This document shows positions 1-64,000 of a DNA stretch of 64,000 nt, piece after piece. Both the position numbers and the translations under genes were made by a program. The stretch comes from Caulobacter soli. Lineage in GTDB: Bacteria > Pseudomonadota > Alphaproteobacteria > Caulobacterales > Caulobacteraceae. The notes under the pieces were generated by a model. The model was given only the letters and a program-made list of their open reading frames with translations. It had not been told where the DNA came from and searched no databases. Every line of letters begins with the position of its first letter. The stretch's first letter is position 1. The stretch covers positions 434,001-498,000 of the forward strand of contig NZ_CP049199.1 of the NCBI RefSeq assembly GCF_011045195.1, given 5' to 3'.

Positions 1-867
1 CCCGAGCCGTCGCTGGCCCTGGGGCCCCAGCCCATGCGGTCGATGCGGATCCAGGCCCAGTTCGGACGCCTCAGCCTGTCCAACTGGAGCGGGCAGGGCG
101 ATGCGCCGGCGCCGGCCGGCCAGGCGGGCCGCGACGCCTTCCAGACCATCGCCCGTCCCGACCGCAGCACCCAGGCCGCCTTGCGCTTTGGCCGGTTCGC
201 CCTGCTGGCCGAACAGGGCTCGGCCCATCCGCGCCGGCCGTTGCAGATCACCGAGATCGAGGGCTCCAGCTACGCCTCGGCCACCGGCATGATGCAGCTG
301 GGCGACGCCCTGTTCAGCCTGACCGGCGGGACGCTGGACGAGCCCCTGGGGCCGCTGGGCTCGTACCTGACGCCGGGCACGACCCTGGCCCTGCCGGCCC
401 GGACCCGGTTCGGCGCGGCGGCGGTCGATTTTTATCCGGGCTCTGGCCTGTCGCTGCACGCCGACCTGTCGGTGGGCCGCATGGACGCCGACGGCGGGCT
501 GCTGTCGCTGAACAACGCCGTCAGCAGCGCCTGGCGACTGGAGGCGGGCGCGGACTGCCGGCTGGTCGGCCTGGCCTGCTCGCGCCTGACCTTCGGGGTC
601 GCCCAGCCCCTGCGGATCGAAGGCGGCAAGTTCCAGGCCCAGCTGGCCGACGTGCCGCTGGCCTATGACGACCCGCTGACCTTCTCGACCCGCCGGTTCA
701 GCGCCGCGCCGGACGGCCGCGAGATCGACCTGAGCCTCGGCCTGGAGCGCGCCTTCGGGCCGCTGCGCTCGCTGGTGGTGCGCACCAGCCTGGCCCTGCA
801 GCCGGGCCACCAGGCCGACGCGCCGCCGGAGCTTGGGGCGTTGGCGACATGGCGGTCGCGGTTCTGA
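1..867 (+). CDS. C-terminal part of an exported beta-rich protein, probably S8 serine peptidase-like (5' end outside window)
   Basis: The frame is open to the left edge, so only the last ~289 residues are seen; the first in-window ATG (34) need not be the start. The visible part has no catalytic motif. It is rich in short alternating hydrophobic strands and ends in WRSRF, the aromatic C-terminus of outer-membrane barrels. The stretch LRIEGGKFQAQ, followed later by GREIDLSLGLE and then a PGH near the end, resembles the C-terminal region of alphaproteobacterial S8 family exported peptidases. The peptidase assignment is inference from this tail; an unrelated autotransporter-like barrel is the alternative. 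It is followed by an inverted repeat rather than a co-directional gene. Confidence 0.45.
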   Translation, partial: PEPSLALGPQPMRSMRIQAQFGRLSLSNWSGQGDAPAPAGQAGRDAFQTIARPDRSTQAALRFGRFALLAEQGSAHPRRPLQITEIEGSSYASATGMMQLGDALFSLTGGTLDEPLGPLGSYLTPGTTLALPARTRFGAAAVDFYPGSGLSLHADLSVGRMDADGGLLSLNNAVSSAWRLEAGADCRLVGLACSRLTFGVAQPLRIEGGKFQAQLADVPLAYDDPLTFSTRRFSAAPDGREIDLSLGLERAFGPLRSLVVRTSLALQPGHQADAPPELGALATWRSRF

Positions 868-869
868 GA

Positions 870-1108
870 ATCCCTCTCTCTGAGAGAGAGGGAGGGGCCC
901 GCCGCGAAGCGGTGGGAGGGTGAGAGGTTTCACCGCTGGCCGGAAAATCCCGGGCCGGTGAGCTCCCTTCAAATGGAATTTAGACCTTCATCGCCGATGC
1001 GACCGCCGACACCCGTCCTCATCGGTGCTTTGTCCTGAGAGAATGTAACCTCTCACCCTCCCACCGCCTGCGGCGGCGGGCCCCTCCCTCTCTCAAAGAG
1101 AGAGGGAT
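870..1108. repeat. Inverted intergenic repeat pair (two ~61-nt copies in opposite orientation)
   Basis: Copy A (870-930) and copy B (1047-1108) are near reverse complements, separated by about 116 nt. Each contains a perfect 9-bp hairpin (CCCTCTCTC / GAGAGAGGG at 872-892 in copy A), then GGAGGGGCCCGCCG, a CG-rich loop with GCGGTGGGAGGG, and GTGAGAGGT. The pair fills most of the 334-nt gap between the flanking genes, and I see nothing else there apart from the acyl-CoA dehydrogenase leader. A related element is at 62046-62186, so this is a dispersed REP-like family. It could also act as a bidirectional terminator. Confidence 0.85.
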
Positions 1109-1201
1109 CTCGAACCGCGCAACATCGATCGCGGCGTTTGACGCCCAGCCCGCCATCGCTACAGTCTGCTCAAAACAAATGTTTGAAGTGGAAGGAACGC
1201 C

Positions 1202-2350
1202 ATGGCCCTGGACCTCGAGACCCGCGCGCAGCTGATCGACACGGTCCGCCGGTTCGTCGCCGAACGGCTGCGTCCGATCGAGGCCAAGGTCGCCGAGGAC
1301 GACGCGGTGCCCGCCGAGATCATCGAGGAGATGAAGGGCCTGGGGCTGTTTGGCCTGTCGATCCCGGAAGAGTTCGGCGGCCTGGGCTTGAACATGGAAG
1401 AGGAATGCCTGGTCGGCATCGAGCTGGGCCGCGCCTCGCCGGCTTTCCGCTCGGTGTTCGGCACCAATGTCGGCATCGGCAGCCAGGGGCTGGTGATGTA
1501 CGGGACCGACGACCAGAAGGCCAAGTGGCTGCCCGGCATCGCGTCCGGCGAGATCGTCACCTCCTTCGCCCTGACCGAGCCCGAGGCCGGTTCCGACAGC
1601 GCCGCGGTCCAGACCCGCGCGACCCGCAACGGCGACGACTATGTGCTGAACGGCTCCAAGCGCTACATCACCAACGCCGGCAAGGCCTCGCTGTTCACGG
1701 TGATGGCCCGCACCAATCCCGACGCCAAGGGCGGTTCGGGCGTCTCGGCCTTTCTCGTGCCCAGCGGCCTGCCGGGCCTGTCGGTCAGCAAGCCCGAGAA
1801 GAAGATGGGCCAGCAGGGCGCCCACATCCACGACGTCACCTTCGACAATGTCCGCGTGCCGGCCTGGAACCGCCTGGGCGAGGAGGGCGAGGGCTTCAAG
1901 GTGGCCATGCAGGTGCTGGATCGCGGCCGGCTGCACATCGCCGGGGTCTGCGTGGGCGTGGCCGAGCGATTGCTGGCCGACTGCGTGGCCTATGCCAGCG
2001 AGCGCAAGCAGTTCGGCCAGCCGATCGCCAGCTTCCAGCTGATCCAGGCGATGATCGCCGACAGCAAGACCGAAGCCCTGGCGGCCCGGGCCCTTGTTCT
2101 TGAAACGGCCCGCAAGCGCGACGCCGGCGACAACGTCACCCTGGAGGCGGCGGCGGCCAAGCTGTTCGCCTCGGAAATGGTCGGTCGCGTCGCCGACCGG
2201 GCGGTGCAGATCTTCGGCGGGGCCGGCTATGTCGCCGACTACGGCATCGAGCGGCTGTATCGCGACGTGCGGATTTTCCGCATCTACGAGGGCACCAGCC
2301 AGATCCAGCAGTTGGTCATCGCCCGCGAGACGCTGAAGCGGGGCGGGTAG
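1202..2350 (+). CDS. Acyl-CoA dehydrogenase
   Basis: Cytoplasmic FAD enzyme that introduces the trans-2,3 double bond into an acyl-CoA thioester and passes electrons to ETF. At 382 aa it has the normal family length, with an N-terminal helical domain (about 1-115), a middle beta domain carrying the FAD/substrate signature FALTEPEAGSDS, and a C-terminal four-helix domain. The C-terminal signature RIFRIYEGTSQIQ contains the Glu that serves as catalytic base in medium- and short-chain enzymes. The start is ATG 1202, with GGAAGGA about 8 nt upstream. It stands alone between an intergenic repeat and a NADAR gene, so the acyl chain it acts on cannot be told from context. Confidence 0.95.
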   Translation: MALDLETRAQLIDTVRRFVAERLRPIEAKVAEDDAVPAEIIEEMKGLGLFGLSIPEEFGGLGLNMEEECLVGIELGRASPAFRSVFGTNVGIGSQGLVMYGTDDQKAKWLPGIASGEIVTSFALTEPEAGSDSAAVQTRATRNGDDYVLNGSKRYITNAGKASLFTVMARTNPDAKGGSGVSAFLVPSGLPGLSVSKPEKKMGQQGAHIHDVTFDNVRVPAWNRLGEEGEGFKVAMQVLDRGRLHIAGVCVGVAERLLADCVAYASERKQFGQPIASFQLIQAMIADSKTEALAARALVLETARKRDAGDNVTLEAAAAKLFASEMVGRVADRAVQIFGGAGYVADYGIERLYRDVRIFRIYEGTSQIQQLVIARETLKRGG

Positions 2351-2397
2351 GCGTTCGGCGGGGTGGAAAGGCGCGTTGTCTGAGGTCATATGGCCGG

Positions 2398-2916
2398 ATG
2401 ACCCGCGACGAACCCGTGATCTCTGAAGCCGACTTGCCGGAGCCCGAACGCTTCGACAGCTTTCATCCTTTCATCAAGGGCGTGTTCAGCCAGTGGCACC
2501 CGACGTCGTTTCAGATCGACGGGCTGACCATCGTGACGGCCGAGCAGTGGATGATGTTCTGCAAGGCGCGGCTGTTCGATGACGACGCCTCGGCGAGCGC
2601 GATCCTGGCGACGGAAAAGCCGGACGAGCAGAAGCGTCTTGGTCAGAGGGTTCAGGGCTTTCGGCAGGAAGATTGGGATCGCTGGAAGGTCAGCTTTGTC
2701 TATAGGGGCAACCTGGCGAAGTTCAGCCAGAACCCCGGGGCAGGTCGCCAGCTCAAGGCGACGGGAGAGACCATGCTCGTCGAGGCGAACCCTCGCGACT
2801 GGATCTGGGGCGTGGGGCTGGCAATGGACGATAAGTCAGTGCATTCGCCGTCCGAATGGAAGGGTGGCAACCTGCTTGGCCGGGTCTTGACGAAGGTTCG
2901 ATCAGAGATCGGCTAG
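2398..2916 (+). CDS. NADAR family protein (YbiA-like)
   Basis: The 172-aa protein shows the NADAR pattern: an aromatic N-terminal block (FSQWHPTSF), then TAEQWMMFCKARLF, a helical segment, RVQGFRQEDWDRWK, then GNLAKFSQNP and a final LVEANPRDWIWGVGL. These blocks match YbiA/COG3236 proteins. Known members cleave the N-glycosidic bond of early, reactive riboflavin-pathway intermediates, and others act on ADP-ribose or nucleotide derivatives. No signal peptide, so cytoplasmic. It is 47 nt after the acyl-CoA dehydrogenase with its own start, and no riboflavin gene is nearby. The family call is firm; the substrate is not determined by the sequence. Confidence 0.9.
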   Translation: MTRDEPVISEADLPEPERFDSFHPFIKGVFSQWHPTSFQIDGLTIVTAEQWMMFCKARLFDDDASASAILATEKPDEQKRLGQRVQGFRQEDWDRWKVSFVYRGNLAKFSQNPGAGRQLKATGETMLVEANPRDWIWGVGLAMDDKSVHSPSEWKGGNLLGRVLTKVRSEIG

Positions 2917-2980
2917 CGAGCCGGCGCAACCGCCGTGGCGGTTTGTCGCGCGCCCTTCGCCTTTGCGCCTAATCAAACCG

Positions 2981-2988
2981 TTAACCAT
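2981..2988 (+). promoter_or_regulatory. Candidate CtrA half-site upstream of the globin-coupled receptor
   Basis: TTAACCAT lies 45 nt before the mcpB ATG in an AT-richer stretch (AATCAAACCGTTAACCAT). It matches the short CtrA motif described for Caulobacter cell-cycle promoters. A second TTAA at 7-nt spacing is absent, so this is at best a half-site. Chemoreceptor expression in the late cell cycle would fit, but the site itself is only suggestive. Confidence 0.35.
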
Positions 2989-3032
2989 GTCGGCCCGATA
3001 GAGACCCCCTGCCTAGTAGGGGAATCTGCGTC

Positions 3033-4646
3033 ATGAGCCGTGATCCGTCGCTGAACGAGCGCCTCGCCTTCATGGAATTGGATCACGATGCGCGGGGCGC
3101 GTTGCGGTCTCTGGGGCCGGTGATCGATCGCGAGATCGCGGGGGCCCTGGACAGCTTCTACGGCAAGGTTCGCGCGACGCCGGAGACCCGGGCCTTCTTC
3201 GCCGACAACCAGCAGATGGACCAGGCCAGCGCCCGCCAGCAGGGCCACTGGCGCGCCATCGCCCGGGCCGAGTTCGGCGACGACTACGGCAAGGCCGTCA
3301 AGACCGTCGGCCAGGTGCACGCCCGCATCGGCCTGGAACCGCGCTGGTACATCGGCGGCTACGCCCTGATCGCCGACCGCCTGATGCGCGCGGCGGTCAA
3401 GGAGCTGTGGCCCAAGGGGATGTTCTCGGGCGGCGGCGACGGCGGCGCCAAGGCCGGGGCGGCGATGTCGGCCCTGATGAAGGCCGTGATGCTGGACATG
3501 GACATCGCCATCTCGACCTATCTCGAGGCGCTGGAAGCCAAGCGTCAGGCGCTGGAGGACGAGCGCCGTCGCGACGCCCAGAACCAGGGCGCGATCGTCG
3601 CCGCGCTCGGCGAGGCCCTGGCCCGCGTGGCGCGCGGCGACCTGACGGCGCGCGTCGCCGGCGAGGTGGCCCCGCAATTCCAGGCCCTGCAGTCCGACTT
3701 CAACAACGCCCTGCGCATCATGGAAGAGGCGATGGGCCAGGTGGCCGGCGCCACCGAGGGCATTCGCCTGGGCGCCGACGAGATCGGCCACGCCGCCGAC
3801 GACCTGTCGCGCCGCACCGAACAACAGGCCGCTTCCCTGGAAGAGACCGCCGCGGCCCTGGACGAGATCACCGCCACGGTCCGCACCACGGCCAGCGGCG
3901 CCAAGCAGGCCTCGACCGTGATCGCCGCCGCCAAGACCGACGCCGAGAAGTCGGGCGAAGTGGTCAGCGACGCGGTCACCGCCATGGGCCAGATCGAAAG
4001 CTCGTCGCGCGAGATCGGCAAGATCCTGGGCGTGATCGACGAGATCGCCTTCCAGACCAACCTGCTGGCCCTGAACGCCGGCGTCGAGGCGGCGCGGGCC
4101 GGCGAGGCCGGTCGCGGCTTCGCGGTGGTGGCTCAGGAAGTGCGGGCTCTCGCTCAGCGCTCGGCCGACGCGGCCAAGGAAATCGAGAAGCTGATCTCGA
4201 CCTCGACCCGCCAGGTCGAGGCGGGCGTCAGCCTGGTCGGCCAGACCGGCGAGGCCCTGCGCGGCATCGTCGGCAAGGTGGCCGAGATCGACGATCTGGT
4301 CACCGGCATCGCCTCGTCGGCCCAGGAGCAGTCCACGGGCCTGCACCAGGTCAATATCGCCGTGAACCAGATGGACCAGGTCACCCAGCAGAACGCCGCC
4401 ATGGTCGAGCAGACCACGGCCGCCACCCATTCGCTGAAGGGCCAGTCGGCGGAACTGGGTCGCCTGCTGGGCGGGTTCACCCTGTCGGGCGCGCGCCAGG
4501 CGCCAGCGCCCGCCGCTCCGGCCCGCGCCGCGCCGCCGGCTCCCGCGCCCCGCCCGGCGGCCTCGCGCCCCGGTTCTAGCGCCCCCCTGCGCCGCGCCGC
4601 CGGCAACACGGCCGTGGCGGTGGACGAGGGCTGGCAGGAGTTCTAG
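3033..4646 (+). CDS. mcpB: Soluble globin-coupled methyl-accepting chemotaxis protein (McpB/HemAT type)
   Basis: 537 aa with no transmembrane segment. Residues about 1-155 form a globin-coupled sensor domain; [16 protein letters not shown] is the family signature, and its His should be the proximal haem ligand, so an oxygen or redox sensor is expected. A signalling coiled coil follows, with methylation helices ([13 protein letters not shown]), the conserved hairpin tip ([15 protein letters not shown]) and a second methylation helix. An Ala/Pro-rich tail ends in GWQEF, similar to CheR/CheB-docking pentapeptides. Start ATG 3033 follows TAGGGGA. By position before mcpA it corresponds to C. crescentus McpB, a soluble receptor degraded in a ClpX-dependent way; I take the symbol from synteny. 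Confidence 0.88.
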
Positions 4647-4660
4647 GCGCGATCGCCTAG
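4643..4660. terminator. Hairpin shared by two convergent genes
   Basis: CTAGGCG (4643-4649) and CGCCTAG (4654-4660) form a perfect 7-bp stem with a 4-nt loop. The stop codon of mcpB lies in one arm and the stop codon of the oppositely oriented vapC in the other. There is no T-run, so intrinsic termination would be weak. Confidence 0.45.
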
Positions 4661-5070
4661 TTCGCGTCGTCCGCCAGCCAGTCTTCCGCTCTCAGGCCGT
4701 CGACCCGACGAAACTCGGCTAGATTTCCGGTCACGACGATCAGACCGCGCGATCGTGCATGGCCGGCGATCAACAGGTCGTAGCCGCCGATCTTCCGCCC
4801 GGCGCGTTCGAGCGCCGCGCGGATGTCGGCGGCGTGTCCGGCGGCCGGCGTATCGAACGGCAGGACTTCCAACCTCGCGGCGAAACGCTCGACTTCATTG
4901 CGGTTGTGATCGGGTCGGGCCGATTTCGCCGCGCCGTGCAGCAGCTCCGTCAAGACGATGGTCGAAATGCAGAGGCCATCGGCGTCGGTGTTAAAGCGAT
5001 GACGTACGCCCGCAGGCCGGTCTCTAAGCACCCGGATGCACAGATTGGTGTCCAGCATGTAGCGGAGCAT
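4657..5070 (-). CDS. vapC: VapC-type PIN-domain toxin
   Basis: 137-aa PIN-domain RNase toxin. The N-terminal MLDTNLCIRVLRD gives the first metal-binding Asp, TELLHGA the conserved Glu, and YDLLIAGHARSRGL plus VTGNLAEFRRVDGL the remaining acidic and VapC/FitB-type C-terminal signature. I start it at ATG 5070 (MLRYMLDTN), not at the longer upstream ATG. This start shares one base with the antitoxin stop (TGATG), the usual toxin-antitoxin coupling, and the extra N-terminal residues of the longer frame are shadow sequence. It lies convergent to mcpB. The known activity of the family is endonucleolytic cleavage of tRNA or rRNA; the target here is unknown. Confidence 0.92.
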   Translation of the reverse strand: MLRYMLDTNLCIRVLRDRPAGVRHRFNTDADGLCISTIVLTELLHGAAKSARPDHNRNEVERFAARLEVLPFDTPAAGHAADIRAALERAGRKIGGYDLLIAGHARSRGLIVVTGNLAEFRRVDGLRAEDWLADDAN

Positions 5071-5291
5071 CAGAAGTCTTCGCGACCCTGAAGCGGAGGC
5101 TGCTCGCGTTCGCCGAGATCGATGCCCGGCGCGTCGAAGAAATCGTCCCACAACGCGTCCGAGGGGACGATCACGCGGCGCTTGCCGTCACGAAGAACCG
5201 TCACGGACCGAACGCCTTCAGGAAAGGCGACATCCTTGGGCAAGCGCACGGCTTGCGACCGGTTGGATTGAAAGAGCGTCGTCTTGGTCAT
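5070..5291 (-). CDS. vapB: VapB/VagC-type antitoxin
   Basis: 73-aa AbrB/MazE-fold antitoxin. TTLFQSNRSQAVRLPKD is the typical swapped-hairpin DNA-binding segment of VagC-like antitoxins, followed by an acidic C-terminal half (WDDFFDAPGIDLGE) expected to wrap the toxin. Start ATG 5291 is preceded by AGGAG at proper distance, whereas the in-frame upstream ATG has no such support. It is transcribed before vapC with a 1-nt overlap and probably autorepresses the pair. The module sits between two chemoreceptor genes that belong to one functional locus, which suggests insertion. Confidence 0.9.
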   Translation of the reverse strand: MTKTTLFQSNRSQAVRLPKDVAFPEGVRSVTVLRDGKRRVIVPSDALWDDFFDAPGIDLGEREQPPLQGREDF

Positions 5292-5355
5292 GCGCGGCTC
5301 CTGGATATCCCAAATGTATATCCCGCCGACGTGAACTTCAATATCGCGCCCCAAA

Positions 5356-5431
5356 CGCAAAACGCCCCCGCTGGCCCCGAGCCGGAACGTCCCCTGTAAG
5401 GACGCTCCGGCGGAGCCAGCGGAGGCGTATT
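5356..5431 (-). terminator. Long hairpin terminator after the TonB-C-like gene
   Basis: Sequences 5362-5394 and 5400-5431 form a long imperfect stem (GCTCCGGCGGAGCCAGCGG against its partner) with a 5-nt loop. Read on the minus strand it ends in GGCGTTTTGCG. It lies 35 nt after the stop codon at 5466. A smaller 7-bp stem (TCTCTCC / GGAGAGA, about 5436-5454) comes first. This is good evidence for minus-strand termination ahead of vapB. Confidence 0.65.
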
Positions 5432-5465
5432 AAGATCTCTCCGGAAAGGGAGAGAGCTTTAAGTC

Positions 5466-5777
5466 TTACGCGCCGCCCGGGAAGCGGAACGGAACCTTCA
5501 CGGTGCCGGTCTTGGCGCCCATCGGCAGCTTTTCAGCGATGCACATGGCGGCCTTGTCGAAGCCCTTGCCGGCGGCGCTGTTGTCGACGACCTTGCAGTC
5601 GGCCAGCTTGCCGTCGGTGGCGTTGCACTCGAGCATCACCTGAGCGGCGTCGCGAGTGTTGGCGAATTGTTGCAGGCAACGGCCCATTTGGTCTTCAAAG
5701 CCACCGGCGGCCGAGGCGGCCTGGGCCACGAAAAAGCTGCCAGCGATTCCCGCGGCAATAGCGATCGGATACTTCAT
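5466..5777 (-). CDS. Small periplasmic protein with a TonB C-terminal-like fold
   Basis: 103-aa protein with a clear Sec signal peptide (MKYPIAIAAGIAGSFFVAQA, cleavage probably after AASA). The mature part contains CNATDGKLADCKVV, GFDKAAMCIAEKL and a final TVKVPFRFPGG. This spacing of 'G.L.dC.Vv', 'gfd.aA..la' and 'v.VPfrF' is that of TonB C-terminal domains, which Caulobacter also uses in stand-alone secreted proteins. Four cysteines could form disulfides. Start ATG 5777 follows TAGGAG; the longer upstream frame lacks a signal peptide. The divergent neighbour is mcpA. A role in TonB-type energy coupling is only inference, because no transmembrane anchor or Pro-rich linker is present. Confidence 0.65.
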   Translation of the reverse strand: MKYPIAIAAGIAGSFFVAQAASAAGGFEDQMGRCLQQFANTRDAAQVMLECNATDGKLADCKVVDNSAAGKGFDKAAMCIAEKLPMGAKTGTVKVPFRFPGGA

Positions 5778-6185
5778 CCCGCTGCTCCTAGTAGTGTTTA
5801 ACGCCCTTCGGACGGTCGCGTCGTCCGGACGCATGAGCTTTTTCTCAGATGCTAGTTAAAATATTCTGAGTCACCGAAAGATAGTTTTCTTCACTTGTTG
5901 GTAACCACGCTTATTTGGCGAATACGTCCGTTTCACTTGAAACTAGACTCTGATTTCGCCTTTTGAGGCCCGTTCCCTCGCGGGCATGACTCGCGCGCGC
6001 GCCCGGGCCTTTCTAGATTCGAGGCCCGCCAAGGGCTTTGCGGGCAGGAAAAAGCGGGGGTGCGACACCCCCTGCGGCAAACGCTCTTAACCAAAGTCAG
6101 GAACTATTAGGAATATGTCGTGATGATCCCCCTCGACGTTGGTGATCCGTGGGCAACGGACCGCCGCTAGAGGGGACTAAATCCG
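5778..6185 (+). promoter_or_regulatory. Gene-free region with hairpins and a candidate CtrA half-site before mcpA
   Basis: I find no credible gene in these 408 nt. They hold an AT-rich stretch near 5850-5945, an inverted repeat GCCCGC/GCGGGC (6024-6045), and a perfect 7-bp hairpin GGGGGTG-CGA-CACCCCC (6056-6072). TTAACC follows at 6087-6092, and the mcpA ribosome-binding site AGAGGGGA is at about 6170. TTAACC is a CtrA-like half-site; a full TTAA-N7-TTAA is not present. The operon promoter should lie between 6085 and 6140. Confidence 0.4.
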
Positions 6186-8162
6186 ATGAAGCGCTTCCGG
6201 CTCGTCGATCTTCCGTTGATCATCAAAATCGGCTTCGCGCCGGCGTTCGCACTTCTGATGCTGGCCTTGATGGCCGGCGGAGCGATCGTCGTGCAGAAGA
6301 GCCAGTCCGCCGCTCTGCAGCAGGTCGTCGAAACCGACATGCGCGAGAACATGGAGATCCAGGCGCTGTCCAAGCGCATCTCCAACATCAACGGTGAACT
6401 CTACACGGTGCTGACCCACAAGGCCGGCAACATCGAAGTCGAGAAGAACGACGCCCGCATGGCCGCCGTCCTCGCCGAGACCGAAGCCGTGAAGAAGGAC
6501 CTGACGACCCTGAAGGGCAAACTGCCCAAGGAAGAGCAGCCGAAGATCACCGAGCTGATCAAGTCGCTCGACGAATGCCACAGCGCCATCGACACGGTGA
6601 GCGGCATGATCGGCGTCGACTTCAACATGGCCGTCGGCTTCATCGCCCCCTTCGAAGAACAATACGCCAAGATGACCGGCCAGCTGGACGCGGTCGTCAC
6701 GGCCGCCAACCAGCGCATCGCCAAGGAGACCGCCAAGAAGCAGGCGGAAGCCAACGCCGCGATGAGCGTCACGATCGTCATGTCGCTGGCCACGCTGCTG
6801 GCCGTCGGCGCCCTGGCCTTCCTGACCGTCATGACCACCCGCAAGTCGATCGGCGACATCGCCGGCGCCACCGAGAAGCTGTCGAAGGGCGACAACACGA
6901 TCGACCTGGAGAAGATGACCCGGGGCGACGAGCTGGGCGCCATCGTCCGTTCGCTCAAGGTCTTCCGCGACAACCAGCTGCACCTCGAGCAGATGCGCGC
7001 CGAGCAGGAAAAGAACGCCGCCCTGACCGCCGACGAACGTCGCGCCAAGGAAGAGACCGCCGCCGCGGCCGCCCGCGAGAACGCCCTGGTGGTGTCGTCG
7101 CTGGCCGACGCGCTGGAGCACCTGGCCAAGGGCGACCTGACGTTCCGCGTCCAGGCCGACTTCCCGGGCGACTATCGTAAGCTGAAGGACGACTTCAACG
7201 CCGCCATCACCCAGCTGCAGGAAACCATCAAGGTCATCGCGGCCTCGACGGACGGCCTGCGCACCGGCGCCGACGAAATCGCCCACGCCTCGGACGACCT
7301 GTCGCGCCGCACCGAGCAGCAAGCCGCCTCGCTGGAAGAGACCGCCGCCGCCCTGGACGAGCTGACCGCCACGGTGCGCCGCACCGCCAGCGGCGCCAAG
7401 CAGGCCTCGGAAGTGGTTTCCAGCACCCGCGGCGAAGCCACCCATTCGGGTCAGGTCGTGCACGAGGCCGTCTCGGCCATGGGCGCCATCGAGGACTCGT
7501 CCAAGCAGATCAACCAGATCATCGGCGTGATCGACGAGATCGCCTTCCAGACCAACCTGCTGGCCCTGAACGCCGGCGTCGAAGCGGCTCGCGCCGGTGA
7601 CGCCGGTCGCGGCTTCGCGGTGGTCGCTCAGGAAGTTCGGGCCCTGGCCCAGCGCTCGGCCGAAGCCGCCAAGGAGATCAAGACGCTGATCTCGTCCTCG
7701 ACCCAGCAGGTCAGCCAAGGCGTCAGCCTGGTCGGCCAGACCGGCGAGGCCCTGCAGCGGATCGTGGCCAAGGTCGGCGAGATCGACGCCCTGGTCACCG
7801 AGATCGCCGCCTCGGCCGCCGAACAGGCGACCGGCCTCAACGAAGTGAACACCGCCGTCAACCAGATGGACCAGGTCACCCAGCAAAACGCGGCGATGGT
7901 CGAGGAATCGACCGCCGCCACCCACTCGCTCAAGGGCGAGACCGGTGAGCTGGTGCGCCTGATCGGTCGCTTCAACGTCGGCGGCGGCCGCCCGCAGGCC
8001 GCGTCCTACGAGCGCCCGCAGGCCGCCGACCCGGCCGTACACACCCCCGCCGCCAATCCGGTGGCTGAACAACGCGCCCGCCTCAACGCCTTCGCCCGTC
8101 CTGGACGCGGCGGCGCGGCGACCGCGGCGGCCCCCGCCGCCGACGGCTGGGAGGAGTTCTGA
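6186..8162 (+). CDS. mcpA: Transmembrane methyl-accepting chemotaxis receptor McpA
   Basis: 658 aa. TM1 spans about 12-36, a periplasmic four-helix-bundle sensor about 40-190, TM2 about 197-220 (MSLATLLAVGALAFL). HAMP linkers follow, then the signalling coiled coil with methylation motifs ([13 protein letters not shown]) and the hairpin tip [15 protein letters not shown] that contacts CheA and CheW. The tail ends in GWEEF, a CheR/CheB-docking-like pentapeptide. It is the first gene of the che operon, and its TGA shares one base with the cheX ATG. In C. crescentus McpA is polar in swarmer cells and is degraded at differentiation through a C-terminal Ala-rich signal. Here AAT occupies the expected place about 15 residues from the end. 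Confidence 0.93.
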   Translation: MKRFRLVDLPLIIKIGFAPAFALLMLALMAGGAIVVQKSQSAALQQVVETDMRENMEIQALSKRISNINGELYTVLTHKAGNIEVEKNDARMAAVLAETEAVKKDLTTLKGKLPKEEQPKITELIKSLDECHSAIDTVSGMIGVDFNMAVGFIAPFEEQYAKMTGQLDAVVTAANQRIAKETAKKQAEANAAMSVTIVMSLATLLAVGALAFLTVMTTRKSIGDIAGATEKLSKGDNTIDLEKMTRGDELGAIVRSLKVFRDNQLHLEQMRAEQEKNAALTADERRAKEETAAAAARENALVVSSLADALEHLAKGDLTFRVQADFPGDYRKLKDDFNAAITQLQETIKVIAASTDGLRTGADEIAHASDDLSRRTEQQAASLEETAAALDELTATVRRTASGAKQASEVVSSTRGEATHSGQVVHEAVSAMGAIEDSSKQINQIIGVIDEIAFQTNLLALNAGVEAARAGDAGRGFAVVAQEVRALAQRSAEAAKEIKTLISSSTQQVSQGVSLVGQTGEALQRIVAKVGEIDALVTEIAASAAEQATGLNEVNTAVNQMDQVTQQNAAMVEESTAATHSLKGETGELVRLIGRFNVGGGRPQAASYERPQAADPAVHTPAANPVAEQRARLNAFARPGRGGAATAAAPAADGWEEF

Positions 8163-8449
8163 TGTCGACTGCGATCGCCCTGCCCGAAACCCTTGATCTG
8201 AAGGCTTCGGGTCCGCTGAAGCAGGCGTTCGTCGAACGCCGCGGCCAGGACATCGAAGTCCATGCCGACCAGGTCCGCCGTCTCGGCGGCCTGTGCCTGC
8301 AGGTCCTGCTCGCCGCCCGCAAGGCGTGGGCCGAGGACGGCAAACCCTTTCTGATCACCGCGCCTTCCGAGGCGTTCGTGGAAACCATCCGTCTGTTCGG
8401 GGCCGAAGGGGCTCTCTTGCAGACCGAACTTCAAGGAGCTGCATCGTGA
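8162..8449 (+). CDS. cheX: Small STAS-domain chemotaxis protein CheX (Caulobacter type)
   Basis: 95-aa protein with an STAS/anti-sigma-antagonist-like pattern: SGPLKQAFVERRGQDIEVHA, then DQVRRLGGLCLQVLLAARKAW, then a C-terminal helix. The usual phosphorylatable Ser/Thr of STAS antagonists falls in RRLGGLCLQ and is not obvious. It is not related to the CheY phosphatase CheX of Thermotoga despite the name. Its ATG overlaps the mcpA stop by one base, and its stop overlaps the cheYI GTG by four, so it is translationally coupled to both. A binding partner within the chemotaxis complex is likely, but I cannot name it from sequence. Confidence 0.8.
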   Translation: MSTAIALPETLDLKASGPLKQAFVERRGQDIEVHADQVRRLGGLCLQVLLAARKAWAEDGKPFLITAPSEAFVETIRLFGAEGALLQTELQGAAS

Positions 8450-8811
8450 CGCGTACTGTCCTCACGGTCGATGACTCGCGTACGATGCGGGACATGCTGC
8501 GCATGGCCCTCGCCGGCGCCGGGTTCAACGTCGTCGAAGCCGTCGACGGCGAACACGGGCTGGAAGTGCTGTCCGCCCATCGCCCCGACGTGATCATCAC
8601 CGACATCAACATGCCCAAGCTGGACGGCTTCGGCTTCATCGAGGCGGTGCGGGTCGACGACGACTATCGCGCCATCCCGATCCTGGTGCTGACCACGGAA
8701 AGCGACCCCAGCAAGAAGCAGCGGGCTCGCGAAGCCGGCGCGACGGGCTGGATCGTCAAGCCGTTCAATCCCGAAAAGCTCGTTGAGGCGATCCGCCGCG
8801 TCGCGGCCTGA
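8446..8811 (+). CDS. cheYI: CheY-type response regulator (cheYI)
   Basis: 121-aa single receiver domain. D9-D10 form the acidic pocket, D53 in TDINMP is the phosphoacceptor, Thr in VLTTES is the switch Thr, and Lys in IVKPFN is the conserved lysine. Start is GTG 8446, overlapping the cheX stop (GTGA) with CAAGGAG upstream; the long frame starting further upstream is read-through of cheX in another frame. As the receiver encoded right before cheA it is a probable direct phosphorylation target of CheA, either controlling the motor switch or acting as a phosphate sink. Confidence 0.93.
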   Translation: MTRTVLTVDDSRTMRDMLRMALAGAGFNVVEAVDGEHGLEVLSAHRPDVIITDINMPKLDGFGFIEAVRVDDDYRAIPILVLTTESDPSKKQRAREAGATGWIVKPFNPEKLVEAIRRVAA

Positions 8812-8859
8812 TGAATCAAGTGCTCTAGGTACTGAAATACCTTTGTAGGAAGTCGGGGA

Positions 8860-11190
8860 ATGGACGAGCTAGAGGCCATCAAGGTCACCTTCTTTCAGGA
8901 ATGCGAGGAACTGCTCGCCGATCTTGAAGGCGGTCTCCTGGCTATTCAGGACGGCAACGACGATGGCGACACCGTCAACGCCGTGTTCCGCGCTGTGCAC
9001 TCGATCAAGGGCGGGGCGGGAGCCTTCGGCCTGGAGCCGCTGGTGCGCTTCGCTCACGTGTTCGAGACGCTGCTCGACGCCCTGCGATCGAACGAGATCC
9101 CCGGCACGCCCGACCTGACCGCTCTTCTGCTGCGCGCCTCCGACGTGCTGGCCGACCATGTCAGCTCGGCCCGCGGGCTGGGCGTGGTCGACATGGACGC
9201 CTCGGCCGCCATGGCCGCCGAGCTGAAGATCGCCACCGACCCCAACGCCGCCCCGGCCGCTCCGGCCCCGGTCGCCGCCGCGCCGGTGGAAGAAGCCCCG
9301 CAATATGTCGACGCCGCGCCGATCGTCATTGGCGCCGACGACGGCATGGACGACGACGACCTGGGCTTCGACTTCCAGCCCATGACCATCACGCTGGACG
9401 CCCAGGCCGCCGACGCGGCCGTGCTGGACGACAACGTCTGGACCGTGTCGATCCGTCCGAAGTCGGACCTATACCGCAAGGCCAACGAAACCGCCCTGCT
9501 GCTGCGCGAGCTGAGCCGCCTGGGTCCGATCCAGGCGACCCTGGACGACAGCGCCATGCCGGCCCTGGAATTCCTCGACGCCGAAGCCGCCTACGTCACG
9601 TGGAGCGTCCGGGTCGAGACCGACCAGGGCGAAGAGGCCATCCGCGAAGTCTTCGAATTCGTCGACGGCGACTGCGACCTGGAGATCACCCGTGGCGAGG
9701 CCCCCGTGGCCGACGTGCTGGCGACCCTGCTGGACGTGACCGCCCCGGCCCCCGAGCCGGAACCCGAGCTGGAAGCCGCCCCGGTCCTGATCGAAGCCCC
9801 CGTCGAGGAGCCGGTCATGGCCGCTCCGGTGGTCGAGATCGCCGAAGTCGCTCCCGCGCCGGCCCCCGCGCCGATCTCGGCTCCCGCGCCGGCCACGCCG
9901 CCGGTCGCCGCCAACGCCCCGGCCGCCCCCGCTGAAAAGGGCGGCGCCAAGCCGGCCCAGATCGACGTCCCGGGTCCGGGCCAGTCGGTGATCCGCGTCG
10001 ACCCCGAGCGCATCGACCACCTGATCGACCTGGTCGGCGAGCTGGTGATCAACCAGGCCATGCTGGCCCAGCGCGTCGGCGAATACGGCATCGCCCCCTC
10101 TTCGAACCTGGCCATGGGCCTGGATGAGCTGGAACAGCTCACCCGCCAGATCCAGGACAGCGTGATGGCCATCCGCGCCCAGCCGGTGAAGTCGGTGTTC
10201 CAGCGCATGCCGCGCCTGGTCCGCGAAGTCGCCAACATGACGGGCAAGCAGGCCCGCCTGGTGATGGACGGCGAGAACACCGAGGTCGACAAGACGGTCA
10301 TCGAGCGTCTGGCCGATCCGATCACCCACATGCTGCGCAACGCCATCGACCACGGGCTGGAAAGCCCCGAGGAGCGCAAGGCGGCCGGCAAGAATCCCGA
10401 AGGCGTCGTGCGCCTGGCCGCCCTGCACCGCAGCGGCCGGATCGTCATCGAGGTCCAGGACGACGGCAAGGGCATCAACCGCGAGCGGGTGCTGTCGATC
10501 GCCGTCAACAAGGGCCTGATCTCGCCGGACCTGACCCTGACCGACGAAGAGATCGACAACCTGATCTTCCTCCCGGGCTTCTCGACCGCCGACAAGATCT
10601 CGGACGTTTCGGGTCGCGGCGTCGGCATGGACGTGGTCAAGCGTTCGGTGCAGGCCCTGGGCGGCCGCATCTCGATCTCCTCGCGTCCGGGCCTGGGCTC
10701 GACCTTCACCCTCAGCCTGCCGCTGACCCTGGCCGTCCTGGACGGCATGGTGGTCGACGTGGCCGGCGAGACCCTGGTCATCCCGCTGGCCTGCATCGTC
10801 GAAAGCCTGCGTCCCAAGCTGGAAGAAATCCGCCCGCTGGGTCCGACCGGTTCGGTCCTGGCCGTGCGCGACAGCTTCGTGCCGCTGATCGACGTGGGCC
10901 TGACCCTGAACTATCGCAGCAAGTCGCCGTCGGCGACCGAGGGCGTGGTGCTGCTGGTCGAGGGCGAGGATGGCTCGCGCGCCGCCCTGGTGGCCGACGC
11001 CATCCACGGTCAGCGCCAGGTGGTCATCAAGTCTCTGGAACAGAACTACCAGCAGGTCGAAGGCGTCGCCGCCGCGACCATCCTGGGCGACGGCCGCGTG
11101 GCCCTGATCCTGGATGTCGACGCGGTGATCAATCTGCGCCGCCGCAGCCCGCCGCCCGTCGTTGATCCCACCCTCATCGCCGCGGAATAG
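8860..11190 (+). CDS. cheA: Chemotaxis histidine kinase CheA
   Basis: 776 aa. The P1/Hpt domain carries the phosphorylated His47 in [14 protein letters not shown]2-like regulator-docking domain occupies about 195-295 ([16 protein letters not shown] onward), followed by an Ala/Pro/Glu-rich linker of some 60 residues. The P3 dimerisation helix begins near [17 protein letters not shown]. The kinase domain has [12 protein letters not shown] (N box), DDGKGIN (G1) and GRGVGMDVV (G2). A C-terminal CheW-like P5 domain binds receptors and CheW. All catalytic boxes are intact. GTAGGAAG precedes ATG 8860. It phosphorylates the CheY proteins and CheB encoded around it. Confidence 0.97.
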
Positions 11191-11194
11191 CTCG

Positions 11195-11662
11195 ATGACC
11201 GAACCCAACACGACCCACAGCAATGAAACCCGCGAACTGATCTCGTTCCGCGTGGTCGAGCAGGAATACTGCGTGGACATCATGGCCGTCCGCGAGATCC
11301 GCGGCTGGAGCCCGGCGACCACGCTGCCGCAATCGCCCAGCTACATGCGCGGCGTGATCAACCTGCGCGGCGCGGTGCTGCCGATCATGGACCTGGCCTG
11401 CCGCATCGGCATGCCGACCACCGAGCCGAACGTGCGCAGCGTGTTCATCGTGGTCCAGGCCGGCGACCGCACGGTCGGCCTGCTGGTCGACGCGGTGTCC
11501 GACATCCTGTCGATCACCGACGACATGTGCCAGCCGACCCCGGACATCGCCTGCGAGAACGTCCGTCACTTCGTGAAGGGCATCATTTCCATCGAAGGGC
11601 GGATGATCAGCGAGATCTCGCTGGACCGCCTGCTCCCCGAGCGCGAGGCCCTGGCCGCCTAG
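11195..11662 (+). CDS. cheW: CheW receptor-kinase coupling protein
   Basis: 155-aa single CheW domain: [21 protein letters not shown] begins the first SH3-like subdomain, and [17 protein letters not shown] is the family hallmark. It links McpA/McpB signalling tips to CheA. I use ATG 11195 (MTEPNT), 4 nt after the cheA stop, rather than the in-frame ATG inside cheA. The last codon is followed directly by the cheR ATG (TAGATG), so the two are translationally coupled. Confidence 0.96.
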
Positions 11663-12535
11663 ATGACCACTTCCTCGATCTCATCCCGCGAGGCCCTCGT
11701 CGATGGCGAGTTCGCCTTCACGAACGCCGACTTCAAGCGGATCGCGGGTCTGCTGTACGACCAGGCCGGCATCAGCCTGCCCGACAGCAAGGCCACGCTG
11801 GTCTATTCGCGCCTGGCCAAGCGCCTGCGCACCCTGGGCCTGAAGACCTTCGCCGAGTACTGCACGTTCGTCGCGCAGGACGGCAATGTCGATGAGCAGC
11901 AGCACATGCTGCGGGCCCTGACGACCAACGTCACCCGGTTCTTCCGCGAGCCGCACCACTTCGACGACCTGCGCGCCAGCATCCTGGAGCCCATGGCCGA
12001 CAAGGTCCGGGCCGGCGGTCGCCTGCGCCTGTGGTCGGCGGCCAGCTCGTCGGGCCAGGAACCCTATTCGATGGCCTTCACGGTGCTGTCGGTGTGGCCG
12101 AACGCCGCCGATCTGGACATCCGGATCCTGGGCACGGACATCGACACCAACGTGCTGGCCACCGGCCGCGAGGCCGTCTACGACGAGGCGCTTCTGGAGG
12201 GTATTCCCGCCAACATGCGCGGCCAGTATTTCGAGCGCGACGCCAGCGACCGCCGCAGCTTCCGCGTCTGCGAGGCGGCCCGCCAGATGGTGGCCTTCCG
12301 CGAGCTGAACCTGAACGGCCCCAGCTGGCCGATGAAAGGCCCGTTCGACGCCATCTTCTGTCGCAACGTGGTGATCTATTTCGACGAGCCCACCCAGGAG
12401 CGGGTCTGGCAGCGCTTCGCGCCGCTGGTCGCCCCGGGCGGCAAGCTCTATGTCGGCCATTCCGAACGCGTGGGTGCTTCCATTACGGCTTTCGAAAGTG
12501 CCGGTCTCACCGCCTACCGCAAGGTGGGTCGCTGA
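11663..12535 (+). CDS. cheR: Chemoreceptor methyltransferase CheR
   Basis: 290 aa. A small N-terminal helical domain (about 20-95, including [15 protein letters not shown]) recognises receptor methylation sites. A Rossmann SAM-binding domain follows with [16 protein letters not shown] and later [14 protein letters not shown], both CheR signatures. It adds methyl groups to Glu residues of receptors; GWEEF and GWQEF at the ends of McpA and McpB are plausible docking tails for it. It starts at the base following the cheW stop and overlaps cheB by one base (TGATG). Confidence 0.96.
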
Positions 12536-13563
12536 TGGCCAAGATTCGCGTCCTCGTCGTCGACGACTCCGCCACCATGCGCGGCCTGATCACGGCCGCC
12601 CTGACCCGTGACCCCGAGATCGAGGTGGTCGGCGCCGCCGGCGACCCGTTCGAGGCGCGGGGCATGATCAAGGCCCTGAACCCCGACGTCGTCACCCTCG
12701 ACATCGAGATGCCGAACATGAACGGCATCGAGTTCCTCGAGAAGATCATGCGCCTGCGGCCGATGCCGGTGGTCATGGTCTCCAGCCTGACCCAGGCCGG
12801 GGCCGAGATGACCCTGCGCGCGCTGGAGCTGGGCGCGGTCGACTGCGTGGGCAAGCCCACCAACGCGACCGGCACGGCCGAAGCGCTCGCGGAAGTGGCC
12901 GAGAAGGTCAAGGCCGCCGCCCGCGCCTCGGTGCGGACCAAGGCCGACGCCGCGCCGGCCAGCCCGCGCCGCCTCAACTACCTGCCCTCGGGCGACATCG
13001 TGGCGATCGGCTCGTCGACCGGCGGGGTGGAAGCCCTGCTGTCGATCCTGACCCAGTTCCCCGAGACCTGCCCGCCGACGGTGATCACCCAGCACATGCC
13101 GGCCACCTTCACGGCCAGCTTCGCCGCCCGCCTCGACCGGGCCAGCGGCGCCAAGGTGCAGGAAGCCGTCGACGGCGCCCTGCTGGAGCCGGGCAAGGTC
13201 TATGTCGCTCCCGGCGGCGCCACCCACCTGGAAGTGGTTCGCTCGGCCGGGTTGCGCTGCCGCCTGACCCAGGGCGACCCCGTCAGCGGCCACAGGCCTT
13301 CGGTCGACGTGCTCTTCAACTCGGTGGCGCAAGCCGTCGGCGACAAGGCGGTCGGGGCGATCCTGACCGGCATGGGCCGCGACGGCGCGCAGGGCCTTCT
13401 GGCCATGCGCAAGGCCGGGGCCCGCACCCTGGGCCAGGACGAACAGAGTTGCGTCGTCTACGGCATGCCTCGTACGGCTTTTGAACTCGGCGCGGTGGAG
13501 AAGCAGGTCACCCTGTCCTCCATGGGCCAAACCATTCTCGATCTGGCCTCCGCGAGGCGATGA
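12535..13563 (+). CDS. cheB: Chemoreceptor methylesterase/glutamine deamidase CheB
   Basis: 342 aa. The N-terminal receiver ([10 protein letters not shown]; phosphoacceptor in [13 protein letters not shown]) is joined by a linker to a methylesterase domain with GSSTGG (nucleophilic Ser), TQHMP (His) and GMGRDGAQG (Asp) completing the triad. Phosphorylation by CheA should relieve inhibition, so it demethylates receptors and balances CheR. ATG 12535 shares one base with the cheR stop; upstream in-frame codons are read-through of cheR. Confidence 0.96.
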
Positions 13564-13567
13564 ACCC

Positions 13568-13957
13568 ATGCCCCAAGCAAGCACCATTTCCGTTCTCGTC
13601 GTCGATGACCAGCTGACCATGCGGGCGTTGATCCGCAACGCCTTGCAGCAGATCGGTTTCAAGGACATCCGCGAGGCCCCCGACGGCGAGGAGGCTCTGA
13701 AGAACCTCCTGGCCAAGCCGGCCAACCTGGTCATCTCGGACTTCAACATGCCGAAGATGGACGGGCTGGCCCTGCTGCGCGCGGTGCGCTCGCACCCGCC
13801 GATCCGCCAGACGGCCTTCGTCATGCTGACCGGCCGGGCCGACCGCGAGCTGGTCCAGCGCGCCGTGCAGTTCGGCGTCAACAACTACTGCGTCAAACCG
13901 TTCACCGTCCAAGGCCTGAAGGAGAAGATCGAACAGGTCTTCGGTCAGCTGACATGA
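13568..13957 (+). CDS. cheYII: CheY-type response regulator (cheYII)
   Basis: 129-aa receiver with the full set of active residues: VVDDQLTMR, phosphoacceptor Asp in [12 protein letters not shown], Thr in MLTGRAD, Lys in CVKPFT. The acceptor Asp is intact, unlike in cheYIII downstream, where the aligned residue is Ala. The start is ATG 13568 (MPQAST), 4 nt after the cheB stop; the longer frame is cheB read in another frame. Its stop overlaps the cheD start by four bases (ATGA). It is likely one of the motor-acting CheYs. Confidence 0.95.
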
Positions 13958-14526
13958 TGGGCCAAAACCAACCCGCTGACGACTTCGGCCCCTCGATCAA
14001 GGTTCACGTCACCCAGGGCGAAAGCCACGTGTCGTCGGACCCGCAGGTGGTCATGACCACGGTGCTCGGCTCGTGCATCGCCGCCTGCCTGCGCGATCCG
14101 ACGACCGGTATCGGCGGCATGAACCACTTCCTGCTGCCGGACGCGGGCGACCGCAAGAACGACAGCGGCGACGCGGTTCGCTACGGCGCCTACGCCATGG
14201 AGCTGCTGATCAACGGCCTGCTGAAGAAGGGCGCCCGTCGCGACCGTCTTGAGGCCAAGATCTTCGGCGGCGGCAAGCTGTTCGACGGCCTTTCGGACGT
14301 CGGCGCCAGCAACGCCGCCTTCGCCGAGCGCTTCCTGCGTGACGAAGGCATTCCGATCGTGTCATCCAGCACGGGCGGCCTGTCGGCCCGTCGCGTCGAG
14401 TTCTGGCCCGCCTCGGGCCGGGTTCGCCAGCGCCTGGTCGCCGTCGACAACGCTCCGCAGGACGTCCGCCGTCCCGCGCCCGCCCCGATGCCTGCCGCGT
14501 CCAGCGGCGACGTGGATCTGTTCTGA
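13954..14526 (+). CDS. cheD: Chemoreceptor glutamine deamidase CheD
   Basis: 190 aa. [12 protein letters not shown] contains the catalytic Cys, and [11 protein letters not shown] the catalytic His. [13 protein letters not shown] and [13 protein letters not shown] are further CheD-conserved blocks. It converts Gln to Glu in receptor methylation regions and can interact with CheY-P phosphatases in other bacteria. The C-terminal 25 residues are Ala/Pro-rich and probably disordered. It is coupled to cheYII by an ATGA overlap. Confidence 0.95.
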
Positions 14527-14531
14527 CGCCC

Positions 14532-14933
14532 ATGACCGTACAGCCGCTCGCCTTGACCGACGATTTCGCCACCCAAGAGCAACCCCCGCTGGGGCAGCTT
14601 CCCGTGGGCGAGCTTTCGCGTCGGCTGGCGGCGGAACTGACGGCGGCGGCGATGATCTGCCGCGACTGCGAACACATCGCCGGCGACCTGGCCAGCGGCG
14701 GCGCGGCGCTGGAGAACCTGTCGCGGCTGCAGGCCCTGGACGAACTTAGCCAGCGCCTGCACGGCCTGTCCGACGTGCTGACCCGCATCGGCCAGCATGC
14801 TTCCGGCGAATGGAGCATGGCCGTCGAGCCCCTGCTCGCGGGCCTTGGCCTGGCTGATCTGGTGGTGCGTCTGCGCGACGCCGAGAACCACGAGGGCTGG
14901 AACACCGAGGCCGGCGAACTCGACTTCTTCTAA
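14532..14933 (+). CDS. cheU: CheU, small protein of the Caulobacter che1 cluster
   Basis: 133 aa, soluble, predicted largely helical (LSRRLAAELTAAAMICRDCEH; LENLSRLQALDELSQRL). No domain I can name. The identification rests on position between cheD and cheYIII, as in the C. crescentus che1 cluster, and on suitable length. It starts 5 nt after cheD and ends 3 nt before cheYIII, so it is surely co-translated with them. Weak helical resemblance to CheZ-like or Hpt-like four-helix bundles is possible, but I see no invariant His or phosphatase motif to support it. Confidence 0.7.
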   Translation: MTVQPLALTDDFATQEQPPLGQLPVGELSRRLAAELTAAAMICRDCEHIAGDLASGGAALENLSRLQALDELSQRLHGLSDVLTRIGQHASGEWSMAVEPLLAGLGLADLVVRLRDAENHEGWNTEAGELDFF

Positions 14934-14936
14934 GTC

Positions 14937-15530
14937 ATGCGCGAACCGCTTCACGCCTCGACCCGGATCAATCTGGAGAAGGTCGACCTGCTGCTCGTCG
15001 ACGACAGCGTTCCGTCGTTGAACCTGCTGTCCCAGGTGCTGCTCGGCTTCGGCATCAAGAACCTGACGCGCGCCGATGGCGCCAAGGCGGCTCAGGCCAT
15101 GCTGCGCGAGCGCACCTTCGACCTGGTCATCAGCGCCACCAACATGGCCGGCGTCGACGGCTACGAACTGGTCAAGTGGCAGCGCCGCGGGGCCCTGGAG
15201 GCCAACCGCTATCTGCCGGTGATCCTGGTCTCGGGCCACACCCCGCCCTCGCAGGTGTTCAAGGGCCGCGACGCCGGCGCCAACTTCACGATCGCCAAGC
15301 CGATCACGCCCAAGATCGTGCTGGAGCGGATCCTGTGGGCGGCCAAGGAAGATCGCCAGTTCATCGAGTGCGACAGCTATCTGGGTCCTGATCGCCGGTT
15401 CAAGAACGACGGCCCGCCGTCGGGCGCCGCCGGGCGCCGCCGCGAGGATCCGCCCCAGCCTCTGCGCCCGCCGGGCGCGGCGCAGGACGGGCCCCAGGGT
15501 GAAATCGGCGCCGAGAAGGTGAAGTCATGA
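14937..15530 (+). CDS. cheYIII: CheYIII: receiver lacking the phosphoacceptor Asp, with Arg-rich Cle-type tail
   Basis: 197 aa. The receiver keeps the acidic pocket (D22, D23) and the Lys of IAKPIT (K121). But the phosphoacceptor position is Ala67 (DLVISATNMAGVDG; cheYII has [12 protein letters not shown]). After the receiver comes YLGPDRRF (148-155) and GRRRED (166-171) in a Pro/Gly-rich tail. This resembles the Arg-rich segment of Caulobacter Cle proteins, CheY-like c-di-GMP effectors that act on the flagellar motor; as I recall, the che1 member is CleA. I therefore infer ligand- rather than phosphorylation-controlled output. Its stop overlaps the cheE start (ATGA). Confidence 0.83.
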   Translation: MREPLHASTRINLEKVDLLLVDDSVPSLNLLSQVLLGFGIKNLTRADGAKAAQAMLRERTFDLVISATNMAGVDGYELVKWQRRGALEANRYLPVILVSGHTPPSQVFKGRDAGANFTIAKPITPKIVLERILWAAKEDRQFIECDSYLGPDRRFKNDGPPSGAAGRRREDPPQPLRPPGAAQDGPQGEIGAEKVKS

Positions 15531-15997
15531 GCAATGTTCGCAAATTCCGCGCGCCCAACCGCCTGTCGATGCTGGTCCGGGCGAACGGCGGGGTGATGGC
15601 CAAGGACGCTCTGGCGGCCGCCGACGCGGCGCTGGAGCCGCTGCGCGCCGAATCGCTGGCGGTGCTCGACGCCGCCCTGGCCGAGATCGACAGCCGGTTC
15701 GGCAAGTCGGCGGCGGCCACCCGCGCCAGCGGGGCCTTCCAGGACCTCTACACCCTGGCCCTGCGTATCATCGACGTATCGGGCTTCCTGCCGGGGTCGT
15801 GCGTCGACCAGGCGGCGATCTCGTTCTGCGCCCTGGTCGACAACTGCTCTGAAGCCGGCGCCTGGCGCTGGGACGCCATCGACGTGCACATCAACGCGCT
15901 GCGCCTGCTGCGCACCGCCGACCTCAACCCCGACCAGCGCCGCGCGGTGATCGACGGGCTCAACAAGGTCAGCCAACGTCGTATCGACGAGGGCTGA
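15527..15997 (+). CDS. cheE: CheE, last gene of the che1 cluster
   Basis: 156-aa soluble helical protein (LSMLVRANGGVMAKDALAAA at the N-terminus). I recognise no catalytic motif; identification is by synteny with the C. crescentus che1 cluster, where cheE follows cheYIII. ATG 15527 overlaps the cheYIII stop by four bases. No convincing intrinsic terminator follows (a short CGCGC/GCGCG repeat at about 15999-16013 has no T-run). Function unknown. Confidence 0.72.
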   Translation: MSNVRKFRAPNRLSMLVRANGGVMAKDALAAADAALEPLRAESLAVLDAALAEIDSRFGKSAAATRASGAFQDLYTLALRIIDVSGFLPGSCVDQAAISFCALVDNCSEAGAWRWDAIDVHINALRLLRTADLNPDQRRAVIDGLNKVSQRRIDEG

Positions 15998-16091
15998 ATC
16001 GCGCGGGTCGCGCGGCAAGCTTGGCCGGAATGTGGCCGAAACGACACGGTTGCGGCATCGCTACAATCCGCCACGCTTCAGCCATCTTGTG

Positions 16092-16170
16092 GAGACCGGT
16101 TTCATTTGATACCGGTGACATTGCTACCGGTGTCAGGACAACATCTCGCTGAGATGTGACACCGGTGTCA
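16092..16170 (+). promoter_or_regulatory. Array of four ACCGGT-centred operator-like sites and a 17-nt dyad
   Basis: Within 285 gene-free nt, ACCGGT occurs at 16095, 16111, 16126 and 16161. The last is the core of a perfect 14-bp palindrome, TGACACCGGTGTCA (16157-16170); the second and third copies keep one arm (ACCGGTGACA, ACCGGTGTCA). Between them ACATCTC-GCT-GAGATGT (16141-16157) is a perfect 7-bp dyad abutting the palindrome. A palindrome with central CG and TGACA arms is typical of LacI-family operators. The TonB receptor it precedes is probably controlled from here by a regulator encoded elsewhere. Confidence 0.6.
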
Positions 16171-16282
16171 GAATTAGACGGCCAGAGGAAACGGCCGCGC
16201 GGGAAGGAAGCGCGGACGTAGTCTCGGCCGGGCGGCGCGAAAGCGCCGTTCAAAAGAAACGTGGTCACGGGAGGAGGATCCA

Positions 16283-19200
16283 TTGTCTCAGATCTCTAAG
16301 CAGCGCGTCCGTGCGCTGAAGCTCGGTGCGTCCAGCGGCGCCATGCTGATGGCGATGGCCGTGGCGGGTGTCGCCTCGGCCCAACAAGCGCCCGCGCCGG
16401 CGCCGGTCGAAGACACCGCCGTCGAAGAAGTGGTCGTCACCGGCTTCCGGGCCAGCTTGGCCAACGCGCTCGACATCAAGCGTCGCGAGAACGACCTCGT
16501 CGACGTCATCAAGGCGCAAGACATCGCCGATTTCCCCGACCTCAACCTGGCTGAATCGCTGCAACGCGTGCCGGGCGTGTCGATCGACCGTGACGGCGGC
16601 GAAGGTCGCAGCATCACCGTTCGCGGCCTGGGTCCCGACTTCACCGTCGTTCGCCTGAACGGCCTGGAAGCCCTGGCCACCACCGGCGGCAAGGACAGCT
16701 CGGGCGGCGCCAACCGCGGCCGCCAGTTCGACTTCTCGATCTTCGCTTCGGAGCTGTTCAACAGCGTCACCGTGCGCAAGTCGACCTCGGCCATGAACGA
16801 GGAAGGCTCGCTGGGCGCGATCATCGACCTGCAGGCCTCGCGTCCGTTCGACTTCAGCGGCCCGGCCATGAGCATGGGCGCCAAGGTCGGCTGGAACGAC
16901 CTGTCGCGTAAGAAAGACCCGCGCTTCACCTTCCTGGCCAGCAACCGCTGGGACACCGGCATCGGTGAAATCGGCGCCCTGATCTCGGTGGCCTACGCCG
17001 AGCGCAAGACCCTGGAAGAAGGCTCGTCGACCGGTCGTTGGGAAAACCCCAGCGTTCCGAACAACTCCTCGACCTCGTTCCCCTGCTCGGGCGCGGCCTA
17101 CAATCCGGTCAGCGGCCCGGCCCTGAGCTGCTCGCAGATCGGCGTGAACACCCCGAGCACGACCGCGCCCACGGCCTCGGCCGCCGGCACCGCCAACAAC
17201 CTTTGGCACCCGCGGATCCCGCGCTATGGTCGTCTGCAATACGATCAAAAGCGCCTGGGCATCACCGGTTCGCTGCAATGGCGCCCGACCGAGAACTCGA
17301 CCCTGAGCCTCGACGCGCTGGTGGCCAACTTCACCAACAACCGCGACGAAACCTATCTGGAAGTCATCTCGTTCAGCCGCAGCGGCGCGGGCCTGCCCCA
17401 GACCGACGTGGTCAACTTCCAGGCCGACAACAAGGGCAACCTGATCAAGGGCACGTTCGACGACGTCGACGCCCGCGTCGAGTATCGCCACGACGACCTG
17501 AAGACCGAGTTCAACCAGTTCACCCTGACCTATGACACCAAGTTCGGTGAGCGCGGCCACTTCAACGCGGTCTATGGCCAGTCGCGGTCGATCCAGGACA
17601 ACCCGGTCCAGACGACGTTCTCGTTCGATCGCTACGACAGCGACAACTACAGCTACGACTACTCGGGCAACGACAAGCTGCCGAACTTCAACTACGGCTT
17701 CGACCCGACCAACCCGTCGAACTTCGTCTACAGCAACAGCAACGCCAAGGGCGATCCTTCGCTGCTGCGTCTGCGTCCCAGCAAGGCGGTCAACACCTTC
17801 CAGACCTTCCGCGCCGACGTCGACTACGAGATCCTCGACGGCTTCAAGCTGCGCTACGGCGGCGACTACAAGGAATACGGCTTCACCTCGTCGGAACAGC
17901 GCCTGTTCTCGCGCAACCTGGCCAGCACGGGCAGCACGTTTACGGCCGAGGCGGGCTTCCCGCTGCCGGCCGGCGTCTCGATCGCCGACGTCTCGCGCCT
18001 CATCACCGGTTTCGGCCGTGGTCTGGACCTGCCGGCCGGCGTGCCGACCTCGTGGATCGCTCCCGACCTGGACAAGCTGAAGAAGGTCATCGGCTACGAC
18101 TGTAACTGCATCAACGCCAACGGCGACTTCCGCCTGAGCTCGTTGAACCAGTTGGGCGCCCTGCGCGCGGTCACCGAGAAGGACACCGCCTTCTACATCC
18201 AGGGCGACTTCGACTACGACATCTTCAACATCCCGGTGCGCGGCAACCTCGGCGTGCGCTACATCAAGACCCAGCAGACGGCGAGCGGCCACTACAACGC
18301 CGGCAACACCACGGTCGCCGTGTCCACGCCGATCGGCACCCTGTCGGAACAATACGCCACGGACGCTGTCCAGACCGTCAGCCGCGAATACACCAACACC
18401 CTGCCGGCCCTGAACATCTCGGCCCAGCCGATGGAGAACTTCTTCATCCGCTTCGCCGCGGCCAAGGTGATGACCCGTCCGCAGCTGCAGAACCTGACGC
18501 CGGGCTTCACCGCCAACAGCCAGCCGAACCAGACCCTGACGCGCGGCAATCCGGATCTGAATCCGATGCTCGCCAACAATCTGGACCTGAGCTTCGAGTG
18601 GTATCCGGACAAGGAAACCCTGCTGTCGGCCGGCTTCTTCCAGAAGGACATCAAGTCCTACATCCAGCAGACCGCCCAGGTCATGCCGTGGTCGGACACC
18701 GGTCTGCCCAACAGCCTGCTGAGCAACACCAACACCCCGGACACGCCGTTCACCGTCACCACCCAGGTCAACAGCCCGGGCGGCAAGCTGAAGGGCTTCG
18801 AGCTGAGCGCCCAGCGTCCGTTCACCTTCCTGCCGGCTCCGTTCGACAAGTTCGGCGCGATCGTGAACTACACGCACGTCAAGAGCGACATCGCCTACAT
18901 CATCAAGGCGCCGACGTTCAGCGGCACGCCGCGCACGCAAACCGCGCCGGCCGTGATGCTGACCCAGCCGCTGGTGAACCTGTCGCCGGACGCCTTCAAC
19001 GTCACGCTCTACTACGAAAACGGGCCGTTCAAGGCGCGTGCGTCGGGCTCCTATCGTGACGCCTACCTGATCCAGGTCGCGCCTTCGGCGACCAACAACA
19101 ACGACGTGCGGATCAAGGAAAAGACCTTCAACCTCGATGGCCAGGTCAGCTACGAGCTGGGCAAGTTCACGGTCACCCTGGAACTGATCAATCTGACCGA

Positions 19201-19300
19201 CCAGGAAGACAGCAAGGTCGACGACTCGACCCGCATGGCCTCGGAAGAGTACGTGCACTACGGTCGCCAGTACTATCTGGGCGTGAAGTACAAGTTCTAG
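16283..19300 (+). CDS. TonB-dependent outer-membrane receptor (probably carbohydrate ligand)
   Basis: 1005 aa. A signal peptide ends near VAGVASAQQ, and the TonB box region VEEVVVTGFRASL follows. The plug contains ESLQRVPGVSIDRDGGEGR and ITVRGLGPDFTVVRLNG; the 22-strand barrel ends in YYLGVKYKF with a terminal Phe. This is the large TonB receptor subfamily that Caulobacterales use for oligosaccharides. Start is TTG 16283, with GGGAGGAGG about 6 nt upstream; no better ATG exists in frame. It lies between che1 and nag genes and is followed by a strong terminator. Its promoter carries ACCGGT sites rather than the NagR-like sites of the second receptor, so I would not assume the same ligand. Confidence 0.93.
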   Translation: MSQISKQRVRALKLGASSGAMLMAMAVAGVASAQQAPAPAPVEDTAVEEVVVTGFRASLANALDIKRRENDLVDVIKAQDIADFPDLNLAESLQRVPGVSIDRDGGEGRSITVRGLGPDFTVVRLNGLEALATTGGKDSSGGANRGRQFDFSIFASELFNSVTVRKSTSAMNEEGSLGAIIDLQASRPFDFSGPAMSMGAKVGWNDLSRKKDPRFTFLASNRWDTGIGEIGALISVAYAERKTLEEGSSTGRWENPSVPNNSSTSFPCSGAAYNPVSGPALSCSQIGVNTPSTTAPTASAAGTANNLWHPRIPRYGRLQYDQKRLGITGSLQWRPTENSTLSLDALVANFTNNRDETYLEVISFSRSGAGLPQTDVVNFQADNKGNLIKGTFDDVDARVEYRHDDLKTEFNQFTLTYDTKFGERGHFNAVYGQSRSIQDNPVQTTFSFDRYDSDNYSYDYSGNDKLPNFNYGFDPTNPSNFVYSNSNAKGDPSLLRLRPSKAVNTFQTFRADVDYEILDGFKLRYGGDYKEYGFTSSEQRLFSRNLASTGSTFTAEAGFPLPAGVSIADVSRLITGFGRGLDLPAGVPTSWIAPDLDKLKKVIGYDCNCINANGDFRLSSLNQLGALRAVTEKDTAFYIQGDFDYDIFNIPVRGNLGVRYIKTQQTASGHYNAGNTTVAVSTPIGTLSEQYATDAVQTVSREYTNTLPALNISAQPMENFFIRFAAAKVMTRPQLQNLTPGFTANSQPNQTLTRGNPDLNPMLANNLDLSFEWYPDKETLLSAGFFQKDIKSYIQQTAQVMPWSDTGLPNSLLSNTNTPDTPFTVTTQVNSPGGKLKGFELSAQRPFTFLPAPFDKFGAIVNYTHVKSDIAYIIKAPTFSGTPRTQTAPAVMLTQPLVNLSPDAFNVTLYYENGPFKARASGSYRDAYLIQVAPSATNNNDVRIKEKTFNLDGQVSYELGKFTVTLELINLTDQEDSKVDDSTRMASEEYVHYGRQYYLGVKYKF

Positions 19301-19326
19301 GTCGCATTTCCTCCCCGAAACGACCA

Positions 19327-19361
19327 AAGGGCGCTGGTGAAAACCAGCGCCCTTCTTTTTT
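19327..19361 (+). terminator. Strong intrinsic terminator
   Basis: AAGGGCGCTGGT-GAAA-ACCAGCGCCCTT forms a perfect 12-bp stem with a GNRA-type loop, followed by CTTTTTT. It lies 27 nt after the TonB receptor stop and also separates it from the convergent nagA. Its minus-strand reading has only AAG before the stem, so termination is mainly of the plus strand. Confidence 0.92.
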
Positions 19362-19387
19362 GTCCGTGGTCGGATTGTGGATCGGTT

Positions 19388-20527
19388 CTAGGTGTTCGCC
19401 ACGCCGTCGATCCAGGTCCGGCGGACGTTCAGCGCCTCGTCCAGCAGCACCAGATCGGCCGCCTGGCCGGCTCTGATCGACCCGCGGTGGCCCGCCAGGC
19501 CCAGGAAGGCGGCGGGGGCGCTGGAGGCGATCGACACGGCGTCTTCCAGCGACAGGCCCAGCATCGACACGGCGTTGCGCACCGCGCCGACCATGTCCAG
19601 GTCCGAGCCGGCCAGGGTGCCGTGGTCGTCGACGCAGACCCCGTCGACCACGCGAATGTGGCGGCCTTGCAGGTCGAAGCTCTTGTCGACCATGCCCACA
19701 GTGGGCATGGCGTCGGTGACCAGCATGAAGCGGTTCAGCGGCCGGGTGCGCAGGGCGATGCGCAGCACCACCGGGTCCACGTGGCGGCCGTCGACGATGA
19801 TCCCGCACCAGGCCGTTATGCTCTCGAGCGCCGCGCCCACCACGCCCGGCTCGCGGCTGGTCAGCGGCGACATGGCGTTGAACAGGTGGGTGAAGCCGGT
19901 CAGGCCGGCGTCCAGCGCCTTGCGCACCGTGCCGTAGGCGGCGTTGGTGTGGCCAGCGGCGACGGTCACCCCGGCGGCGGCCAGGCGGCGCACCATTTCC
20001 GGCGTGGTGGTCTCCGGGGCCAGGGTCACCAGCGTCTTGCCGCGCTTGAGCGAGCTGAGCAGGGTCACGGCCTCGTCGTCGAGGGTTCGGAACTTGCTGG
20101 CGTCGTGGATGCCCTTGCGCTTCACATTGAGGAACGGACCCTCGATGTGAACGCCCAGCACGCCGGGCACGCCGGCCTCGATGGCCTGCTCTGTCGCCCG
20201 CATGGCCGCGTCGACCACGGCCAGGTCGTCGCTGATCAGGGTCGGCAGGAAGCCGGTGGTGCCATAGGGCCGGTGGGCCGCGCCGATGGCGGCGATGGCC
20301 TCGACGGTGGTGGAGTCGTTGAACAGCACCCCGCCGCCGCCATTGACCTGGGTGTCGATGAAGCCGGGAACCAGCAGGCCGCCGTCCAGGTCTTGGCGAT
20401 CGACGCCGGCCGGCGTGTCAGCGCTGTCGGTGACGCCGACGATCCGACCGCCCTCGATCGCCACGGCCTTGCCGTCGACGATCCCTTCCGGCGTCAGGAT
20501 GCGGCCATTAACGAGTACGGACTGCAT
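19388..20527 (-). CDS. nagA: N-acetylglucosamine-6-phosphate deacetylase
   Basis: 379-aa amidohydrolase. GGLLVPGFIDTQVNGGGGV opens the TIM-barrel with the family's first signature. HIEGPFLN gives the metal Glu, HTNAAYG and FTHLFNAMSPL the metal His residues, and LVTDAMPTVG the catalytic Asp. It removes acetate from GlcNAc-6-P made by the PTS encoded nearby. ATG 20527 overlaps the upstream deaminase stop by one base, so the two are coupled in a minus-strand operon with the GntR repressor. Despite the shared name, the C. crescentus 'NagA' outer-membrane receptor is the TonB gene at 22656, not this enzyme. Confidence 0.95.
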   Translation of the reverse strand: MQSVLVNGRILTPEGIVDGKAVAIEGGRIVGVTDSADTPAGVDRQDLDGGLLVPGFIDTQVNGGGGVLFNDSTTVEAIAAIGAAHRPYGTTGFLPTLISDDLAVVDAAMRATEQAIEAGVPGVLGVHIEGPFLNVKRKGIHDASKFRTLDDEAVTLLSSLKRGKTLVTLAPETTTPEMVRRLAAAGVTVAAGHTNAAYGTVRKALDAGLTGFTHLFNAMSPLTSREPGVVGAALESITAWCGIIVDGRHVDPVVLRIALRTRPLNRFMLVTDAMPTVGMVDKSFDLQGRHIRVVDGVCVDDHGTLAGSDLDMVGAVRNAVSMLGLSLEDAVSIASSAPAAFLGLAGHRGSIRAGQAADLVLLDEALNVRRTWIDGVANT

Positions 20528-21606
20528 CAGACGGTTTCTGTGACCTTGTTGAGGTGCGGGGGGCTGTCGGGATCGTAGCCGCGCGCCACCGACAGCGCAT
20601 TGGCCATCCGGTAGAAGCTCTGGATCATCAGGATCGGCTCGATCACCGGGTGGGCGGCCAGCGCCGGCAGCACGCCGGCGCCCGTTTCTCCGGCGCCGGC
20701 CAGCAGGACGTCGCCGCCGCGCTCGGTCACGCCCTTGGCCATGGCGTCGACGCTGTCGCGGCTCTCGTCGTTCTGGGCGAAGACCAGGACCGGGAAGCCC
20801 GCCTTCACCAACGCCATGGGGCCGTGCAGCACTTCGGCGGCGCTGAAGGCCTCGGCGTGCAGGCCGCAGGTCTCCTTGAACTTCAGGGCCGCCTCCTGGG
20901 CGACGCCGAAGCCGACGCCGCGTCCCAGGACGTAGAGGTTGCGAGCCAGTTTCAGGCGCTCGACGGCCGGGGTCCAGTCCAGGGTCCAGGCCTCGGCCAG
21001 CAGGGCCGGCAGGGTGGTCAGGGCGGCGGTCAGGTCGTCGTCCTGGGTCCAGGCGGCGACCAGCTGGGCGATGGCGGCCAGGGCGGCGATGTAGGACTTG
21101 GTGGCCGCCACGCTCAGCTCGGGACCGGCGTGCAGCGGCAGCACTTCGTCGGCCAGGGCGGCCAGGGGTGAGTCGGTGACGTTGACCAGGGCGATGACGA
21201 AGGCGCCGGCTTCCTTGGCGGCCTGGACGGCGGCCAGCAGGTCGGGGCTCTTGCCCGACTGCGAAATGGCCAGATAGAGCACGTCGCCCAGGTCCTGGTG
21301 GGCGGCGTAGACCGAACTGACCGACAGCGCGGCCGACGAGGTCAGCACCCCGGTGCGGGTCTCGATCAGGTACTTGGCGAAGGTGGCGGCGTGGTCGCTG
21401 CTGCCGCGGGCGCAGGTGACCACGGCGCGGGGCGGGTTGGCGCGCAGGCGCTCGGCGATCCGGGCGGCGCGGGCGGCGTTGGCGTTCAGCTGGGCGGCGA
21501 CGACGTGCGAGGCCTGGCCGGCCTCGAGGAACATGCGGGTCGATTCCGCCGTCAGCCTCGCCGGTTCAGCCGGGGGTGCGGGTCGGGTCAAGACGTTGGC
21601 CTCCAA
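20527..21606 (-). CDS. nagB-II: SIS-domain glucosamine-6-phosphate deaminase (NagB-II type)
   Basis: 359 aa with two SIS domains. The first carries VTCARGSSDHAATFAKYL and LAISQSGKSPDLL; the second contains LYVLGRGVGFGVAQEAALKF. It resembles the isomerase half of GlmS without the glutaminase domain, which is the architecture of the NagB-II deaminase that replaces classical NagB in Shewanella and many alphaproteobacteria. It should convert GlcN-6-P to fructose-6-P and ammonia. No classical NagB is in the cluster, which supports this. I accept TTG 21606 (AGGGAA upstream); a later ATG at 21534 would cut into the conserved N-terminal helix. Confidence 0.88.
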   Translation of the reverse strand: MEANVLTRPAPPAEPARLTAESTRMFLEAGQASHVVAAQLNANAARAARIAERLRANPPRAVVTCARGSSDHAATFAKYLIETRTGVLTSSAALSVSSVYAAHQDLGDVLYLAISQSGKSPDLLAAVQAAKEAGAFVIALVNVTDSPLAALADEVLPLHAGPELSVAATKSYIAALAAIAQLVAAWTQDDDLTAALTTLPALLAEAWTLDWTPAVERLKLARNLYVLGRGVGFGVAQEAALKFKETCGLHAEAFSAAEVLHGPMALVKAGFPVLVFAQNDESRDSVDAMAKGVTERGGDVLLAGAGETGAGVLPALAAHPVIEPILMIQSFYRMANALSVARGYDPDSPPHLNKVTETV

Positions 21607-21660
21607 GACGGACGTTCCCTTTACATAAGCGCGGGGCAGGCCCCGTTCGGTGTCTGGCCC

Positions 21661-22398
21661 TCAAGAAAGGGCGTTCAGTTCGGCGACGAAGTCGTAGGCG
21701 TCACCCCTGTAGTAGGATTGTGTGACTTCCACCGCCCGGCCGTCGGGCAGGAAGCTGCGGCGTTCGATCAGCAGGCCCGCGTCCTTGACGGGCACGCCCA
21801 GCAGCTCGGCCTGCTCGGCGGTGAACAGCACCGCGCGCAGCCGCTGCAGGGCGCGGGCGGGACGGTGGCCGGTGGCTTCCAGGGCTTCGTAGAGCGAAAC
21901 GCCCACCACCTCGGCCGAGGGCAGGGCGTAGCCGGCGATCGTGGAATATTCCAGGGCCATCGGCGCGCCGTCGGCGTAGCGGATGCGGGCGAAGCGGAAG
22001 ACCGGCGTGCCGGGCGACAGGCCCAGGGTCAGCGACTCTTCCGGCGTGACCGAGCCTTCGGCCTTGCTGATCCATTCGCTGCGTGGCGTGCGACCGCGCG
22101 AGATCATGTCCTCGGTGAACGACGACAGCTTGGAGAAGCTCTTTTCCACGCGCGCGGCGACGAAGGTGCCCGCGCCCTGGCGGCGGGTCAGCAGGCCCTC
22201 GCTGACCAGGCCGTCCAGCGCCTTGCGCACGGTGATGCGCGAAATGTTGAATTCCTCGGCCATGTCGCGTTCGGCCGGCAGGGCGTCGTCGGGGCCCAGC
22301 ACCTTCTTCTGGATGGCGTCGCGCAGGGCGCGTTGCAGCTGCTTGTAGAGCGGAGCGTGATCGTCGCCGGTCAGGCCACCGATCCTCTCGGAAAACAT
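21661..22398 (-). CDS. nagR: GntR/HutC-family repressor of the nag genes (NagR-like)
   Basis: 245 aa from ATG 22398 (MFSERIGG); an ATG at 22455 is in frame but lacks a ribosome-binding site and lengthens the protein beyond the family norm. The N-terminal winged helix has PLYKQLQRALRDAIQ and LPAERDMAEEFNISRITVRK, the GntR signature. The C-terminal UTRA domain (about 95-240; YSTIAGYALPS, SYYRGDAYDF) binds sugar-phosphate effectors in the HutC subfamily. GlcNAc-6-P or GlcN-6-P is the likely effector. It is first in the operon with nagB-II and nagA, and candidate half-sites lie just upstream, so autoregulation is expected. Confidence 0.9.
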   Translation of the reverse strand: MFSERIGGLTGDDHAPLYKQLQRALRDAIQKKVLGPDDALPAERDMAEEFNISRITVRKALDGLVSEGLLTRRQGAGTFVAARVEKSFSKLSSFTEDMISRGRTPRSEWISKAEGSVTPEESLTLGLSPGTPVFRFARIRYADGAPMALEYSTIAGYALPSAEVVGVSLYEALEATGHRPARALQRLRAVLFTAEQAELLGVPVKDAGLLIERRSFLPDGRAVEVTQSYYRGDAYDFVAELNALS

Positions 22399-22467
22399 CG
22401 TCAATTTCGCACCCCCGCGCAAAACCGCGCCATCGCTTGGCTCTGGAAATAGCATATGACCATTTTC

Positions 22468-22594
22468 ATACCAATAAGAACGTGGTCCGCAATTGGTTCT
22501 TTTTTGGCCTTGTCATCCGATAAATTTCCGTCACAGTTCCCTTCCGAGGCCCGAGAAGTACCGCATTCTACGGATGTCCGCAGATAATTGGTAT
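22468..22594. promoter_or_regulatory. Candidate NagR half-sites in the divergent nagR / TonB receptor promoter region
   Basis: ATACCAAT (22468-22475), AATTGGTTC (22491-22499) and AATTGGTAT (22586-22594) are copies of one half-site in both orientations. The first two form an ACCAAT-N16-ATTGGT dyad close to nagR; the third lies 62 nt before the receptor ATG. AATTGGTAT is the half-site known for HutC-type NagR/YvoA repressors (TGGTATAGACCA operators). The region is AT-richer than its surroundings, and is where the divergent promoters must be. Confidence 0.5.
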
Positions 22595-22655
22595 CAGATT
22601 GGGCTTGGGGTTCGGCTCCAGGCCCAAGGGTCTGGAAAAAGGGGAGAAGCCGAGT

Positions 22656-25427
22656 ATGCGAAATTTCCACAAGACCATTCTATCTGCGTCCGCCAGCGTT
22701 CTGGCGGTAGCGTTGGCCGCGCCGGCCTTCGCGCAAGACTCTACACAGGTCGAAGAGCTCGTCGTCACCGGCATCCGCGCTTCGCTGCAGGCCTCGGTCG
22801 AGGCCAAGCGCAACGCCAACGCCGTGATCGACGTCATCACCGCCGAGGATATCGGCAAGTTCCCGGACAAGAACGTCGCTGAATCGCTGCAGCGCGTTCC
22901 CGGCGTCACCATTCAGCGCGAATTCGGCGAAGGCGAGCGGATCTCGATCCGCGGTACGGCGCCGACCCTGAACCGCACGCTGCTCAACGGTCACTCGGTG
23001 GCCACCGCCGACTGGTTCATTCTCGATCAGTTCAAGGCCAGCCGCAGCTTCAACTACCTGATGCTGCCGTCGGAAATCGTCGGCAAGGTCGAGGTCTTCA
23101 AGAGCCCGATGGCCGACATCGACGAAGGCGGCGTGGGCGGCACGGTCAATGTGCACACCCGCAACCCGCTGGACCTGGCCCCGATCTCGGTCTCCGGTTC
23201 GGTTCAGGCCTTCCATGACGAAAAGTCGGGCAACACCGATCCGACCGCCTCGGCCATGCTCAGCTGGCACAACGCCGACAAGACCCTGGGCGTCCTGGTC
23301 GGCGGCATCTACGACAAGCGCCGCATTCGCCGCGACGGCATCGAGGTCCTGGGCTACCAGGCCGTGACCACCGCCACCGGCAACGGCACGAACATCACCG
23401 GCATCACGCCCGGCCAGACGGTCTACGCGCCCAGCCTGATCGGCTCGTCGCTGTTCACCCAGACCCGCGAGCGCAAGGGCGCCAACTTCGCGATCCAGTA
23501 CGCGCCGACCGACAAGTTCGAACTGAACCTGACCGGCCTCTATTCCAAGATGGACGCCGACAACTTCAACCAGAACTACATGGCCTGGGTCAGCCAGAAG
23601 ATCGGCGCCCTGGCCACCACGCCGACCGAAACCTACAACATCACCAAGGTCAGCAACGGCACCGCCGTCGCCGGCAACTTCAACCAGCCGGGCGCCAACG
23701 GCGTGGTGTTCGACGCCATCGACCGCCTGGCCCACACCAATGTCGGTTCGATCGACCTGGCCGGCAAATGGCGTCCGGCCGACGGCTGGGAGTTCAGCGG
23801 CCGCGTCGGCTACACCAAGGCCAAGGGTGCGACCGACCTGCAGCCGTTCTGGGAAACCAACGCCCCGACCGGCCTGAGCTACGACCTGTCGGGCGGCCTG
23901 CCCAAGGTGTCGTTCACCAACATCGACCCGAAGACGGCCGATGACGAAATGACCCTGGGCTGGGCTTCGGCCAACACCACCGTCAACACCGACGACGAGT
24001 TCTACACCTTCGTCGACGGCGAGAAGTTCCTGGACGGCGGCGTCTTCAGTTCGGTCAAGTTCGGCCTGAAGTACACCGACCACGACCGCGACGTGGTGCA
24101 GACCTACGGCCAGCGCCGCGCCCTGTTCGCCAATGGCGCGTGCGGCGGCCAGAACTGCTCGCTGGCCAGCGTCGCCGGCGGCCTGACCGACAGCGACTAC
24201 CTGGACGGCATCAAGGGGCCGGGCGTTCTGTCCAGCTACCTGACGGCCGACAAGAACAAGATCGAGGCGATCTACGCCAAGATGGGTCCGGCCACGATCT
24301 ACGATCCGAACAACCCCAACACCGGCGGCTGTATCGGCCTGGTGAACTGCGACCACTTCGGTCCGCTCGAAAGCTTCGACTTCAACGAGAAGACCTTCGG
24401 CGGCTACGTGATGGGCAACCTGAAGGGCGAAGGCTGGCGCGGTAACGTCGGCGTCCGCGTCGTCAACACCAAGATCGAGACCAACGCCTGGCGCGTCGGC
24501 GTCTCGGCGGGCACGCCGGGCGCGATCAACAACCCGTTCGGCCTGATGGCGCCGACCACGGGCGAGAAGCAGTACACCGACATCCTGCCCTCGGCGAACT
24601 TCTCGTTCGACGTGAAGGACGACGTGGTGATCCGCCTGGCCGCCGCCCGCGTCCTGGCGCGTCCGGACTACGCCCAGATGGCCGGCTTCACCTCGCTGAC
24701 CGAGTCCCTGCTGACGGCCTCGGGCGGCAACCCGAACCTGGACCCCTATCGCGCCAACCAGTACGACGCGACGGTGGAATGGTACTTCGCGCCGCAGTCG
24801 ATCCTGTCGGTCGACTTCTTCTACAAGGACATCTCGACCTACATCGTCCAGGGCGCGACGACCGAGAAGCTGCCGCTGCAAGCCGGCGCCGCCGACCCGC
24901 GGGTCGTCAACCCGGCCAACAACTGCGTCCTGCAAAGCGCCGGCCTCTACAGCTGCGACTACAATGTCGGTCGTCCGGTGAACGTGGCGGGCGGCGAGAC
25001 CAAGGGCATCGAAGTCAACTTCCAGATGCCGATCTGGAACGGCTTCGGCGTGCTGGCCAACTACACCTACTCCGACGCCAGCTCGTCCTCGGACGTGCCG
25101 ATCCCGTCGAACTCGAAGAACATCTTCAACGTCAGCGGCTACTACGAGAACGAGCGCTTCAGCGCCCGTCTGTCCTACAACTATCGGTCCAAGTTCTTCG
25201 TCGACTACGACGCCGAGCGCGGCTACCGCCAGCTGTGGTCGGACTCGATCGCCTCGCTGGACGCCTCGGCCAGCGTCAACCTGACCCAGAACATCTCGCT
25301 CAGCCTCGACGCGGTGAACCTCACCGACGAGAAGCAGACCGACAACTACGACAACGACAAGAACCGTCCGGCCCGTATCTACAAGAACGGCCGCATGGTC
25401 TTCGGCGGGGTCCGCTTCAAGTTCTAA
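22656..25427 (+). CDS. TonB-dependent receptor of the nag cluster (chito-oligosaccharide uptake)
   Basis: 923 aa. The signal peptide MRNFHKTILSASASVLAVAL is cleaved near AFAQDS. The TonB box is QVEELVVTGIRASL, the plug signature SLQRVPGVTIQREFGEGERI, and the C-terminus VFGGVRFKF ends in Phe. Start ATG 22656 follows GGGGAGAAG; the longer upstream frame is not needed. By position (divergent from the nag repressor operon, upstream of a hexosaminidase and the PTS) it corresponds to the C. crescentus receptor shown to import GlcNAc and chitin oligomers across the outer membrane. Ligand here is inferred from that synteny and from the shared promoter region. Confidence 0.92.
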   Translation: MRNFHKTILSASASVLAVALAAPAFAQDSTQVEELVVTGIRASLQASVEAKRNANAVIDVITAEDIGKFPDKNVAESLQRVPGVTIQREFGEGERISIRGTAPTLNRTLLNGHSVATADWFILDQFKASRSFNYLMLPSEIVGKVEVFKSPMADIDEGGVGGTVNVHTRNPLDLAPISVSGSVQAFHDEKSGNTDPTASAMLSWHNADKTLGVLVGGIYDKRRIRRDGIEVLGYQAVTTATGNGTNITGITPGQTVYAPSLIGSSLFTQTRERKGANFAIQYAPTDKFELNLTGLYSKMDADNFNQNYMAWVSQKIGALATTPTETYNITKVSNGTAVAGNFNQPGANGVVFDAIDRLAHTNVGSIDLAGKWRPADGWEFSGRVGYTKAKGATDLQPFWETNAPTGLSYDLSGGLPKVSFTNIDPKTADDEMTLGWASANTTVNTDDEFYTFVDGEKFLDGGVFSSVKFGLKYTDHDRDVVQTYGQRRALFANGACGGQNCSLASVAGGLTDSDYLDGIKGPGVLSSYLTADKNKIEAIYAKMGPATIYDPNNPNTGGCIGLVNCDHFGPLESFDFNEKTFGGYVMGNLKGEGWRGNVGVRVVNTKIETNAWRVGVSAGTPGAINNPFGLMAPTTGEKQYTDILPSANFSFDVKDDVVIRLAAARVLARPDYAQMAGFTSLTESLLTASGGNPNLDPYRANQYDATVEWYFAPQSILSVDFFYKDISTYIVQGATTEKLPLQAGAADPRVVNPANNCVLQSAGLYSCDYNVGRPVNVAGGETKGIEVNFQMPIWNGFGVLANYTYSDASSSSDVPIPSNSKNIFNVSGYYENERFSARLSYNYRSKFFVDYDAERGYRQLWSDSIASLDASASVNLTQNISLSLDAVNLTDEKQTDNYDNDKNRPARIYKNGRMVFGGVRFKF

Positions 25428-25436
25428 TCGCGTACC

Positions 25437-25469
25437 GGGACCTTCGGCGCGTGCCGGAGGTCCCGCTTT
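25437..25469 (+). terminator. Hairpin terminator after the nag TonB receptor
   Basis: GGGACCTTCGGC (25437-25448) pairs with GCCGGAGGTCCC (25453-25464) through 12 bp including one G-T wobble, loop GCGT, followed by GCTTTCC. The short U tract makes it moderate. It lies 10 nt after the receptor stop. Confidence 0.7.
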
Positions 25470-25576
25470 CCTCCCGAGATCGTTGCATCGGAGGCGGCAT
25501 GGTCCAGGATCGCATCATGACCTGTCCCGCCCCGCCGATCGCGACCAAAGTCCTCCTGACTGCAAGCACGGAGCTG

Positions 25577-25609
25577 GGGCGGAGCGGTCAAACGCTCCGC
25601 CCGCTTTTT
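25577..25609 (+). terminator. Strong hairpin with T-run in the hexosaminidase leader
   Basis: GGGCGGAGCG (25577-25586) pairs perfectly with CGCTCCGCCC (25593-25602), loop GTCAAA, followed by GCTTTTT. It is a textbook intrinsic terminator, but lies 150 nt past the receptor gene, behind another terminator, and only 44 nt before the hex start. It either blocks read-through or acts as an attenuator of the downstream operon. Confidence 0.75.
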
Positions 25610-25653
25610 GCCGCCCGTGGTCCTGCCGCATGTCAGCCGGAGAGCGCCCTCTC

Positions 25654-27999
25654 ATGATCGTATTCAAGCCCTTCGCCAAACGCGCCGCCCAGGCCTTCGC
25701 TTCGGCGGGCGCGTCAGTCGCCGTGCTGGCCTTCGCTTCGGCCGGTTTCGCCGCGACGCCGACCCTGACCCTCACTCCGGCGCCCGCCCAGGCGACGATG
25801 GGGCAGGGGAGCTTCGCCCTGACCGCCAAGACCCGGATCTTCGTCGCCAAGGGCGATGTCGAGGCCCGCGTCGTGGCCGGCCAACTGTCCGACATGCTCT
25901 TCAAGGCCCGGGGCCTGAAGCCCGCCGTGGTCGAGGGCGCGCCGCCCGCCGGCGAGGCCGCCATCGTCCTGGCCCGGGGACAAGCCGCGAGCGACAAGCC
26001 CGAGGCCTACAGGCTCGAGATCGCTCCCACCGGCGTCACCATCACCGCCGCCAAGCGCGCGGGCCTGTTCTACGGCGCGGTCAGCGTCTGGCAGTTGGCG
26101 GTGACCGACGAGGCCAAGGAGCCGGCCGATCTGCCCGCCGTCAGCATCGACGACGCCCCGCGCTTCGCCTGGCGCGGCTTCATGCTGGACAGCGCCCGTC
26201 ACTTCCAGAGCGTCGACACCATCAAGTCGATCCTCGACGCCATGGCCGCCCACAAGCTCAATACGCTGCACTGGCACCTGGTCGACGACCAGGGCTGGCG
26301 GCTGGAGATCAAAAAGTATCCGAAGCTGACCTCGGAAGGGGCCTGGCGCGTGCCGGCCGGCGCGGCGGGCAAGGATCCCAAGACCGGCAAGCCCATCCGC
26401 TACGGCGGTTTCTACACCCAGGACCAGGTGCGTGAGCTGGTCGCCTACGCCGCCGCGCGCGGGATCACCGTCGTGCCCGAGATCGAGATGCCGGGCCACG
26501 CCCTGGCGCCGCTGGTGGCCTATCCGCAATTCGGTATGACCAAGGCCCCGCCGCGCGAGCACATGGGCGACTGGGGGGTGTTCCCCTATCTCTACAAGCC
26601 CAGCGACGAGACGTTCGGCTTCCTCAACGACGTGCTCGACGAGGTGATGGATCTCTTCCCCTCGCCCTACATCCACGTCGGCGGCGACGAGGCCGTGAAG
26701 GACCAGTGGAAGGCCAGTCCCGAGGTCCAGGCCCAGATCCAGGCCCTGGGCGTCAAGGACGAGCACGGTCTGCAGAGCTGGTTCATCCAGAGGGCCGAAA
26801 AGCACATCAACAGCCGTGGCCGGCGGATGATCGGCTGGGACGAGATCCTCGAAGGGGGCCTTGCGCCCAACGCCACGGTCATGTCCTGGCGCGGGATCGA
26901 CGGCGCGGTCGCCGCCGCCTCGCAGGGCCATGACGCGGTGCTGGCGCCTGACAGCACCCTCTATATGGACCGCCGCCAAAGCGCCTCGGCCGACGAGCCG
27001 CCCGGCCGGATCAAGATCGTCAGCCTCAAGGACGTCTACGACTTCGACGCCGCCCCGGCGGCCCTGACCGAGGCCCAGCGCGCCCACATCCTGGGCCTGC
27101 AGGCCAATTCGTTCACCGAGCACATGCGCACCGACGAGCGGCTGGAGAAGATGACCTTTCCGCGCCTGATCGCCGTGGCCGAGAATGGCTGGACGCCCGA
27201 GGCCAGTCGTAACTGGGCCAGCTTCGCCGCCCGCCTGCCCGCCGAGAGCGCGCGGCTGGACGTGCTGGGCGTCGCCCACGACACTGTGCCCTACGAACCC
27301 CAGGCGACGCTACGCCCCGCCGACGGCGGTCAGGTCTCGGTCGTCCTGGCCTCGGGCCTGGGACTGGGCGAGATCCGCTACACCACCGACGGCAAGGCCC
27401 CGACGAAGGCCTCGAACCTGTACGAAGCGCCCTTGGCGGTCGCGCCGGGCAAGACCGTCCGGGCTCGGACGTTCCTGGGCGACGCCGCCCTGGGCCGTGT
27501 CCGCGACTACCCCGTCAGCCTGATAGCGGCCCAGACCCGCAACAGTCACCAGCTGGAGCTCTGCGGCGACGGCATCAACCTGTCGCTGGAGGACGACGCC
27601 CCGGTCAGCGGTCCGCGCGCCGTGTTCGCGGTCAATCTGATGAACCCCTGCTGGGTGTGGAAGGGCGCGGACCTCTCGACCGGCCTGAAGCTGACCGCCC
27701 GCATCGGCCAGGTTCCGTTCAACTTCCAGATCGGCGCCGACCGCGAGAAGATCCCGCTGCGCGCGCCCGCCACGCCCGACGGCGAGCTGGAGGTGCGGAT
27801 CGACGGCTGCGGGGGCGAGCGCATCGCCGCCCTTCCGCTGGGCGCCGCCGCGCGCGGACCGGCCCTGGGCATGGTCTCGGGCGTGCTGCCCAAGCGCGAC
27901 GGCGTCCACGATCTCTGTCTGAGCTTTACAGCCCGAAGCGTCGAGCCGACGCTAGTGCTGGACCAGGTCGCGCTGACCTCAATCAAGACCAAGAACTAA
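25654..27999 (+). CDS. hex: Beta-N-acetylhexosaminidase (GH20)
   Basis: 781 aa. The Sec signal peptide (KRAAQAFASAGASVAVLAF, cleavage after GFA) sends it to the periplasm or surface. A GH20b-like domain (about 40-165) precedes the TIM barrel, with FAWRGFMLDSARHF, LHWHLVDDQGWR and the catalytic pair in HVGGDEAVKDQW (Asp stabilises the oxazolinium, Glu is the acid). After the barrel, EIRYTTDGKAPTKAS is a chitobiase C-terminal (CHB_HEX_C) module, followed by a beta-rich ~150-residue tail. It trims GlcNAc from imported chitin oligomers for the PTS. Start ATG 25654 gives a proper signal peptide; an ATG at 25630 is in frame. Confidence 0.93.
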   Translation: MIVFKPFAKRAAQAFASAGASVAVLAFASAGFAATPTLTLTPAPAQATMGQGSFALTAKTRIFVAKGDVEARVVAGQLSDMLFKARGLKPAVVEGAPPAGEAAIVLARGQAASDKPEAYRLEIAPTGVTITAAKRAGLFYGAVSVWQLAVTDEAKEPADLPAVSIDDAPRFAWRGFMLDSARHFQSVDTIKSILDAMAAHKLNTLHWHLVDDQGWRLEIKKYPKLTSEGAWRVPAGAAGKDPKTGKPIRYGGFYTQDQVRELVAYAAARGITVVPEIEMPGHALAPLVAYPQFGMTKAPPREHMGDWGVFPYLYKPSDETFGFLNDVLDEVMDLFPSPYIHVGGDEAVKDQWKASPEVQAQIQALGVKDEHGLQSWFIQRAEKHINSRGRRMIGWDEILEGGLAPNATVMSWRGIDGAVAAASQGHDAVLAPDSTLYMDRRQSASADEPPGRIKIVSLKDVYDFDAAPAALTEAQRAHILGLQANSFTEHMRTDERLEKMTFPRLIAVAENGWTPEASRNWASFAARLPAESARLDVLGVAHDTVPYEPQATLRPADGGQVSVVLASGLGLGEIRYTTDGKAPTKASNLYEAPLAVAPGKTVRARTFLGDAALGRVRDYPVSLIAAQTRNSHQLELCGDGINLSLEDDAPVSGPRAVFAVNLMNPCWVWKGADLSTGLKLTARIGQVPFNFQIGADREKIPLRAPATPDGELEVRIDGCGGERIAALPLGAAARGPALGMVSGVLPKRDGVHDLCLSFTARSVEPTLVLDQVALTSIKTKN

Positions 28000-28022
28000 T
28001 CCAGGAAGCAGGAAGCGTACCG

Positions 28023-30533
28023 GTGTCCAATCTCGTACTGTCCTCGCCGCTCAAGGGCTGGATCGCTCCGCTGGACGAGACGCCCGACGCGGTGTTCGCC
28101 GAGCGCATGCTGGGCGACGGCCTGGCCATCGACCCGCTGGGCTCGACCCTGCACGCCCCCTGCGACGCTCGGGTGATCGCCGTGCACGCCACGCGCCACG
28201 CCGTCACCCTGCGGGCCGACAACGGCGCCGAGATCCTGATGCATGTGGGGCTGGAGACCGTCGGCCTGGGCGGCGAGGGCTTCGAGGTCCACGTCAAGGA
28301 CGGCGACGCGGTAAAGGCCGGAGACAGGCTGATCAGCTTCGATCTCGACCTGCTCAGCCAGCGCGCCAAGAGCCTGATCACCCCGGTGGTGATCACCAAT
28401 CCCGACGCCTTCCAGATCGTCCGTCGCGAGCAGGATCACGCCGCCTCGGTCGGCGATTTCCTGATGGAGCTGGCCCCGGTCGGTGGCGCCGGCGCGGTGC
28501 TGGCGATCGCCGAGGGCGAGGTGGCGCGCGAGGTCGTGGTGCCGCTGCAGCACGGCATCCACGCCCGTCCGGCCGCGCGCATCGCCGAGAGCGCCCGCAA
28601 GTTCGCCGCCGAGGTGGCCCTGGTCGCCGTCAACCGTCGGGCCAGCGCCAAGAGTCCCGTGGGCGTGATGTCCCTAGCCATCCGTCACGGCGACCGCATC
28701 AGCGTCGTCGCCTCGGGGCCGGACGCCGACTTCGCCGTCGCCGCCATCGTCGAACTGATCGAGGGCGGCATGGGCGAGAGCGCGGCCCTGCCGCCGGCCG
28801 CCGCCCCGGCCGCCGTGGTCGAGGCGGTTCGCGCCGCGCCGCCCAGCGAACCGGGCCTGCTGCGCGGCGTGATGGCGGCCCCGGGCCTGGCGATCGGCCA
28901 GGCCGTGCGCTTCGTCTCCGCCGACATCACGGTCGTCGAGACCGGCGCCGGCGCGGGCCACGAGCGCGCCGCCCTGGAAGACGCCCTGGCCCAGGTCCGC
29001 GCCAAGATCGAGAAGTCGGCCGCCAAGGGCGACACCGCCCGCAAGGCTATCCTGGGCGCCCACCTGGCGTTCCTGGAAGACCCCGAACTGACCGCCTCGG
29101 CCCACCGGCTGATCGCCGACGGCAAGAGCGCGGGCTTCGCCTGGCGCCGCGCCGTGGGCGGCTATGTCGAGGCCCTGCGCGGCCTGGGCGATCGTCGCCT
29201 GGCCGAGCGCGTCGACGACCTGATCGACCTGGAACGCCAGGTGCTCCGCGCCCTCTCCGGCGAGGAGGACGAGGCCCGCGTCCTGCCGCCCGGCGCCATC
29301 CTGCTGGCCGACGAACTGCTGCCCTCGCAACTGATGGGCGTCGAGGCCGGCCAGGTCGCCGGCTTCTGCACGGCCAAGGGCGGCCCGACCTCGCACGTGG
29401 CCATCCTGGCCGCCGCCATGGGCATCCCGGCCATCGTCGCCGCCGGTCCCGGCGTGCTGGACGTCACCGAGGGTGCGGCCCTGATCCTCGACGCCGAGAA
29501 TGGCAGCTTGCGCGTCGGGCCCGACGCCGCCCAATTGGCCGCCGCCCAGACCGCCATCGCCGCCCGCCACGAGCGCAAGGCCGCCGCCAAGGCCGCCGCC
29601 CACCAGGAAAGCCGCACCGCCGACGGCGCGCGGATCGAGGTGTTCGGCAATGTCGGCTCGCTGAACGACGCCCTGGCCGCCGCCGCCAACGGCGCCGAGG
29701 GCTCGGGCCTGCTGCGCACCGAGTTCCTGTTCCTGGAGCGCGAGACCCCGCCCGACGAGGACGAGCAGGCCCGCCAGTACCAGGCCATCGCCTCGGCCCT
29801 GGACGGCCGTCCGCTGATCATCCGCACCCTGGACGTCGGCGGCGACAAGGCCGCGCCCTACCTGCCGATCCCGACGGAAGAGAACCCGGCCCTGGGCCTG
29901 CGCGGCGTGCGCGTCTCGCTGTGGCGGCCGCACCTCTTGAAGACCCAGCTGCGGGCCATCCTGCGGGTCAAGCCGCTGGGCCAGTGCAAGATCATGGTCC
30001 CGATGATCGCCAGCCTCGACGAGCTGCGCGCCGTCCGCGCCATGCTGGAAGAGACCAAGCGCGAGATGGGGATCACCGAGCGGATCGAGCTGGGGGTGAT
30101 GATCGAGACCCCGGCCGCCGCCGTCACCGCCGACCTGCTGGCCGCCGAGGCCGATTTCCTGTCGGTCGGCACCAACGACCTGACCCAGTACGTGCTGGCC
30201 ATGGACCGGGGCAATCCGGAGCTGGCCGCCCGCATCGACGCCCTGCACCCCGCCGTGCTGCGGATGATCGACCTGACCTGCAAGGGCGCGGCCAGGCATC
30301 AGCGCTGGGTCGGCATCTGCGGGGGCCTGGCGTCCGACCTCGTCGCCGTGCCGGTGCTGGTGGGCCTGGGCGTCACCGAGCTGTCGGCCACGGCCGCGAC
30401 GGTGCCGGAAGTGAAGGCCCTGGTCCGCACCCTGAACGTGCCGGCCTGCCAGGCCCTGGCTCGCCAGGCGCTGGACCTGACCTCGCCCGAGGCCGTCCGA
30501 GATCTTTGCAAAGCCTTTCAGGCTGGAGCGTAA
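28023..30533 (+). CDS. nagF: PTS EIIA(Glc)-HPr-Enzyme I fusion for GlcNAc uptake
   Basis: 836 aa, three PTS modules in one chain. Residues ~1-150 are a Glc-type EIIA with the active His in EILMHVGLETVGL. About 165-255 is HPr with HGIHARPAARIAES, whose second His is phosphorylated. About 275-836 is Enzyme I with GGPTSHVAILAAAMGIP (active His), FLSVGTNDLTQYVLAMDRGN and WVGICGGLASD (catalytic Cys). It carries phosphate from PEP to the EIIB domains of the next gene. The start is GTG 28023 with AGGAAG repeats upstream, 23 nt after hex; longer frames upstream are hex read out of frame. It ends 3 nt before nagE. Confidence 0.94.
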   Translation: MSNLVLSSPLKGWIAPLDETPDAVFAERMLGDGLAIDPLGSTLHAPCDARVIAVHATRHAVTLRADNGAEILMHVGLETVGLGGEGFEVHVKDGDAVKAGDRLISFDLDLLSQRAKSLITPVVITNPDAFQIVRREQDHAASVGDFLMELAPVGGAGAVLAIAEGEVAREVVVPLQHGIHARPAARIAESARKFAAEVALVAVNRRASAKSPVGVMSLAIRHGDRISVVASGPDADFAVAAIVELIEGGMGESAALPPAAAPAAVVEAVRAAPPSEPGLLRGVMAAPGLAIGQAVRFVSADITVVETGAGAGHERAALEDALAQVRAKIEKSAAKGDTARKAILGAHLAFLEDPELTASAHRLIADGKSAGFAWRRAVGGYVEALRGLGDRRLAERVDDLIDLERQVLRALSGEEDEARVLPPGAILLADELLPSQLMGVEAGQVAGFCTAKGGPTSHVAILAAAMGIPAIVAAGPGVLDVTEGAALILDAENGSLRVGPDAAQLAAAQTAIAARHERKAAAKAAAHQESRTADGARIEVFGNVGSLNDALAAAANGAEGSGLLRTEFLFLERETPPDEDEQARQYQAIASALDGRPLIIRTLDVGGDKAAPYLPIPTEENPALGLRGVRVSLWRPHLLKTQLRAILRVKPLGQCKIMVPMIASLDELRAVRAMLEETKREMGITERIELGVMIETPAAAVTADLLAAEADFLSVGTNDLTQYVLAMDRGNPELAARIDALHPAVLRMIDLTCKGAARHQRWVGICGGLASDLVAVPVLVGLGVTELSATAATVPEVKALVRTLNVPACQALARQALDLTSPEAVRDLCKAFQAGA

Positions 30534-30536
30534 GCG

Positions 30537-32297
30537 ATGAAGTCCCCGCTCGAATTCCTCCAGCCCCTGGGCCGCGCCCTGATGCTGCCCATCGCCGTCC
30601 TGCCGGTGGCGGGACTGCTGCTGCGCCTGGGCCAGCCCGACCTGCTGAACATCGCCTTCATCGCCGCCGCCGGCGACGCGATCTTCTCCAACCTGGGCCT
30701 GCTGTTCGCCATCGGCGTGGCCGTGGGCTTCGCGCGCGAGAACAACGGCGCGGCGGGCCTGGCGGGCGTGGTCTGTTTCCTGATCGCCACCGAGGGCTCC
30801 AAGGCCCTGCTGCACGTACCGCCGGACGTCACGGCGGGCCTGATCAAGGCCCATGCCGACCTGGCCTCAGCGGCCTACAAGGCCAAGGCCCTGGCCAAGC
30901 TGAGCGTGCCGATCGGCATCGCCTCGGGCCTGATCGGCGGGGTGTTCTACAACCGCTTCTCGACCTTCAAGCTGCCCGAATACCTGGCCTTCTTCAGCGG
31001 CCGGCGCTTCGTGCCGATCATCAGCGGCGTGGCCGGCCTGTTGATCGCGGTGCTGATCGGCTTCGGCTATGACGGGATCAATGGCGCGGTCGACGGGGCC
31101 AGCCGGGCCATCGTCGGCTCGGGCGAGCTGGGCCTGCTGGTCTATGGGTTCCTCAACCGGATCCTGATCGTCACCGGCCTGCACCACATCCTCAACAACA
31201 TCGCCTGGTTCGTGATCGGCGACTACCACGGCGCCACCGGCGACCTGCGCCGCTTCTTCGCCGACGACCCGACCGCCGGCGGCTTCATGAGCGGGTTCTT
31301 CCCGGTGATGATGTTCGGCCTGCCCGCCGCGTGCCTGGCCATGTACCACACGGCCCGTCCGGAGAAGAAAAAGGCGGTCGGCGGCATGCTGACCTCGCTG
31401 GCCCTGACCTCGTTCCTGACCGGGGTGACCGAGCCGATCGAGTTCAGCTTCATGTTCCTGGCCCCGCTGCTCTATGCGGTGCACGCGGTGCTGACGGGCG
31501 TGGCCATGGCGGTGATGAACGCTCTGGACATCAAGCTGGGCTTCACCTTCTCGGCGGGCCTGTTCGACTATGTGCTGAACTTCGGCAAGGCGACCCACCC
31601 GCTGTGGCTGCTGCCCCTGGGGGCGCTCTATGCCGGGGTCTATTACGGCCTGTTCCGCTTCTTCATCCTCAAGTTCGACCTGAAGACCCCGGGCCGCGAG
31701 GCCGATGACGAGGCCGCCGCCGAGGCCGCCACGACCGGCGGCGGGCGTGGGGCCGACTTCGTCCAAGCCCTCGGCGGCGCGGCCAACCTGGTGTCGGTCG
31801 ACGCCTGCACCACGCGTCTGCGCCTGATCGTCGCCGATCAGGGCGCGGTCAGCGAACCGGCGCTCAAGGCCCTGGGCGCGCGGGGCGTGGTCAAGCCCTC
31901 GGACAAGGCCCTGCAGGTCGTGTTGGGTCCGATCGCCGACGGCGTGGCCGGCGAGATCCGCGCGGCCCTAAGCGGGATGAAGGGGGGAGCGCCGGCGCCC
32001 GCCAAGCCCGTGGCGACGGTCGCCAAGGCCTCCGTCGCCCTGCCCACCTCCGCCGACGGCAGCCGGGCCGAGACCCTGGTCGCCGCCCTGGGCGGCTCGG
32101 CCAATGTCGAGGCGGTCGGGGCCTGCTCCAGCCGCCTGCGCCTGGTGGTCCGCGACAACGGCCGCGTGGACGAGGCCGCGCTCGCCGCCCTGGACTCGCG
32201 CGGCGTGGTCCGGGTGGGCGAGCGCGCCGTGCACGTGGTGCTGGGCCCCGACGCCGAGCGGATCGGCGAGGCGGTGCGTTGCCTGCTGCCCGCCTGA
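30537..32297 (+). CDS. nagE: PTS GlcNAc permease, EIIC-EIIB-EIIB
   Basis: 586 aa inner-membrane permease. The EIIC part (about 1-385) has ten or so hydrophobic segments and GVTEPIEFSFMFLAPLLYA, the Glc/GlcNAc-family motif. Two EIIB domains follow: GAANLVSVDACTTRLRL near 425 and GSANVEAVGACSSRLRL near 525, each with the phosphorylatable Cys and followed by ARGVVK or SRGVVR. Two active-looking EIIB copies are unusual; the normal E. coli NagE has EIIC-EIIB-EIIA. Here EIIA resides in the upstream fusion. It imports and phosphorylates GlcNAc to GlcNAc-6-P, the NagA substrate. The next gene is convergent, with only an 11-nt gap. Confidence 0.93.
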   Translation: MKSPLEFLQPLGRALMLPIAVLPVAGLLLRLGQPDLLNIAFIAAAGDAIFSNLGLLFAIGVAVGFARENNGAAGLAGVVCFLIATEGSKALLHVPPDVTAGLIKAHADLASAAYKAKALAKLSVPIGIASGLIGGVFYNRFSTFKLPEYLAFFSGRRFVPIISGVAGLLIAVLIGFGYDGINGAVDGASRAIVGSGELGLLVYGFLNRILIVTGLHHILNNIAWFVIGDYHGATGDLRRFFADDPTAGGFMSGFFPVMMFGLPAACLAMYHTARPEKKKAVGGMLTSLALTSFLTGVTEPIEFSFMFLAPLLYAVHAVLTGVAMAVMNALDIKLGFTFSAGLFDYVLNFGKATHPLWLLPLGALYAGVYYGLFRFFILKFDLKTPGREADDEAAAEAATTGGGRGADFVQALGGAANLVSVDACTTRLRLIVADQGAVSEPALKALGARGVVKPSDKALQVVLGPIADGVAGEIRAALSGMKGGAPAPAKPVATVAKASVALPTSADGSRAETLVAALGGSANVEAVGACSSRLRLVVRDNGRVDEAALAALDSRGVVRVGERAVHVVLGPDAERIGEAVRCLLPA

Positions 32298-32308
32298 CCC
32301 TTTCCCGC

Positions 32309-33007
32309 CTAGCCCAGGTGCGCCTTGAAGAAGGCGGCCGTGCGGGCGTTGGCGGTCGTGGCGTCGGCCGCGTCATAGGCGTCGCCGTTGGGCCGCGCGA
32401 AGGCGTGGTTGCGGCCGGGATAGGTGTGGATCTCGATATGGGGATTGCCGTCCAGGGCGGCGTGGATCTTCGCCTGGGCCGCCGCGCCGATATATTCGTC
32501 GTCACCGGCCAGGTGCATCAGCAGCGGCTGGGTGATCCGCGCGCCCTCGTCGACATAGTTGTCGGTGCCGCCGCCGTAATAGGCCACGCCGACGTCGGCG
32601 TCGCTGGCCGCCAGGGTCCGGAAGGTCATCAGTCCGCCCAGGCAGTAGCCGGTCACCCCGACCTTGCCCGACGCGCCTTTCAGGGTCCGCGCGGCGGCGA
32701 CCGTGGCCACCAGGTCGCTCACGCCCTTGTCGAAGTCGTAGCGGCCGTAGAAGCCGATGGCCTTCTCGACGTCGTCCGGCTTGTGGTCCGACAGGGCCAG
32801 GGCCGGCTCGAAGCGCCAGAACATGTCGGGGCACACGGCGATATAGCCCTGAGCGGCGATCTCGCCGGCGATCTGCCGGATGCCGTCATTGACGCCGAAG
32901 ATCTCCTGGATCACCACGATCACGGGGACCGGGGCGGTGGTGGTCGGGCGCACCACGAGGGCCTGGAACGGGCCGTCGGGCGTCTGGATGGTCAGGGTCT
33001 CGCTCAC
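32309..33007 (-). CDS. Dienelactone hydrolase family protein
   Basis: 232-aa alpha/beta hydrolase. QEIFGVNDGIRQIA is the dienelactone-hydrolase signature, VGVTGYCLGGLMTFR holds the nucleophile elbow with Cys (GYCLGG) typical of DLH, and the Asp (HLAGDDEYI) and His (PGRNHAFAR) complete the triad. All three catalytic residues are present. Start GTG 33007 with AGGAG 6 nt upstream is preferred to the in-frame ATG 33067, whose extra residues do not align with the family. No catabolic neighbours point to a specific lactone, so the substrate is unknown. Confidence 0.9.
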   Translation of the reverse strand: MSETLTIQTPDGPFQALVVRPTTTAPVPVIVVIQEIFGVNDGIRQIAGEIAAQGYIAVCPDMFWRFEPALALSDHKPDDVEKAIGFYGRYDFDKGVSDLVATVAAARTLKGASGKVGVTGYCLGGLMTFRTLAASDADVGVAYYGGGTDNYVDEGARITQPLLMHLAGDDEYIGAAAQAKIHAALDGNPHIEIHTYPGRNHAFARPNGDAYDAADATTANARTAAFFKAHLG

Positions 33008-33144
33008 GGCGTGCTCCTCGTGGGCCGGGCGCGACGACCGTCCCGGAACCTGGCCAGACTGGCGCAAGGACCAGGCCCCGGGCTTGAACGTTGGGTACGC
33101 GACTTGGCGATTGATGCGCGAGTCGACGGGGCGAGGAGGGCGGC

Positions 33145-34764
33145 GTGAACGAGACGGGCGGGAACGACGGCGGCGAAAGGCCGATCAACGACATCCTGAT
33201 CGTCGGTGGTGGCACGGCCGGCTGGATGACGGCCGCGTATCTCGCCCGACGCCTGGGCTCGACCCGGCCGGACGGCGTGCGCATCACCCTGATCGAGTCC
33301 AGCGAGATCGGCATCATCGGGGTGGGCGAGGGCACCTTCCCCACGATCCAGAACACCATGCGCACGATCGGCGTCGACGAGGCGCGGTTCATGCGCGAGG
33401 CCGGGGCGGCCTTCAAGCAGGGCATCAAGTTCGTCGACTGGAAGACCGCGCCCAAGGACGGGGTCCACAGCCACTACTACCACCCGTTCGCCCAGCCCCG
33501 GCTGCTGAACGGCGGACTGGACCTGGCGCCCTACTGGCTGATGGGCGGGGCGGGCGAGGTTCCGTTCTCCGACGCCGTCACCCTGCAGGACAAGGTCTGC
33601 GACGCGCTGCGCGGACCCAAGCGGCTGGACGATCCGCAGTACGGCGGGCCGATGGCCTACGCCTACCATTTCGACGCGGGCAAGCTGGCGACCCTGCTGC
33701 GCGACGTCGGCAAGGCCACGGGCGTCAAGCACGTGCTGGGCAATGTGCTGGCTGTGAACAAGGCCGAGGACGGATCGATCGCCTCGGTCACCACCCGCGA
33801 GCACGGCGACCTGATGGCCGACCTCTATATCGACTGCACCGGTTTCGCCGGCGCTCTGATCGGCGAGGCCATGGGCTCGGCGTGGATCGACAAGGGCGAC
33901 ACCCTGTTCGTCGACCGCGCCCTGGCCCTGCAGGTCCCCTACGATCGTCCGGACGCGCCGGTGGCCACGACCACCATCTCGACCGCCCACGAGGCCGGCT
34001 GGACCTGGGACATCGGCCTACCCGAGCGCCGGGGCACGGGCTATGTCTATTCCAGTCGTCACACCACGGACGATCGCGCCGAGCAGATCCTGCGCGGCTA
34101 TGTCGGCCAGGCCGGCGACGGTCTGACGCCGCGCCTGCTGAAGCTGAAGGTCGGCCATCGCGATCGGCACTGGATCAAGAACTGCGTCGCGGTGGGCCTG
34201 TCGGGCGGGTTCCTGGAGCCGCTGGAATCCACCGGCATCGTGCTGATCGAGGCGGCCGCCTACATGCTGGCCCGCAACCTGCCGCGCCAGGGCGGGATGG
34301 AGGCCGCCGCCCGCCAGTTCAACGCGGCGATGACCGACCGCTACCTGCGGGCCATCGACTTCATCAAGCTGCATTATTGCCTGAGCCAGCGCACCGACAA
34401 CAGCTTCTGGACCGACAACGCCGACCCGGCCTCGATCCCGGAAAGCCTCCAGGACCATCTGGCGATGTGGAAGCACCGGCCGCCCAACGTGTTCGACTTC
34501 CCGAACCTGCACGAGAGCTTCAAGTACTTCAACTACCAGTACATTCTGTACGGCATGGGCTACCAGACCACCGTCGATCCCGCCGCCCACGTCCATGGCG
34601 ACTTGGCCCGGGCCGACTTCGGGCGGGTGCGCGAGGCGGGCTTGCGCGCCGCCGCCAGCCTGCCCGATCATCGCGCCCTGCTGACCGACGTCTATGCGAA
34701 GGGCTTCACGACCAAGGCGCCCGACCTGGCCACGGCCGAGGCCGGCGAGGCGCCCCGGCGGTGA
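33145..34764 (+). CDS. Flavin-dependent tryptophan halogenase-family protein
   Basis: 539 aa. The FAD site is ILIVGGGTAGWMTAAYLA, with GVGEGTFPTI next. The Lys of AFKQGIKFVDWK occupies the place of the catalytic Lys79 of PrnA/RebH, and FLEPLESTGIVL retains the Glu346 region. GWTWDIGLPERRGTGYVYSS matches the WxWxIP-type halogenase motif, here WTWDIG with the Ile-Pro replaced. Many such proteins lie next to TonB receptors in Caulobacterales and have no proven halogenase activity. GTG 33145 follows GGAGG. It overlaps the DUF6445 gene by four bases (GTGA). A bound FADH2-derived hypohalite may act on a surface substrate, but this is speculation. Confidence 0.88.
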   Translation: MNETGGNDGGERPINDILIVGGGTAGWMTAAYLARRLGSTRPDGVRITLIESSEIGIIGVGEGTFPTIQNTMRTIGVDEARFMREAGAAFKQGIKFVDWKTAPKDGVHSHYYHPFAQPRLLNGGLDLAPYWLMGGAGEVPFSDAVTLQDKVCDALRGPKRLDDPQYGGPMAYAYHFDAGKLATLLRDVGKATGVKHVLGNVLAVNKAEDGSIASVTTREHGDLMADLYIDCTGFAGALIGEAMGSAWIDKGDTLFVDRALALQVPYDRPDAPVATTTISTAHEAGWTWDIGLPERRGTGYVYSSRHTTDDRAEQILRGYVGQAGDGLTPRLLKLKVGHRDRHWIKNCVAVGLSGGFLEPLESTGIVLIEAAAYMLARNLPRQGGMEAAARQFNAAMTDRYLRAIDFIKLHYCLSQRTDNSFWTDNADPASIPESLQDHLAMWKHRPPNVFDFPNLHESFKYFNYQYILYGMGYQTTVDPAAHVHGDLARADFGRVREAGLRAAASLPDHRALLTDVYAKGFTTKAPDLATAEAGEAPRR

Positions 34765-35477
34765 GCGATCCCGCCTTCGCGCCGACCCCGGCCCCCCGGG
34801 TCGAGACCCTGGAGATCGGCCAGGAGCGGCGTCCGGTCCTGATCCTGGACGGGCTGCTGACCGGCGCGGAGGCCCTGGTCGATTTCGCCGCCGTGACCGC
34901 CAGCCTGGCGCCGGTCAAGGCGGCCGCCAACTTCTATCCCGGCGTCCGCGCCCCGGCGCCGCCGGGCTATGTGCAGGCCCTGATCACCGCTCTGCGGCCG
35001 TATCTGGCGGAGACTTTCGGCGCGCCGGTCGGCGGCAAGGCCCACGTCACCTGCGCCCTGTCGATGGCCGCATTGCCGGCCGACCAGGCCAGCCTGCTCC
35101 AGCGCCTGCCGCACATCGACACCACCGCGCCGACCCAGCTGGCGATCCTGCACTATCTGTGCGGGCCCGAGCACGGTGGCACGGCCTTCTACCGACACCG
35201 CGCCACCGGCTTCGAGGCCGTCGACCCCGAGCGCGCGCCGACCTACCTGGCCGCGTTTCGCGAGGAGATCGCCACGCCGCCCGCGATCGCTGAGGGCTAT
35301 GTCGCCGCCTCCAACGCCCTCTACGAACAGACCGCCGTGGTCGCCCCGGTCTTCAACCGGATCGTGGTCTACGCCAGCAACCTGCTGCACGCGGGGATGC
35401 TGCCCGACCGTCCGGCCAGCCTCGATCCGCGCCTGGGTCGACTGACGGCCAACACCTTCTTCCGCTTCGAGCCCTGA
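34761..35477 (+). CDS. DUF6445-type protein, possible 2OG-Fe(II) oxygenase fold
   Basis: 238 aa, soluble. After an extended N-terminus it has a jelly-roll-like pattern with LQRLPHIDTTAPTQLAIL (His-x-Asp), then HYLCGPEHGGTAFYRH, then VYASNLLHAGM (His) and RLGRLTANTFFRF (Arg). His-x-Asp...His...Arg in this order is the ligand set of 2-oxoglutarate/Fe(II) oxygenases. It is the usual partner of the halogenase-like flavoprotein, and here its GTG overlaps that gene's stop, so the pair acts together. The family name comes from its pairing; the oxygenase idea is inference from spacing of these residues. Confidence 0.7.
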   Translation: MSDPAFAPTPAPRVETLEIGQERRPVLILDGLLTGAEALVDFAAVTASLAPVKAAANFYPGVRAPAPPGYVQALITALRPYLAETFGAPVGGKAHVTCALSMAALPADQASLLQRLPHIDTTAPTQLAILHYLCGPEHGGTAFYRHRATGFEAVDPERAPTYLAAFREEIATPPAIAEGYVAASNALYEQTAVVAPVFNRIVVYASNLLHAGMLPDRPASLDPRLGRLTANTFFRFEP

Positions 35478-35636
35478 TCGTCACGCGCCTGATAACCTCG
35501 GGCCTGCGCGCCAGCGCTGTCACGCGCTCAGAACCTTCAAGTCACGACAGGCATGTCCAAGCCCCGGGAGCGGGATCGTCCTAGCCTTCCGTCGGACTTC
35601 GGCGACACCCGCCGGATCGACAGAGAGGGCGGGCGC

Positions 35637-36662
35637 ATGACCACATCTTCCGGTGACCAGAGTTCGCGTGAGCAGGGCGTGAGCGAGGCCGAAGGCGCAT
35701 CGCGCCGCGGCGTCGTCACCAGCGGCCTGAGCCTGGCCCTTCTGAGCGCGCTGCCCGCCCTCTCCGCGTCCAAATCGTCCGCGGCGACGCCCAAGGCCTC
35801 GCCCAAACCCCCAGGAGACCACACCATGAGCAGCGGCTTCGTCACCACCAAGGACGGCACGCAGATCTTCTACAAGGACTGGGGTCCCAAGACCGCCCAG
35901 CCGATCGTGTTCCACCACGGCTGGCCGTTGAGCGCCGACGACTGGGACGCCCAGATGATGTTCTTCCTGGGCGAGGGCTTCCGGGTCATCGCTCACGACC
36001 GTCGCGGCCACGGCCGGTCCAGCCAGACCGACACCGGCAATGAGATGGACACCTACGCCGCCGACGTCATCACCCTGGCCGACCATCTGGACCTGAAGAA
36101 CGCCGTCCACGTCGGTCACTCGACCGGCGGCGGCGAGGCCATCCACTACGCGGCGCGCGCCAAGCCCGGCCGCGTGGCCAAGGTGGTGCTGATCGGCGCC
36201 GTGCCGCCGATCATGGTCAAGTCCGACAAGAATCCGGGCGGCCTGCCGATCGAGGTGTTCGACGGCTTCCGCACCGCCCAGAACGCCAACCGCGCCCAGT
36301 TCTTCCACGATATCGCCGCCGGCCCGTTCTATGGCTTCAACCGTCCGGGCGCGAAGGTCTCTCCGGCCGTCGTCGAGAACTGGTGGCGCCAGGGCATGAT
36401 GGGCGGCGCCAAGGCGCACTACGACTGCATCAAGGCCTTCTCGGAAACCGACTTCACCGAGGACATGAAGTCGGTCGACGTGCCGGTGTTCCTGATGCAC
36501 GGCGAGGACGACCAGATCGTGCCGATCGACGACAGCGCCCGCATCGGCATCAAGCTGCTGAAGAAGGGCACGCTGAAGACCTATCCGGGCTTCCCGCACG
36601 GCATGGCCACCACCCACGCCGATGTGATCAATCCGGACCTGCTGGCCTTCATCAAGGCCTAG
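35637..36662 (+). CDS. Alpha/beta hydrolase, non-haem chloroperoxidase-like, with optional Tat leader
   Basis: 341 aa from ATG 35637. The catalytic core (from [11 protein letters not shown]) has [26 protein letters not shown], the nucleophile Ser in [10 protein letters not shown], Asp in [10 protein letters not shown] and His in [11 protein letters not shown]. This is the cofactor-free haloperoxidase/esterase family, normally about 275 aa. The extra N-terminus holds [20 protein letters not shown], which looks like a twin-arginine signal. A second ATG at 35826 has a strong AGGAG 8 nt upstream and gives the standard-length cytoplasmic form (278 aa). Both starts are plausible; I report the longer. 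A terminator follows. Confidence 0.85.
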
Positions 36663-36684
36663 GTCTCTCTCGAGATCGCTGAAG

Positions 36685-36714
36685 GGGCGTCCGTCACCGA
36701 CGGACGCCCTTTTT
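36685..36714 (+). terminator. Intrinsic terminator between convergent genes
   Basis: GGGCGTCCGT (36685-36694) pairs with ACGGACGCCC (36700-36709), loop CACCG, then TTTTT. It lies 22 nt past the alpha/beta hydrolase stop and before the convergent LysR gene. On the minus strand it is preceded by AAAAA, giving a weaker T-run in the other direction only from TTC. Confidence 0.88.
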
Positions 36715-36764
36715 GCGTTTCGGGTCGACGCGACGAGGACCACGCACCGCGTTCGAAGCGAAAT

Positions 36765-37667
36765 CTACCCCACCGGCCGATCGCGGCTGAACACGGCGGC
36801 CAGGTGATCGATGAACGCTCGCACGGCCGGCGGCAGGCCGCGTCGGGTGGTGAAGACGATGTGGACGATCCCGTCCTCGGACCGCCAGTCGGGGAAGACC
36901 TGGACCAGGCGACCGTTGATCAGGTCGGCCTTGCAGACGTGATCGGGCAGGAAGGCGACGCCGGTATTGGCCGCCGCCGCGTCGCGCAGGGCCAGGAAGT
37001 CGCCGCAGGTCATGCGCGGCTCGTGGCGGACCGCGCAGGTCGCGCCGTCCGGCCCCAGGAGGTCCCAGACCAGTTCGCCCGACTGATCGGTGGGGCTGAG
37101 CGTGGGCAGGGTCGAAAGCTGGTCGATGGCCAGGTCGCGGCAGCGCGCGGCCAGTTGCGGTCCGGCCACCAGGATGCGGCGCGAGCGGCCCAGGGTGCGC
37201 ATGGTCAGAGCCGCGTCGGTGGTCAGCACGGTGCGCACCCGCAGAGCGACGTCGATCCGCTCGTCGATCAGGTCCACGGCGCGGTCGACCGCGATCACCT
37301 GCAGCCGCACCTTGGGGAACCGGGCCAGGAACTGCGGCAGGGTCGCCGACAGGGTCTCGACCAGGCCGGTGGGGCAACTGAAGCGGATCAGGCCGTGCGG
37401 TTCGCTCTTGGCCTCGGCGGCGACGGCGTCGGCCTGCTCAACGTCCAGGGCCACGATCCGGCAGCGCTCGTAGAAGGCCTGGCCGACCTCGGTAACCCGA
37501 AAGCGCCGGGTGGTGCGCTCGATTAGGCGGACGCCCAGCCGCGTCTCCAACTGGGCTATGCGGCGGCTCAGCGTCGACTTCGGCTGGCGCAGGGCGCGGC
37601 TGGCGGGCGCGAAGCCGCCATGGGTCACCACGGCGGCGTAGAGCAGGTAGTCGTTCAGGTCGGGCAT
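36765..37667 (-). CDS. LysR-family transcriptional regulator
   Basis: 300 aa. The N-terminal winged helix-turn-helix (about 5-65) includes [20 protein letters not shown] and [13 protein letters not shown]. The effector domain follows (about 90-295; [19 protein letters not shown]). It is divergent from the SDR gene, which starts 119 nt away, the classic arrangement of a LysR regulator and its target. A dyad lies directly upstream of its start. The inducer cannot be read from the sequence. Confidence 0.93.
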
Positions 37668-37672
37668 GTCAT

Positions 37673-37690
37673 TGTCCCATTATCGAGACA
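37673..37690. promoter_or_regulatory. Candidate LysR box between lysR-type gene and SDR
   Basis: TGTC-N10-GACA (TGTCCCATTATCGAGACA) is an imperfect dyad with an AT core, 5 nt from the LysR gene start. It contains T-N11-A spacings as LysR boxes do. A location over the regulator's own start region would allow autorepression. Support is motif and position only. Confidence 0.35.
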
Positions 37691-37786
37691 GTTAGTGCCA
37701 CATTGGCCGACTACCGGCCAGATCGTTCCAGATGCATCTCTTTGTCCACGGCGAACGGTTCGCCGAGCAAGCCAAGGAGACTTCAG

Positions 37787-38542
37787 ATGACCGGCAAGTT
37801 CGACAACAAGGTGGTGGTGGTGACCGGCGGCACCAGCGGGATCGGCCTGGCCACCGCCAAGCAGTTCGCGGCAGAGGGCGCGAGCGTCTTCATCACCGGC
37901 CGCCGTCAGGCCGAGCTGGACGCGGCGGTCAAGGCGATCGGCGGCAAGACGGTGGGCGTGCGGGCCGACATGTCCAAGCTGGCCGACATCGACCGCCTCT
38001 ACGACGCCGTGCAGCAGCGCCACGCCCAGATCGACGCCCTGTTCGCCAACGCCGGCGGCGGCGACATGCTGCCGCTGGGCGCGATCACCGAGGAACAGTA
38101 CGAGGACATCTTCGGCCGCAACGTGAAGGGCGTGATCTTCACCGTGCAGAAGGCGCTGCCGCTGCTGCGCGACGGAGCCAGCGTGATCCTGACGGGTTCG
38201 ACCACGGCCAGCACCGGCACGGCCAATTTCAGCGTCTATAGCGCCTCCAAGGCCGCCGTGCGCAACCTGGCCCGCAGCTGGACCCTGGACCTCAAGGATC
38301 GTGGTATCCGCGTCAACGTGGTCAGCCCCGGACCGATCCGGACCCCGGGTCTGGTCGAGCTGGCCGGCACGGATCCCGCCGCGCAGCAGGGCCTACTGGA
38401 CTACATGGCCAGCCAGGTGCCGATCGGCCGCGTCGCCGAGCCGGACGAGGTGGCCAAGGCCGTGCTGTTCCTGGCCTCGGAAGACTCCGCCTTCATGGCC
38501 GGCTCGGAACTGGCCATCGACGGCGGCGTGGCCCAGGTCTAG
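37787..38542 (+). CDS. SDR-family NAD(P)-dependent oxidoreductase
   Basis: 251-aa classical short-chain dehydrogenase. [16 protein letters not shown] is the nucleotide-binding Gly motif, FANAGGG the NNAG-like motif, [10 protein letters not shown] the catalytic Ser, and [13 protein letters not shown] the YxxxK pair. [14 protein letters not shown] follows and [15 protein letters not shown] is the usual C-terminus. Start ATG 37787 is preceded by AAGGAGA. Divergent from the LysR gene and 23 nt upstream of an NTF2-like gene with which it is probably co-transcribed. Substrate unknown; ketoreductase or alcohol dehydrogenase activity are both possible. Confidence 0.94.
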
Positions 38543-38565
38543 GCGGCGCGAAGGGAGACACCATC

Positions 38566-38937
38566 ATGTCGACGACCATCGAAACCCTGCTGACCCGCAA
38601 CCTCCACGAGGTGTTCGGCGAGCCCGATCCGGCCAAGCGCGCGATCGCGATCCAGGCGCTGTACGCCCCCGACAGCGTTTTCTCCGATCCGCATGGCCAC
38701 TATGTCGGCCATCGCGTCTTGGAGGAGGCGGTCGCGGCGCTTCACGCCAAGCTGCCCGGCCATGTCTTCACGGTGATTAGCGGTCCCGACGTGCTGCGGG
38801 ACAGCGGCCGCCTGGCCTGGGCCTTCGGGCCGCCGGAGGATCCCCGGCGGGTCACGGGCCTTGACGTCGCCGTGGTGAAGGACGGCCGGATCGCGGCGCT
38901 CTACACGTTCCTGGATGCGCCTCGCGCCGAGGGCTAG
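38566..38937 (+). CDS. NTF2-like / SnoaL-type small protein
   Basis: 123 aa with the cone-fold pattern: a helix with NLHEVFGEPDPAKRAIAIQA, LYAPDSVFSDPHGHYVGH, then beta strands (VFTVISGPDVLRDSGRLAWAF; AVVKDGRIAALYTFLD). This is the polyketide-cyclase/nuclear-transport-factor-2-like superfamily, which includes small isomerases, dehydratases and pure ligand binders. It follows the SDR gene closely, a common pairing in which the LysR regulator controls both. No assigned catalytic residue can be inferred with certainty. Confidence 0.85.
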   Translation: MSTTIETLLTRNLHEVFGEPDPAKRAIAIQALYAPDSVFSDPHGHYVGHRVLEEAVAALHAKLPGHVFTVISGPDVLRDSGRLAWAFGPPEDPRRVTGLDVAVVKDGRIAALYTFLDAPRAEG

Positions 38938-38968
38938 GGCCAAGCGAAATCTAAACGCCGTGCGTGGT

Positions 38969-39054
38969 CCTCGTCCTTCGACAGGCTCAGGATGAGGACC
39001 ATGTACAGGTCTCGGCATTCGGAAACCTCATCCTGAGCTTGTCGAAGGACGAGG
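38969..39054. repeat. Large inverted repeat with 29-bp arms
   Basis: Arm one (38969-38997) and arm two (39026-39054) are reverse complements with a single mismatch, separated by 28 nt. The shared core is CCTTCGACAAGCTCAGGATG in one orientation. The same core sequence is a familiar dispersed intergenic element in Caulobacterales and sphingomonads. It sits between convergent genes, where it may end transcription from both sides, although there is no T-run. Confidence 0.88.
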
Positions 39055-39085
39055 TTTTCGCCTCCCGAGCTGGATGTCGGTCCTC

Positions 39086-40741
39086 CTAGCCGGCCCCTAC
39101 CGTCAGGATCGCCGAGGTCCAGCCGTCCAGAGTGACGGTCTGGGCCTCGATCCCGGCGGCTCCGAAGGCGACGCCCGAGATCGGATGTTCGGCGGGAACG
39201 GCGTAGCGCACCGTGTCCCGTCCGAAGTTCAGCAGCACCAGTAGGCCGCCCCGGCGGTAGGCGAAGACCTGCTCATGGTCGGGGTCGATGTCGCGGTAGT
39301 CGCCCTCGCGCAGGTCGACGCAACCGCGCCGCCAGGCGATCAGGGCGCGGGTGTGGGCCAGCACCGAATCCGGCCGCGCGGCCTGGTCCTCGGCGTTGAT
39401 CGCCGCCGTATTCGGATTGACCGCCAGCCATGGTCGCCCCGTCGTGAAGCCGCCACTAGGGCCCGCCGTCCACTGCATCGGCGTGCGGCTGTTGTCGCGG
39501 CCCATGGCCCGGGCGTTGGCCAGGTATTCTTCTTCCGAGACCCGATGCTTCACGTCGCGCCAGCGGCCCGAGACCTCCAGGTCGTCGAAGTCGTCCAGAG
39601 TCTGGAACGGATAGTTGGTCATGCCCAGCTCCTCGCCCTGATAGAGGAACGGCGTGCCGCGCTGGGTCAGGATCAGGGTGTTGATCACCTTCGCCGAGCG
39701 CTCGACCCAGGCTGGATCGTCGTCGCCGAAATGCGAGACCGAGCGCGGGTTGTCGTGGTTGGACAGGAACTGGGTGTTCCAGCCGAACGGCTCCGCCGCC
39801 TGGTCCAGCTGGGTGTAGAGCGCCTTCAGCCGGGGCAGGGTCCAGGTGGTCTTGCGCCAGCCGTCGATGTCCATCCGCACGATGTCGAAATTGATCACCA
39901 GGTTCAGCTCGCCGCGCCGGCTGTCCATCAGGTCGCGGGCCGCGTCGGGCGTGACACCGAAGGCCTCGCCGACGGTCAGGGTGTCGTAGTGGTCCAGGAC
40001 CTCGCGGCGCATCTCGCGCAGATGGTCGTGCAGCTTGGGGCCGGCGGCGTAGACGAACTGCGGCGCGCGGCGCTGCTCCGGCGTCAGGTCGGGCAGGCCG
40101 GGCTGCTTGGAAATGAACGGAATGACGTCCATCCGAAAGCCCGACACGCCCTTGTCGAGCCAGAACCGCATGAGGTCATGGACCTCCTCGCGAACCTTGG
40201 GGTTTTCCCAGTTCAGGTCCGGTTGCTTGGCGGCGAAATAGTGCAGGTAGTATTGGCCGCTGCCCTCGTCGAAGGTCCAGGCCGGGCCGCCGAAGAAGGC
40301 GCCGTAGTTGTTGGGCGGGCCGCCTTCCTTGCCGTCACGCCAGATGTAGTAATCCCTGTACGGATTATCGCGGCTCTTGCGGCTCTCGACGAACCAGGCG
40401 TGCTCGTCGCTGGAGTGATTGACCACCAGGTCGATGATCAGCCGCATGCCGCGCGCCGTCATCCCGGCCAGCATGGCGTCGAAGTCGGCCATGGTCCCGA
40501 ACTGGGCCATCACCTTGCGATAGTCGCGGATGTCGTAGCCGTTGTCGGCGTTGGGGCTGTCGAAGTGCGGGCTGAGCCAGACCACATCGACGCCCAGGTC
40601 CTTCAGGTAGTCCAGCCTGGCCGTGATCCCCGGCAGGTCGCCCACCCCGTCGCCGTTCGTATCGAGGAACGAGCGCGGATAGATCTGGTAGACGACGGCG
40701 TCCTTCCACCAGGGGCGCGGCGCCGGTTGGTCATCGAGCAC
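39086..40741 (-). CDS. GH13 alpha-glucosidase (oligo-1,6-glucosidase-like)
   Basis: 551 aa from GTG 40741, preceded by GGAGAG; a TTG at 40768 is in frame but lies inside the end of kdpE. The four GH13 regions are visible: IIDLVVNHSSDEHAWF, GFRMDVIPF (nucleophile Asp), VGEAFG (acid Glu) and FLSNHDNPR (transition-state Asp). VVYQIYPRSFLDTNGDGVGD is the calcium-site motif of GH13 subfamilies that act on maltose, isomaltose or sucrose. No signal peptide, so cytoplasmic. It is 17 nt downstream of kdpE, on the same strand; its regulation by the Kdp system is doubtful. Confidence 0.93.
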   Translation of the reverse strand: MLDDQPAPRPWWKDAVVYQIYPRSFLDTNGDGVGDLPGITARLDYLKDLGVDVVWLSPHFDSPNADNGYDIRDYRKVMAQFGTMADFDAMLAGMTARGMRLIIDLVVNHSSDEHAWFVESRKSRDNPYRDYYIWRDGKEGGPPNNYGAFFGGPAWTFDEGSGQYYLHYFAAKQPDLNWENPKVREEVHDLMRFWLDKGVSGFRMDVIPFISKQPGLPDLTPEQRRAPQFVYAAGPKLHDHLREMRREVLDHYDTLTVGEAFGVTPDAARDLMDSRRGELNLVINFDIVRMDIDGWRKTTWTLPRLKALYTQLDQAAEPFGWNTQFLSNHDNPRSVSHFGDDDPAWVERSAKVINTLILTQRGTPFLYQGEELGMTNYPFQTLDDFDDLEVSGRWRDVKHRVSEEEYLANARAMGRDNSRTPMQWTAGPSGGFTTGRPWLAVNPNTAAINAEDQAARPDSVLAHTRALIAWRRGCVDLREGDYRDIDPDHEQVFAYRRGGLLVLLNFGRDTVRYAVPAEHPISGVAFGAAGIEAQTVTLDGWTSAILTVGAG

Positions 40742-40757
40742 GAGCCGTCTCTCCGCG

Positions 40758-41447
40758 TCAGGCGACAAACCGGTAGCCGATCCCCGGTTCGGTCAGGATG
40801 ATCTTCGGCGTCGCCGGATCGGCCTCCAGCTTGTGGCGAAGCTGGCCGACGAAGACGCGCAGATACTGGGTGTCGTGGGCGTGGGCCGCGCCCCAGACGG
40901 CGACCAGAAGTTCCTTGTGGGTCAGCACCTTGCCCGCGCCCAGCGCCAGGCGGACCAGCAGGTCGTATTCCTTGGGCGAGACCTTCACGGGCGTCCCGCC
41001 CCGGGTGACCAGCCGCTTTTCCAGGTCGATCTCGACGTCGCCCGCGCGGATCGGCCCGGTGGGCGCCGGCGCGCGCGCGGACTGGCGCAGGGCGACGCGC
41101 AGCCGGGCCAGCAGCTCGCCCACCCCGAAAGGCTTTTCGACATAGTCGTTGGCGCCCCGGTCCAGGGCCTCGATCTTCTCGACCTCGCGGTCGCGGGCCG
41201 ACAGGATGACGATCGGCCCGTCATAGAAGGCCCGGGCCTTGGCCAGCACCTCCTTGCCGTCCATGTCGGGCAGGCCCAGGTCCAGCACCACGGCGTCGGG
41301 CGACCACAGGGCGATGCCGCGCAGGCCCTCCTGGCCGCTGTCGGCGCGCAAGGGCTCGTAGCCGGCCGCGTCCAGCGCGGGGCCGAGGAACCGGTGGATC
41401 TGGGGCTCGTCGTCGATGACGAGGATGCGATGGCGAAGCGCGGTCAT
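40758..41447 (-). CDS. kdpE: KdpE response regulator
   Basis: 229-aa OmpR/PhoB-type regulator. The receiver has ILVIDDEPQIHRFL, the phosphoacceptor in AVVLDLGLPDMDG, and Lys in YVEKPFG; the C-terminal winged helix includes VSPKEYDLLVRLALG and ILTEPGIGYRF. It lies 7 nt after kdpD and is the last gene of the kdp run. Phosphorylated by KdpD, it activates kdpFABC; a KdpE-like box is found at 49603-49619. Confidence 0.95.
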   Translation of the reverse strand: MTALRHRILVIDDEPQIHRFLGPALDAAGYEPLRADSGQEGLRGIALWSPDAVVLDLGLPDMDGKEVLAKARAFYDGPIVILSARDREVEKIEALDRGANDYVEKPFGVGELLARLRVALRQSARAPAPTGPIRAGDVEIDLEKRLVTRGGTPVKVSPKEYDLLVRLALGAGKVLTHKELLVAVWGAAHAHDTQYLRVFVGQLRHKLEADPATPKIILTEPGIGYRFVA

Positions 41448-41454
41448 GATGCAG

Positions 41455-44148
41455 TCATAGCAGGTGATGCGGCGTGGCGATCGTCTTGGGCAGACTGATC
41501 AGCACGCGCGTGCCCTTGCCGTCGTGGATCGGGCTGGCGGCGGCGATCCGCCCGCCCATGGCGTCGATGAAGCCCTTGGCGATCGACAGGCCCAGGCCCG
41601 CGCCCTGGCTGCGGTCGCTGGGCTCGTCCATGCGGCGGAATTTCTCGAAGACGTGTTCCAGCTCGGTCGGCGGGATGCCGCGTCCCTCGTCCTCGATGCT
41701 GATCACCAGGTTGGAGCGGTCCTCGTAGGCGGCCATCTCGATCCGCGCCTCGGGCGGGCTGTAGGCGATGGCGTTCTCAAGGACATTGACCACAACCTGT
41801 TCCAGCAGGCTGGCGTCGGCCTGGACCAGGGTGAGCTCGGCGGGGAAGTCGCGGCTCAGATCGCGGCCGCCCAGGCGGCGCGAGACGCGGTCGGCGGCGG
41901 CGTTGAGCACGTCGCGCACGTCGATCCATTCGGACCGCAGGCGCAGGGCGCCGCCTTCGATGCGGGTCATGTCCAGCAGGTTGGCGACATAGCGGTTCAG
42001 CCGTTCGGCCTCCTCGCGAATGCTGACGATCAGGTCGTCGCGCACCGGCTTGGTCAGCTTGTCGCCGTAGTCGATCAGGGTGGTCGAGGCGCCCAGCACC
42101 GTCGACAGCGGCGTGCGCAGGTCGTGGCTGACCGAGTTCATCAGAGCCGAGCGGAAGCGGTCGGCGCGGCGCAGGGTCTCGGCCTCCACGGCCTCGGTCG
42201 CCAGGCGCGAGCGCTCCAGCGCCACCGCGCCCTGTTCCAACAGGGCCAGGACCAGGCGTTCGTCGTCGGAACCCGCCGCCAGGATCCCGGCCTCGACGCC
42301 CGCCACGCCGGTCCGGCCGCGCACGCCGTCCAGTGGCCAGAAGGTCCAGCGAGCCTGGGGCAGGGTGCCCGTGCCGGCCCCGGCCGGCTCGCCGCGCTCC
42401 CAGGCCCAGCGGGCGGCGGCCATGGGGGCGGCGTCCAGCGGCTCGAGGTCCGGCGAGCCGGCGACCGGAACGATCTCGCCATCGGTGGGCAGCAGGACCA
42501 GGGTCCGCGCCCCGGCGGCCGCCGCGACCTGCTCGGCCAGGGCCCGGGCGACGGCCTCGCGGCCCGCCCCGGCCGACAGCGTGCGGCTGGCGGCCAGCAG
42601 GGTGGCCACGGCGGCGGCGCGGCGCTGCGAGCCCAGGGCCTGGTCCCGGACCCGGCCCGCCAGTCCGCCCGAGGCCAGGGCCACCGCCCAGAACACCACC
42701 AGGGTCAGGAAGTCGGTCGGCGCCCCGATGGCCAGCGTGTAGCGGGGCTCCAGGAACAGGTAGTTGTAGACGAAGAAGGCGACGGTCGCCGCCGCCAGGG
42801 CCGGCCGCAGCCCGTGCATCACCCCCGCCGCCAGCACCGCGGCCAGGAAGATCATCCCCAGGTCGACCCGGTCGAAGGCGACGTCCAGGCCCCAGGCCGC
42901 CAGGGTCGCGGCCAGCACGAACAGGGCGCCGACCGCATAGCCCTGCCAGGGACCCAGGCCCAGTCGCCGGGGCGGTCGCGGCTCGCGCTCGTGTCCGGCC
43001 TCGGTGACCACGTGGATCGCCTCGCCCCGCGCCTCGCGCAGCAGCGCCGCCGCCAGCGAGCGGCCCAGCGCCTCGCGCCAGCGACTGTCGGCCGACTTGC
43101 CGATGACGATCTGGGTGACGTTGTTGCGCCGGGCGTAGGCCATCACCGCCGCGACGATGTCGCCGCCGGTCAGGGCGACGGTCGCGCCGCCCAGCTGCTC
43201 GGCCAGGCGGAAGGCCTCGCGCAGCCGCACCGAGCCCTCGGCCCCGACCGCCGGCCGGTCGGTGCGCTCGACATGGGCCACGGTCCAGGGGGCATCCATC
43301 ATCATGTCCGACAGCCGGCGACCGGCCCGGACCAGGCCGCCGGCCATGGCGTCGCCGCCCACCAGCACCAGGATGCGCTCGCCCGCCGCCCACGGCCCGT
43401 CGACGCCCTTCTCGCGCATGGCCGCGACCAGCTGGTCGTCGACGGTCTGGGCCGCGCGGCGCAGGGCCAGCTCGCGCAGGGCCGTCAGGTTCTCGATCTT
43501 GAAGAAATTCTCGGACGCCAGGCGCGCGGTCTCGGGCACATAGACCTTGCCGGCCGTCATCCGCTCGCGCAGCTCGTCGGGCGTGATGTCGACGACCTCG
43601 ATGTCGTCGGCCCGCGACAGGGCGCTGTCGGGCACGGTCTCGCGCTGGCGCACGCCGGTGATCCGCTGGACCACGTCGACCAGGCTTTCCAGGTGCTGGA
43701 CGTTCAGGGTTGTCCAGACATCGATGCCCGCCGCCAGCAGTTCTTCGACATCCTGCCAGCGCTTGGGGTGGCGTGAGCCGGGGGCGTTGGAATGGGCGTA
43801 TTCGTCGACCAGCAGCAGCTTGGGCTTGCGGGCCAGGGCCGCGTCCAGGTCGAACTCCATCAGCACGCGGCCGCGATGGTCGATCGGTTGCCGCGCCAGC
43901 ACGTCCATGCCGCGCAGCAGGCTCTCGGTCTCGCGGCGGCCATGGGTTTCGACCAGGCCGACCAGCACGTCCTGGCCCTCGGCCTTGCGGCGCCGGGCGG
44001 CGCGCAGCATCTCGTAGGTCTTGCCGACCCCGGGGGCCATGCCCAGAAACACCTTGAGGCGCCCCCGGCTCGCCTTGTTGGCGGCGGCCAGGAGCGCCTC
44101 CGGATCCGGACGGCCCTTTTCGGTGTATTTGGGATCGTCCGCTGGCAA
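41455..44148 (-). CDS. kdpD: KdpD potassium/turgor sensor histidine kinase
   Basis: 897 aa. The N-terminal KdpD domain has the Walker A motif GMAPGVGKTYEML and DEYAHSNAPGSRHPKRW. A USP-like domain (about 245-370) follows, then four membrane segments (about 400-500, DUF4118), a GAF-like region, HisKA with SVSHDLRTPLSTVLG (phosphorylated His) and HATPase with NVLENAIAYSPP and GAGLGLSIAKGF. Start TTG 44148 follows the kdpC stop directly (TAGTTG), with AAAGGCGG upstream. All parts are intact. It reads low K+ or osmotic stress and phosphorylates KdpE. Confidence 0.95.
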   Translation of the reverse strand: MPADDPKYTEKGRPDPEALLAAANKASRGRLKVFLGMAPGVGKTYEMLRAARRRKAEGQDVLVGLVETHGRRETESLLRGMDVLARQPIDHRGRVLMEFDLDAALARKPKLLLVDEYAHSNAPGSRHPKRWQDVEELLAAGIDVWTTLNVQHLESLVDVVQRITGVRQRETVPDSALSRADDIEVVDITPDELRERMTAGKVYVPETARLASENFFKIENLTALRELALRRAAQTVDDQLVAAMREKGVDGPWAAGERILVLVGGDAMAGGLVRAGRRLSDMMMDAPWTVAHVERTDRPAVGAEGSVRLREAFRLAEQLGGATVALTGGDIVAAVMAYARRNNVTQIVIGKSADSRWREALGRSLAAALLREARGEAIHVVTEAGHEREPRPPRRLGLGPWQGYAVGALFVLAATLAAWGLDVAFDRVDLGMIFLAAVLAAGVMHGLRPALAAATVAFFVYNYLFLEPRYTLAIGAPTDFLTLVVFWAVALASGGLAGRVRDQALGSQRRAAAVATLLAASRTLSAGAGREAVARALAEQVAAAAGARTLVLLPTDGEIVPVAGSPDLEPLDAAPMAAARWAWERGEPAGAGTGTLPQARWTFWPLDGVRGRTGVAGVEAGILAAGSDDERLVLALLEQGAVALERSRLATEAVEAETLRRADRFRSALMNSVSHDLRTPLSTVLGASTTLIDYGDKLTKPVRDDLIVSIREEAERLNRYVANLLDMTRIEGGALRLRSEWIDVRDVLNAAADRVSRRLGGRDLSRDFPAELTLVQADASLLEQVVVNVLENAIAYSPPEARIEMAAYEDRSNLVISIEDEGRGIPPTELEHVFEKFRRMDEPSDRSQGAGLGLSIAKGFIDAMGGRIAAASPIHDGKGTRVLISLPKTIATPHHLL

Positions 44149-44727
44149 CTATCCGCCTTTCGGGAAACGGGCGTCGAGGGCGCGGTTGACCGCCAGGACG
44201 TTGACGCGCGGCTGGCCGATGAAGCCCAGCAACGGCGGCAGAACCTGACTGTCGACCACGGCCAGGACGGCCGCCTCGGGCGCGCCGCGCGCCTTGGCGA
44301 TCCGCTTGGCCTGGAAGCGGGCATAGGCCGGCGAGATGTCCGGGTCCAGCCCCGAGGCCGAGGTCGTCACGGCGTCGGCGGGGATGGCCGCGCCAGGGTT
44401 TTCGGCGCGCAGGGCGTTAGCCTCTTCCTTCTCGCGGGCGATCAGCTTGTCGTTCAGCGGACCCATGTTGGAGCCGCTGGACGCCGAGGCGTCGTAGCCG
44501 TTGCCGGCCGCCGACGGACGCGGGTGCAGATATTCGGCCTTGGCGAAAGGCTGGCCGATCAGGGCCGAGCCGACGATCGCGCCCTTGGCGTCGCGCAGCA
44601 GCGAGCCGTTGGCTTGGGCGGGGAAGGCGGCCTGGGCGACGCCGGTGACGGCCAGGGGATAGGCCAGGCCCAGCAGAACCGTGAACAGGCCCATCGAGAC
44701 GATGGCGGGGCGAAGGTGCGACAGCAT
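44149..44727 (-). CDS. kdpC: KdpC, K+-ATPase accessory subunit
   Basis: 192 aa, one N-terminal membrane segment (about 6-28, MGLFTVLLGLAYPLAVTGVA) and a periplasmic domain. GSALIGQPFAKAEYLHPRPS and SASGLDPDISPAYARFQAKR are KdpC-conserved blocks. It stabilises the KdpAB complex and increases ATP affinity. It is separated from kdpB by two other genes, which is not the usual kdpFABC order. Directly upstream of kdpD, so it is co-transcribed with it. Confidence 0.95.
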   Translation of the reverse strand: MLSHLRPAIVSMGLFTVLLGLAYPLAVTGVAQAAFPAQANGSLLRDAKGAIVGSALIGQPFAKAEYLHPRPSAAGNGYDASASSGSNMGPLNDKLIAREKEEANALRAENPGAAIPADAVTTSASGLDPDISPAYARFQAKRIAKARGAPEAAVLAVVDSQVLPPLLGFIGQPRVNVLAVNRALDARFPKGG

Positions 44728-44741
44728 GGTTTCAGCCTCTT

Positions 44742-45431
44742 CTAGAACGTGGCCTTGAGCGTGGCGACGGCGCGGCTGTCGTACAGCTTGCCGAAGTCAT
44801 GCTGGTCGGTGTCGACATAGCGCAGGTCCAGGGCGAGCTTGTCGTTGATCGCATAGGCCGCGCCCAGATTCCAGGTCGTGTAGTCGCCGGGGCCCTTGTA
44901 GGTCTGGCGTCCCAGCGCGCCCGAGACGCTCCATTTCGCGGCCACCGGATAGCTGCCGTTGACCTCGTAATAGGTGGCTTCGTCGGCGGCGCCGAAGCTG
45001 TCGGGGCTGTAGAACACCGCGCCGCCCAGCGAACCCTTGCCGGCGGGAACCGAGGCCGCGACCTTGAACTCGGTGTTGGCGTAGTCCGCCCCCGAGGGCG
45101 CGTCGACATAGCCGTAATAGATCACGCCCAGGTCCAGGGTCGCGGGACCCAGGGTCGGCTTGAAGCCGGCGTAGAGATCGATCTCGGCGTCGGTGGAGTC
45201 GTTGAAGTCGACGTTGGAGGCCCAGGTCCCGGCGTAGAATTTGCCGGCCGTCAGGTCGACGCCGCCGAACAGCTGGGCGTTCTCGTCGGTCTGGCTGACG
45301 CCCCGGAACGCATAGTCGGAGGCGACGCCGACATTGTAGCTCAGCTGGGGCCCGGCCTGCGCCGAGACGGCGCCGGCCGACACGGCCAGGGCGCCGATGG
45401 CGAGCAGAGCGGGGAAAGCGAACTTGGTCAT
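44742..45431 (-). CDS. TorF/Gcw_chp-family putative outer-membrane porin within the kdp operon
   Basis: 229 aa. Signal peptide to about residue 25 (FPALLAIGALAVSAGAVSA). The mature chain is all beta: YNVGVASDYAFRGVSQTDEN is the TIGR02001/TorF hallmark, then paired aromatic strands, ending SRAVATLKATF with a terminal Phe. A 12-strand-like outer-membrane barrel is expected. It sits between kdpB and kdpC, an insertion seen in some alphaproteobacteria. I infer a K+ permeation or osmotic link, on context only. Confidence 0.85.
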   Translation of the reverse strand: MTKFAFPALLAIGALAVSAGAVSAQAGPQLSYNVGVASDYAFRGVSQTDENAQLFGGVDLTAGKFYAGTWASNVDFNDSTDAEIDLYAGFKPTLGPATLDLGVIYYGYVDAPSGADYANTEFKVAASVPAGKGSLGGAVFYSPDSFGAADEATYYEVNGSYPVAAKWSVSGALGRQTYKGPGDYTTWNLGAAYAINDKLALDLRYVDTDQHDFGKLYDSRAVATLKATF

Positions 45432-45467
45432 GGAAGTCGGTCTTTCAGGAAAGAAACTTGGCGAGGT

Positions 45468-45548
45468 TCAGAGGGCTTGAGCGGTCACGGCGGCCAGAAT
45501 GATCAGGCCGATCGCGCCGACGCCGAACAGCAGGTCGCGCAGGATCAT
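45468..45548 (-). CDS. 26-aa single-span membrane micro-ORF between kdpB and the porin gene
   Basis: [16 protein letters not shown] is followed by LAAVTAQAL: one short charged N-terminus and a single hydrophobic helix. Its ATG shares one base with the kdpB TGA (TGATG), which argues for coupled translation of a real peptide. The KdpF counterpart is at the other end of kdpA, so this would be an additional small subunit. Length and hydrophobicity resemble KdpF-type stabilising peptides. Not certain to be expressed. Confidence 0.55.
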   Translation of the reverse strand: MILRDLLFGVGAIGLIILAAVTAQAL

Positions 45549-47629
45549 CACGCCCACCCCAGGCCGGAGACGATCATGTCGATCAGCTTGATGCCGATGA
45601 ACGGGGCGACCAGGCCGCCCAGGCCGTAGATCATCAGGTTTCGCGACAGCAGCTTGCCGGCCCCGACAGCGCGGTACTTCACGCCCTTCAGCGCCAGGGG
45701 GATCAGGGCGACGATGACCAGGGCGTTGAAGATCACGGCCGACAGGATCGCGCTTTGCGGGCTGTGCAGCTTCATGACGTTCAGGGCGCCCAGGGCGGGC
45801 AGGGCGACCACGAACATGGCCGGGATGATGGCGAAGTACTTGGCCACGTCGTTGGCGATCGAGAAGGTCGTCAGGGCGCCGCGGGTGATCAGCATCTGCT
45901 TGCCGACCTCGACGATCTCGATGACCTTGGTCGGATCGCTGTCGAGATCGACCATGTTGCCGGCCTCGCGGGCGGCCTGGGCTCCGGTCTGCATGGCCAC
46001 GCCGACGTCGGCCTGGGCGAGCGCGGGCGCGTCGTTGGCCCCGTCGCCGCACATGGCCACCAGCCGGCCCTTGCCTTGCTCCTCGCGGATCAGCCGCAGC
46101 TTGTCCTCGGGGGTGGCCTCGGCCAGGAAGTCGTCGACCCCGGCCTCGGAGGCGATGGCGGCGGCGGTCACCGGGTTGTCGCCGGTGATCATCACCGTGC
46201 GCAGGCCCATGCGGCGCAGGTCGGCGAAGCGTTCCTTGACGTTGGGCTTGACCACGTCCTTGAGGTGGATGACGCCGACCAGGACGCCGTCCTCGCTGAC
46301 CGCCAGCGGCGTGCCGCCCGAGCGGGCGATGCGATCGACGGCGGCGGCCACCTCGGCCGGCACGGTCTTGGGATCGATGGCCAGCGCGCGATAGACCGCG
46401 TCCACCGCGCCCTTGCGCCAGGAACGCCCGTTGTGGTCCAGGCCCGACTGGCGGGTCTGGGCGGTGAACGGGATCGACACCGCACCGGCCGGCGTCTCGG
46501 CCGTCAGGCCCTGGTTACGGGCCAGTTCGATGATCGAGCGACCTTCGGGCGTCTCGTCGGCCAGCGAGGCCATCAGGGCCGCGCGCAGGGCCTGGTCGGG
46601 CCGCACGCCGGGGGCGGGGATCACCTCGACCGCCATGCGGTTGCCGAAGGTGATGGTGCCGGTCTTGTCCAGCAGCAGGGTGTCGACGTCGCCGGCGGCT
46701 TCCACCGCCCGGCCCGAGGTGGCCAGGACGTTGACCTTCAGCAGGCGGTCCATGCCGGCGATGCCGACGGCCGACAGCAGGCCGCCGATCGTCGTCGGAA
46801 TGAGCGTGATGAACAGCGCGCCCAGCACCAGCGGATCCAGCGCCACGCCCGAGAACTTGCCCAGGCCCAGCAGGGTGACGACCGCGATCAGGAAGATCAG
46901 GGTCAGGCCCGCCAGCAGCACGGCCAGGGCGATCTCGTTGGGCGTCTTGCGACGGTCGGCGCCTTCGACCATGGCGATCATGCGGTCCAGGAACGTCGAG
47001 CCGGCCTCGGCCGTGACCCGCACCTTGATCCAGTCCGACACCACCGTGGTGCCGCCGGTGACGGCCGAACGGTCGCCGCCGCTTTCGCGGATCACCGGCG
47101 CGCTTTCGCCGGTGATCGCCGCCTCGTTGACGCTGGCCATGCCCTCGATGATCTCGCCATCGGTGGGGACCACGTCGCCGGCCTCGATCAGGATCACCTC
47201 GCCGAGGGTCAGCTTGTGGGCCGGGGTCGGGATCCAGGCGCCGTTCTCGGGATCGATGATCAGCTTGGCCTTGGTGGTCACCCGCGTGGCGCGCAGGCTG
47301 TCGGCGGCCGCCTTGCCCCGCCCTTCGGCGACGCTTTCGGCCAGGTTGGCGAACAGCACCGTGGCCCACAGCCACAGCGAGACCTGGATCGCGAAACCGG
47401 CGGCCTGGTGGTCGGCGATGGCGGCGACGGCCGAGACCGTCGACAGCAGGGCCACGACCCAGGTGGCGAAGATCACCGGATTGCCGGTCAGCTTGCGCGG
47501 ATCCAGCTTGAGGAAGGCCTCGCGCAGGGCGCGGGCCAGCACCGGACCCGAGAGGCCGCCGGCCAGGGCGGCCGACTTGCGGCGGCCCTCGCCAGCATTG
47601 ATGTCCAGAGAAGTCATGAGGTCACCCAT
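45548..47629 (-). CDS. kdpB: KdpB, P-type ATPase subunit
   Basis: 693 aa. [11 protein letters not shown] holds the phosphorylated Asp, [13 protein letters not shown] the actuator loop, [16 protein letters not shown] the P-domain hinge, and [15 protein letters not shown] the kdpB membrane region. It hydrolyses ATP to drive K+ uptake through KdpA. ATG 47629 overlaps the kdpA stop (TGATG); a second ATG at 47617 ([10 protein letters not shown]) is equally possible. It ends with TGA sharing a base with the micro-ORF start. Confidence 0.96.
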
Positions 47630-49341
47630 CAGTGGAAGGCGGCGACCGCGGCGAGCGCTTGGAAATGCTCGACGATCGGTCCCAGCGCCATCGCGGGGAA
47701 GAATTGCAGGCCGCCCAGGATCAGGATCACCCCGATCAGGAGGCCGATGAACAGGCCGCCATCGGTCGGCAGGGTGCCGGCGCTGGGGGCGAGCTTGGGC
47801 TTGGCGGCCAGGGCGCCGGCGATGGCCAGGACGGCGATCATCGGGATGAAGCGGCCCAGCATCATCGCCACGCCCAGGGTGATGTTCCACCAGGGCGCGT
47901 TGGCCGTCAGTCCGCCGAAGGCCGAGCCGTTGTTGGCCGTGCCCGAGACGTAGGCGTAGAGGATCTCAGACAGGCCGTGCGGCCCCGCGTGCATCAGGCC
48001 CTTCAGCGCCTCGGGCAGGATCGCGGCGACAGCCGAGAAGCCCAGCATCGACAGCGGCACGATCAGCACGGCCAGCATGGACAGCTGGATCTCGCGCGCC
48101 TCGACCTTCTTGCCCAGATATTCGGGCGTGCGGCCGACCATCAGTCCGGCCACGAACACCGCCAGCAGGGCCATGACGACCATGATCGCGATGCCCGAGC
48201 CGATGCCGCCGGGCAGGATCTCGCCCAGTTGCATCAGGAACATCGCCATGGCGCCGCCCAGGGGCATCAGGCTGGAATGCATGCCGTTGACCGAGCCGTT
48301 CGAGGCCCCGGTGGTCATGGCGACCCAAGCGGCGGTCGAGGGGGCGCCGAAGCGGACCTCCTTGCCTTCCATGTTGACCGAGGTGTCGACATGGGCGGCG
48401 ACCTGGGCCGGGGCCGGACGGGTCTCGGCGGCGTAGACGCCGGCCGCGCCGGCGGCCAGCAGCAGCGAGCCGGCGATGACCAGGGCGCGCACGTCCTTCC
48501 TGGCCAGGGCCGAGCGGCCGAAGGCGAAGAAGGCGGCCCAGCCCAGCACGTTGATCGACACGGCCGTGATCAGGTTGGTCAGCGGGGTGGGGTTCTCGAA
48601 CGGGTGGGCGGAATTGACGTTGAAGATCCCGCCGCCGTTGATGCCCAGCTGCTTGACCGCCAGCTGGCTGGCGGTGGCGAACAGCGAGATCTTCTGCTCG
48701 CCGCCCTCCAGGGTGTGGGCGGTGACGCCGGCCGCCAGGGTCTGGGGCACGCCCAGGGCGACCAGGACGACCGCCACGACGAAGCACAGCGGCAGCAGCA
48801 CGTAGAGCGTGGTGCGGACCAGGTCGGCCCAGAAGTTGCCGACGCCCTGGCCGCGATTGGCGATGAAGGCTCGGGCCAGAGCGGCGGCGATGGTCGCGCC
48901 GGTGGCGGCCGAGACGAAGTTCTGCACCGTCAGCACCAGCATCTGGCTGAGCGTCGACATGGTGGTCTCGCCGCCATAGCTCTGCCAGTTGGTGTTGGTC
49001 ACGAAGCTGGTGGCGGTGTTGAAGGCCAGATGCGGCGACAGGCCGGCGAAGCCTTGCGGGTTCAGCGGCAGCACGCCCTGCAGCCGCAGCACGGCGTAGA
49101 CGAACAGGAAGCCCACGGCGTTGAAGGCCAGCAGGGCGCCGGCGTAGCCGTACCAGGTCTGGCTCTTGGTCGGATCGACGCCGCAGGCGCCGTAGAAGAC
49201 TTTCTCGATCGGCCGGAGCACGGGGTCGAGCCAGGTGCGCTCGCCGTTCCAGACGCGCGACATGAAGACGCCCAGCGGCCAGCCAATGCCGACCGCCAGG
49301 CCGAGGGTGAGGGCGATCTCCGCCCATCCTTGCCAGGTCAT
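47629..49341 (-). CDS. kdpA: KdpA, K+-translocating subunit
   Basis: 570 aa polytopic membrane protein with about ten spans. [27 protein letters not shown] and [14 protein letters not shown] are filter-loop regions typical of the KdpA/Trk-like fold, with the glycines of the K+ selectivity filters. It forms the channel-like path for K+ that KdpB powers. ATG 49341, 13 nt after kdpF; its stop overlaps the kdpB start. Confidence 0.96.
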
Positions 49342-49354
49342 GAAAATAGGTCCG

Positions 49355-49441
49355 TCAGAACTTGTCGGGCCGCAGCATCGCCGCGACCATGTAACCGGCG
49401 ACGGCGATCGCCCCGGCCGCCCAAAGCACGCTCACCAACAT
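49355..49441 (-). CDS. kdpF: KdpF, small stabilising subunit
   Basis: 28 aa, one membrane helix ([18 protein letters not shown]) and the typical short tail LRPDKF. Position immediately upstream of kdpA and size fit KdpF. ATG 49441 lies 2 nt after the stop of another micro-ORF; the next gene kdpA begins 13 nt later. Too short for most gene finders. Confidence 0.88.
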
Positions 49442-49443
49442 GG

Positions 49444-49527
49444 TCAAACGCGCCTCAGCCCCGCCGCGAACGCGGCGAAAACGACGAAGAGGCCAAGCCC
49501 CATCGCCACATAAATCAGGTCAGCCAT
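49444..49527 (-). CDS. 27-aa membrane micro-ORF opening the kdp operon
   Basis: MADLIYVAMGLGLFVVFAAF then a short basic tail GLRRV: a single-span peptide. It is 2 nt before the kdpF ATG. Small peptides with a similar 'DLIY.A.GLGLF' start precede kdpF in several alphaproteobacterial kdp operons as far as I recall. It lies 76 nt from the KdpE-like site. I think it is real but unassigned. Confidence 0.6.
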   Translation of the reverse strand: MADLIYVAMGLGLFVVFAAFAAGLRRV

Positions 49528-49602
49528 ACGCCGCCTCCATTCCTATGGCCGGTTGAAGACCACGGAGCGGCGTAAGGCCTCCATGCGGAAAGCGGGGCTG
49601 GA

Positions 49603-49619
49603 TGTAAGGGCGATATAAG
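49603..49619 (-). promoter_or_regulatory. KdpE-like operator upstream of the kdp operon
   Basis: On the minus strand, CTTATA-TCGCC-CTTACA matches the E. coli KdpE site (TTTATA-N5-TTTACA) in spacing and differs only at the first base of each half. It lies 76 nt before the first micro-ORF in a 326-nt gene-free region (49528-49853) shared with the divergent autotransporter gene. No other regulatory element in that gap is clear; a CTCGGC/GCCGAG hairpin at about 49813-49833 lies near the autotransporter start. Confidence 0.55.
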
Positions 49620-49853
49620 GACCGTCGCCGATCGACGTCGTGAGGCTCCGTCGGTGAAGAACCGTCTCACGGATCCGTGCCTACACGGGCTTTCGAACAC
49701 GCCCGCCTTCACGTCGAAGGCTGTTGTTAAGGATCTTGTGGTTCCCATCGGGGCAGGCAATCGGCCCTTGGGGGGGCGCGCCTGTCCCTTGCCCTTCTCG
49801 GGAAACAGCCAAGCTCGGCGCCCTTTTGGCCGAGACGATAGGAACGCGCGCTC

Positions 49854-52800
49854 ATGATGTCTCCCGCTCGCCTCTGCGGTTCGGCCGCCTTCCACCGGGT
49901 GCTCCTGGCGGGCACGTCCGTGATGGTGCTGACCGCGATGCAGCCGGCCATGGCGCAGACCACGACGATCAGCTCGGCGATCACCGCGACGCAGACGATC
50001 GCGTCGGGGACCAGTCTGTCGATCACCTCCACGGGCAGCATCGCGACGACGGCGTCCGACGGCGTCTCGATCCCCAGCAACGTGTCGATCGGGTCGATCT
50101 GGAACGACGGCGCGATCACCGTTCCTTCGGGGAACAACGGCATATATGGCCTGAACAACAACACGATCACGGGGATCACCAACACCGGGACGATCAGCGG
50201 CGGCGTCCGCGGCATCCGCTGGGATGGCGGGCGCGTGGGCACGATCAGCAACGGCGCCACGGGCCTCATTCAGGCGTCGAGCTACGCCCTGCTGCTGCGC
50301 GCCAATGTCGCCGTCACCTCGATCAGCAACGCCGGCACGATCAACAGCAACACCGGCTACGCCCTGTATCTCGAGACCGCCGGCTCGTCGGTCGACACGA
50401 TCACCAACAGCGGCACGATCAGCGGCGGCAGCGGCCTCTACACGGCCGGCGGCACGGTTGGCACGCTCACCAACAGCGGCCTGATCCGCGGCACCGCGAC
50501 TGGCGGCACCGACGCGGCCGTGTATTTCAACGCCTCGGTCGGCGCGGTCAACTTCACCAACACCGGCACGATCGTCGGCGCGATCCGCGATCAGCGCACC
50601 AGCGGTCTCACCATCACCGGCGGCTCGGGCTCCACGTTCGGCACGCTGATGGGGACGACCAGCTCGACCGCCTCGACCATCGTGTCGCAGGGCGGCGTGA
50701 CCTTCGCCGGCAACACCTATCTCGCCGACAACGTCACGTCGCAGGCGGGAGCGGGCACGGTCACCAACACCGGCGTCCTGATGACGGGGCGCGCGACGCA
50801 AATCACCGGCGCCTACAGCCAGTCGGGGGCGGCGCAGCTGGTCGTGCTGGTGACCTCGGGCGCCGCCTACGGCGCCCTGACCGTGTCGAGCGGTGCGACG
50901 CTGACCAACGGAACCATCGTCATGCAGGCGGCCCCGTCCGGCACGCTCACGGCGGGCGACTACACGATCGTCAGCGGCAGCGTCACCGGCACCGACTATA
51001 CCGGCGTCTCGGTCACCGCGACCGGCTTCACCGCGACCACCGCCACCACCATCGTCGGCTCCACCAACAGGCTGGTCGTCACCCTCGCCGCGGTGGTCAC
51101 GCCGCCGCCCCCGCCGCCCCCGCCGCCCCCGCCGTCGCCGCCCCCGCCGCCCCCGGCGACGACCACCGTCGACACCAGCCAACCGTATTTCACCTTCGCC
51201 GACCCAGCCGGCAGCGGCCAGACCGTCACCTTCAACGGCGGCACGCTGCAGGTGGCGCAGAACACCACGACCGGGCAGGACCTGGTGGTGCTGGCGACCG
51301 GCGGCGTCATCGACACCAGCCGGAACCAACTGGTCCTGAGCGGCAACGTCACCAACGCCGGCACGCTGCAGATCATCGGCGGCGGCGAGGTGGTCTCGAC
51401 CGGCACCATCACCGGCGGCACGACCACGGTGACCAACACCCAGCTTCGCCTCAACGGCACGCTCAACGGCGCCCTGCAGATCGGGTCGAACGCCACCCTG
51501 CGCGGCGTCGGCACGGTCAACGGCCTGGCCACGATCGCCGGCAGGCTGGCGCCCGGCAATTCGCCGGGGACCTTGACCTTCACCAAGCCGGTCACCCTCA
51601 CCGACACCGCCGTCCTGTCCATCGACATCGACGGCAAGGGAACGGGGGCCGGCGCGGGCAACTACTCGCGCGTCATCGTCAGCGGCGCGCCGATCACGGT
51701 GGCCGGCGCGCTGCGGCCGGTCCTGCGCGGCATCACCGGCGCCGCCAGCAACAGCTTCACGCCGGCGCTGGGCGATCGGTTCAACATCATCCACGCCGAC
51801 GGCGGGGTGACGGGCGCCTTCTCGACCCTGGACCAGCCCGCCAGCGGCATGGCGGCCGGCACGCGGTTCGACGTGCTCTATCGCTCCAGCGACCTGGACC
51901 TGGTCGTGACGCCCGCGGCCTATGGCGACCTGGCGGCGCTTGGCCTTGGGCAGACGTCCAACCAGCGCGCCGCCGGCCGAGCGCTCGACGCCCGACGCCC
52001 GGCGGCGGCTGAGATCGTCCAGGCCGGATCGGTGTTCGGCGCCCTCTATGGCCTGTCGCCCCAACAGATCGGTCCGGCCCTGGACCAGGTGGCCGGCGCG
52101 GTGCACGGCGAGTCCCTGTTGGCCGGCATGGCGGTGCAACGCCATTTCTCGGCCATTCTCGACGACCGACTCTCGACCCTTCGCAATGGCCAGGTCGGTG
52201 ATCTGCAGCAGGCCAGCCGGGCGGGCCTGGGCGGGGTGCAGTATGCGTCGAACGGCGAGCGCCTGCCCGCGTCGTCGGCCTTGGCGGCCCAGGATCGACC
52301 GGTCTCCGGCGTTCGCGCCTGGGGCCAGGTCTTTGGCCTCATCGGCGAACAGGACAGCGACGGCAACGCCTCGGAGGCCCACAACCGCGTCGGCGGCGCC
52401 GTGGCCGGCTCCGACGTGACGCTGGAGGACGGGACGGTGCTGGGCGCGGCCCTGGGCTTTGGCCACAGCGAACTGCGCACCAAGGCCGCGTCCCAGGCCG
52501 AGCTCGATGTCGTGAACCTGTCGCTCTACGCCTCGGCCAGTTTCGGTTCGGCCTTCGTCGACGGCCAGGCCAACGGCGGCTGGACGCAGACGCAGTCGCG
52601 TCGCCGGATCGAATTCGGCGGTCTCGACCGCACGGCCACCGACACTTCCGACGGCTGGAACGGCGGCGCCGCGATCCGCGCGGGCTTCGTGCAGCAGGCG
52701 GCCGCCTACAGCGTCGAGCCGTCGATCGGCCTGCGCTACGACCACATCGATCGTGACGCCGTGGGTGAAGCCGGCGGCGGCGACCTGGCCCTGCGGGCGA

Positions 52801-53132
52801 GCGCCACCGACATTGACGCGCTGCGCTCGACGGCGATGGTTCGCATCCAGCGGGAGATGACGGTCGGGACGGCCACCGTCGCGCCGCGCCTGCGGCTGGG
52901 CTGGGCCCATGAGCTGGGCGACCGTTATGCGGTCAGCACCAACAGCTTCCAGAGCGGCGGCGCGGCGTTCCTGGTGCAGAGCAACCGCCTGGACCGTGAT
53001 CGCCTGCTGGCCGGCTTCGACGTCTCGGCGACGGTGTCGGACAAAGTGCGCTTCTACGTCGATTACGGCTTGGAACTGGGCGAGAACAGCAGCAGCAACG
53101 CCCTGACGGCCGGCCTACGCTACACTTGGTAG
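49854..53132 (+). CDS. Autotransporter with repetitive beta-helix passenger and C-terminal barrel
   Basis: 1092 aa. The signal peptide MMSPARLCGSAAFHRVLLAG runs to about 36 (AMAQ). The passenger (about 36-410) is made of Gly/Ser/Thr/Asn-rich repeats with TNSGTISGG and TNTGTI-like units, followed by a Pro-rich linker (about 415-437, over 15 Pro). A second passenger segment (about 440-680) contains the GTLQI, GRLAPGNSPGTLTF block of AIDA-like proteins. The autotransporter barrel (about 820-1092) ends GLRYTW with an aromatic residue. It would be surface-displayed, and adhesion or biofilm functions are usual. Start ATG 49854, with AGGAA upstream; next genes follow within 40 nt. Confidence 0.9.
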   Translation: MMSPARLCGSAAFHRVLLAGTSVMVLTAMQPAMAQTTTISSAITATQTIASGTSLSITSTGSIATTASDGVSIPSNVSIGSIWNDGAITVPSGNNGIYGLNNNTITGITNTGTISGGVRGIRWDGGRVGTISNGATGLIQASSYALLLRANVAVTSISNAGTINSNTGYALYLETAGSSVDTITNSGTISGGSGLYTAGGTVGTLTNSGLIRGTATGGTDAAVYFNASVGAVNFTNTGTIVGAIRDQRTSGLTITGGSGSTFGTLMGTTSSTASTIVSQGGVTFAGNTYLADNVTSQAGAGTVTNTGVLMTGRATQITGAYSQSGAAQLVVLVTSGAAYGALTVSSGATLTNGTIVMQAAPSGTLTAGDYTIVSGSVTGTDYTGVSVTATGFTATTATTIVGSTNRLVVTLAAVVTPPPPPPPPPPPSPPPPPPATTTVDTSQPYFTFADPAGSGQTVTFNGGTLQVAQNTTTGQDLVVLATGGVIDTSRNQLVLSGNVTNAGTLQIIGGGEVVSTGTITGGTTTVTNTQLRLNGTLNGALQIGSNATLRGVGTVNGLATIAGRLAPGNSPGTLTFTKPVTLTDTAVLSIDIDGKGTGAGAGNYSRVIVSGAPITVAGALRPVLRGITGAASNSFTPALGDRFNIIHADGGVTGAFSTLDQPASGMAAGTRFDVLYRSSDLDLVVTPAAYGDLAALGLGQTSNQRAAGRALDARRPAAAEIVQAGSVFGALYGLSPQQIGPALDQVAGAVHGESLLAGMAVQRHFSAILDDRLSTLRNGQVGDLQQASRAGLGGVQYASNGERLPASSALAAQDRPVSGVRAWGQVFGLIGEQDSDGNASEAHNRVGGAVAGSDVTLEDGTVLGAALGFGHSELRTKAASQAELDVVNLSLYASASFGSAFVDGQANGGWTQTQSRRRIEFGGLDRTATDTSDGWNGGAAIRAGFVQQAAAYSVEPSIGLRYDHIDRDAVGEAGGGDLALRASATDIDALRSTAMVRIQREMTVGTATVAPRLRLGWAHELGDRYAVSTNSFQSGGAAFLVQSNRLDRDRLLAGFDVSATVSDKVRFYVDYGLELGENSSSNALTAGLRYTW

Positions 53133-53169
53133 GACGCCGTCCCGCCAACCCGTGCTTGAAAGGCTTGTG

Positions 53170-53691
53170 ATGCTCGCATCCATGGCGAAAGCAATCCTGC
53201 AGCCAATCCTGTTGGCCGCGATGCTTGTCCTTGCCGGCAGTGGCCCAGCCCTCGCGGCGCCGGACAAGCCAGACGGCGCCGCCGGGCCGCTGTGGAGCAA
53301 GCAATGCACCCGCGACGACGCGGGGCGCGAGATCTGCTACGTCGAGCAATACGCCGTCGCCATGCCGGGGAACACGGTGCTGCTGAACGTCAGCATGGCG
53401 TTCACGGGGCAGGGCGGCCGGGCGCGGCTCGTCATCACGGCGCCGCTCGGCGTCCAGCTGATCCCGGGACTGGTCATGACGATCGACGCGGGAAAGCCCG
53501 TCACCCTGCCGTTCGAGAGCTGCCATGCCGGCGGCTGCCGCATGATCGTGGAGCTCGACGAGCAGAGCCTCGACCAGATCCGGCGCGGCGCCGGCATGAC
53601 GGTGCGGTTCGTCAACGCCGACGGCAAGGCGCTCGACATCCCGGTTCCGCTGAAGGGGCTGGCGGCCGCCCTGAAGCAACTGCAGTCGTAG
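53170..53691 (+). CDS. IalB-family secreted protein
   Basis: 173 aa with a Sec signal (LQPILLAAMLVLAGSGPAL). The mature part has SKQCTRDDAGREICYVEQ, MAFTGQGGRARLVITAPLG, FESCHAGGCRMIVELD and GMTVRFVNADGKALDIP, the pattern of invasion-associated locus B proteins, with four cysteines that can pair. ATG 53170 with GAAAGG upstream is preferred; a GTG at 53152 is in frame. IalB proteins were named from Bartonella erythrocyte invasion, but most in free-living bacteria have no known role. Between an autotransporter and glycosyltransferase genes it might assist surface display. Confidence 0.85.
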   Translation: MLASMAKAILQPILLAAMLVLAGSGPALAAPDKPDGAAGPLWSKQCTRDDAGREICYVEQYAVAMPGNTVLLNVSMAFTGQGGRARLVITAPLGVQLIPGLVMTIDAGKPVTLPFESCHAGGCRMIVELDEQSLDQIRRGAGMTVRFVNADGKALDIPVPLKGLAAALKQLQS

Positions 53692-53699
53692 GACGGCGC

Positions 53700-54638
53700 A
53701 TGGCCCGCAAGCCGCCGAAGCTGGCCCTCGGTTCCCAACCCAAGCCGGAGCAGCCCGAGGTCGTCCCCGTGGAGACCGCCATCGACCTGGCTTACCGTCA
53801 TTGGGAAGCCGGCCAGGCCCAGCAGGCGGAGATGCTGTGCCGGCGGGTGCTGGAGGTCTGGCCGGGCCAGGCCGACGTCCTTCACCTGCTGGGCTTGATG
53901 GCCCATGCCTACGGCCAGCATGACGCGGCGGTCGACTATCTGAAGCAGGCCTGCGCCGCGCCCGGCGCGCCGGCGGCCTATTTCAATAATCTCGGCGAGA
54001 TCTGCCGCCAGCTGAACCGCCTGGCGGAGGCGGAGCAGGCCGCCCGTCGGGCCACGGCGCTCGACGAGACCGCCCCCGCCGTCTGGAACAATCTCGGCAT
54101 CATCCTGCAGGAAGCCGGAAACCTCGAGGAAAGCGCGCAATGCCTGCGGCGCGCGCTGGCCCTGGCGCCTGATTTCGCCGAGGGGCACAACAATCTCGGC
54201 AACACCCTGCGCCTGCTGACCCGGCTGGAGGACGCCGCCGACAGCTACCGGCAGGCGATCCGCCTCAATCCTCTCTATACCGACGCGCTCGGCAATCTCG
54301 GCCGCCTGACGGGCGAGCAGGGGCAGCCCGACGAGGGGCTGGTCCTGCTGCGCCGCGCGATCGAGATCGACCCCCACATGGGGGACGCCTACGCCTATGC
54401 CGCGATGCTGGAAGGCGACCGCCAGCGCTGGCCGCAGGCCCTGGGCTGGCTGGAGGCGCTGCGCGACTTCGCCCCCAATCACCCCAGGCTGCCGCTCGGG
54501 CTTTCCAGGGTCCTGCGCGAGCTCGGCCGGCTCGACGAAGCGCTGGCGATGGCCGACGCCGTCCTCGCCGCGGTCCCGGGCCATGCGGCCGCTCTGGAGG
54601 CCCGCGAACTGGCCCTGCGGGCGCGAGCGGCCCGGTGA
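53700..54638 (+). CDS. TPR-repeat protein
   Basis: 312 aa from ATG 53700, no signal peptide. About seven tandem TPR units are visible (IDLAYRHWEAGQAQQAEMLC, FNNLGEICRQLNRLAEAEQA, WNNLGIILQEAGNLEESAQ, HNNLGNTLRLLTRLEDAADS), with conserved Ala/Gly/Leu spacing. It resembles the N-terminal scaffold of SPINDLY/OGT- and FlmG-type glycosyltransferases without the catalytic half. Its stop overlaps the next gene's GTG by four bases, so the two may be halves of a split enzyme or a scaffold and a catalyst. Confidence 0.85.
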   Translation: MARKPPKLALGSQPKPEQPEVVPVETAIDLAYRHWEAGQAQQAEMLCRRVLEVWPGQADVLHLLGLMAHAYGQHDAAVDYLKQACAAPGAPAAYFNNLGEICRQLNRLAEAEQAARRATALDETAPAVWNNLGIILQEAGNLEESAQCLRRALALAPDFAEGHNNLGNTLRLLTRLEDAADSYRQAIRLNPLYTDALGNLGRLTGEQGQPDEGLVLLRRAIEIDPHMGDAYAYAAMLEGDRQRWPQALGWLEALRDFAPNHPRLPLGLSRVLRELGRLDEALAMADAVLAAVPGHAAALEARELALRARAAR

Positions 54639-55777
54639 CGGCCGAGGCCGAGGTGCAGGCCCTGCTGGCGGTGGGACAGCCCGAACAGGCCGAGGCCCGC
54701 GCCCGGCACGCGATCGCCTCGGGCGGCGGCGCCGCCTGTTGGCAGGGGCTGGCCGTGGCGCTGCGTCTCCAGGGGCGTATCGAGGAGGCTCTGAAGGTCT
54801 ACGACCAGTTGGTCGACACCCTGCCCGGCAATCTCACCTTCCGCTTCGAGCGGGGCGAACTGCTGCTGCTGCTGGGCGACTTCGAGCGCGGCTGGCGGGA
54901 CTACCATTACCGCTATGGCATGCCGCATACGGTCCAGCTGGAGCGACGGGTCCAGCGGCCGCGCTGGGACGGGCGGCCGATGCCGGGCCGGACCCTGCTG
55001 ATCCATGACGAACAGGGCTTTGGCGACACCTTCCAGTTCATGCGCATGGTCGCCTGGGCGAAGGACCGTAGCCAGGCCCGCATCGTGCTGCAGATCAACG
55101 CCGACCAGGCCGCCTTCGCCCGGCGCCTCGCCGGGGTGGACGAGATCGTGTTGCGCGAGGCGCTGCCGCCGCCCTTCGACAGCCATTGCGAGATGATGAG
55201 CCTGCCGATGGTCATGGGCCTGCAGCTGGCCGACCTGCCGGGCGCCATCCCCTATCTCCGCGCGGACGCCGGTCGGCTGAAGCGATGGCGCAAGCGGTTG
55301 GCCGGGCTGCCCCGGCCGCTGGTCGGCCTGGTCTGGGCCGGGCGGCCGACCCACCTCAACGACGCCAACCGGTCGCTCGCCCTCTCGGCGCTGGCGCCCC
55401 TGGCCATGCCGGGCGTCACCTTCCTCGCCCTGCAGAAGGGACCGGCGGAGGCGCAGGCGGCCGCGCCGCCGTCCGGCATGCGGATCGAGCGCCTCGGCGA
55501 CGAGATCGCCGATTTCGAGGACACCGCGGCCATACTGAGCCTGGCCGACCTGCTGATCTCGGTCGACAGCGCGCCGGTGCATCTGGCCGGCGCCCTGGGA
55601 CGTCCGGCCTGGGTCATGCTGCCCCGCGTACCCGACTGGCGCTGGCTGCTGGGCCGCGACGACTCGCCCTGGTATCCGAGCTTGCGCCTGTTCCGCCAGC
55701 CGGCGCGCGGCGACTGGGCTTCGGTCACGACCAAGGTCGCCGCCGCGCTCGAGGGCATGGCCCGACCGCCGCGCTGA
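54635..55777 (+). CDS. TPR-glycosyltransferase (GT9/FlmG-like)
   Basis: 380 aa. About 1-90 form two or three TPR units, about 100-380 a GT-B-like transferase: LLIHDEQGFGDTFQFMRM, VGLVWAGRPTHLNDANRS, LSLADLLISVDSAPVHLAGA and ALGRPAWVMLPRVPDWRWLL. SVDSAPVHLAGALG is the nucleotide-sugar site of heptosyltransferase-like GT9 enzymes and FlmG-type protein glycosyltransferases. Cytoplasmic. GTG 54635 overlaps the TPR gene. Genes of this type next to surface proteins often glycosylate them; the autotransporter passenger at 49854 is rich in Ser, Thr and Asn. Donor sugar unknown. Confidence 0.87.
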   Translation: MTAEAEVQALLAVGQPEQAEARARHAIASGGGAACWQGLAVALRLQGRIEEALKVYDQLVDTLPGNLTFRFERGELLLLLGDFERGWRDYHYRYGMPHTVQLERRVQRPRWDGRPMPGRTLLIHDEQGFGDTFQFMRMVAWAKDRSQARIVLQINADQAAFARRLAGVDEIVLREALPPPFDSHCEMMSLPMVMGLQLADLPGAIPYLRADAGRLKRWRKRLAGLPRPLVGLVWAGRPTHLNDANRSLALSALAPLAMPGVTFLALQKGPAEAQAAAPPSGMRIERLGDEIADFEDTAAILSLADLLISVDSAPVHLAGALGRPAWVMLPRVPDWRWLLGRDDSPWYPSLRLFRQPARGDWASVTTKVAAALEGMARPPR

Positions 55778-55868
55778 TCGCCGGCGCGCCGCGCACGCAA
55801 AGCCTTTGTGGGCAACGGGACTTCGCGACGGCTAAGGCCGTCCGCGAACATCTATGACCAGGGGGTGG

Positions 55869-55958
<90 letters not shown>

Positions 55959-56097
55959 AGGGGGTCTTCAGGGGCCGCCCGGAGGCGTGCCTTGAGTGAG
56001 GGCGGGATACCTAGCGGCGCCGCCCGAAGAGTGCAAGAGCCTGTGACAAGCTTTTATGTCGCGGCGCGCGGTTTCCCGTCCCCGGGCGACGCCGGAG

Positions 56098-56520
56098 CTA
56101 GGCCTTGGGGTAGAGAACCATCTGGGTGCAGCGGAAAAGCGCGATGGTCTTGCCGGTGGCTTCGGCGGTGACCAGCGCGTCCCAGACCTGGGTGTTGCGG
56201 CCGCCGTGGACCAGGGTCGCCTCGCAGGCCACGCCGCCGCCCTCGCGCACCGTGCCCAGGAAGTTGGATTTCAGCTCGATGGTGGTGAAGCCGCTGGCGC
56301 CCTCGGGCAGCGAGACGACGCAGCCATAGCCGCAGGCGCTGTCGGCCAGGGCGATGACGCTGGCGGCGTGCAGGAAGCCGTTGGGAGCCATGTGGTGCTT
56401 GGCCACGGTCATGCGGCCGGTCACGCGGCCATGGACGGCCTGCGTCCATTCCAGGCCCAGCAGGCCCGGCAGGTTGTCGGCCTGGGCGGCGGTCAGTTCG
56501 GCGCTCTTGTCTTCGGCCAT
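56098..56520 (-). CDS. PaaI-family hotdog thioesterase
   Basis: 140 aa hotdog-fold protein. The block NGFLHAASVIALADSACGYG corresponds to the 'HGG..A.L.D.a.g' core of PaaI thioesterases, although the usual Gly-Gly is LHAA here. FTTIELKSNFLGTVREGG and VWDALVTAEATGKTIALFR follow. It hydrolyses acyl- or aryl-CoA thioesters in other systems. ATG 56520; no neighbours suggest a pathway. Confidence 0.88.
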   Translation of the reverse strand: MAEDKSAELTAAQADNLPGLLGLEWTQAVHGRVTGRMTVAKHHMAPNGFLHAASVIALADSACGYGCVVSLPEGASGFTTIELKSNFLGTVREGGGVACEATLVHGGRNTQVWDALVTAEATGKTIALFRCTQMVLYPKA

Positions 56521-56590
56521 GACGATGTCTCCCAGCTTCTTCGCGTGCGAAACATCTACGCGCCGGGATGGGGCGAGGGCAAGTGAGTTT

Positions 56591-57433
56591 TTAAATAGAA
56601 CTGATGTCGACGGGCGCGAAGCGCTTGCCGTCTTCCCCCTCGGGCGGCAGGCGGAAGGCGCGGACGCCCACCTGCAGGGCCGGGGCGGCCAGCGAGTCCG
56701 GCGCGGACGGGGCGCCGGCGCGGCGGGCGACGAAGGCCTGCGCCGAGACGGCGTCGCCGGCGTCGATGTTGCGGGCCTTCTGTTCGGCCACCGTGGCGCT
56801 CCAGGCGTCGATGACGTCGCCCGTCCAGCCGGTCAGGAGGCGGGTTTCGGGCGGCAGGCCCAGCAGTTGGCGGGCGGCGGCGTGCTGGCCGGCGGCGTCG
56901 GCGCCAGGCGCGGCGCTGTCGTCCAGGCCCTGGTCCGGCGGCAGGATGGCCGAACCGGCGAAGACCACGTCGCCGATCTGATAGGCGGTGGCGCCGGGCA
57001 GGCGGCCGGGCAGGGCGATGGCGGTGATCTCGATCCCGCCCATCGGCAAGGCCTCGCCGTCCTGGGCCAGCTTGTCGAAGTCCCAGCCCTCGAGGTCGAC
57101 GCCGTCGCTGCCCAGCACGGGAACCAGGCGCTTGAGGCTTTCGAGCACGGGGGCGCCGATGCAGATCGAGGCGCCGGTCTCGTATTTCAGGTGGCCGGCC
57201 GCCGACAGGTGGTCGGTGTGCAGGCCGGTTTCCAGGATCCAGGTCGGGCCTAGATCCTTGGCGCGCACCTCGGCGATGATCGCGTCGATGAAGCGGGTGC
57301 CGACGGCCTGGGTCAGCGGGTCGTAGTCGAGCACGGGGTCGACGAACGCGCAAAGCAAGGTGGCCGGATCGGCGATCAGATAGGTCACCCGCCCGGTGGC
57401 GGGGTGATGGAAAGCGGTAATTTCCGGCTGCAT
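56591..57433 (-). CDS. Metallo-beta-lactamase-fold protein of the ETHE1/Blh group with degenerate metal site
   Basis: 280 aa. The layout follows persulfide dioxygenase-like MBL proteins: TGRVTYLIADPAT, FVDPVLDYD, WILETGLHTDHLSAAGHL. In active members the motif is THxHxDH; here it is TGLHTDH, Gly70 replacing the first His (H72, D74, H75 remain). The second His of 'PGHTPG' is Arg (LPGRLPGA), the bridging Asp of 'FxGDTLF' is Ser (FAGSAILP), and the C-terminal His region reads LLTGWTGD. Most of the iron ligands are therefore lost. It is a full-length, non-frameshifted gene, so a pseudoenzyme or a changed metal/function is likely. Confidence 0.82.
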   Translation of the reverse strand: MQPEITAFHHPATGRVTYLIADPATLLCAFVDPVLDYDPLTQAVGTRFIDAIIAEVRAKDLGPTWILETGLHTDHLSAAGHLKYETGASICIGAPVLESLKRLVPVLGSDGVDLEGWDFDKLAQDGEALPMGGIEITAIALPGRLPGATAYQIGDVVFAGSAILPPDQGLDDSAAPGADAAGQHAAARQLLGLPPETRLLTGWTGDVIDAWSATVAEQKARNIDAGDAVSAQAFVARRAGAPSAPDSLAAPALQVGVRAFRLPPEGEDGKRFAPVDISSI

Positions 57434-57541
57434 AGATCGGTCCGATGACGCCTCGACGGGGGCACCTTGACCGCAAGCTCTTAAGTATCGGCGAACAAGA
57501 CCAGCGTGATCGCCCGCGAGGCGATTCGTCTCAGGGGAGTC

Positions 57542-58267
57542 TTACGGGCGTTCCGTGGCCGCCGCGCAGCTCTTGTCGCCGCGCATTTGCGTCACCCAGA
57601 CCGGTTCGACATAGCGCTCGCCGTCGCGGAAGCCGGGCGCGCAGCCTTCCGGCGTATCGGACCTGGAGCGCCCGCTACCGCCGCCGCGCATGTCCAGCGA
57701 CAGGGCCAGGGATTGGGACGTGCCGCCGCGGCCGTAGCCGTATCCGCCGCCGTAACCCCCGTAGCCGCCGTATCCGCCGCCATAGCCGCCGTAACCGTAG
57801 CCGCCGCCATGCTTGCCGAAGTCGGTCTGGCTGACGGCGACCCCCAGGGTGCCGGTTTCGCCGATCGGGATCAGGGACGAGACATAGCCGCTGCGATAGC
57901 CGCCGGTGCCGACGCTGACGCCCATCTCGCCGTGGACCTGGCGCTTGCCGTCCTTGTCCAGGGGGAAGCCGTTGACGTCGAGGTCCGCGCGCGGCGCGTA
58001 GTTGATCGGATCGCCTCCGACCGGCGGCGCGTCGGCCATCCAGGCCGAAAGCGGGTCGACGGCGGCGGGCTTGGCGCGTTCGGCCTCGGCGCGGGCCTGG
58101 GCGTCGGCCTTGGCCTGGGCCAGCTCGGCCTCGGTCGGCGGCCGGGTGGCGCGCGCCGCGGCGGTGGTCACGACCTCGTCGTCGGACGAACGGGCGAACG
58201 CCGCGCCGGGGAGGGCCAGCGGCAGGACCAGAAGAGCGGCGGCGAGGGCGATGCGGGACGCGAACAT
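57542..58267 (-). CDS. Secreted Gly/Tyr-rich protein of unknown function
   Basis: 241 aa from ATG 58267 (MFASRIALAAALLVLPLAL), with GGAGG upstream; a longer frame lacks this signal. The mature protein starts with an Ala/Glu helix (AELAQAKADAQARAEAERA), has NYAPRADLDVNGFPLD and MGVSVGTGGYRSGYVSSLIP, then a stretch of about 35 residues made of GGY/GYGG repeats, and a C-terminal half with two Cys. GC-rich tandem codons encode the repeats. No known domain recognised; it may be a surface or envelope structural protein. Confidence 0.6.
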   Translation of the reverse strand: MFASRIALAAALLVLPLALPGAAFARSSDDEVVTTAAARATRPPTEAELAQAKADAQARAEAERAKPAAVDPLSAWMADAPPVGGDPINYAPRADLDVNGFPLDKDGKRQVHGEMGVSVGTGGYRSGYVSSLIPIGETGTLGVAVSQTDFGKHGGGYGYGGYGGGYGGYGGYGGGYGYGRGGTSQSLALSLDMRGGGSGRSRSDTPEGCAPGFRDGERYVEPVWVTQMRGDKSCAAATERP

Positions 58268-58361
58268 GGAAGAAACCTCCGACCCCGCCACATTGGGCCC
58301 GGTCTGTAACCGAATTAGGGCCTGAATGTATCTGGGGTGCAAGGCGAAGCTGGGGATGCGC

Positions 58362-59414
58362 CTACAGCGCTTCAAGGGCCGCTTCCAGCGCCGCCATGTC
58401 GGGCGGCAGGGGCGTTTCGAACCGCAGGGTCTCGCCGGTGATCGGGTGGACGAAGCCCAGCACGGCCGCGTGCAGGGCCTGGCGCGAAAAGCCGATCTCG
58501 GTCAGCGCCGCCTTGACCGGCGCGGCCGGCGCGCCGGCCCCGTAGACCGGGTCGCCCAGGCAGGGGCTGCCCTTGCTGGCCATGTGCACGCGGATCTGGT
58601 GGGTGCGGCCGGTTTCCAGGCGGCAGGCCACCCGCGCGGCCAGGGGCTTGTCGCCGCCGAAGGTCTTCTCGACGCGATAGTGGGTGGTCGCCTCGCGGCC
58701 GCCGGACTTCAACACCGCCATCTTCTTGCGGTCGCCGGGCGAGCGGCCGATCTGGGTGATGATCGTGCCCACCGCCGGCTGCGGCGCGCCGCGCGTCAGG
58801 GCGATGTACATGCGGTCGATATCGTGTTTGGCGAACAGGGCCGACAGGCCCTGGTGGGCCGCGTCGGTCTTGGCCGCCACCATCACGCCCGAGGTTTCCT
58901 TGTCCAGGCGATGGACGATGCCGGGACGGGCCACGCCGCCGATACCCGACAGGCTGGCCCCGCAATGGAACAGCAGGGCGTTGACCAGGGTGCCGCTGTC
59001 GCAGCCCGGGGCGGGGTGGGCGGCCATGCCCGGCGGCTTGTCGATCACGATCAGCCAGGCGTCCTCGTAGAGCACGCTGAGCGGAATGTTCTCCGGCTCG
59101 GGCTCGGCGGCGACCGGCGGCGGCACCCGCACCTCATAGACTCCGGCCGGCGCCTTGGTCTTGCCGTCGGCCATCGGGCGCGGTTCGCGGCCCTCGACGA
59201 CCAGCGACACCTGGCCGGCGGCGATCAGCGCCTGCAGGCGGGCTCGCGACAGGTCCGGCGCGGCCGTAGCCAAGGCCTTGTCCAGCCGCTGGCCGGCCAG
59301 GTCCGCGCCCAGTTCGATCCGCACGACCTCGCCGCCGGCGCCCGGATCTTGGGCGTCCAGGTCCTCGATCTCGTCATCGACGAGCAGGGCGGTCGGGTCG
59401 GGCGGCTGGATCAA
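58362..59414 (-). CDS. RluA/RluD-family pseudouridine synthase
   Basis: 350 aa. The N-terminal S4 domain (about 35-95; GQRLDKALATAAPDLSRARL) is followed by the catalytic domain with VIDKPPGMAAHPAPG and RPGIVHRLDKETSGVMV, where the Asp of RLDKETSG is catalytic; ETGRTHQIRVHMASKGSP is the other signature. It isomerises uridine to pseudouridine in rRNA; with S4 and a RluD-like layout, 23S rRNA helix 69 is the expected target. Start TTG 59414 is the only good candidate before the S4 domain, and its ribosome-binding site is poor. Confidence 0.9.
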   Translation of the reverse strand: MIQPPDPTALLVDDEIEDLDAQDPGAGGEVVRIELGADLAGQRLDKALATAAPDLSRARLQALIAAGQVSLVVEGREPRPMADGKTKAPAGVYEVRVPPPVAAEPEPENIPLSVLYEDAWLIVIDKPPGMAAHPAPGCDSGTLVNALLFHCGASLSGIGGVARPGIVHRLDKETSGVMVAAKTDAAHQGLSALFAKHDIDRMYIALTRGAPQPAVGTIITQIGRSPGDRKKMAVLKSGGREATTHYRVEKTFGGDKPLAARVACRLETGRTHQIRVHMASKGSPCLGDPVYGAGAPAAPVKAALTEIGFSRQALHAAVLGFVHPITGETLRFETPLPPDMAALEAALEAL

Positions 59415-59510
59415 GGGCGTTTCACGGCTCCGTCATGGGGATGTCGTACCGGGGACATCGCCCACGCCTAACGGCTCAGGTTCAAGCCTTGCGTACGAAG
59501 GGGATAGTCG

Positions 59511-62030
59511 ATGCGCGCGATCCGCACCACCTTGCTCATGACGGCCGTCAGCGCCTTCGCGCTCAGCGCCGGTGTCGCCCATGCGGCCGAGCCGGACGCC
59601 GCCGCGCCCGATCAGATCGAGGAACTGCTCGTCACCGCCCAGAAGCGCGAACAGAAGACCCTCGACGTGCCGATCGCCCTGACCGCCTATTCGGGCGGCA
59701 TGCTCGACAAGCTGGGCGTCCAGGAATTCGACCGGCTGTCCAGCTTCGTGCCTGGCTTCCAGGTCCAGAACCAGTCGCCCAACAACCCCGGCTTCGTCAT
59801 GCGCGGCATCACGTCGGACAGCGGCGAGGCCACGGTCGAACCGCGCGTCTCGGTGTTCCAGGACGGCGTGTCGATCTCCAAGTCGCGCGGCTCCTACATC
59901 GAGCTGTTCGACATCCAGCGCATCGAAGTGGCCAAGGGCCCGCAATCGACCCTGTTCGGCCGGGGCGCGCTGATCGGCGCGGTCAACGTCATCCAGAACA
60001 AGGCCGATCCGAAGGCGCTGGACTGGCGCGTGGGCGCGGAGCTGGGCGACCATGGCTACGGCCTGTTCGAGGGCATGGCCAACGTGCCGCTGAGCGACAC
60101 CTTCGCCGTCCGCTTCTCGGGCCGCTACAAGGAGCGCGACGGCGCGGTCGAGAACCTGCTGGGCGGTCGGAACCTGGGTTCGACCGACACCGGCGCGGCC
60201 CGCCTGTCGTTCCGCTGGACCCCGACCGACAAGCTCGACGCCAACCTGATCCTCAACTACGAGGCCGATCATCCGACCGGCACCTCGTTCAAGTCCAACA
60301 GCTTCAACCCCACCGACCCGACCACCGGCCAGGTCCTGGGCGATCGCGATCCCAACAGCGGCGCGGCCCTGCAGGCCGGCCCGGGCTTCAACGGCGGCGC
60401 CCAGCTGGGCCTCAAGCGCTTCGTCCAGGGCGCCACGGCCCTGGTGGACTACAAGTTCAACGACGCCCTGAAGCTGTCGTCGATCACCTCGGCCCGTCAC
60501 TTCCAAAGCAACGAGACGTTCGATCCGGACGGCTTCTCGCTGCCGATGCTGACCTTCGCCGAGGACGCGCGCAGCACGCAGTACAGCCAGGAATTCCGTC
60601 TGAACTGGGACAATGGCGGCCGCTTCAGCGGCTTCGGCGGCGTCAGCTACTTCAACGAGGACGCCCAGACGGCCGTGCCTTCGCAGATCGACGAGCGCTA
60701 CGCCCTGGGCCTGATCACCGGCGCGATGACCAAGCCCAACCCCCAGCCGGCCGCCGTGCTGACCAGCGCGGCGATGCTGCAGGCCGAGGTGGCGGGCCTG
60801 ATGGGGCTCAAGGCCGGCAACCCGCTGCTGGCCTATGTCCCGGGCATCGCCAACAACCTGCATGTCCATCGCGAGAGCTACACCAACTACGGCAAGACCG
60901 AGTCGTTCGACGTCTATGGCGACGGCACCTGGCGCATCAGCGACCAGTTCGAGCTGTCGGCCGGCCTGCGCTACACCCACGACGACAAGTCCAGCGGCTA
61001 CGCCTCCAGCGTCCAGGACCGCTCACTGCTGGGCGCGCTGATCGCCCTGCCGTCGGTGCTGCCGACGCTTTCGCCCACCCAGCAAGTCCAGTTCATCCAG
61101 GCGCTCGCGGCGCCCGGCGCGGCCGGCATCCCGACCTCGGCCGCCTATCCGATCCCGATGTTCGGCATCGTCTCGCAGCCGACCCGCAACAACGGCGACA
61201 TCTTCTCCAAGGACTTCTCCGACGAGGGCCTGACCTGGCGCCTGGTGGGCCGTTACAAGCCGAACGCCGACACCAGCGTCTACGCCTCCTACGCGCGCGG
61301 CCGCCGTCCCGAGGTGATGTCGACCGGTCAGCCGGCGGCGCCGGGCGGCGCGGCCAAGTTCACGCCGGTCGACGCCGAAACGGTCGACTCCTACGAGGTC
61401 GGCGCCAAGACCCGCACCCTGGGCGGTCGCCTGGGCCTGGAAGGCGCGGTCTACGCCTACAACTACGACAACTTCCAGACCACGATCCTGGTCAACACCA
61501 AGCCGACCACCACCAACGCCGGCAAGGCCAAGGCCTATGGCTTCGAAGGCCAGGCGACCTGGCAGGCGGCCTCGTTCGCCGAGCTGTTCGCCACCTACGC
61601 CTACAGCCACGGCCGCTTCGACACCGGCCTCTACGACGGCAACCGCTTCCGCCTCTCGCCGGACAACAAGGCCTCGTTCGGCGCGACCTTCTCGGCCGAG
61701 GCCCTGAACGGCCGGTTCAGCTTCACGCCGCTCTACACCTGGCAATCGAAGGTGTTCTTCTCGGACGACAACGACATCGCCGCCCTGCAGGTCAGCAACC
61801 TGCTGCCCGATACGGCGGTCGACGAGTTCCAGAAGAGCTACGGCCTAGTGGATCTGCGCCTGGAATACCAGCCGTCGTTCGCCAACTGGAAGGTCGGGGC
61901 CTTCGTCACCAACGCCACCGACAAGAAGTACATCAAGGACGCCGGCAACACCGGCGACGCCTTCGGCATCCCGACCTTCATCGCCGGCAACCCGCGCTAT
62001 TACGGCGTGACGTTCTCGCTGCGGCGGTAG
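59511..62030 (+). CDS. TonB-dependent outer-membrane receptor
   Basis: 839 aa. Signal peptide MRAIRTTLLMTAVSAFAL to AHAAEP, TonB box-like region QIEELLVTAQKREQKT, plug with FDIQRIEVAKGPQSTLFGRG and the barrel ending YYGVTFSLRR. This is the 'TAQKREQ' subfamily typical of alphaproteobacteria, often for small lipophilic ligands or siderophores, different from the sugar-type receptors earlier in the window. ATG 59511 follows AAGGGG. It is isolated: no transporter, regulator or enzyme is in the same operon. Confidence 0.92.
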   Translation: MRAIRTTLLMTAVSAFALSAGVAHAAEPDAAAPDQIEELLVTAQKREQKTLDVPIALTAYSGGMLDKLGVQEFDRLSSFVPGFQVQNQSPNNPGFVMRGITSDSGEATVEPRVSVFQDGVSISKSRGSYIELFDIQRIEVAKGPQSTLFGRGALIGAVNVIQNKADPKALDWRVGAELGDHGYGLFEGMANVPLSDTFAVRFSGRYKERDGAVENLLGGRNLGSTDTGAARLSFRWTPTDKLDANLILNYEADHPTGTSFKSNSFNPTDPTTGQVLGDRDPNSGAALQAGPGFNGGAQLGLKRFVQGATALVDYKFNDALKLSSITSARHFQSNETFDPDGFSLPMLTFAEDARSTQYSQEFRLNWDNGGRFSGFGGVSYFNEDAQTAVPSQIDERYALGLITGAMTKPNPQPAAVLTSAAMLQAEVAGLMGLKAGNPLLAYVPGIANNLHVHRESYTNYGKTESFDVYGDGTWRISDQFELSAGLRYTHDDKSSGYASSVQDRSLLGALIALPSVLPTLSPTQQVQFIQALAAPGAAGIPTSAAYPIPMFGIVSQPTRNNGDIFSKDFSDEGLTWRLVGRYKPNADTSVYASYARGRRPEVMSTGQPAAPGGAAKFTPVDAETVDSYEVGAKTRTLGGRLGLEGAVYAYNYDNFQTTILVNTKPTTTNAGKAKAYGFEGQATWQAASFAELFATYAYSHGRFDTGLYDGNRFRLSPDNKASFGATFSAEALNGRFSFTPLYTWQSKVFFSDDNDIAALQVSNLLPDTAVDEFQKSYGLVDLRLEYQPSFANWKVGAFVTNATDKKYIKDAGNTGDAFGIPTFIAGNPRYYGVTFSLRR

Positions 62031-62045
62031 GTCAGCGGGCTTTCG

Positions 62046-62186
62046 CTCCTCCCCCGTGCAACGGGGGAGGGGAACCGCGTAGCGGTGGAGGGGGCGTCCC
62101 CCACTGCAGTGCGGTGGCCGGACGCCCCCTCCGTCACGATGCGTATTCGCATCGCGCCACCTCCCCCGCGATGCGGGTGAGGAGCG
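62046..62186. repeat. Long inverted intergenic repeat, related to that at 870-1108
   Basis: Arms 62046-62098 and about 62122-62186 are imperfect reverse complements: CTCCTCCCCCG...GGGGGAGGGG...GGAGGGGGCGTC against GACGCCCCCTCC...CCACCTCCCCCGCG...GAGGAG. Each arm contains its own hairpin (CCCCCGTGCAACGGGGG; GATGCGTATTCGCATC). The architecture matches the 870-1108 pair (hairpin, GGAGGGG, GCGGTGG, variable tail). It fills the gap between the converging TonB receptor and the ferritin-like gene, and abuts that gene's stop codon. Confidence 0.85.
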
Positions 62187-62489
62187 CTACTTGCTCTCTT
62201 CCTCGCGGCCGGCGATCGAGCCGTCCGTGAACAGATATTCCTTCAGCTGGGCGTCGGTCTCCGGATCGCTGCGGCGCAGCCACTCAAGCACCATGGCCGC
62301 GTGCTCCAGCTCCTCGCGGGCGTTGTGCGGCAGGATCTTCTTCAGTTCCGCATCGTCGCAGTCGTCGGCCCGCTGACGGTATCAGTTCACCGCCTCCAGC
62401 TCCTCGATCAACGAGGTGATGGCGTAATGCTGGTTCAGGGTCTTGCCCCGCAGCTTTTCGCGCGGGACGTGGAGGCCTTCGCTGGACAT
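62187..62489 (-). pseudogene. Encapsulated-ferritin-like gene with an in-frame TGA at codon 36
   Basis: Reading from ATG 62489 gives 100 codons, with a TGA at codon 36 (62382-62384). The protein is an EncFtn-type ferritin-like protein: NQHYAITSLIEELEAVN before, then YRQRADDCDDAELKKILPHN and EELEHAAMVLEWLRRSDPET. The conserved Glu, Glu-His (EELEHA) iron ligands are all present. In Rhodospirillum EncFtn the residue between 'EELEAVD' and 'Y' is Trp38; the TGA therefore replaces a Trp codon by one base (TGG to TGA). The C-terminal encapsulin-targeting peptide is not seen. No encapsulin gene is in the window. Either a nonsense mutation, a sequencing error or read-through. Confidence 0.82.
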
Positions 62490-62572
62490 GCATCGTCATC
62501 CTACTGTTGTCTCCAGGGGCTAACGCACGAGAAGGCCAAGCGGCGCCGTGTGCTTCCCGATCGGAGATGAGC

Positions 62573-64000
62573 ATGACCATCGACAGACGCCGGGCCCTGG
62601 CCCTCTTCGGCCTGGGCGGCGCGAGCGCGGCCGGCGAGGCGATGGCGGCGACGCCCAGGGCGGTCTTCGACGGGCGCGTGGCGTTCAAGCACGGGGCGGC
62701 CTCGGGCGATCCGCTGGACGACCGCGTGATCCTGTGGACCCGGGCCACCGCCGAGGCCACGACCGCGCCGATCGCCCTGCGCTGGGACGTGGCGACCGAT
62801 CCGGCCTTCAAGACCATCGTCCGCCAGGGTCAGGTCACCGCCGTCGCCGCCCGCGACTACACCGCCAAGGTCGACGTCACGGGGCTGAAGCCGGCCACGG
62901 ACTATTTCTACCGCTTCCGCCACGTGAAGAACGGCAAGCCGGCCGGCAAGGCCGTGACCGGGCGCACCCGCACCCTGCCCAAGGGACCGACCCGCGACGT
63001 CGTCCTGGCGGCGGTGTCGTGCAGCCTCTATCCGAACGGCTATTTCAACGCCTATGACGCGATCGCCAAGCTGGCGCGCGTCGACGCCGTGCTGCACCTG
63101 GGCGACTATATCTATGAGTACGGCGCGGGGCCCGACGACTACGGCATGAACGCGCCGACCGCCAAGAGCCGCGTGCCCGATCCGCCGCGCGAGATCGTCA
63201 GCCTGGACGACTATCGCCGCCGCCACGCCCTCTACAAGACCGACCCGGCCCTGCAGGCCGCCCACGCCCGCGCGCCGTGGATCTTGGTCTGGGACGACCA
63301 CGAAACCGCCAACGACAGCTGGATCGGCGGGGCCGAGAACCATCAGCCCGCGACCGAGGGCGACTGGGTCAAGCGCAAGGCCGCGGCGATCAAGGCCTAT
63401 TACGAGTGGATGCCGATCCGCGAGCCGGCGGCGGGGACCCTGCCCGAGGCCGCCTGGCGCCGCTTCCAGTTCGGCGACGTGGCCACCCTGCTGATGACCG
63501 AGACCCGGCTGACGGCGCGCAGCCACCAGCTGGACTACGGCCACGATTTGACGCTGAAGGACGGGGCTCCCGACTTCGCCGCTTTCGCCGCCAAGCTGAA
63601 GGATCCGGACCGCCGGATGATGGGCCAGGGCCAGGAGCAGTGGCTGGCCCGCGAGGTCGACGCCTCGGTCAAGACCGGCACGGCGTGGCAGGTGCTGGGT
63701 AACCAGGTGGTCATGGCCCGGGTGGCCGCTCCCAACCTGAAGACCGTGATGGGCGACCAGGCCTACGGCGCCCTGCTGGCCAAGCTGCCGGCCAATGTCG
63801 CCAAGCTGGTGGAGCAGAGCCGGGCGCTGTCGGCGGTCGACACCCCCGGAAACCTCGACGCCTGGGACGGCTATCCGGCCGACCGCGAGCGGGTCTACGA
63901 CATCTTCAAGGCCGGCAAGGCCCGGCCGATCGTGCTGTCGGGCGACAGCCACGCCTTCTGGGCCAACGAGCTGTGGGACGACGCGGGCACGACGCGGGTG
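62573..64000 (+). CDS. phoD: Alkaline phosphatase D family protein (3' end outside window)
   Basis: 476 residues visible, no stop before the right edge. DRRRALALFGLGG is a twin-arginine-like signal, cleaved near AMAA. Then a Fn-like N-terminal domain (FKHGAASGDPLDDRVILWTRA is the PhoD opening signature) and the phosphodiesterase domain with VLHLGDYIYEYG, VWDDHETANDSW, GNQVVM and VLSGDSHAFWA, the metal/active-site motifs of PhoD. It is an exported Ca/Fe-dependent phosphodiesterase/phosphomonoesterase used in phosphate scavenging. ATG 62573 follows GGAG; ATG 62567 is in frame too. Divergent from the ferritin-like gene. Confidence 0.93.
   Translation, partial: MTIDRRRALALFGLGGASAAGEAMAATPRAVFDGRVAFKHGAASGDPLDDRVILWTRATAEATTAPIALRWDVATDPAFKTIVRQGQVTAVAARDYTAKVDVTGLKPATDYFYRFRHVKNGKPAGKAVTGRTRTLPKGPTRDVVLAAVSCSLYPNGYFNAYDAIAKLARVDAVLHLGDYIYEYGAGPDDYGMNAPTAKSRVPDPPREIVSLDDYRRRHALYKTDPALQAAHARAPWILVWDDHETANDSWIGGAENHQPATEGDWVKRKAAAIKAYYEWMPIREPAAGTLPEAAWRRFQFGDVATLLMTETRLTARSHQLDYGHDLTLKDGAPDFAAFAAKLKDPDRRMMGQGQEQWLAREVDASVKTGTAWQVLGNQVVMARVAAPNLKTVMGDQAYGALLAKLPANVAKLVEQSRALSAVDTPGNLDAWDGYPADRERVYDIFKAGKARPIVLSGDSHAFWANELWDDAGTTRV

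Follow-up and report, generated by a model that had tools for sequence, protein, structure and literature searches.

A probable recent nonsense mutation in a short, apparently shell-less EncFtn-family gene of Caulobacter soli

The window, by which we mean the whole 64,000-nucleotide stretch of Caulobacter soli DNA analysed here, contains near its end a ferritin-like gene of the encapsulated-ferritin (EncFtn) family, which lies between a gene for a TonB-dependent receptor and a gene for a PhoD-family phosphatase (phoD; Table 1). The minus-strand translation of 62187–62489 reads MSSEGLHV...EELEAVN, a stop, YRQRADD...EELEHAAM...REEESK and the terminal stop, in agreement with a preliminary description of the locus as a 100-codon minus-strand frame with one TGA at codon 36. 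This TGA is the only internal stop; the frame downstream of it is open through codon 100 and the first in-frame start past it is Met66. The gene order TonB-dependent receptor, EncFtn, phoD is kept in two relatives (genomes G035 and G033). A GC-rich, inverted-repeat-like sequence, recognized by eye, occupies positions 62040–62185 between the convergent receptor and EncFtn-like genes. No sigma-70 promoters or terminators were found in a scan of 61900–62700. The other apparent interruptions of open reading frames in the window fall either upstream of likely starts or in frames judged to be non-genes, a judgement that is our own reading of overlap and codon-position bias and not the output of a gene-finder.

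Table 1. Positions of the EncFtn-like gene, its altered codons and its neighbours in the window.
Feature	Position	Strand	Basis or remark
EncFtn-family ferritin-like gene (fits the s-FLP class), 100 codons	62190..62489	minus	TGA at codon 36; PF22277 profile, structure-chain alignment
Terminal stop TAG of the EncFtn-like gene	62187-62189	minus	
In-frame TGA, codon 36	62382..62384	minus	Translation; homolog alignment
Codon 35 (Asn)	62385..62387	minus	Asp in 230/230 other distinct rows
Codon 54 (Pro)	62328..62330	minus	Within predicted helix 47-74
TonB-dependent receptor gene	59511..62030	plus	Convergent with the EncFtn-like gene, open frame
Intergenic region, 77 bases, separating the starts of the divergent EncFtn-like gene and phoD	62490..62566		Conserved against six relatives
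PhoD-family phosphatase gene	62567..64000	plus	Divergent; open past the window end, closes in the genome

Elsewhere in the window, a stretch at about 40719–55860 has no match longer than 200 bases to the retrieved G035 and G033 segments. Its G+C content of 0.71 is not unusual and, by eye, it carries an autotransporter-like open reading frame (49854–53132) together with TPR-like frames. The stretch ends beside a tRNA-Ser (CGA) gene (55869–55958), and no second copy of the 3' end of this tRNA gene was found within the 64 kb window.

With the TGA read as Trp, the protein matches the EncFtn-like profile PF22277 with an E value of 1.4e-37 and a score of 127.8 bits (cut-off 27), which bears out the earlier assignment to the EncFtn family. 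The top NCBIfam match is TIGR04535 (encapsulin-associated ferritin-like protein; E value 3.6e-32), yet its score of 110.7 bits lies below the curated cut-off of 125. Among proteins of solved structure, the window protein is closest to the uncharacterised NE0167 and to the encapsulated ferritins from R. rubrum and Haliangium. The read-through protein as modelled with AlphaFold2 (mean pLDDT 89.7) shows two long helices, at residues 15–42 and 47–74, and its fold matches R. rubrum Rru_A0973 (5da5_A) and NE0167 (3k6c), in each case with a TM score of 0.82 and 56% identity. Residues 2–95 align with residues 4–97 of Rru_A0973, which places codon 36 at residue 38 of that protein. The preliminary description had given the same position as Trp38 and had set this residue beside the Tyr and Glu ligands of the metal entry site; the position stands, whereas the role was not confirmed, the term 'Trp38' being absent from the main text of the 2016 EncFtn structure paper (PMC5012862). 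The ferroxidase ligands named in that text for R. rubrum EncFtn (Glu32, Tyr39, Glu62 and His65) have as their aligned counterparts E30, Y37, E60 and H63, all present in the read-through frame, and the iron ligands are thus intact as first reported. E30 precedes the stop, which sits in predicted helix 1 ahead of Y37; Y37, E60 and H63 all lie 3' of it.

Codon 36 is Trp in each of the 120 homologs listed (of 2614 matches), and TGG in 104 of 105 fetched loci, a set assembled by two retrieval routes and containing duplicates; the lone exception is the window itself. The stop is therefore a one-step change at a conserved Trp, as had been claimed, and orthologs with another residue here, which were to have told against that claim, do not occur among the 120. 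Since Trp and its TGG codon are conserved at this position and the sequence upstream of the gene is conserved as well, the TGA is a lesion in a genuine gene, at least as the deposited sequence stands. The accompanying statement that all other conserved residues are intact is contradicted at two sites. Asn directly before the stop replaces an Asp found in every other distinct row of the alignment (D35N). At codon 54 the window has Pro in place of the Leu seen in 207 of 231 rows (L54P); Pro recurs in one other row, P0040, which is uninterrupted. After removal of duplicate rows and of rows with more than ten gaps, at least two such conserved-site changes were counted in four of the 111 rows whose nearest neighbour is at 88–95% identity, the window included, and in 19 of all 231 rows.

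Within the family of the window's genome (Caulobacteraceae), the gene was matched in 97 of 390 genomes. Comparison across relatives, which had been proposed as a check, places an internal stop in only one of these 97, the window's own genome. Members of the family can do without the gene, given that 293 of the 390 genomes, and 239 of the 311 of good quality, have no match. An EncFtn copy with TAG at codon 22, a Tyr position, occurs in a metagenome bin labelled Proteobacteria (locus L068), the contig title of which gives a coverage of 0.07.

The family-1 encapsulin profile PF04454 had no match in 101 genomes, that of the window included, none in the 97 gene-bearing family genomes and none in the 32 genomes or records that stand behind 32 of the 80 named EncFtn loci; as a control, it matched three of 14 well-known genomes. 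Some of these absences could be gaps, since 72 of the 97 genomes reach 90% completeness with contamination of no more than 5%. Across all 390 family genomes PF04454 exceeded its cut-off in two (G177 and G275) and gave six weak partial matches below it, and the 97 gene-bearing genomes include none of these eight. G177 and G275 (loci L191 and L190) belong to another genus of the family; these two genomes have a family-1 encapsulin and no match to the EncFtn-like gene. The family-2 profile PF19307 matched none of the 101 genomes, but the control genomes gave no match either.

Going by gene content and predicted length, 'encapsulated', the term used at first, is a misnomer, and the protein as translated fits the short s-FLP class described in passages of a 2024 review (PMC11202242): it has 100 codons, ends in ...GREEESK and carries no targeting-peptide extension. 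The s-FLP protein NE0167 of Nitrosomonas europaea is similar, with about 95–100 residues and no C-terminal targeting extension; the window copy differs from it in being broken at codon 36, with Asn preceding. The C-terminus of the class is of the LFTD-x-x-IA type, represented in the window by LFTDGSIAGRE. In the same passages the review gives the targeting peptide LFTD(E/N)KPIAHE as putative and uncharacterised, and treats encapsulation of the short EncFtn proteins via an undefined signal as an open question. Rru_A0973 resembles the window protein in its fold and in the four ligands; unlike it, Rru_A0973 has 140 residues with a targeting peptide (PMC11202242, in part) and works with an encapsulin, neither of which was found here.

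The intergenic region upstream of the EncFtn-like gene contains a block, GGCGCCGCTT...GTGCGTTA in the minus-strand sense, that the window shares with six close relatives and in which few positions vary; it is a possible candidate for a shared promoter or operator. A PhoD homolog was found in the fetched flanks of 26 of the 80 named EncFtn loci and is divergent in all 26, with the two starts at most 150 bases apart in 21 of them. The divergent arrangement is seen at 62490–62566 in the window and in loci L026–L062. Gene content and gene order together suggest a shell-less class in partnership with phoD.

We consider that the EncFtn-like gene is probably a recently inactivated pseudogene of this short, apparently shell-less type and that its product would be cut off after residue 35. 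The data are best fitted by a nonsense mutation of recent date, and loss rather than recoding is the most likely account. Compared with the two nearest relatives, the private changes of the gene comprise five amino-acid changes, one stop and nine synonymous changes; with nine of 15 private codon changes synonymous, constraint held until recently, for most of the branch. In 18 neighbouring genes there are 156 non-synonymous or stop changes against 467 synonymous private changes, and the excess of amino-acid changes in EncFtn (6:9) is not significant (Fisher p = 0.23); the 18-gene set, filtered on a third-position share above 0.55, excludes nine of 27 open reading frames, among them EncFtn and the TonB receptor gene. 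These 18 genes contain no private stop in the window and one in G035, which shows that single apparent stops occur elsewhere too. The window copy is like ordinary bacterial nonsense-mutation pseudogenes in its single stop, its otherwise open frame, its dispensability and the uninterrupted copies of its relatives. Unlike them it resembles recoding, as the affected codon is one for a nearly invariant Trp. The preliminary description had offered a recent mutation and a suppressed stop as alternatives; the share of synonymous changes speaks for the former, and the tRNA and codon data speak against the latter.

Near-cognate reading of UGA by tRNA-Trp inserts Trp, and suppressor alleles of tRNA-Trp are known from E. 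coli. A stop exactly at a Trp codon, followed by a frame open to codon 100, is what would be expected if UGA were decoded as Trp often enough to matter, by suppression or programmed read-through, and full-length protein were made. We regard this as very unlikely. The 47 tRNA genes found in the genome were all typed and comprise one tRNA-Trp, with anticodon CCA, and none with anticodon TCA, so that the UGA-reading Trp tRNA that had been suggested as a check is not among them. Moreover, all 76 bases of the tRNA-Trp agree with those in eight relatives, including G035, G033 and G017, whose EncFtn copies carry TGG at codon 36, which argues against a suppressor allele. All 70 Trp codons in the 18 neighbouring genes that are conserved in G035 and G033 are TGG in the window, and the absence of the stop from the other 96 gene-bearing family genomes indicates that it is not a conserved device. 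An in-frame UGA inside a metal-site gene also brings selenocysteine to mind, to which we attach a negligible probability, as was anticipated from the outset: the homologs have Trp and not Cys at this position, no tRNA-Sec was found among the 150 scored of 1250 first-look candidates (ten model matches were all ordinary tRNAs, the sole one over the cut-off being a tRNA-Ser) and SelB had no match over the cut-off in the genome, eight weaker matches being judged to be related GTPases. Suppressor tRNA, selenocysteine and general reassignment of UGA were each rejected on the tRNA typing, the SelB search and the 70 of 70 TGG codons.

A base-calling or assembly error, with the gene intact in the living strain, is unlikely but carries appreciable weight. 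The species is represented by one genome and, as no listed homolog exceeds 94% identity, the stop lacks the support of a second strain. The stop and D35N are, in addition, five bases apart and, relative to G035, agree in both the type of change and the strand, so that one mutational event could account for both, as could one technical event such as a local artefact. Against an error, the assembly is rated 100% complete with 0.98% contamination in two contigs, and within the part of the window that two relatives share, EncFtn is the sole interrupted gene judged to be real. The neighbouring D35N, if real, would be unusual in an intact gene, and D35N and L54P together lean towards a real loss over an isolated miscall, short of proof. 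Conservation of the bases immediately before the start means that a short product may be made, and could favour a new function for the 35-residue N-terminal product or for the product, also of 35 residues, that would start at Met66. This we hold to be highly improbable; a search with the post-stop part returned no short-form relative among the matches listed, the shortest of 120 listed proteins (of 1627) having 82 residues.

If the gene has been lost by a nonsense mutation, as we favour, the truncated product would hold just part of helix 1 and, without the equivalents of Tyr39, Glu62 and His65, would be unable to assemble the di-iron ferroxidase centre, to which two chains contribute; a restart at Met66 would come too late for rescue. 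Basal read-through of UGA by ordinary tRNA-Trp is known from work on E. coli and could still yield a trace of full-length protein. The ancestral protein was probably a ferroxidase of the cytosol that assembled into decamers, had no encapsulin shell and was encoded divergently from phoD. Three ordinary ferritin-superfamily genes (PF00210) are present in the genome, and the loss is thus probably tolerable.

Tentatively, and with more doubt than confidence, the intact relatives may be seen as having a shell-free EncFtn system paired with PhoD, of which pair the window's genome would be a natural loss mutant. The EncFtn proteins would then be decameric ferroxidases, the 'targeting peptide' proposed at the C-terminus of s-FLP proteins would have another role, the pair would share its conserved divergent promoter region, and ferric iron would be made or buffered for phosphate acquisition. 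PhoD of B. subtilis holds one Fe3+ and two Ca2+ ions, according to a passage in PMC6713934, and the Fe3+ is located in the active site. The stop itself is ordinary and matters little, one dispensable gene having been lost in one lineage; a more rewarding lead is offered by the shell-less class linked to phoD. That none of the 97 gene-bearing genomes matches a family-1 encapsulin argues that the s-FLP class functions without that shell, and through the conserved divergent phoD neighbour a connection of iron oxidation with phosphate acquisition can be put to the test.
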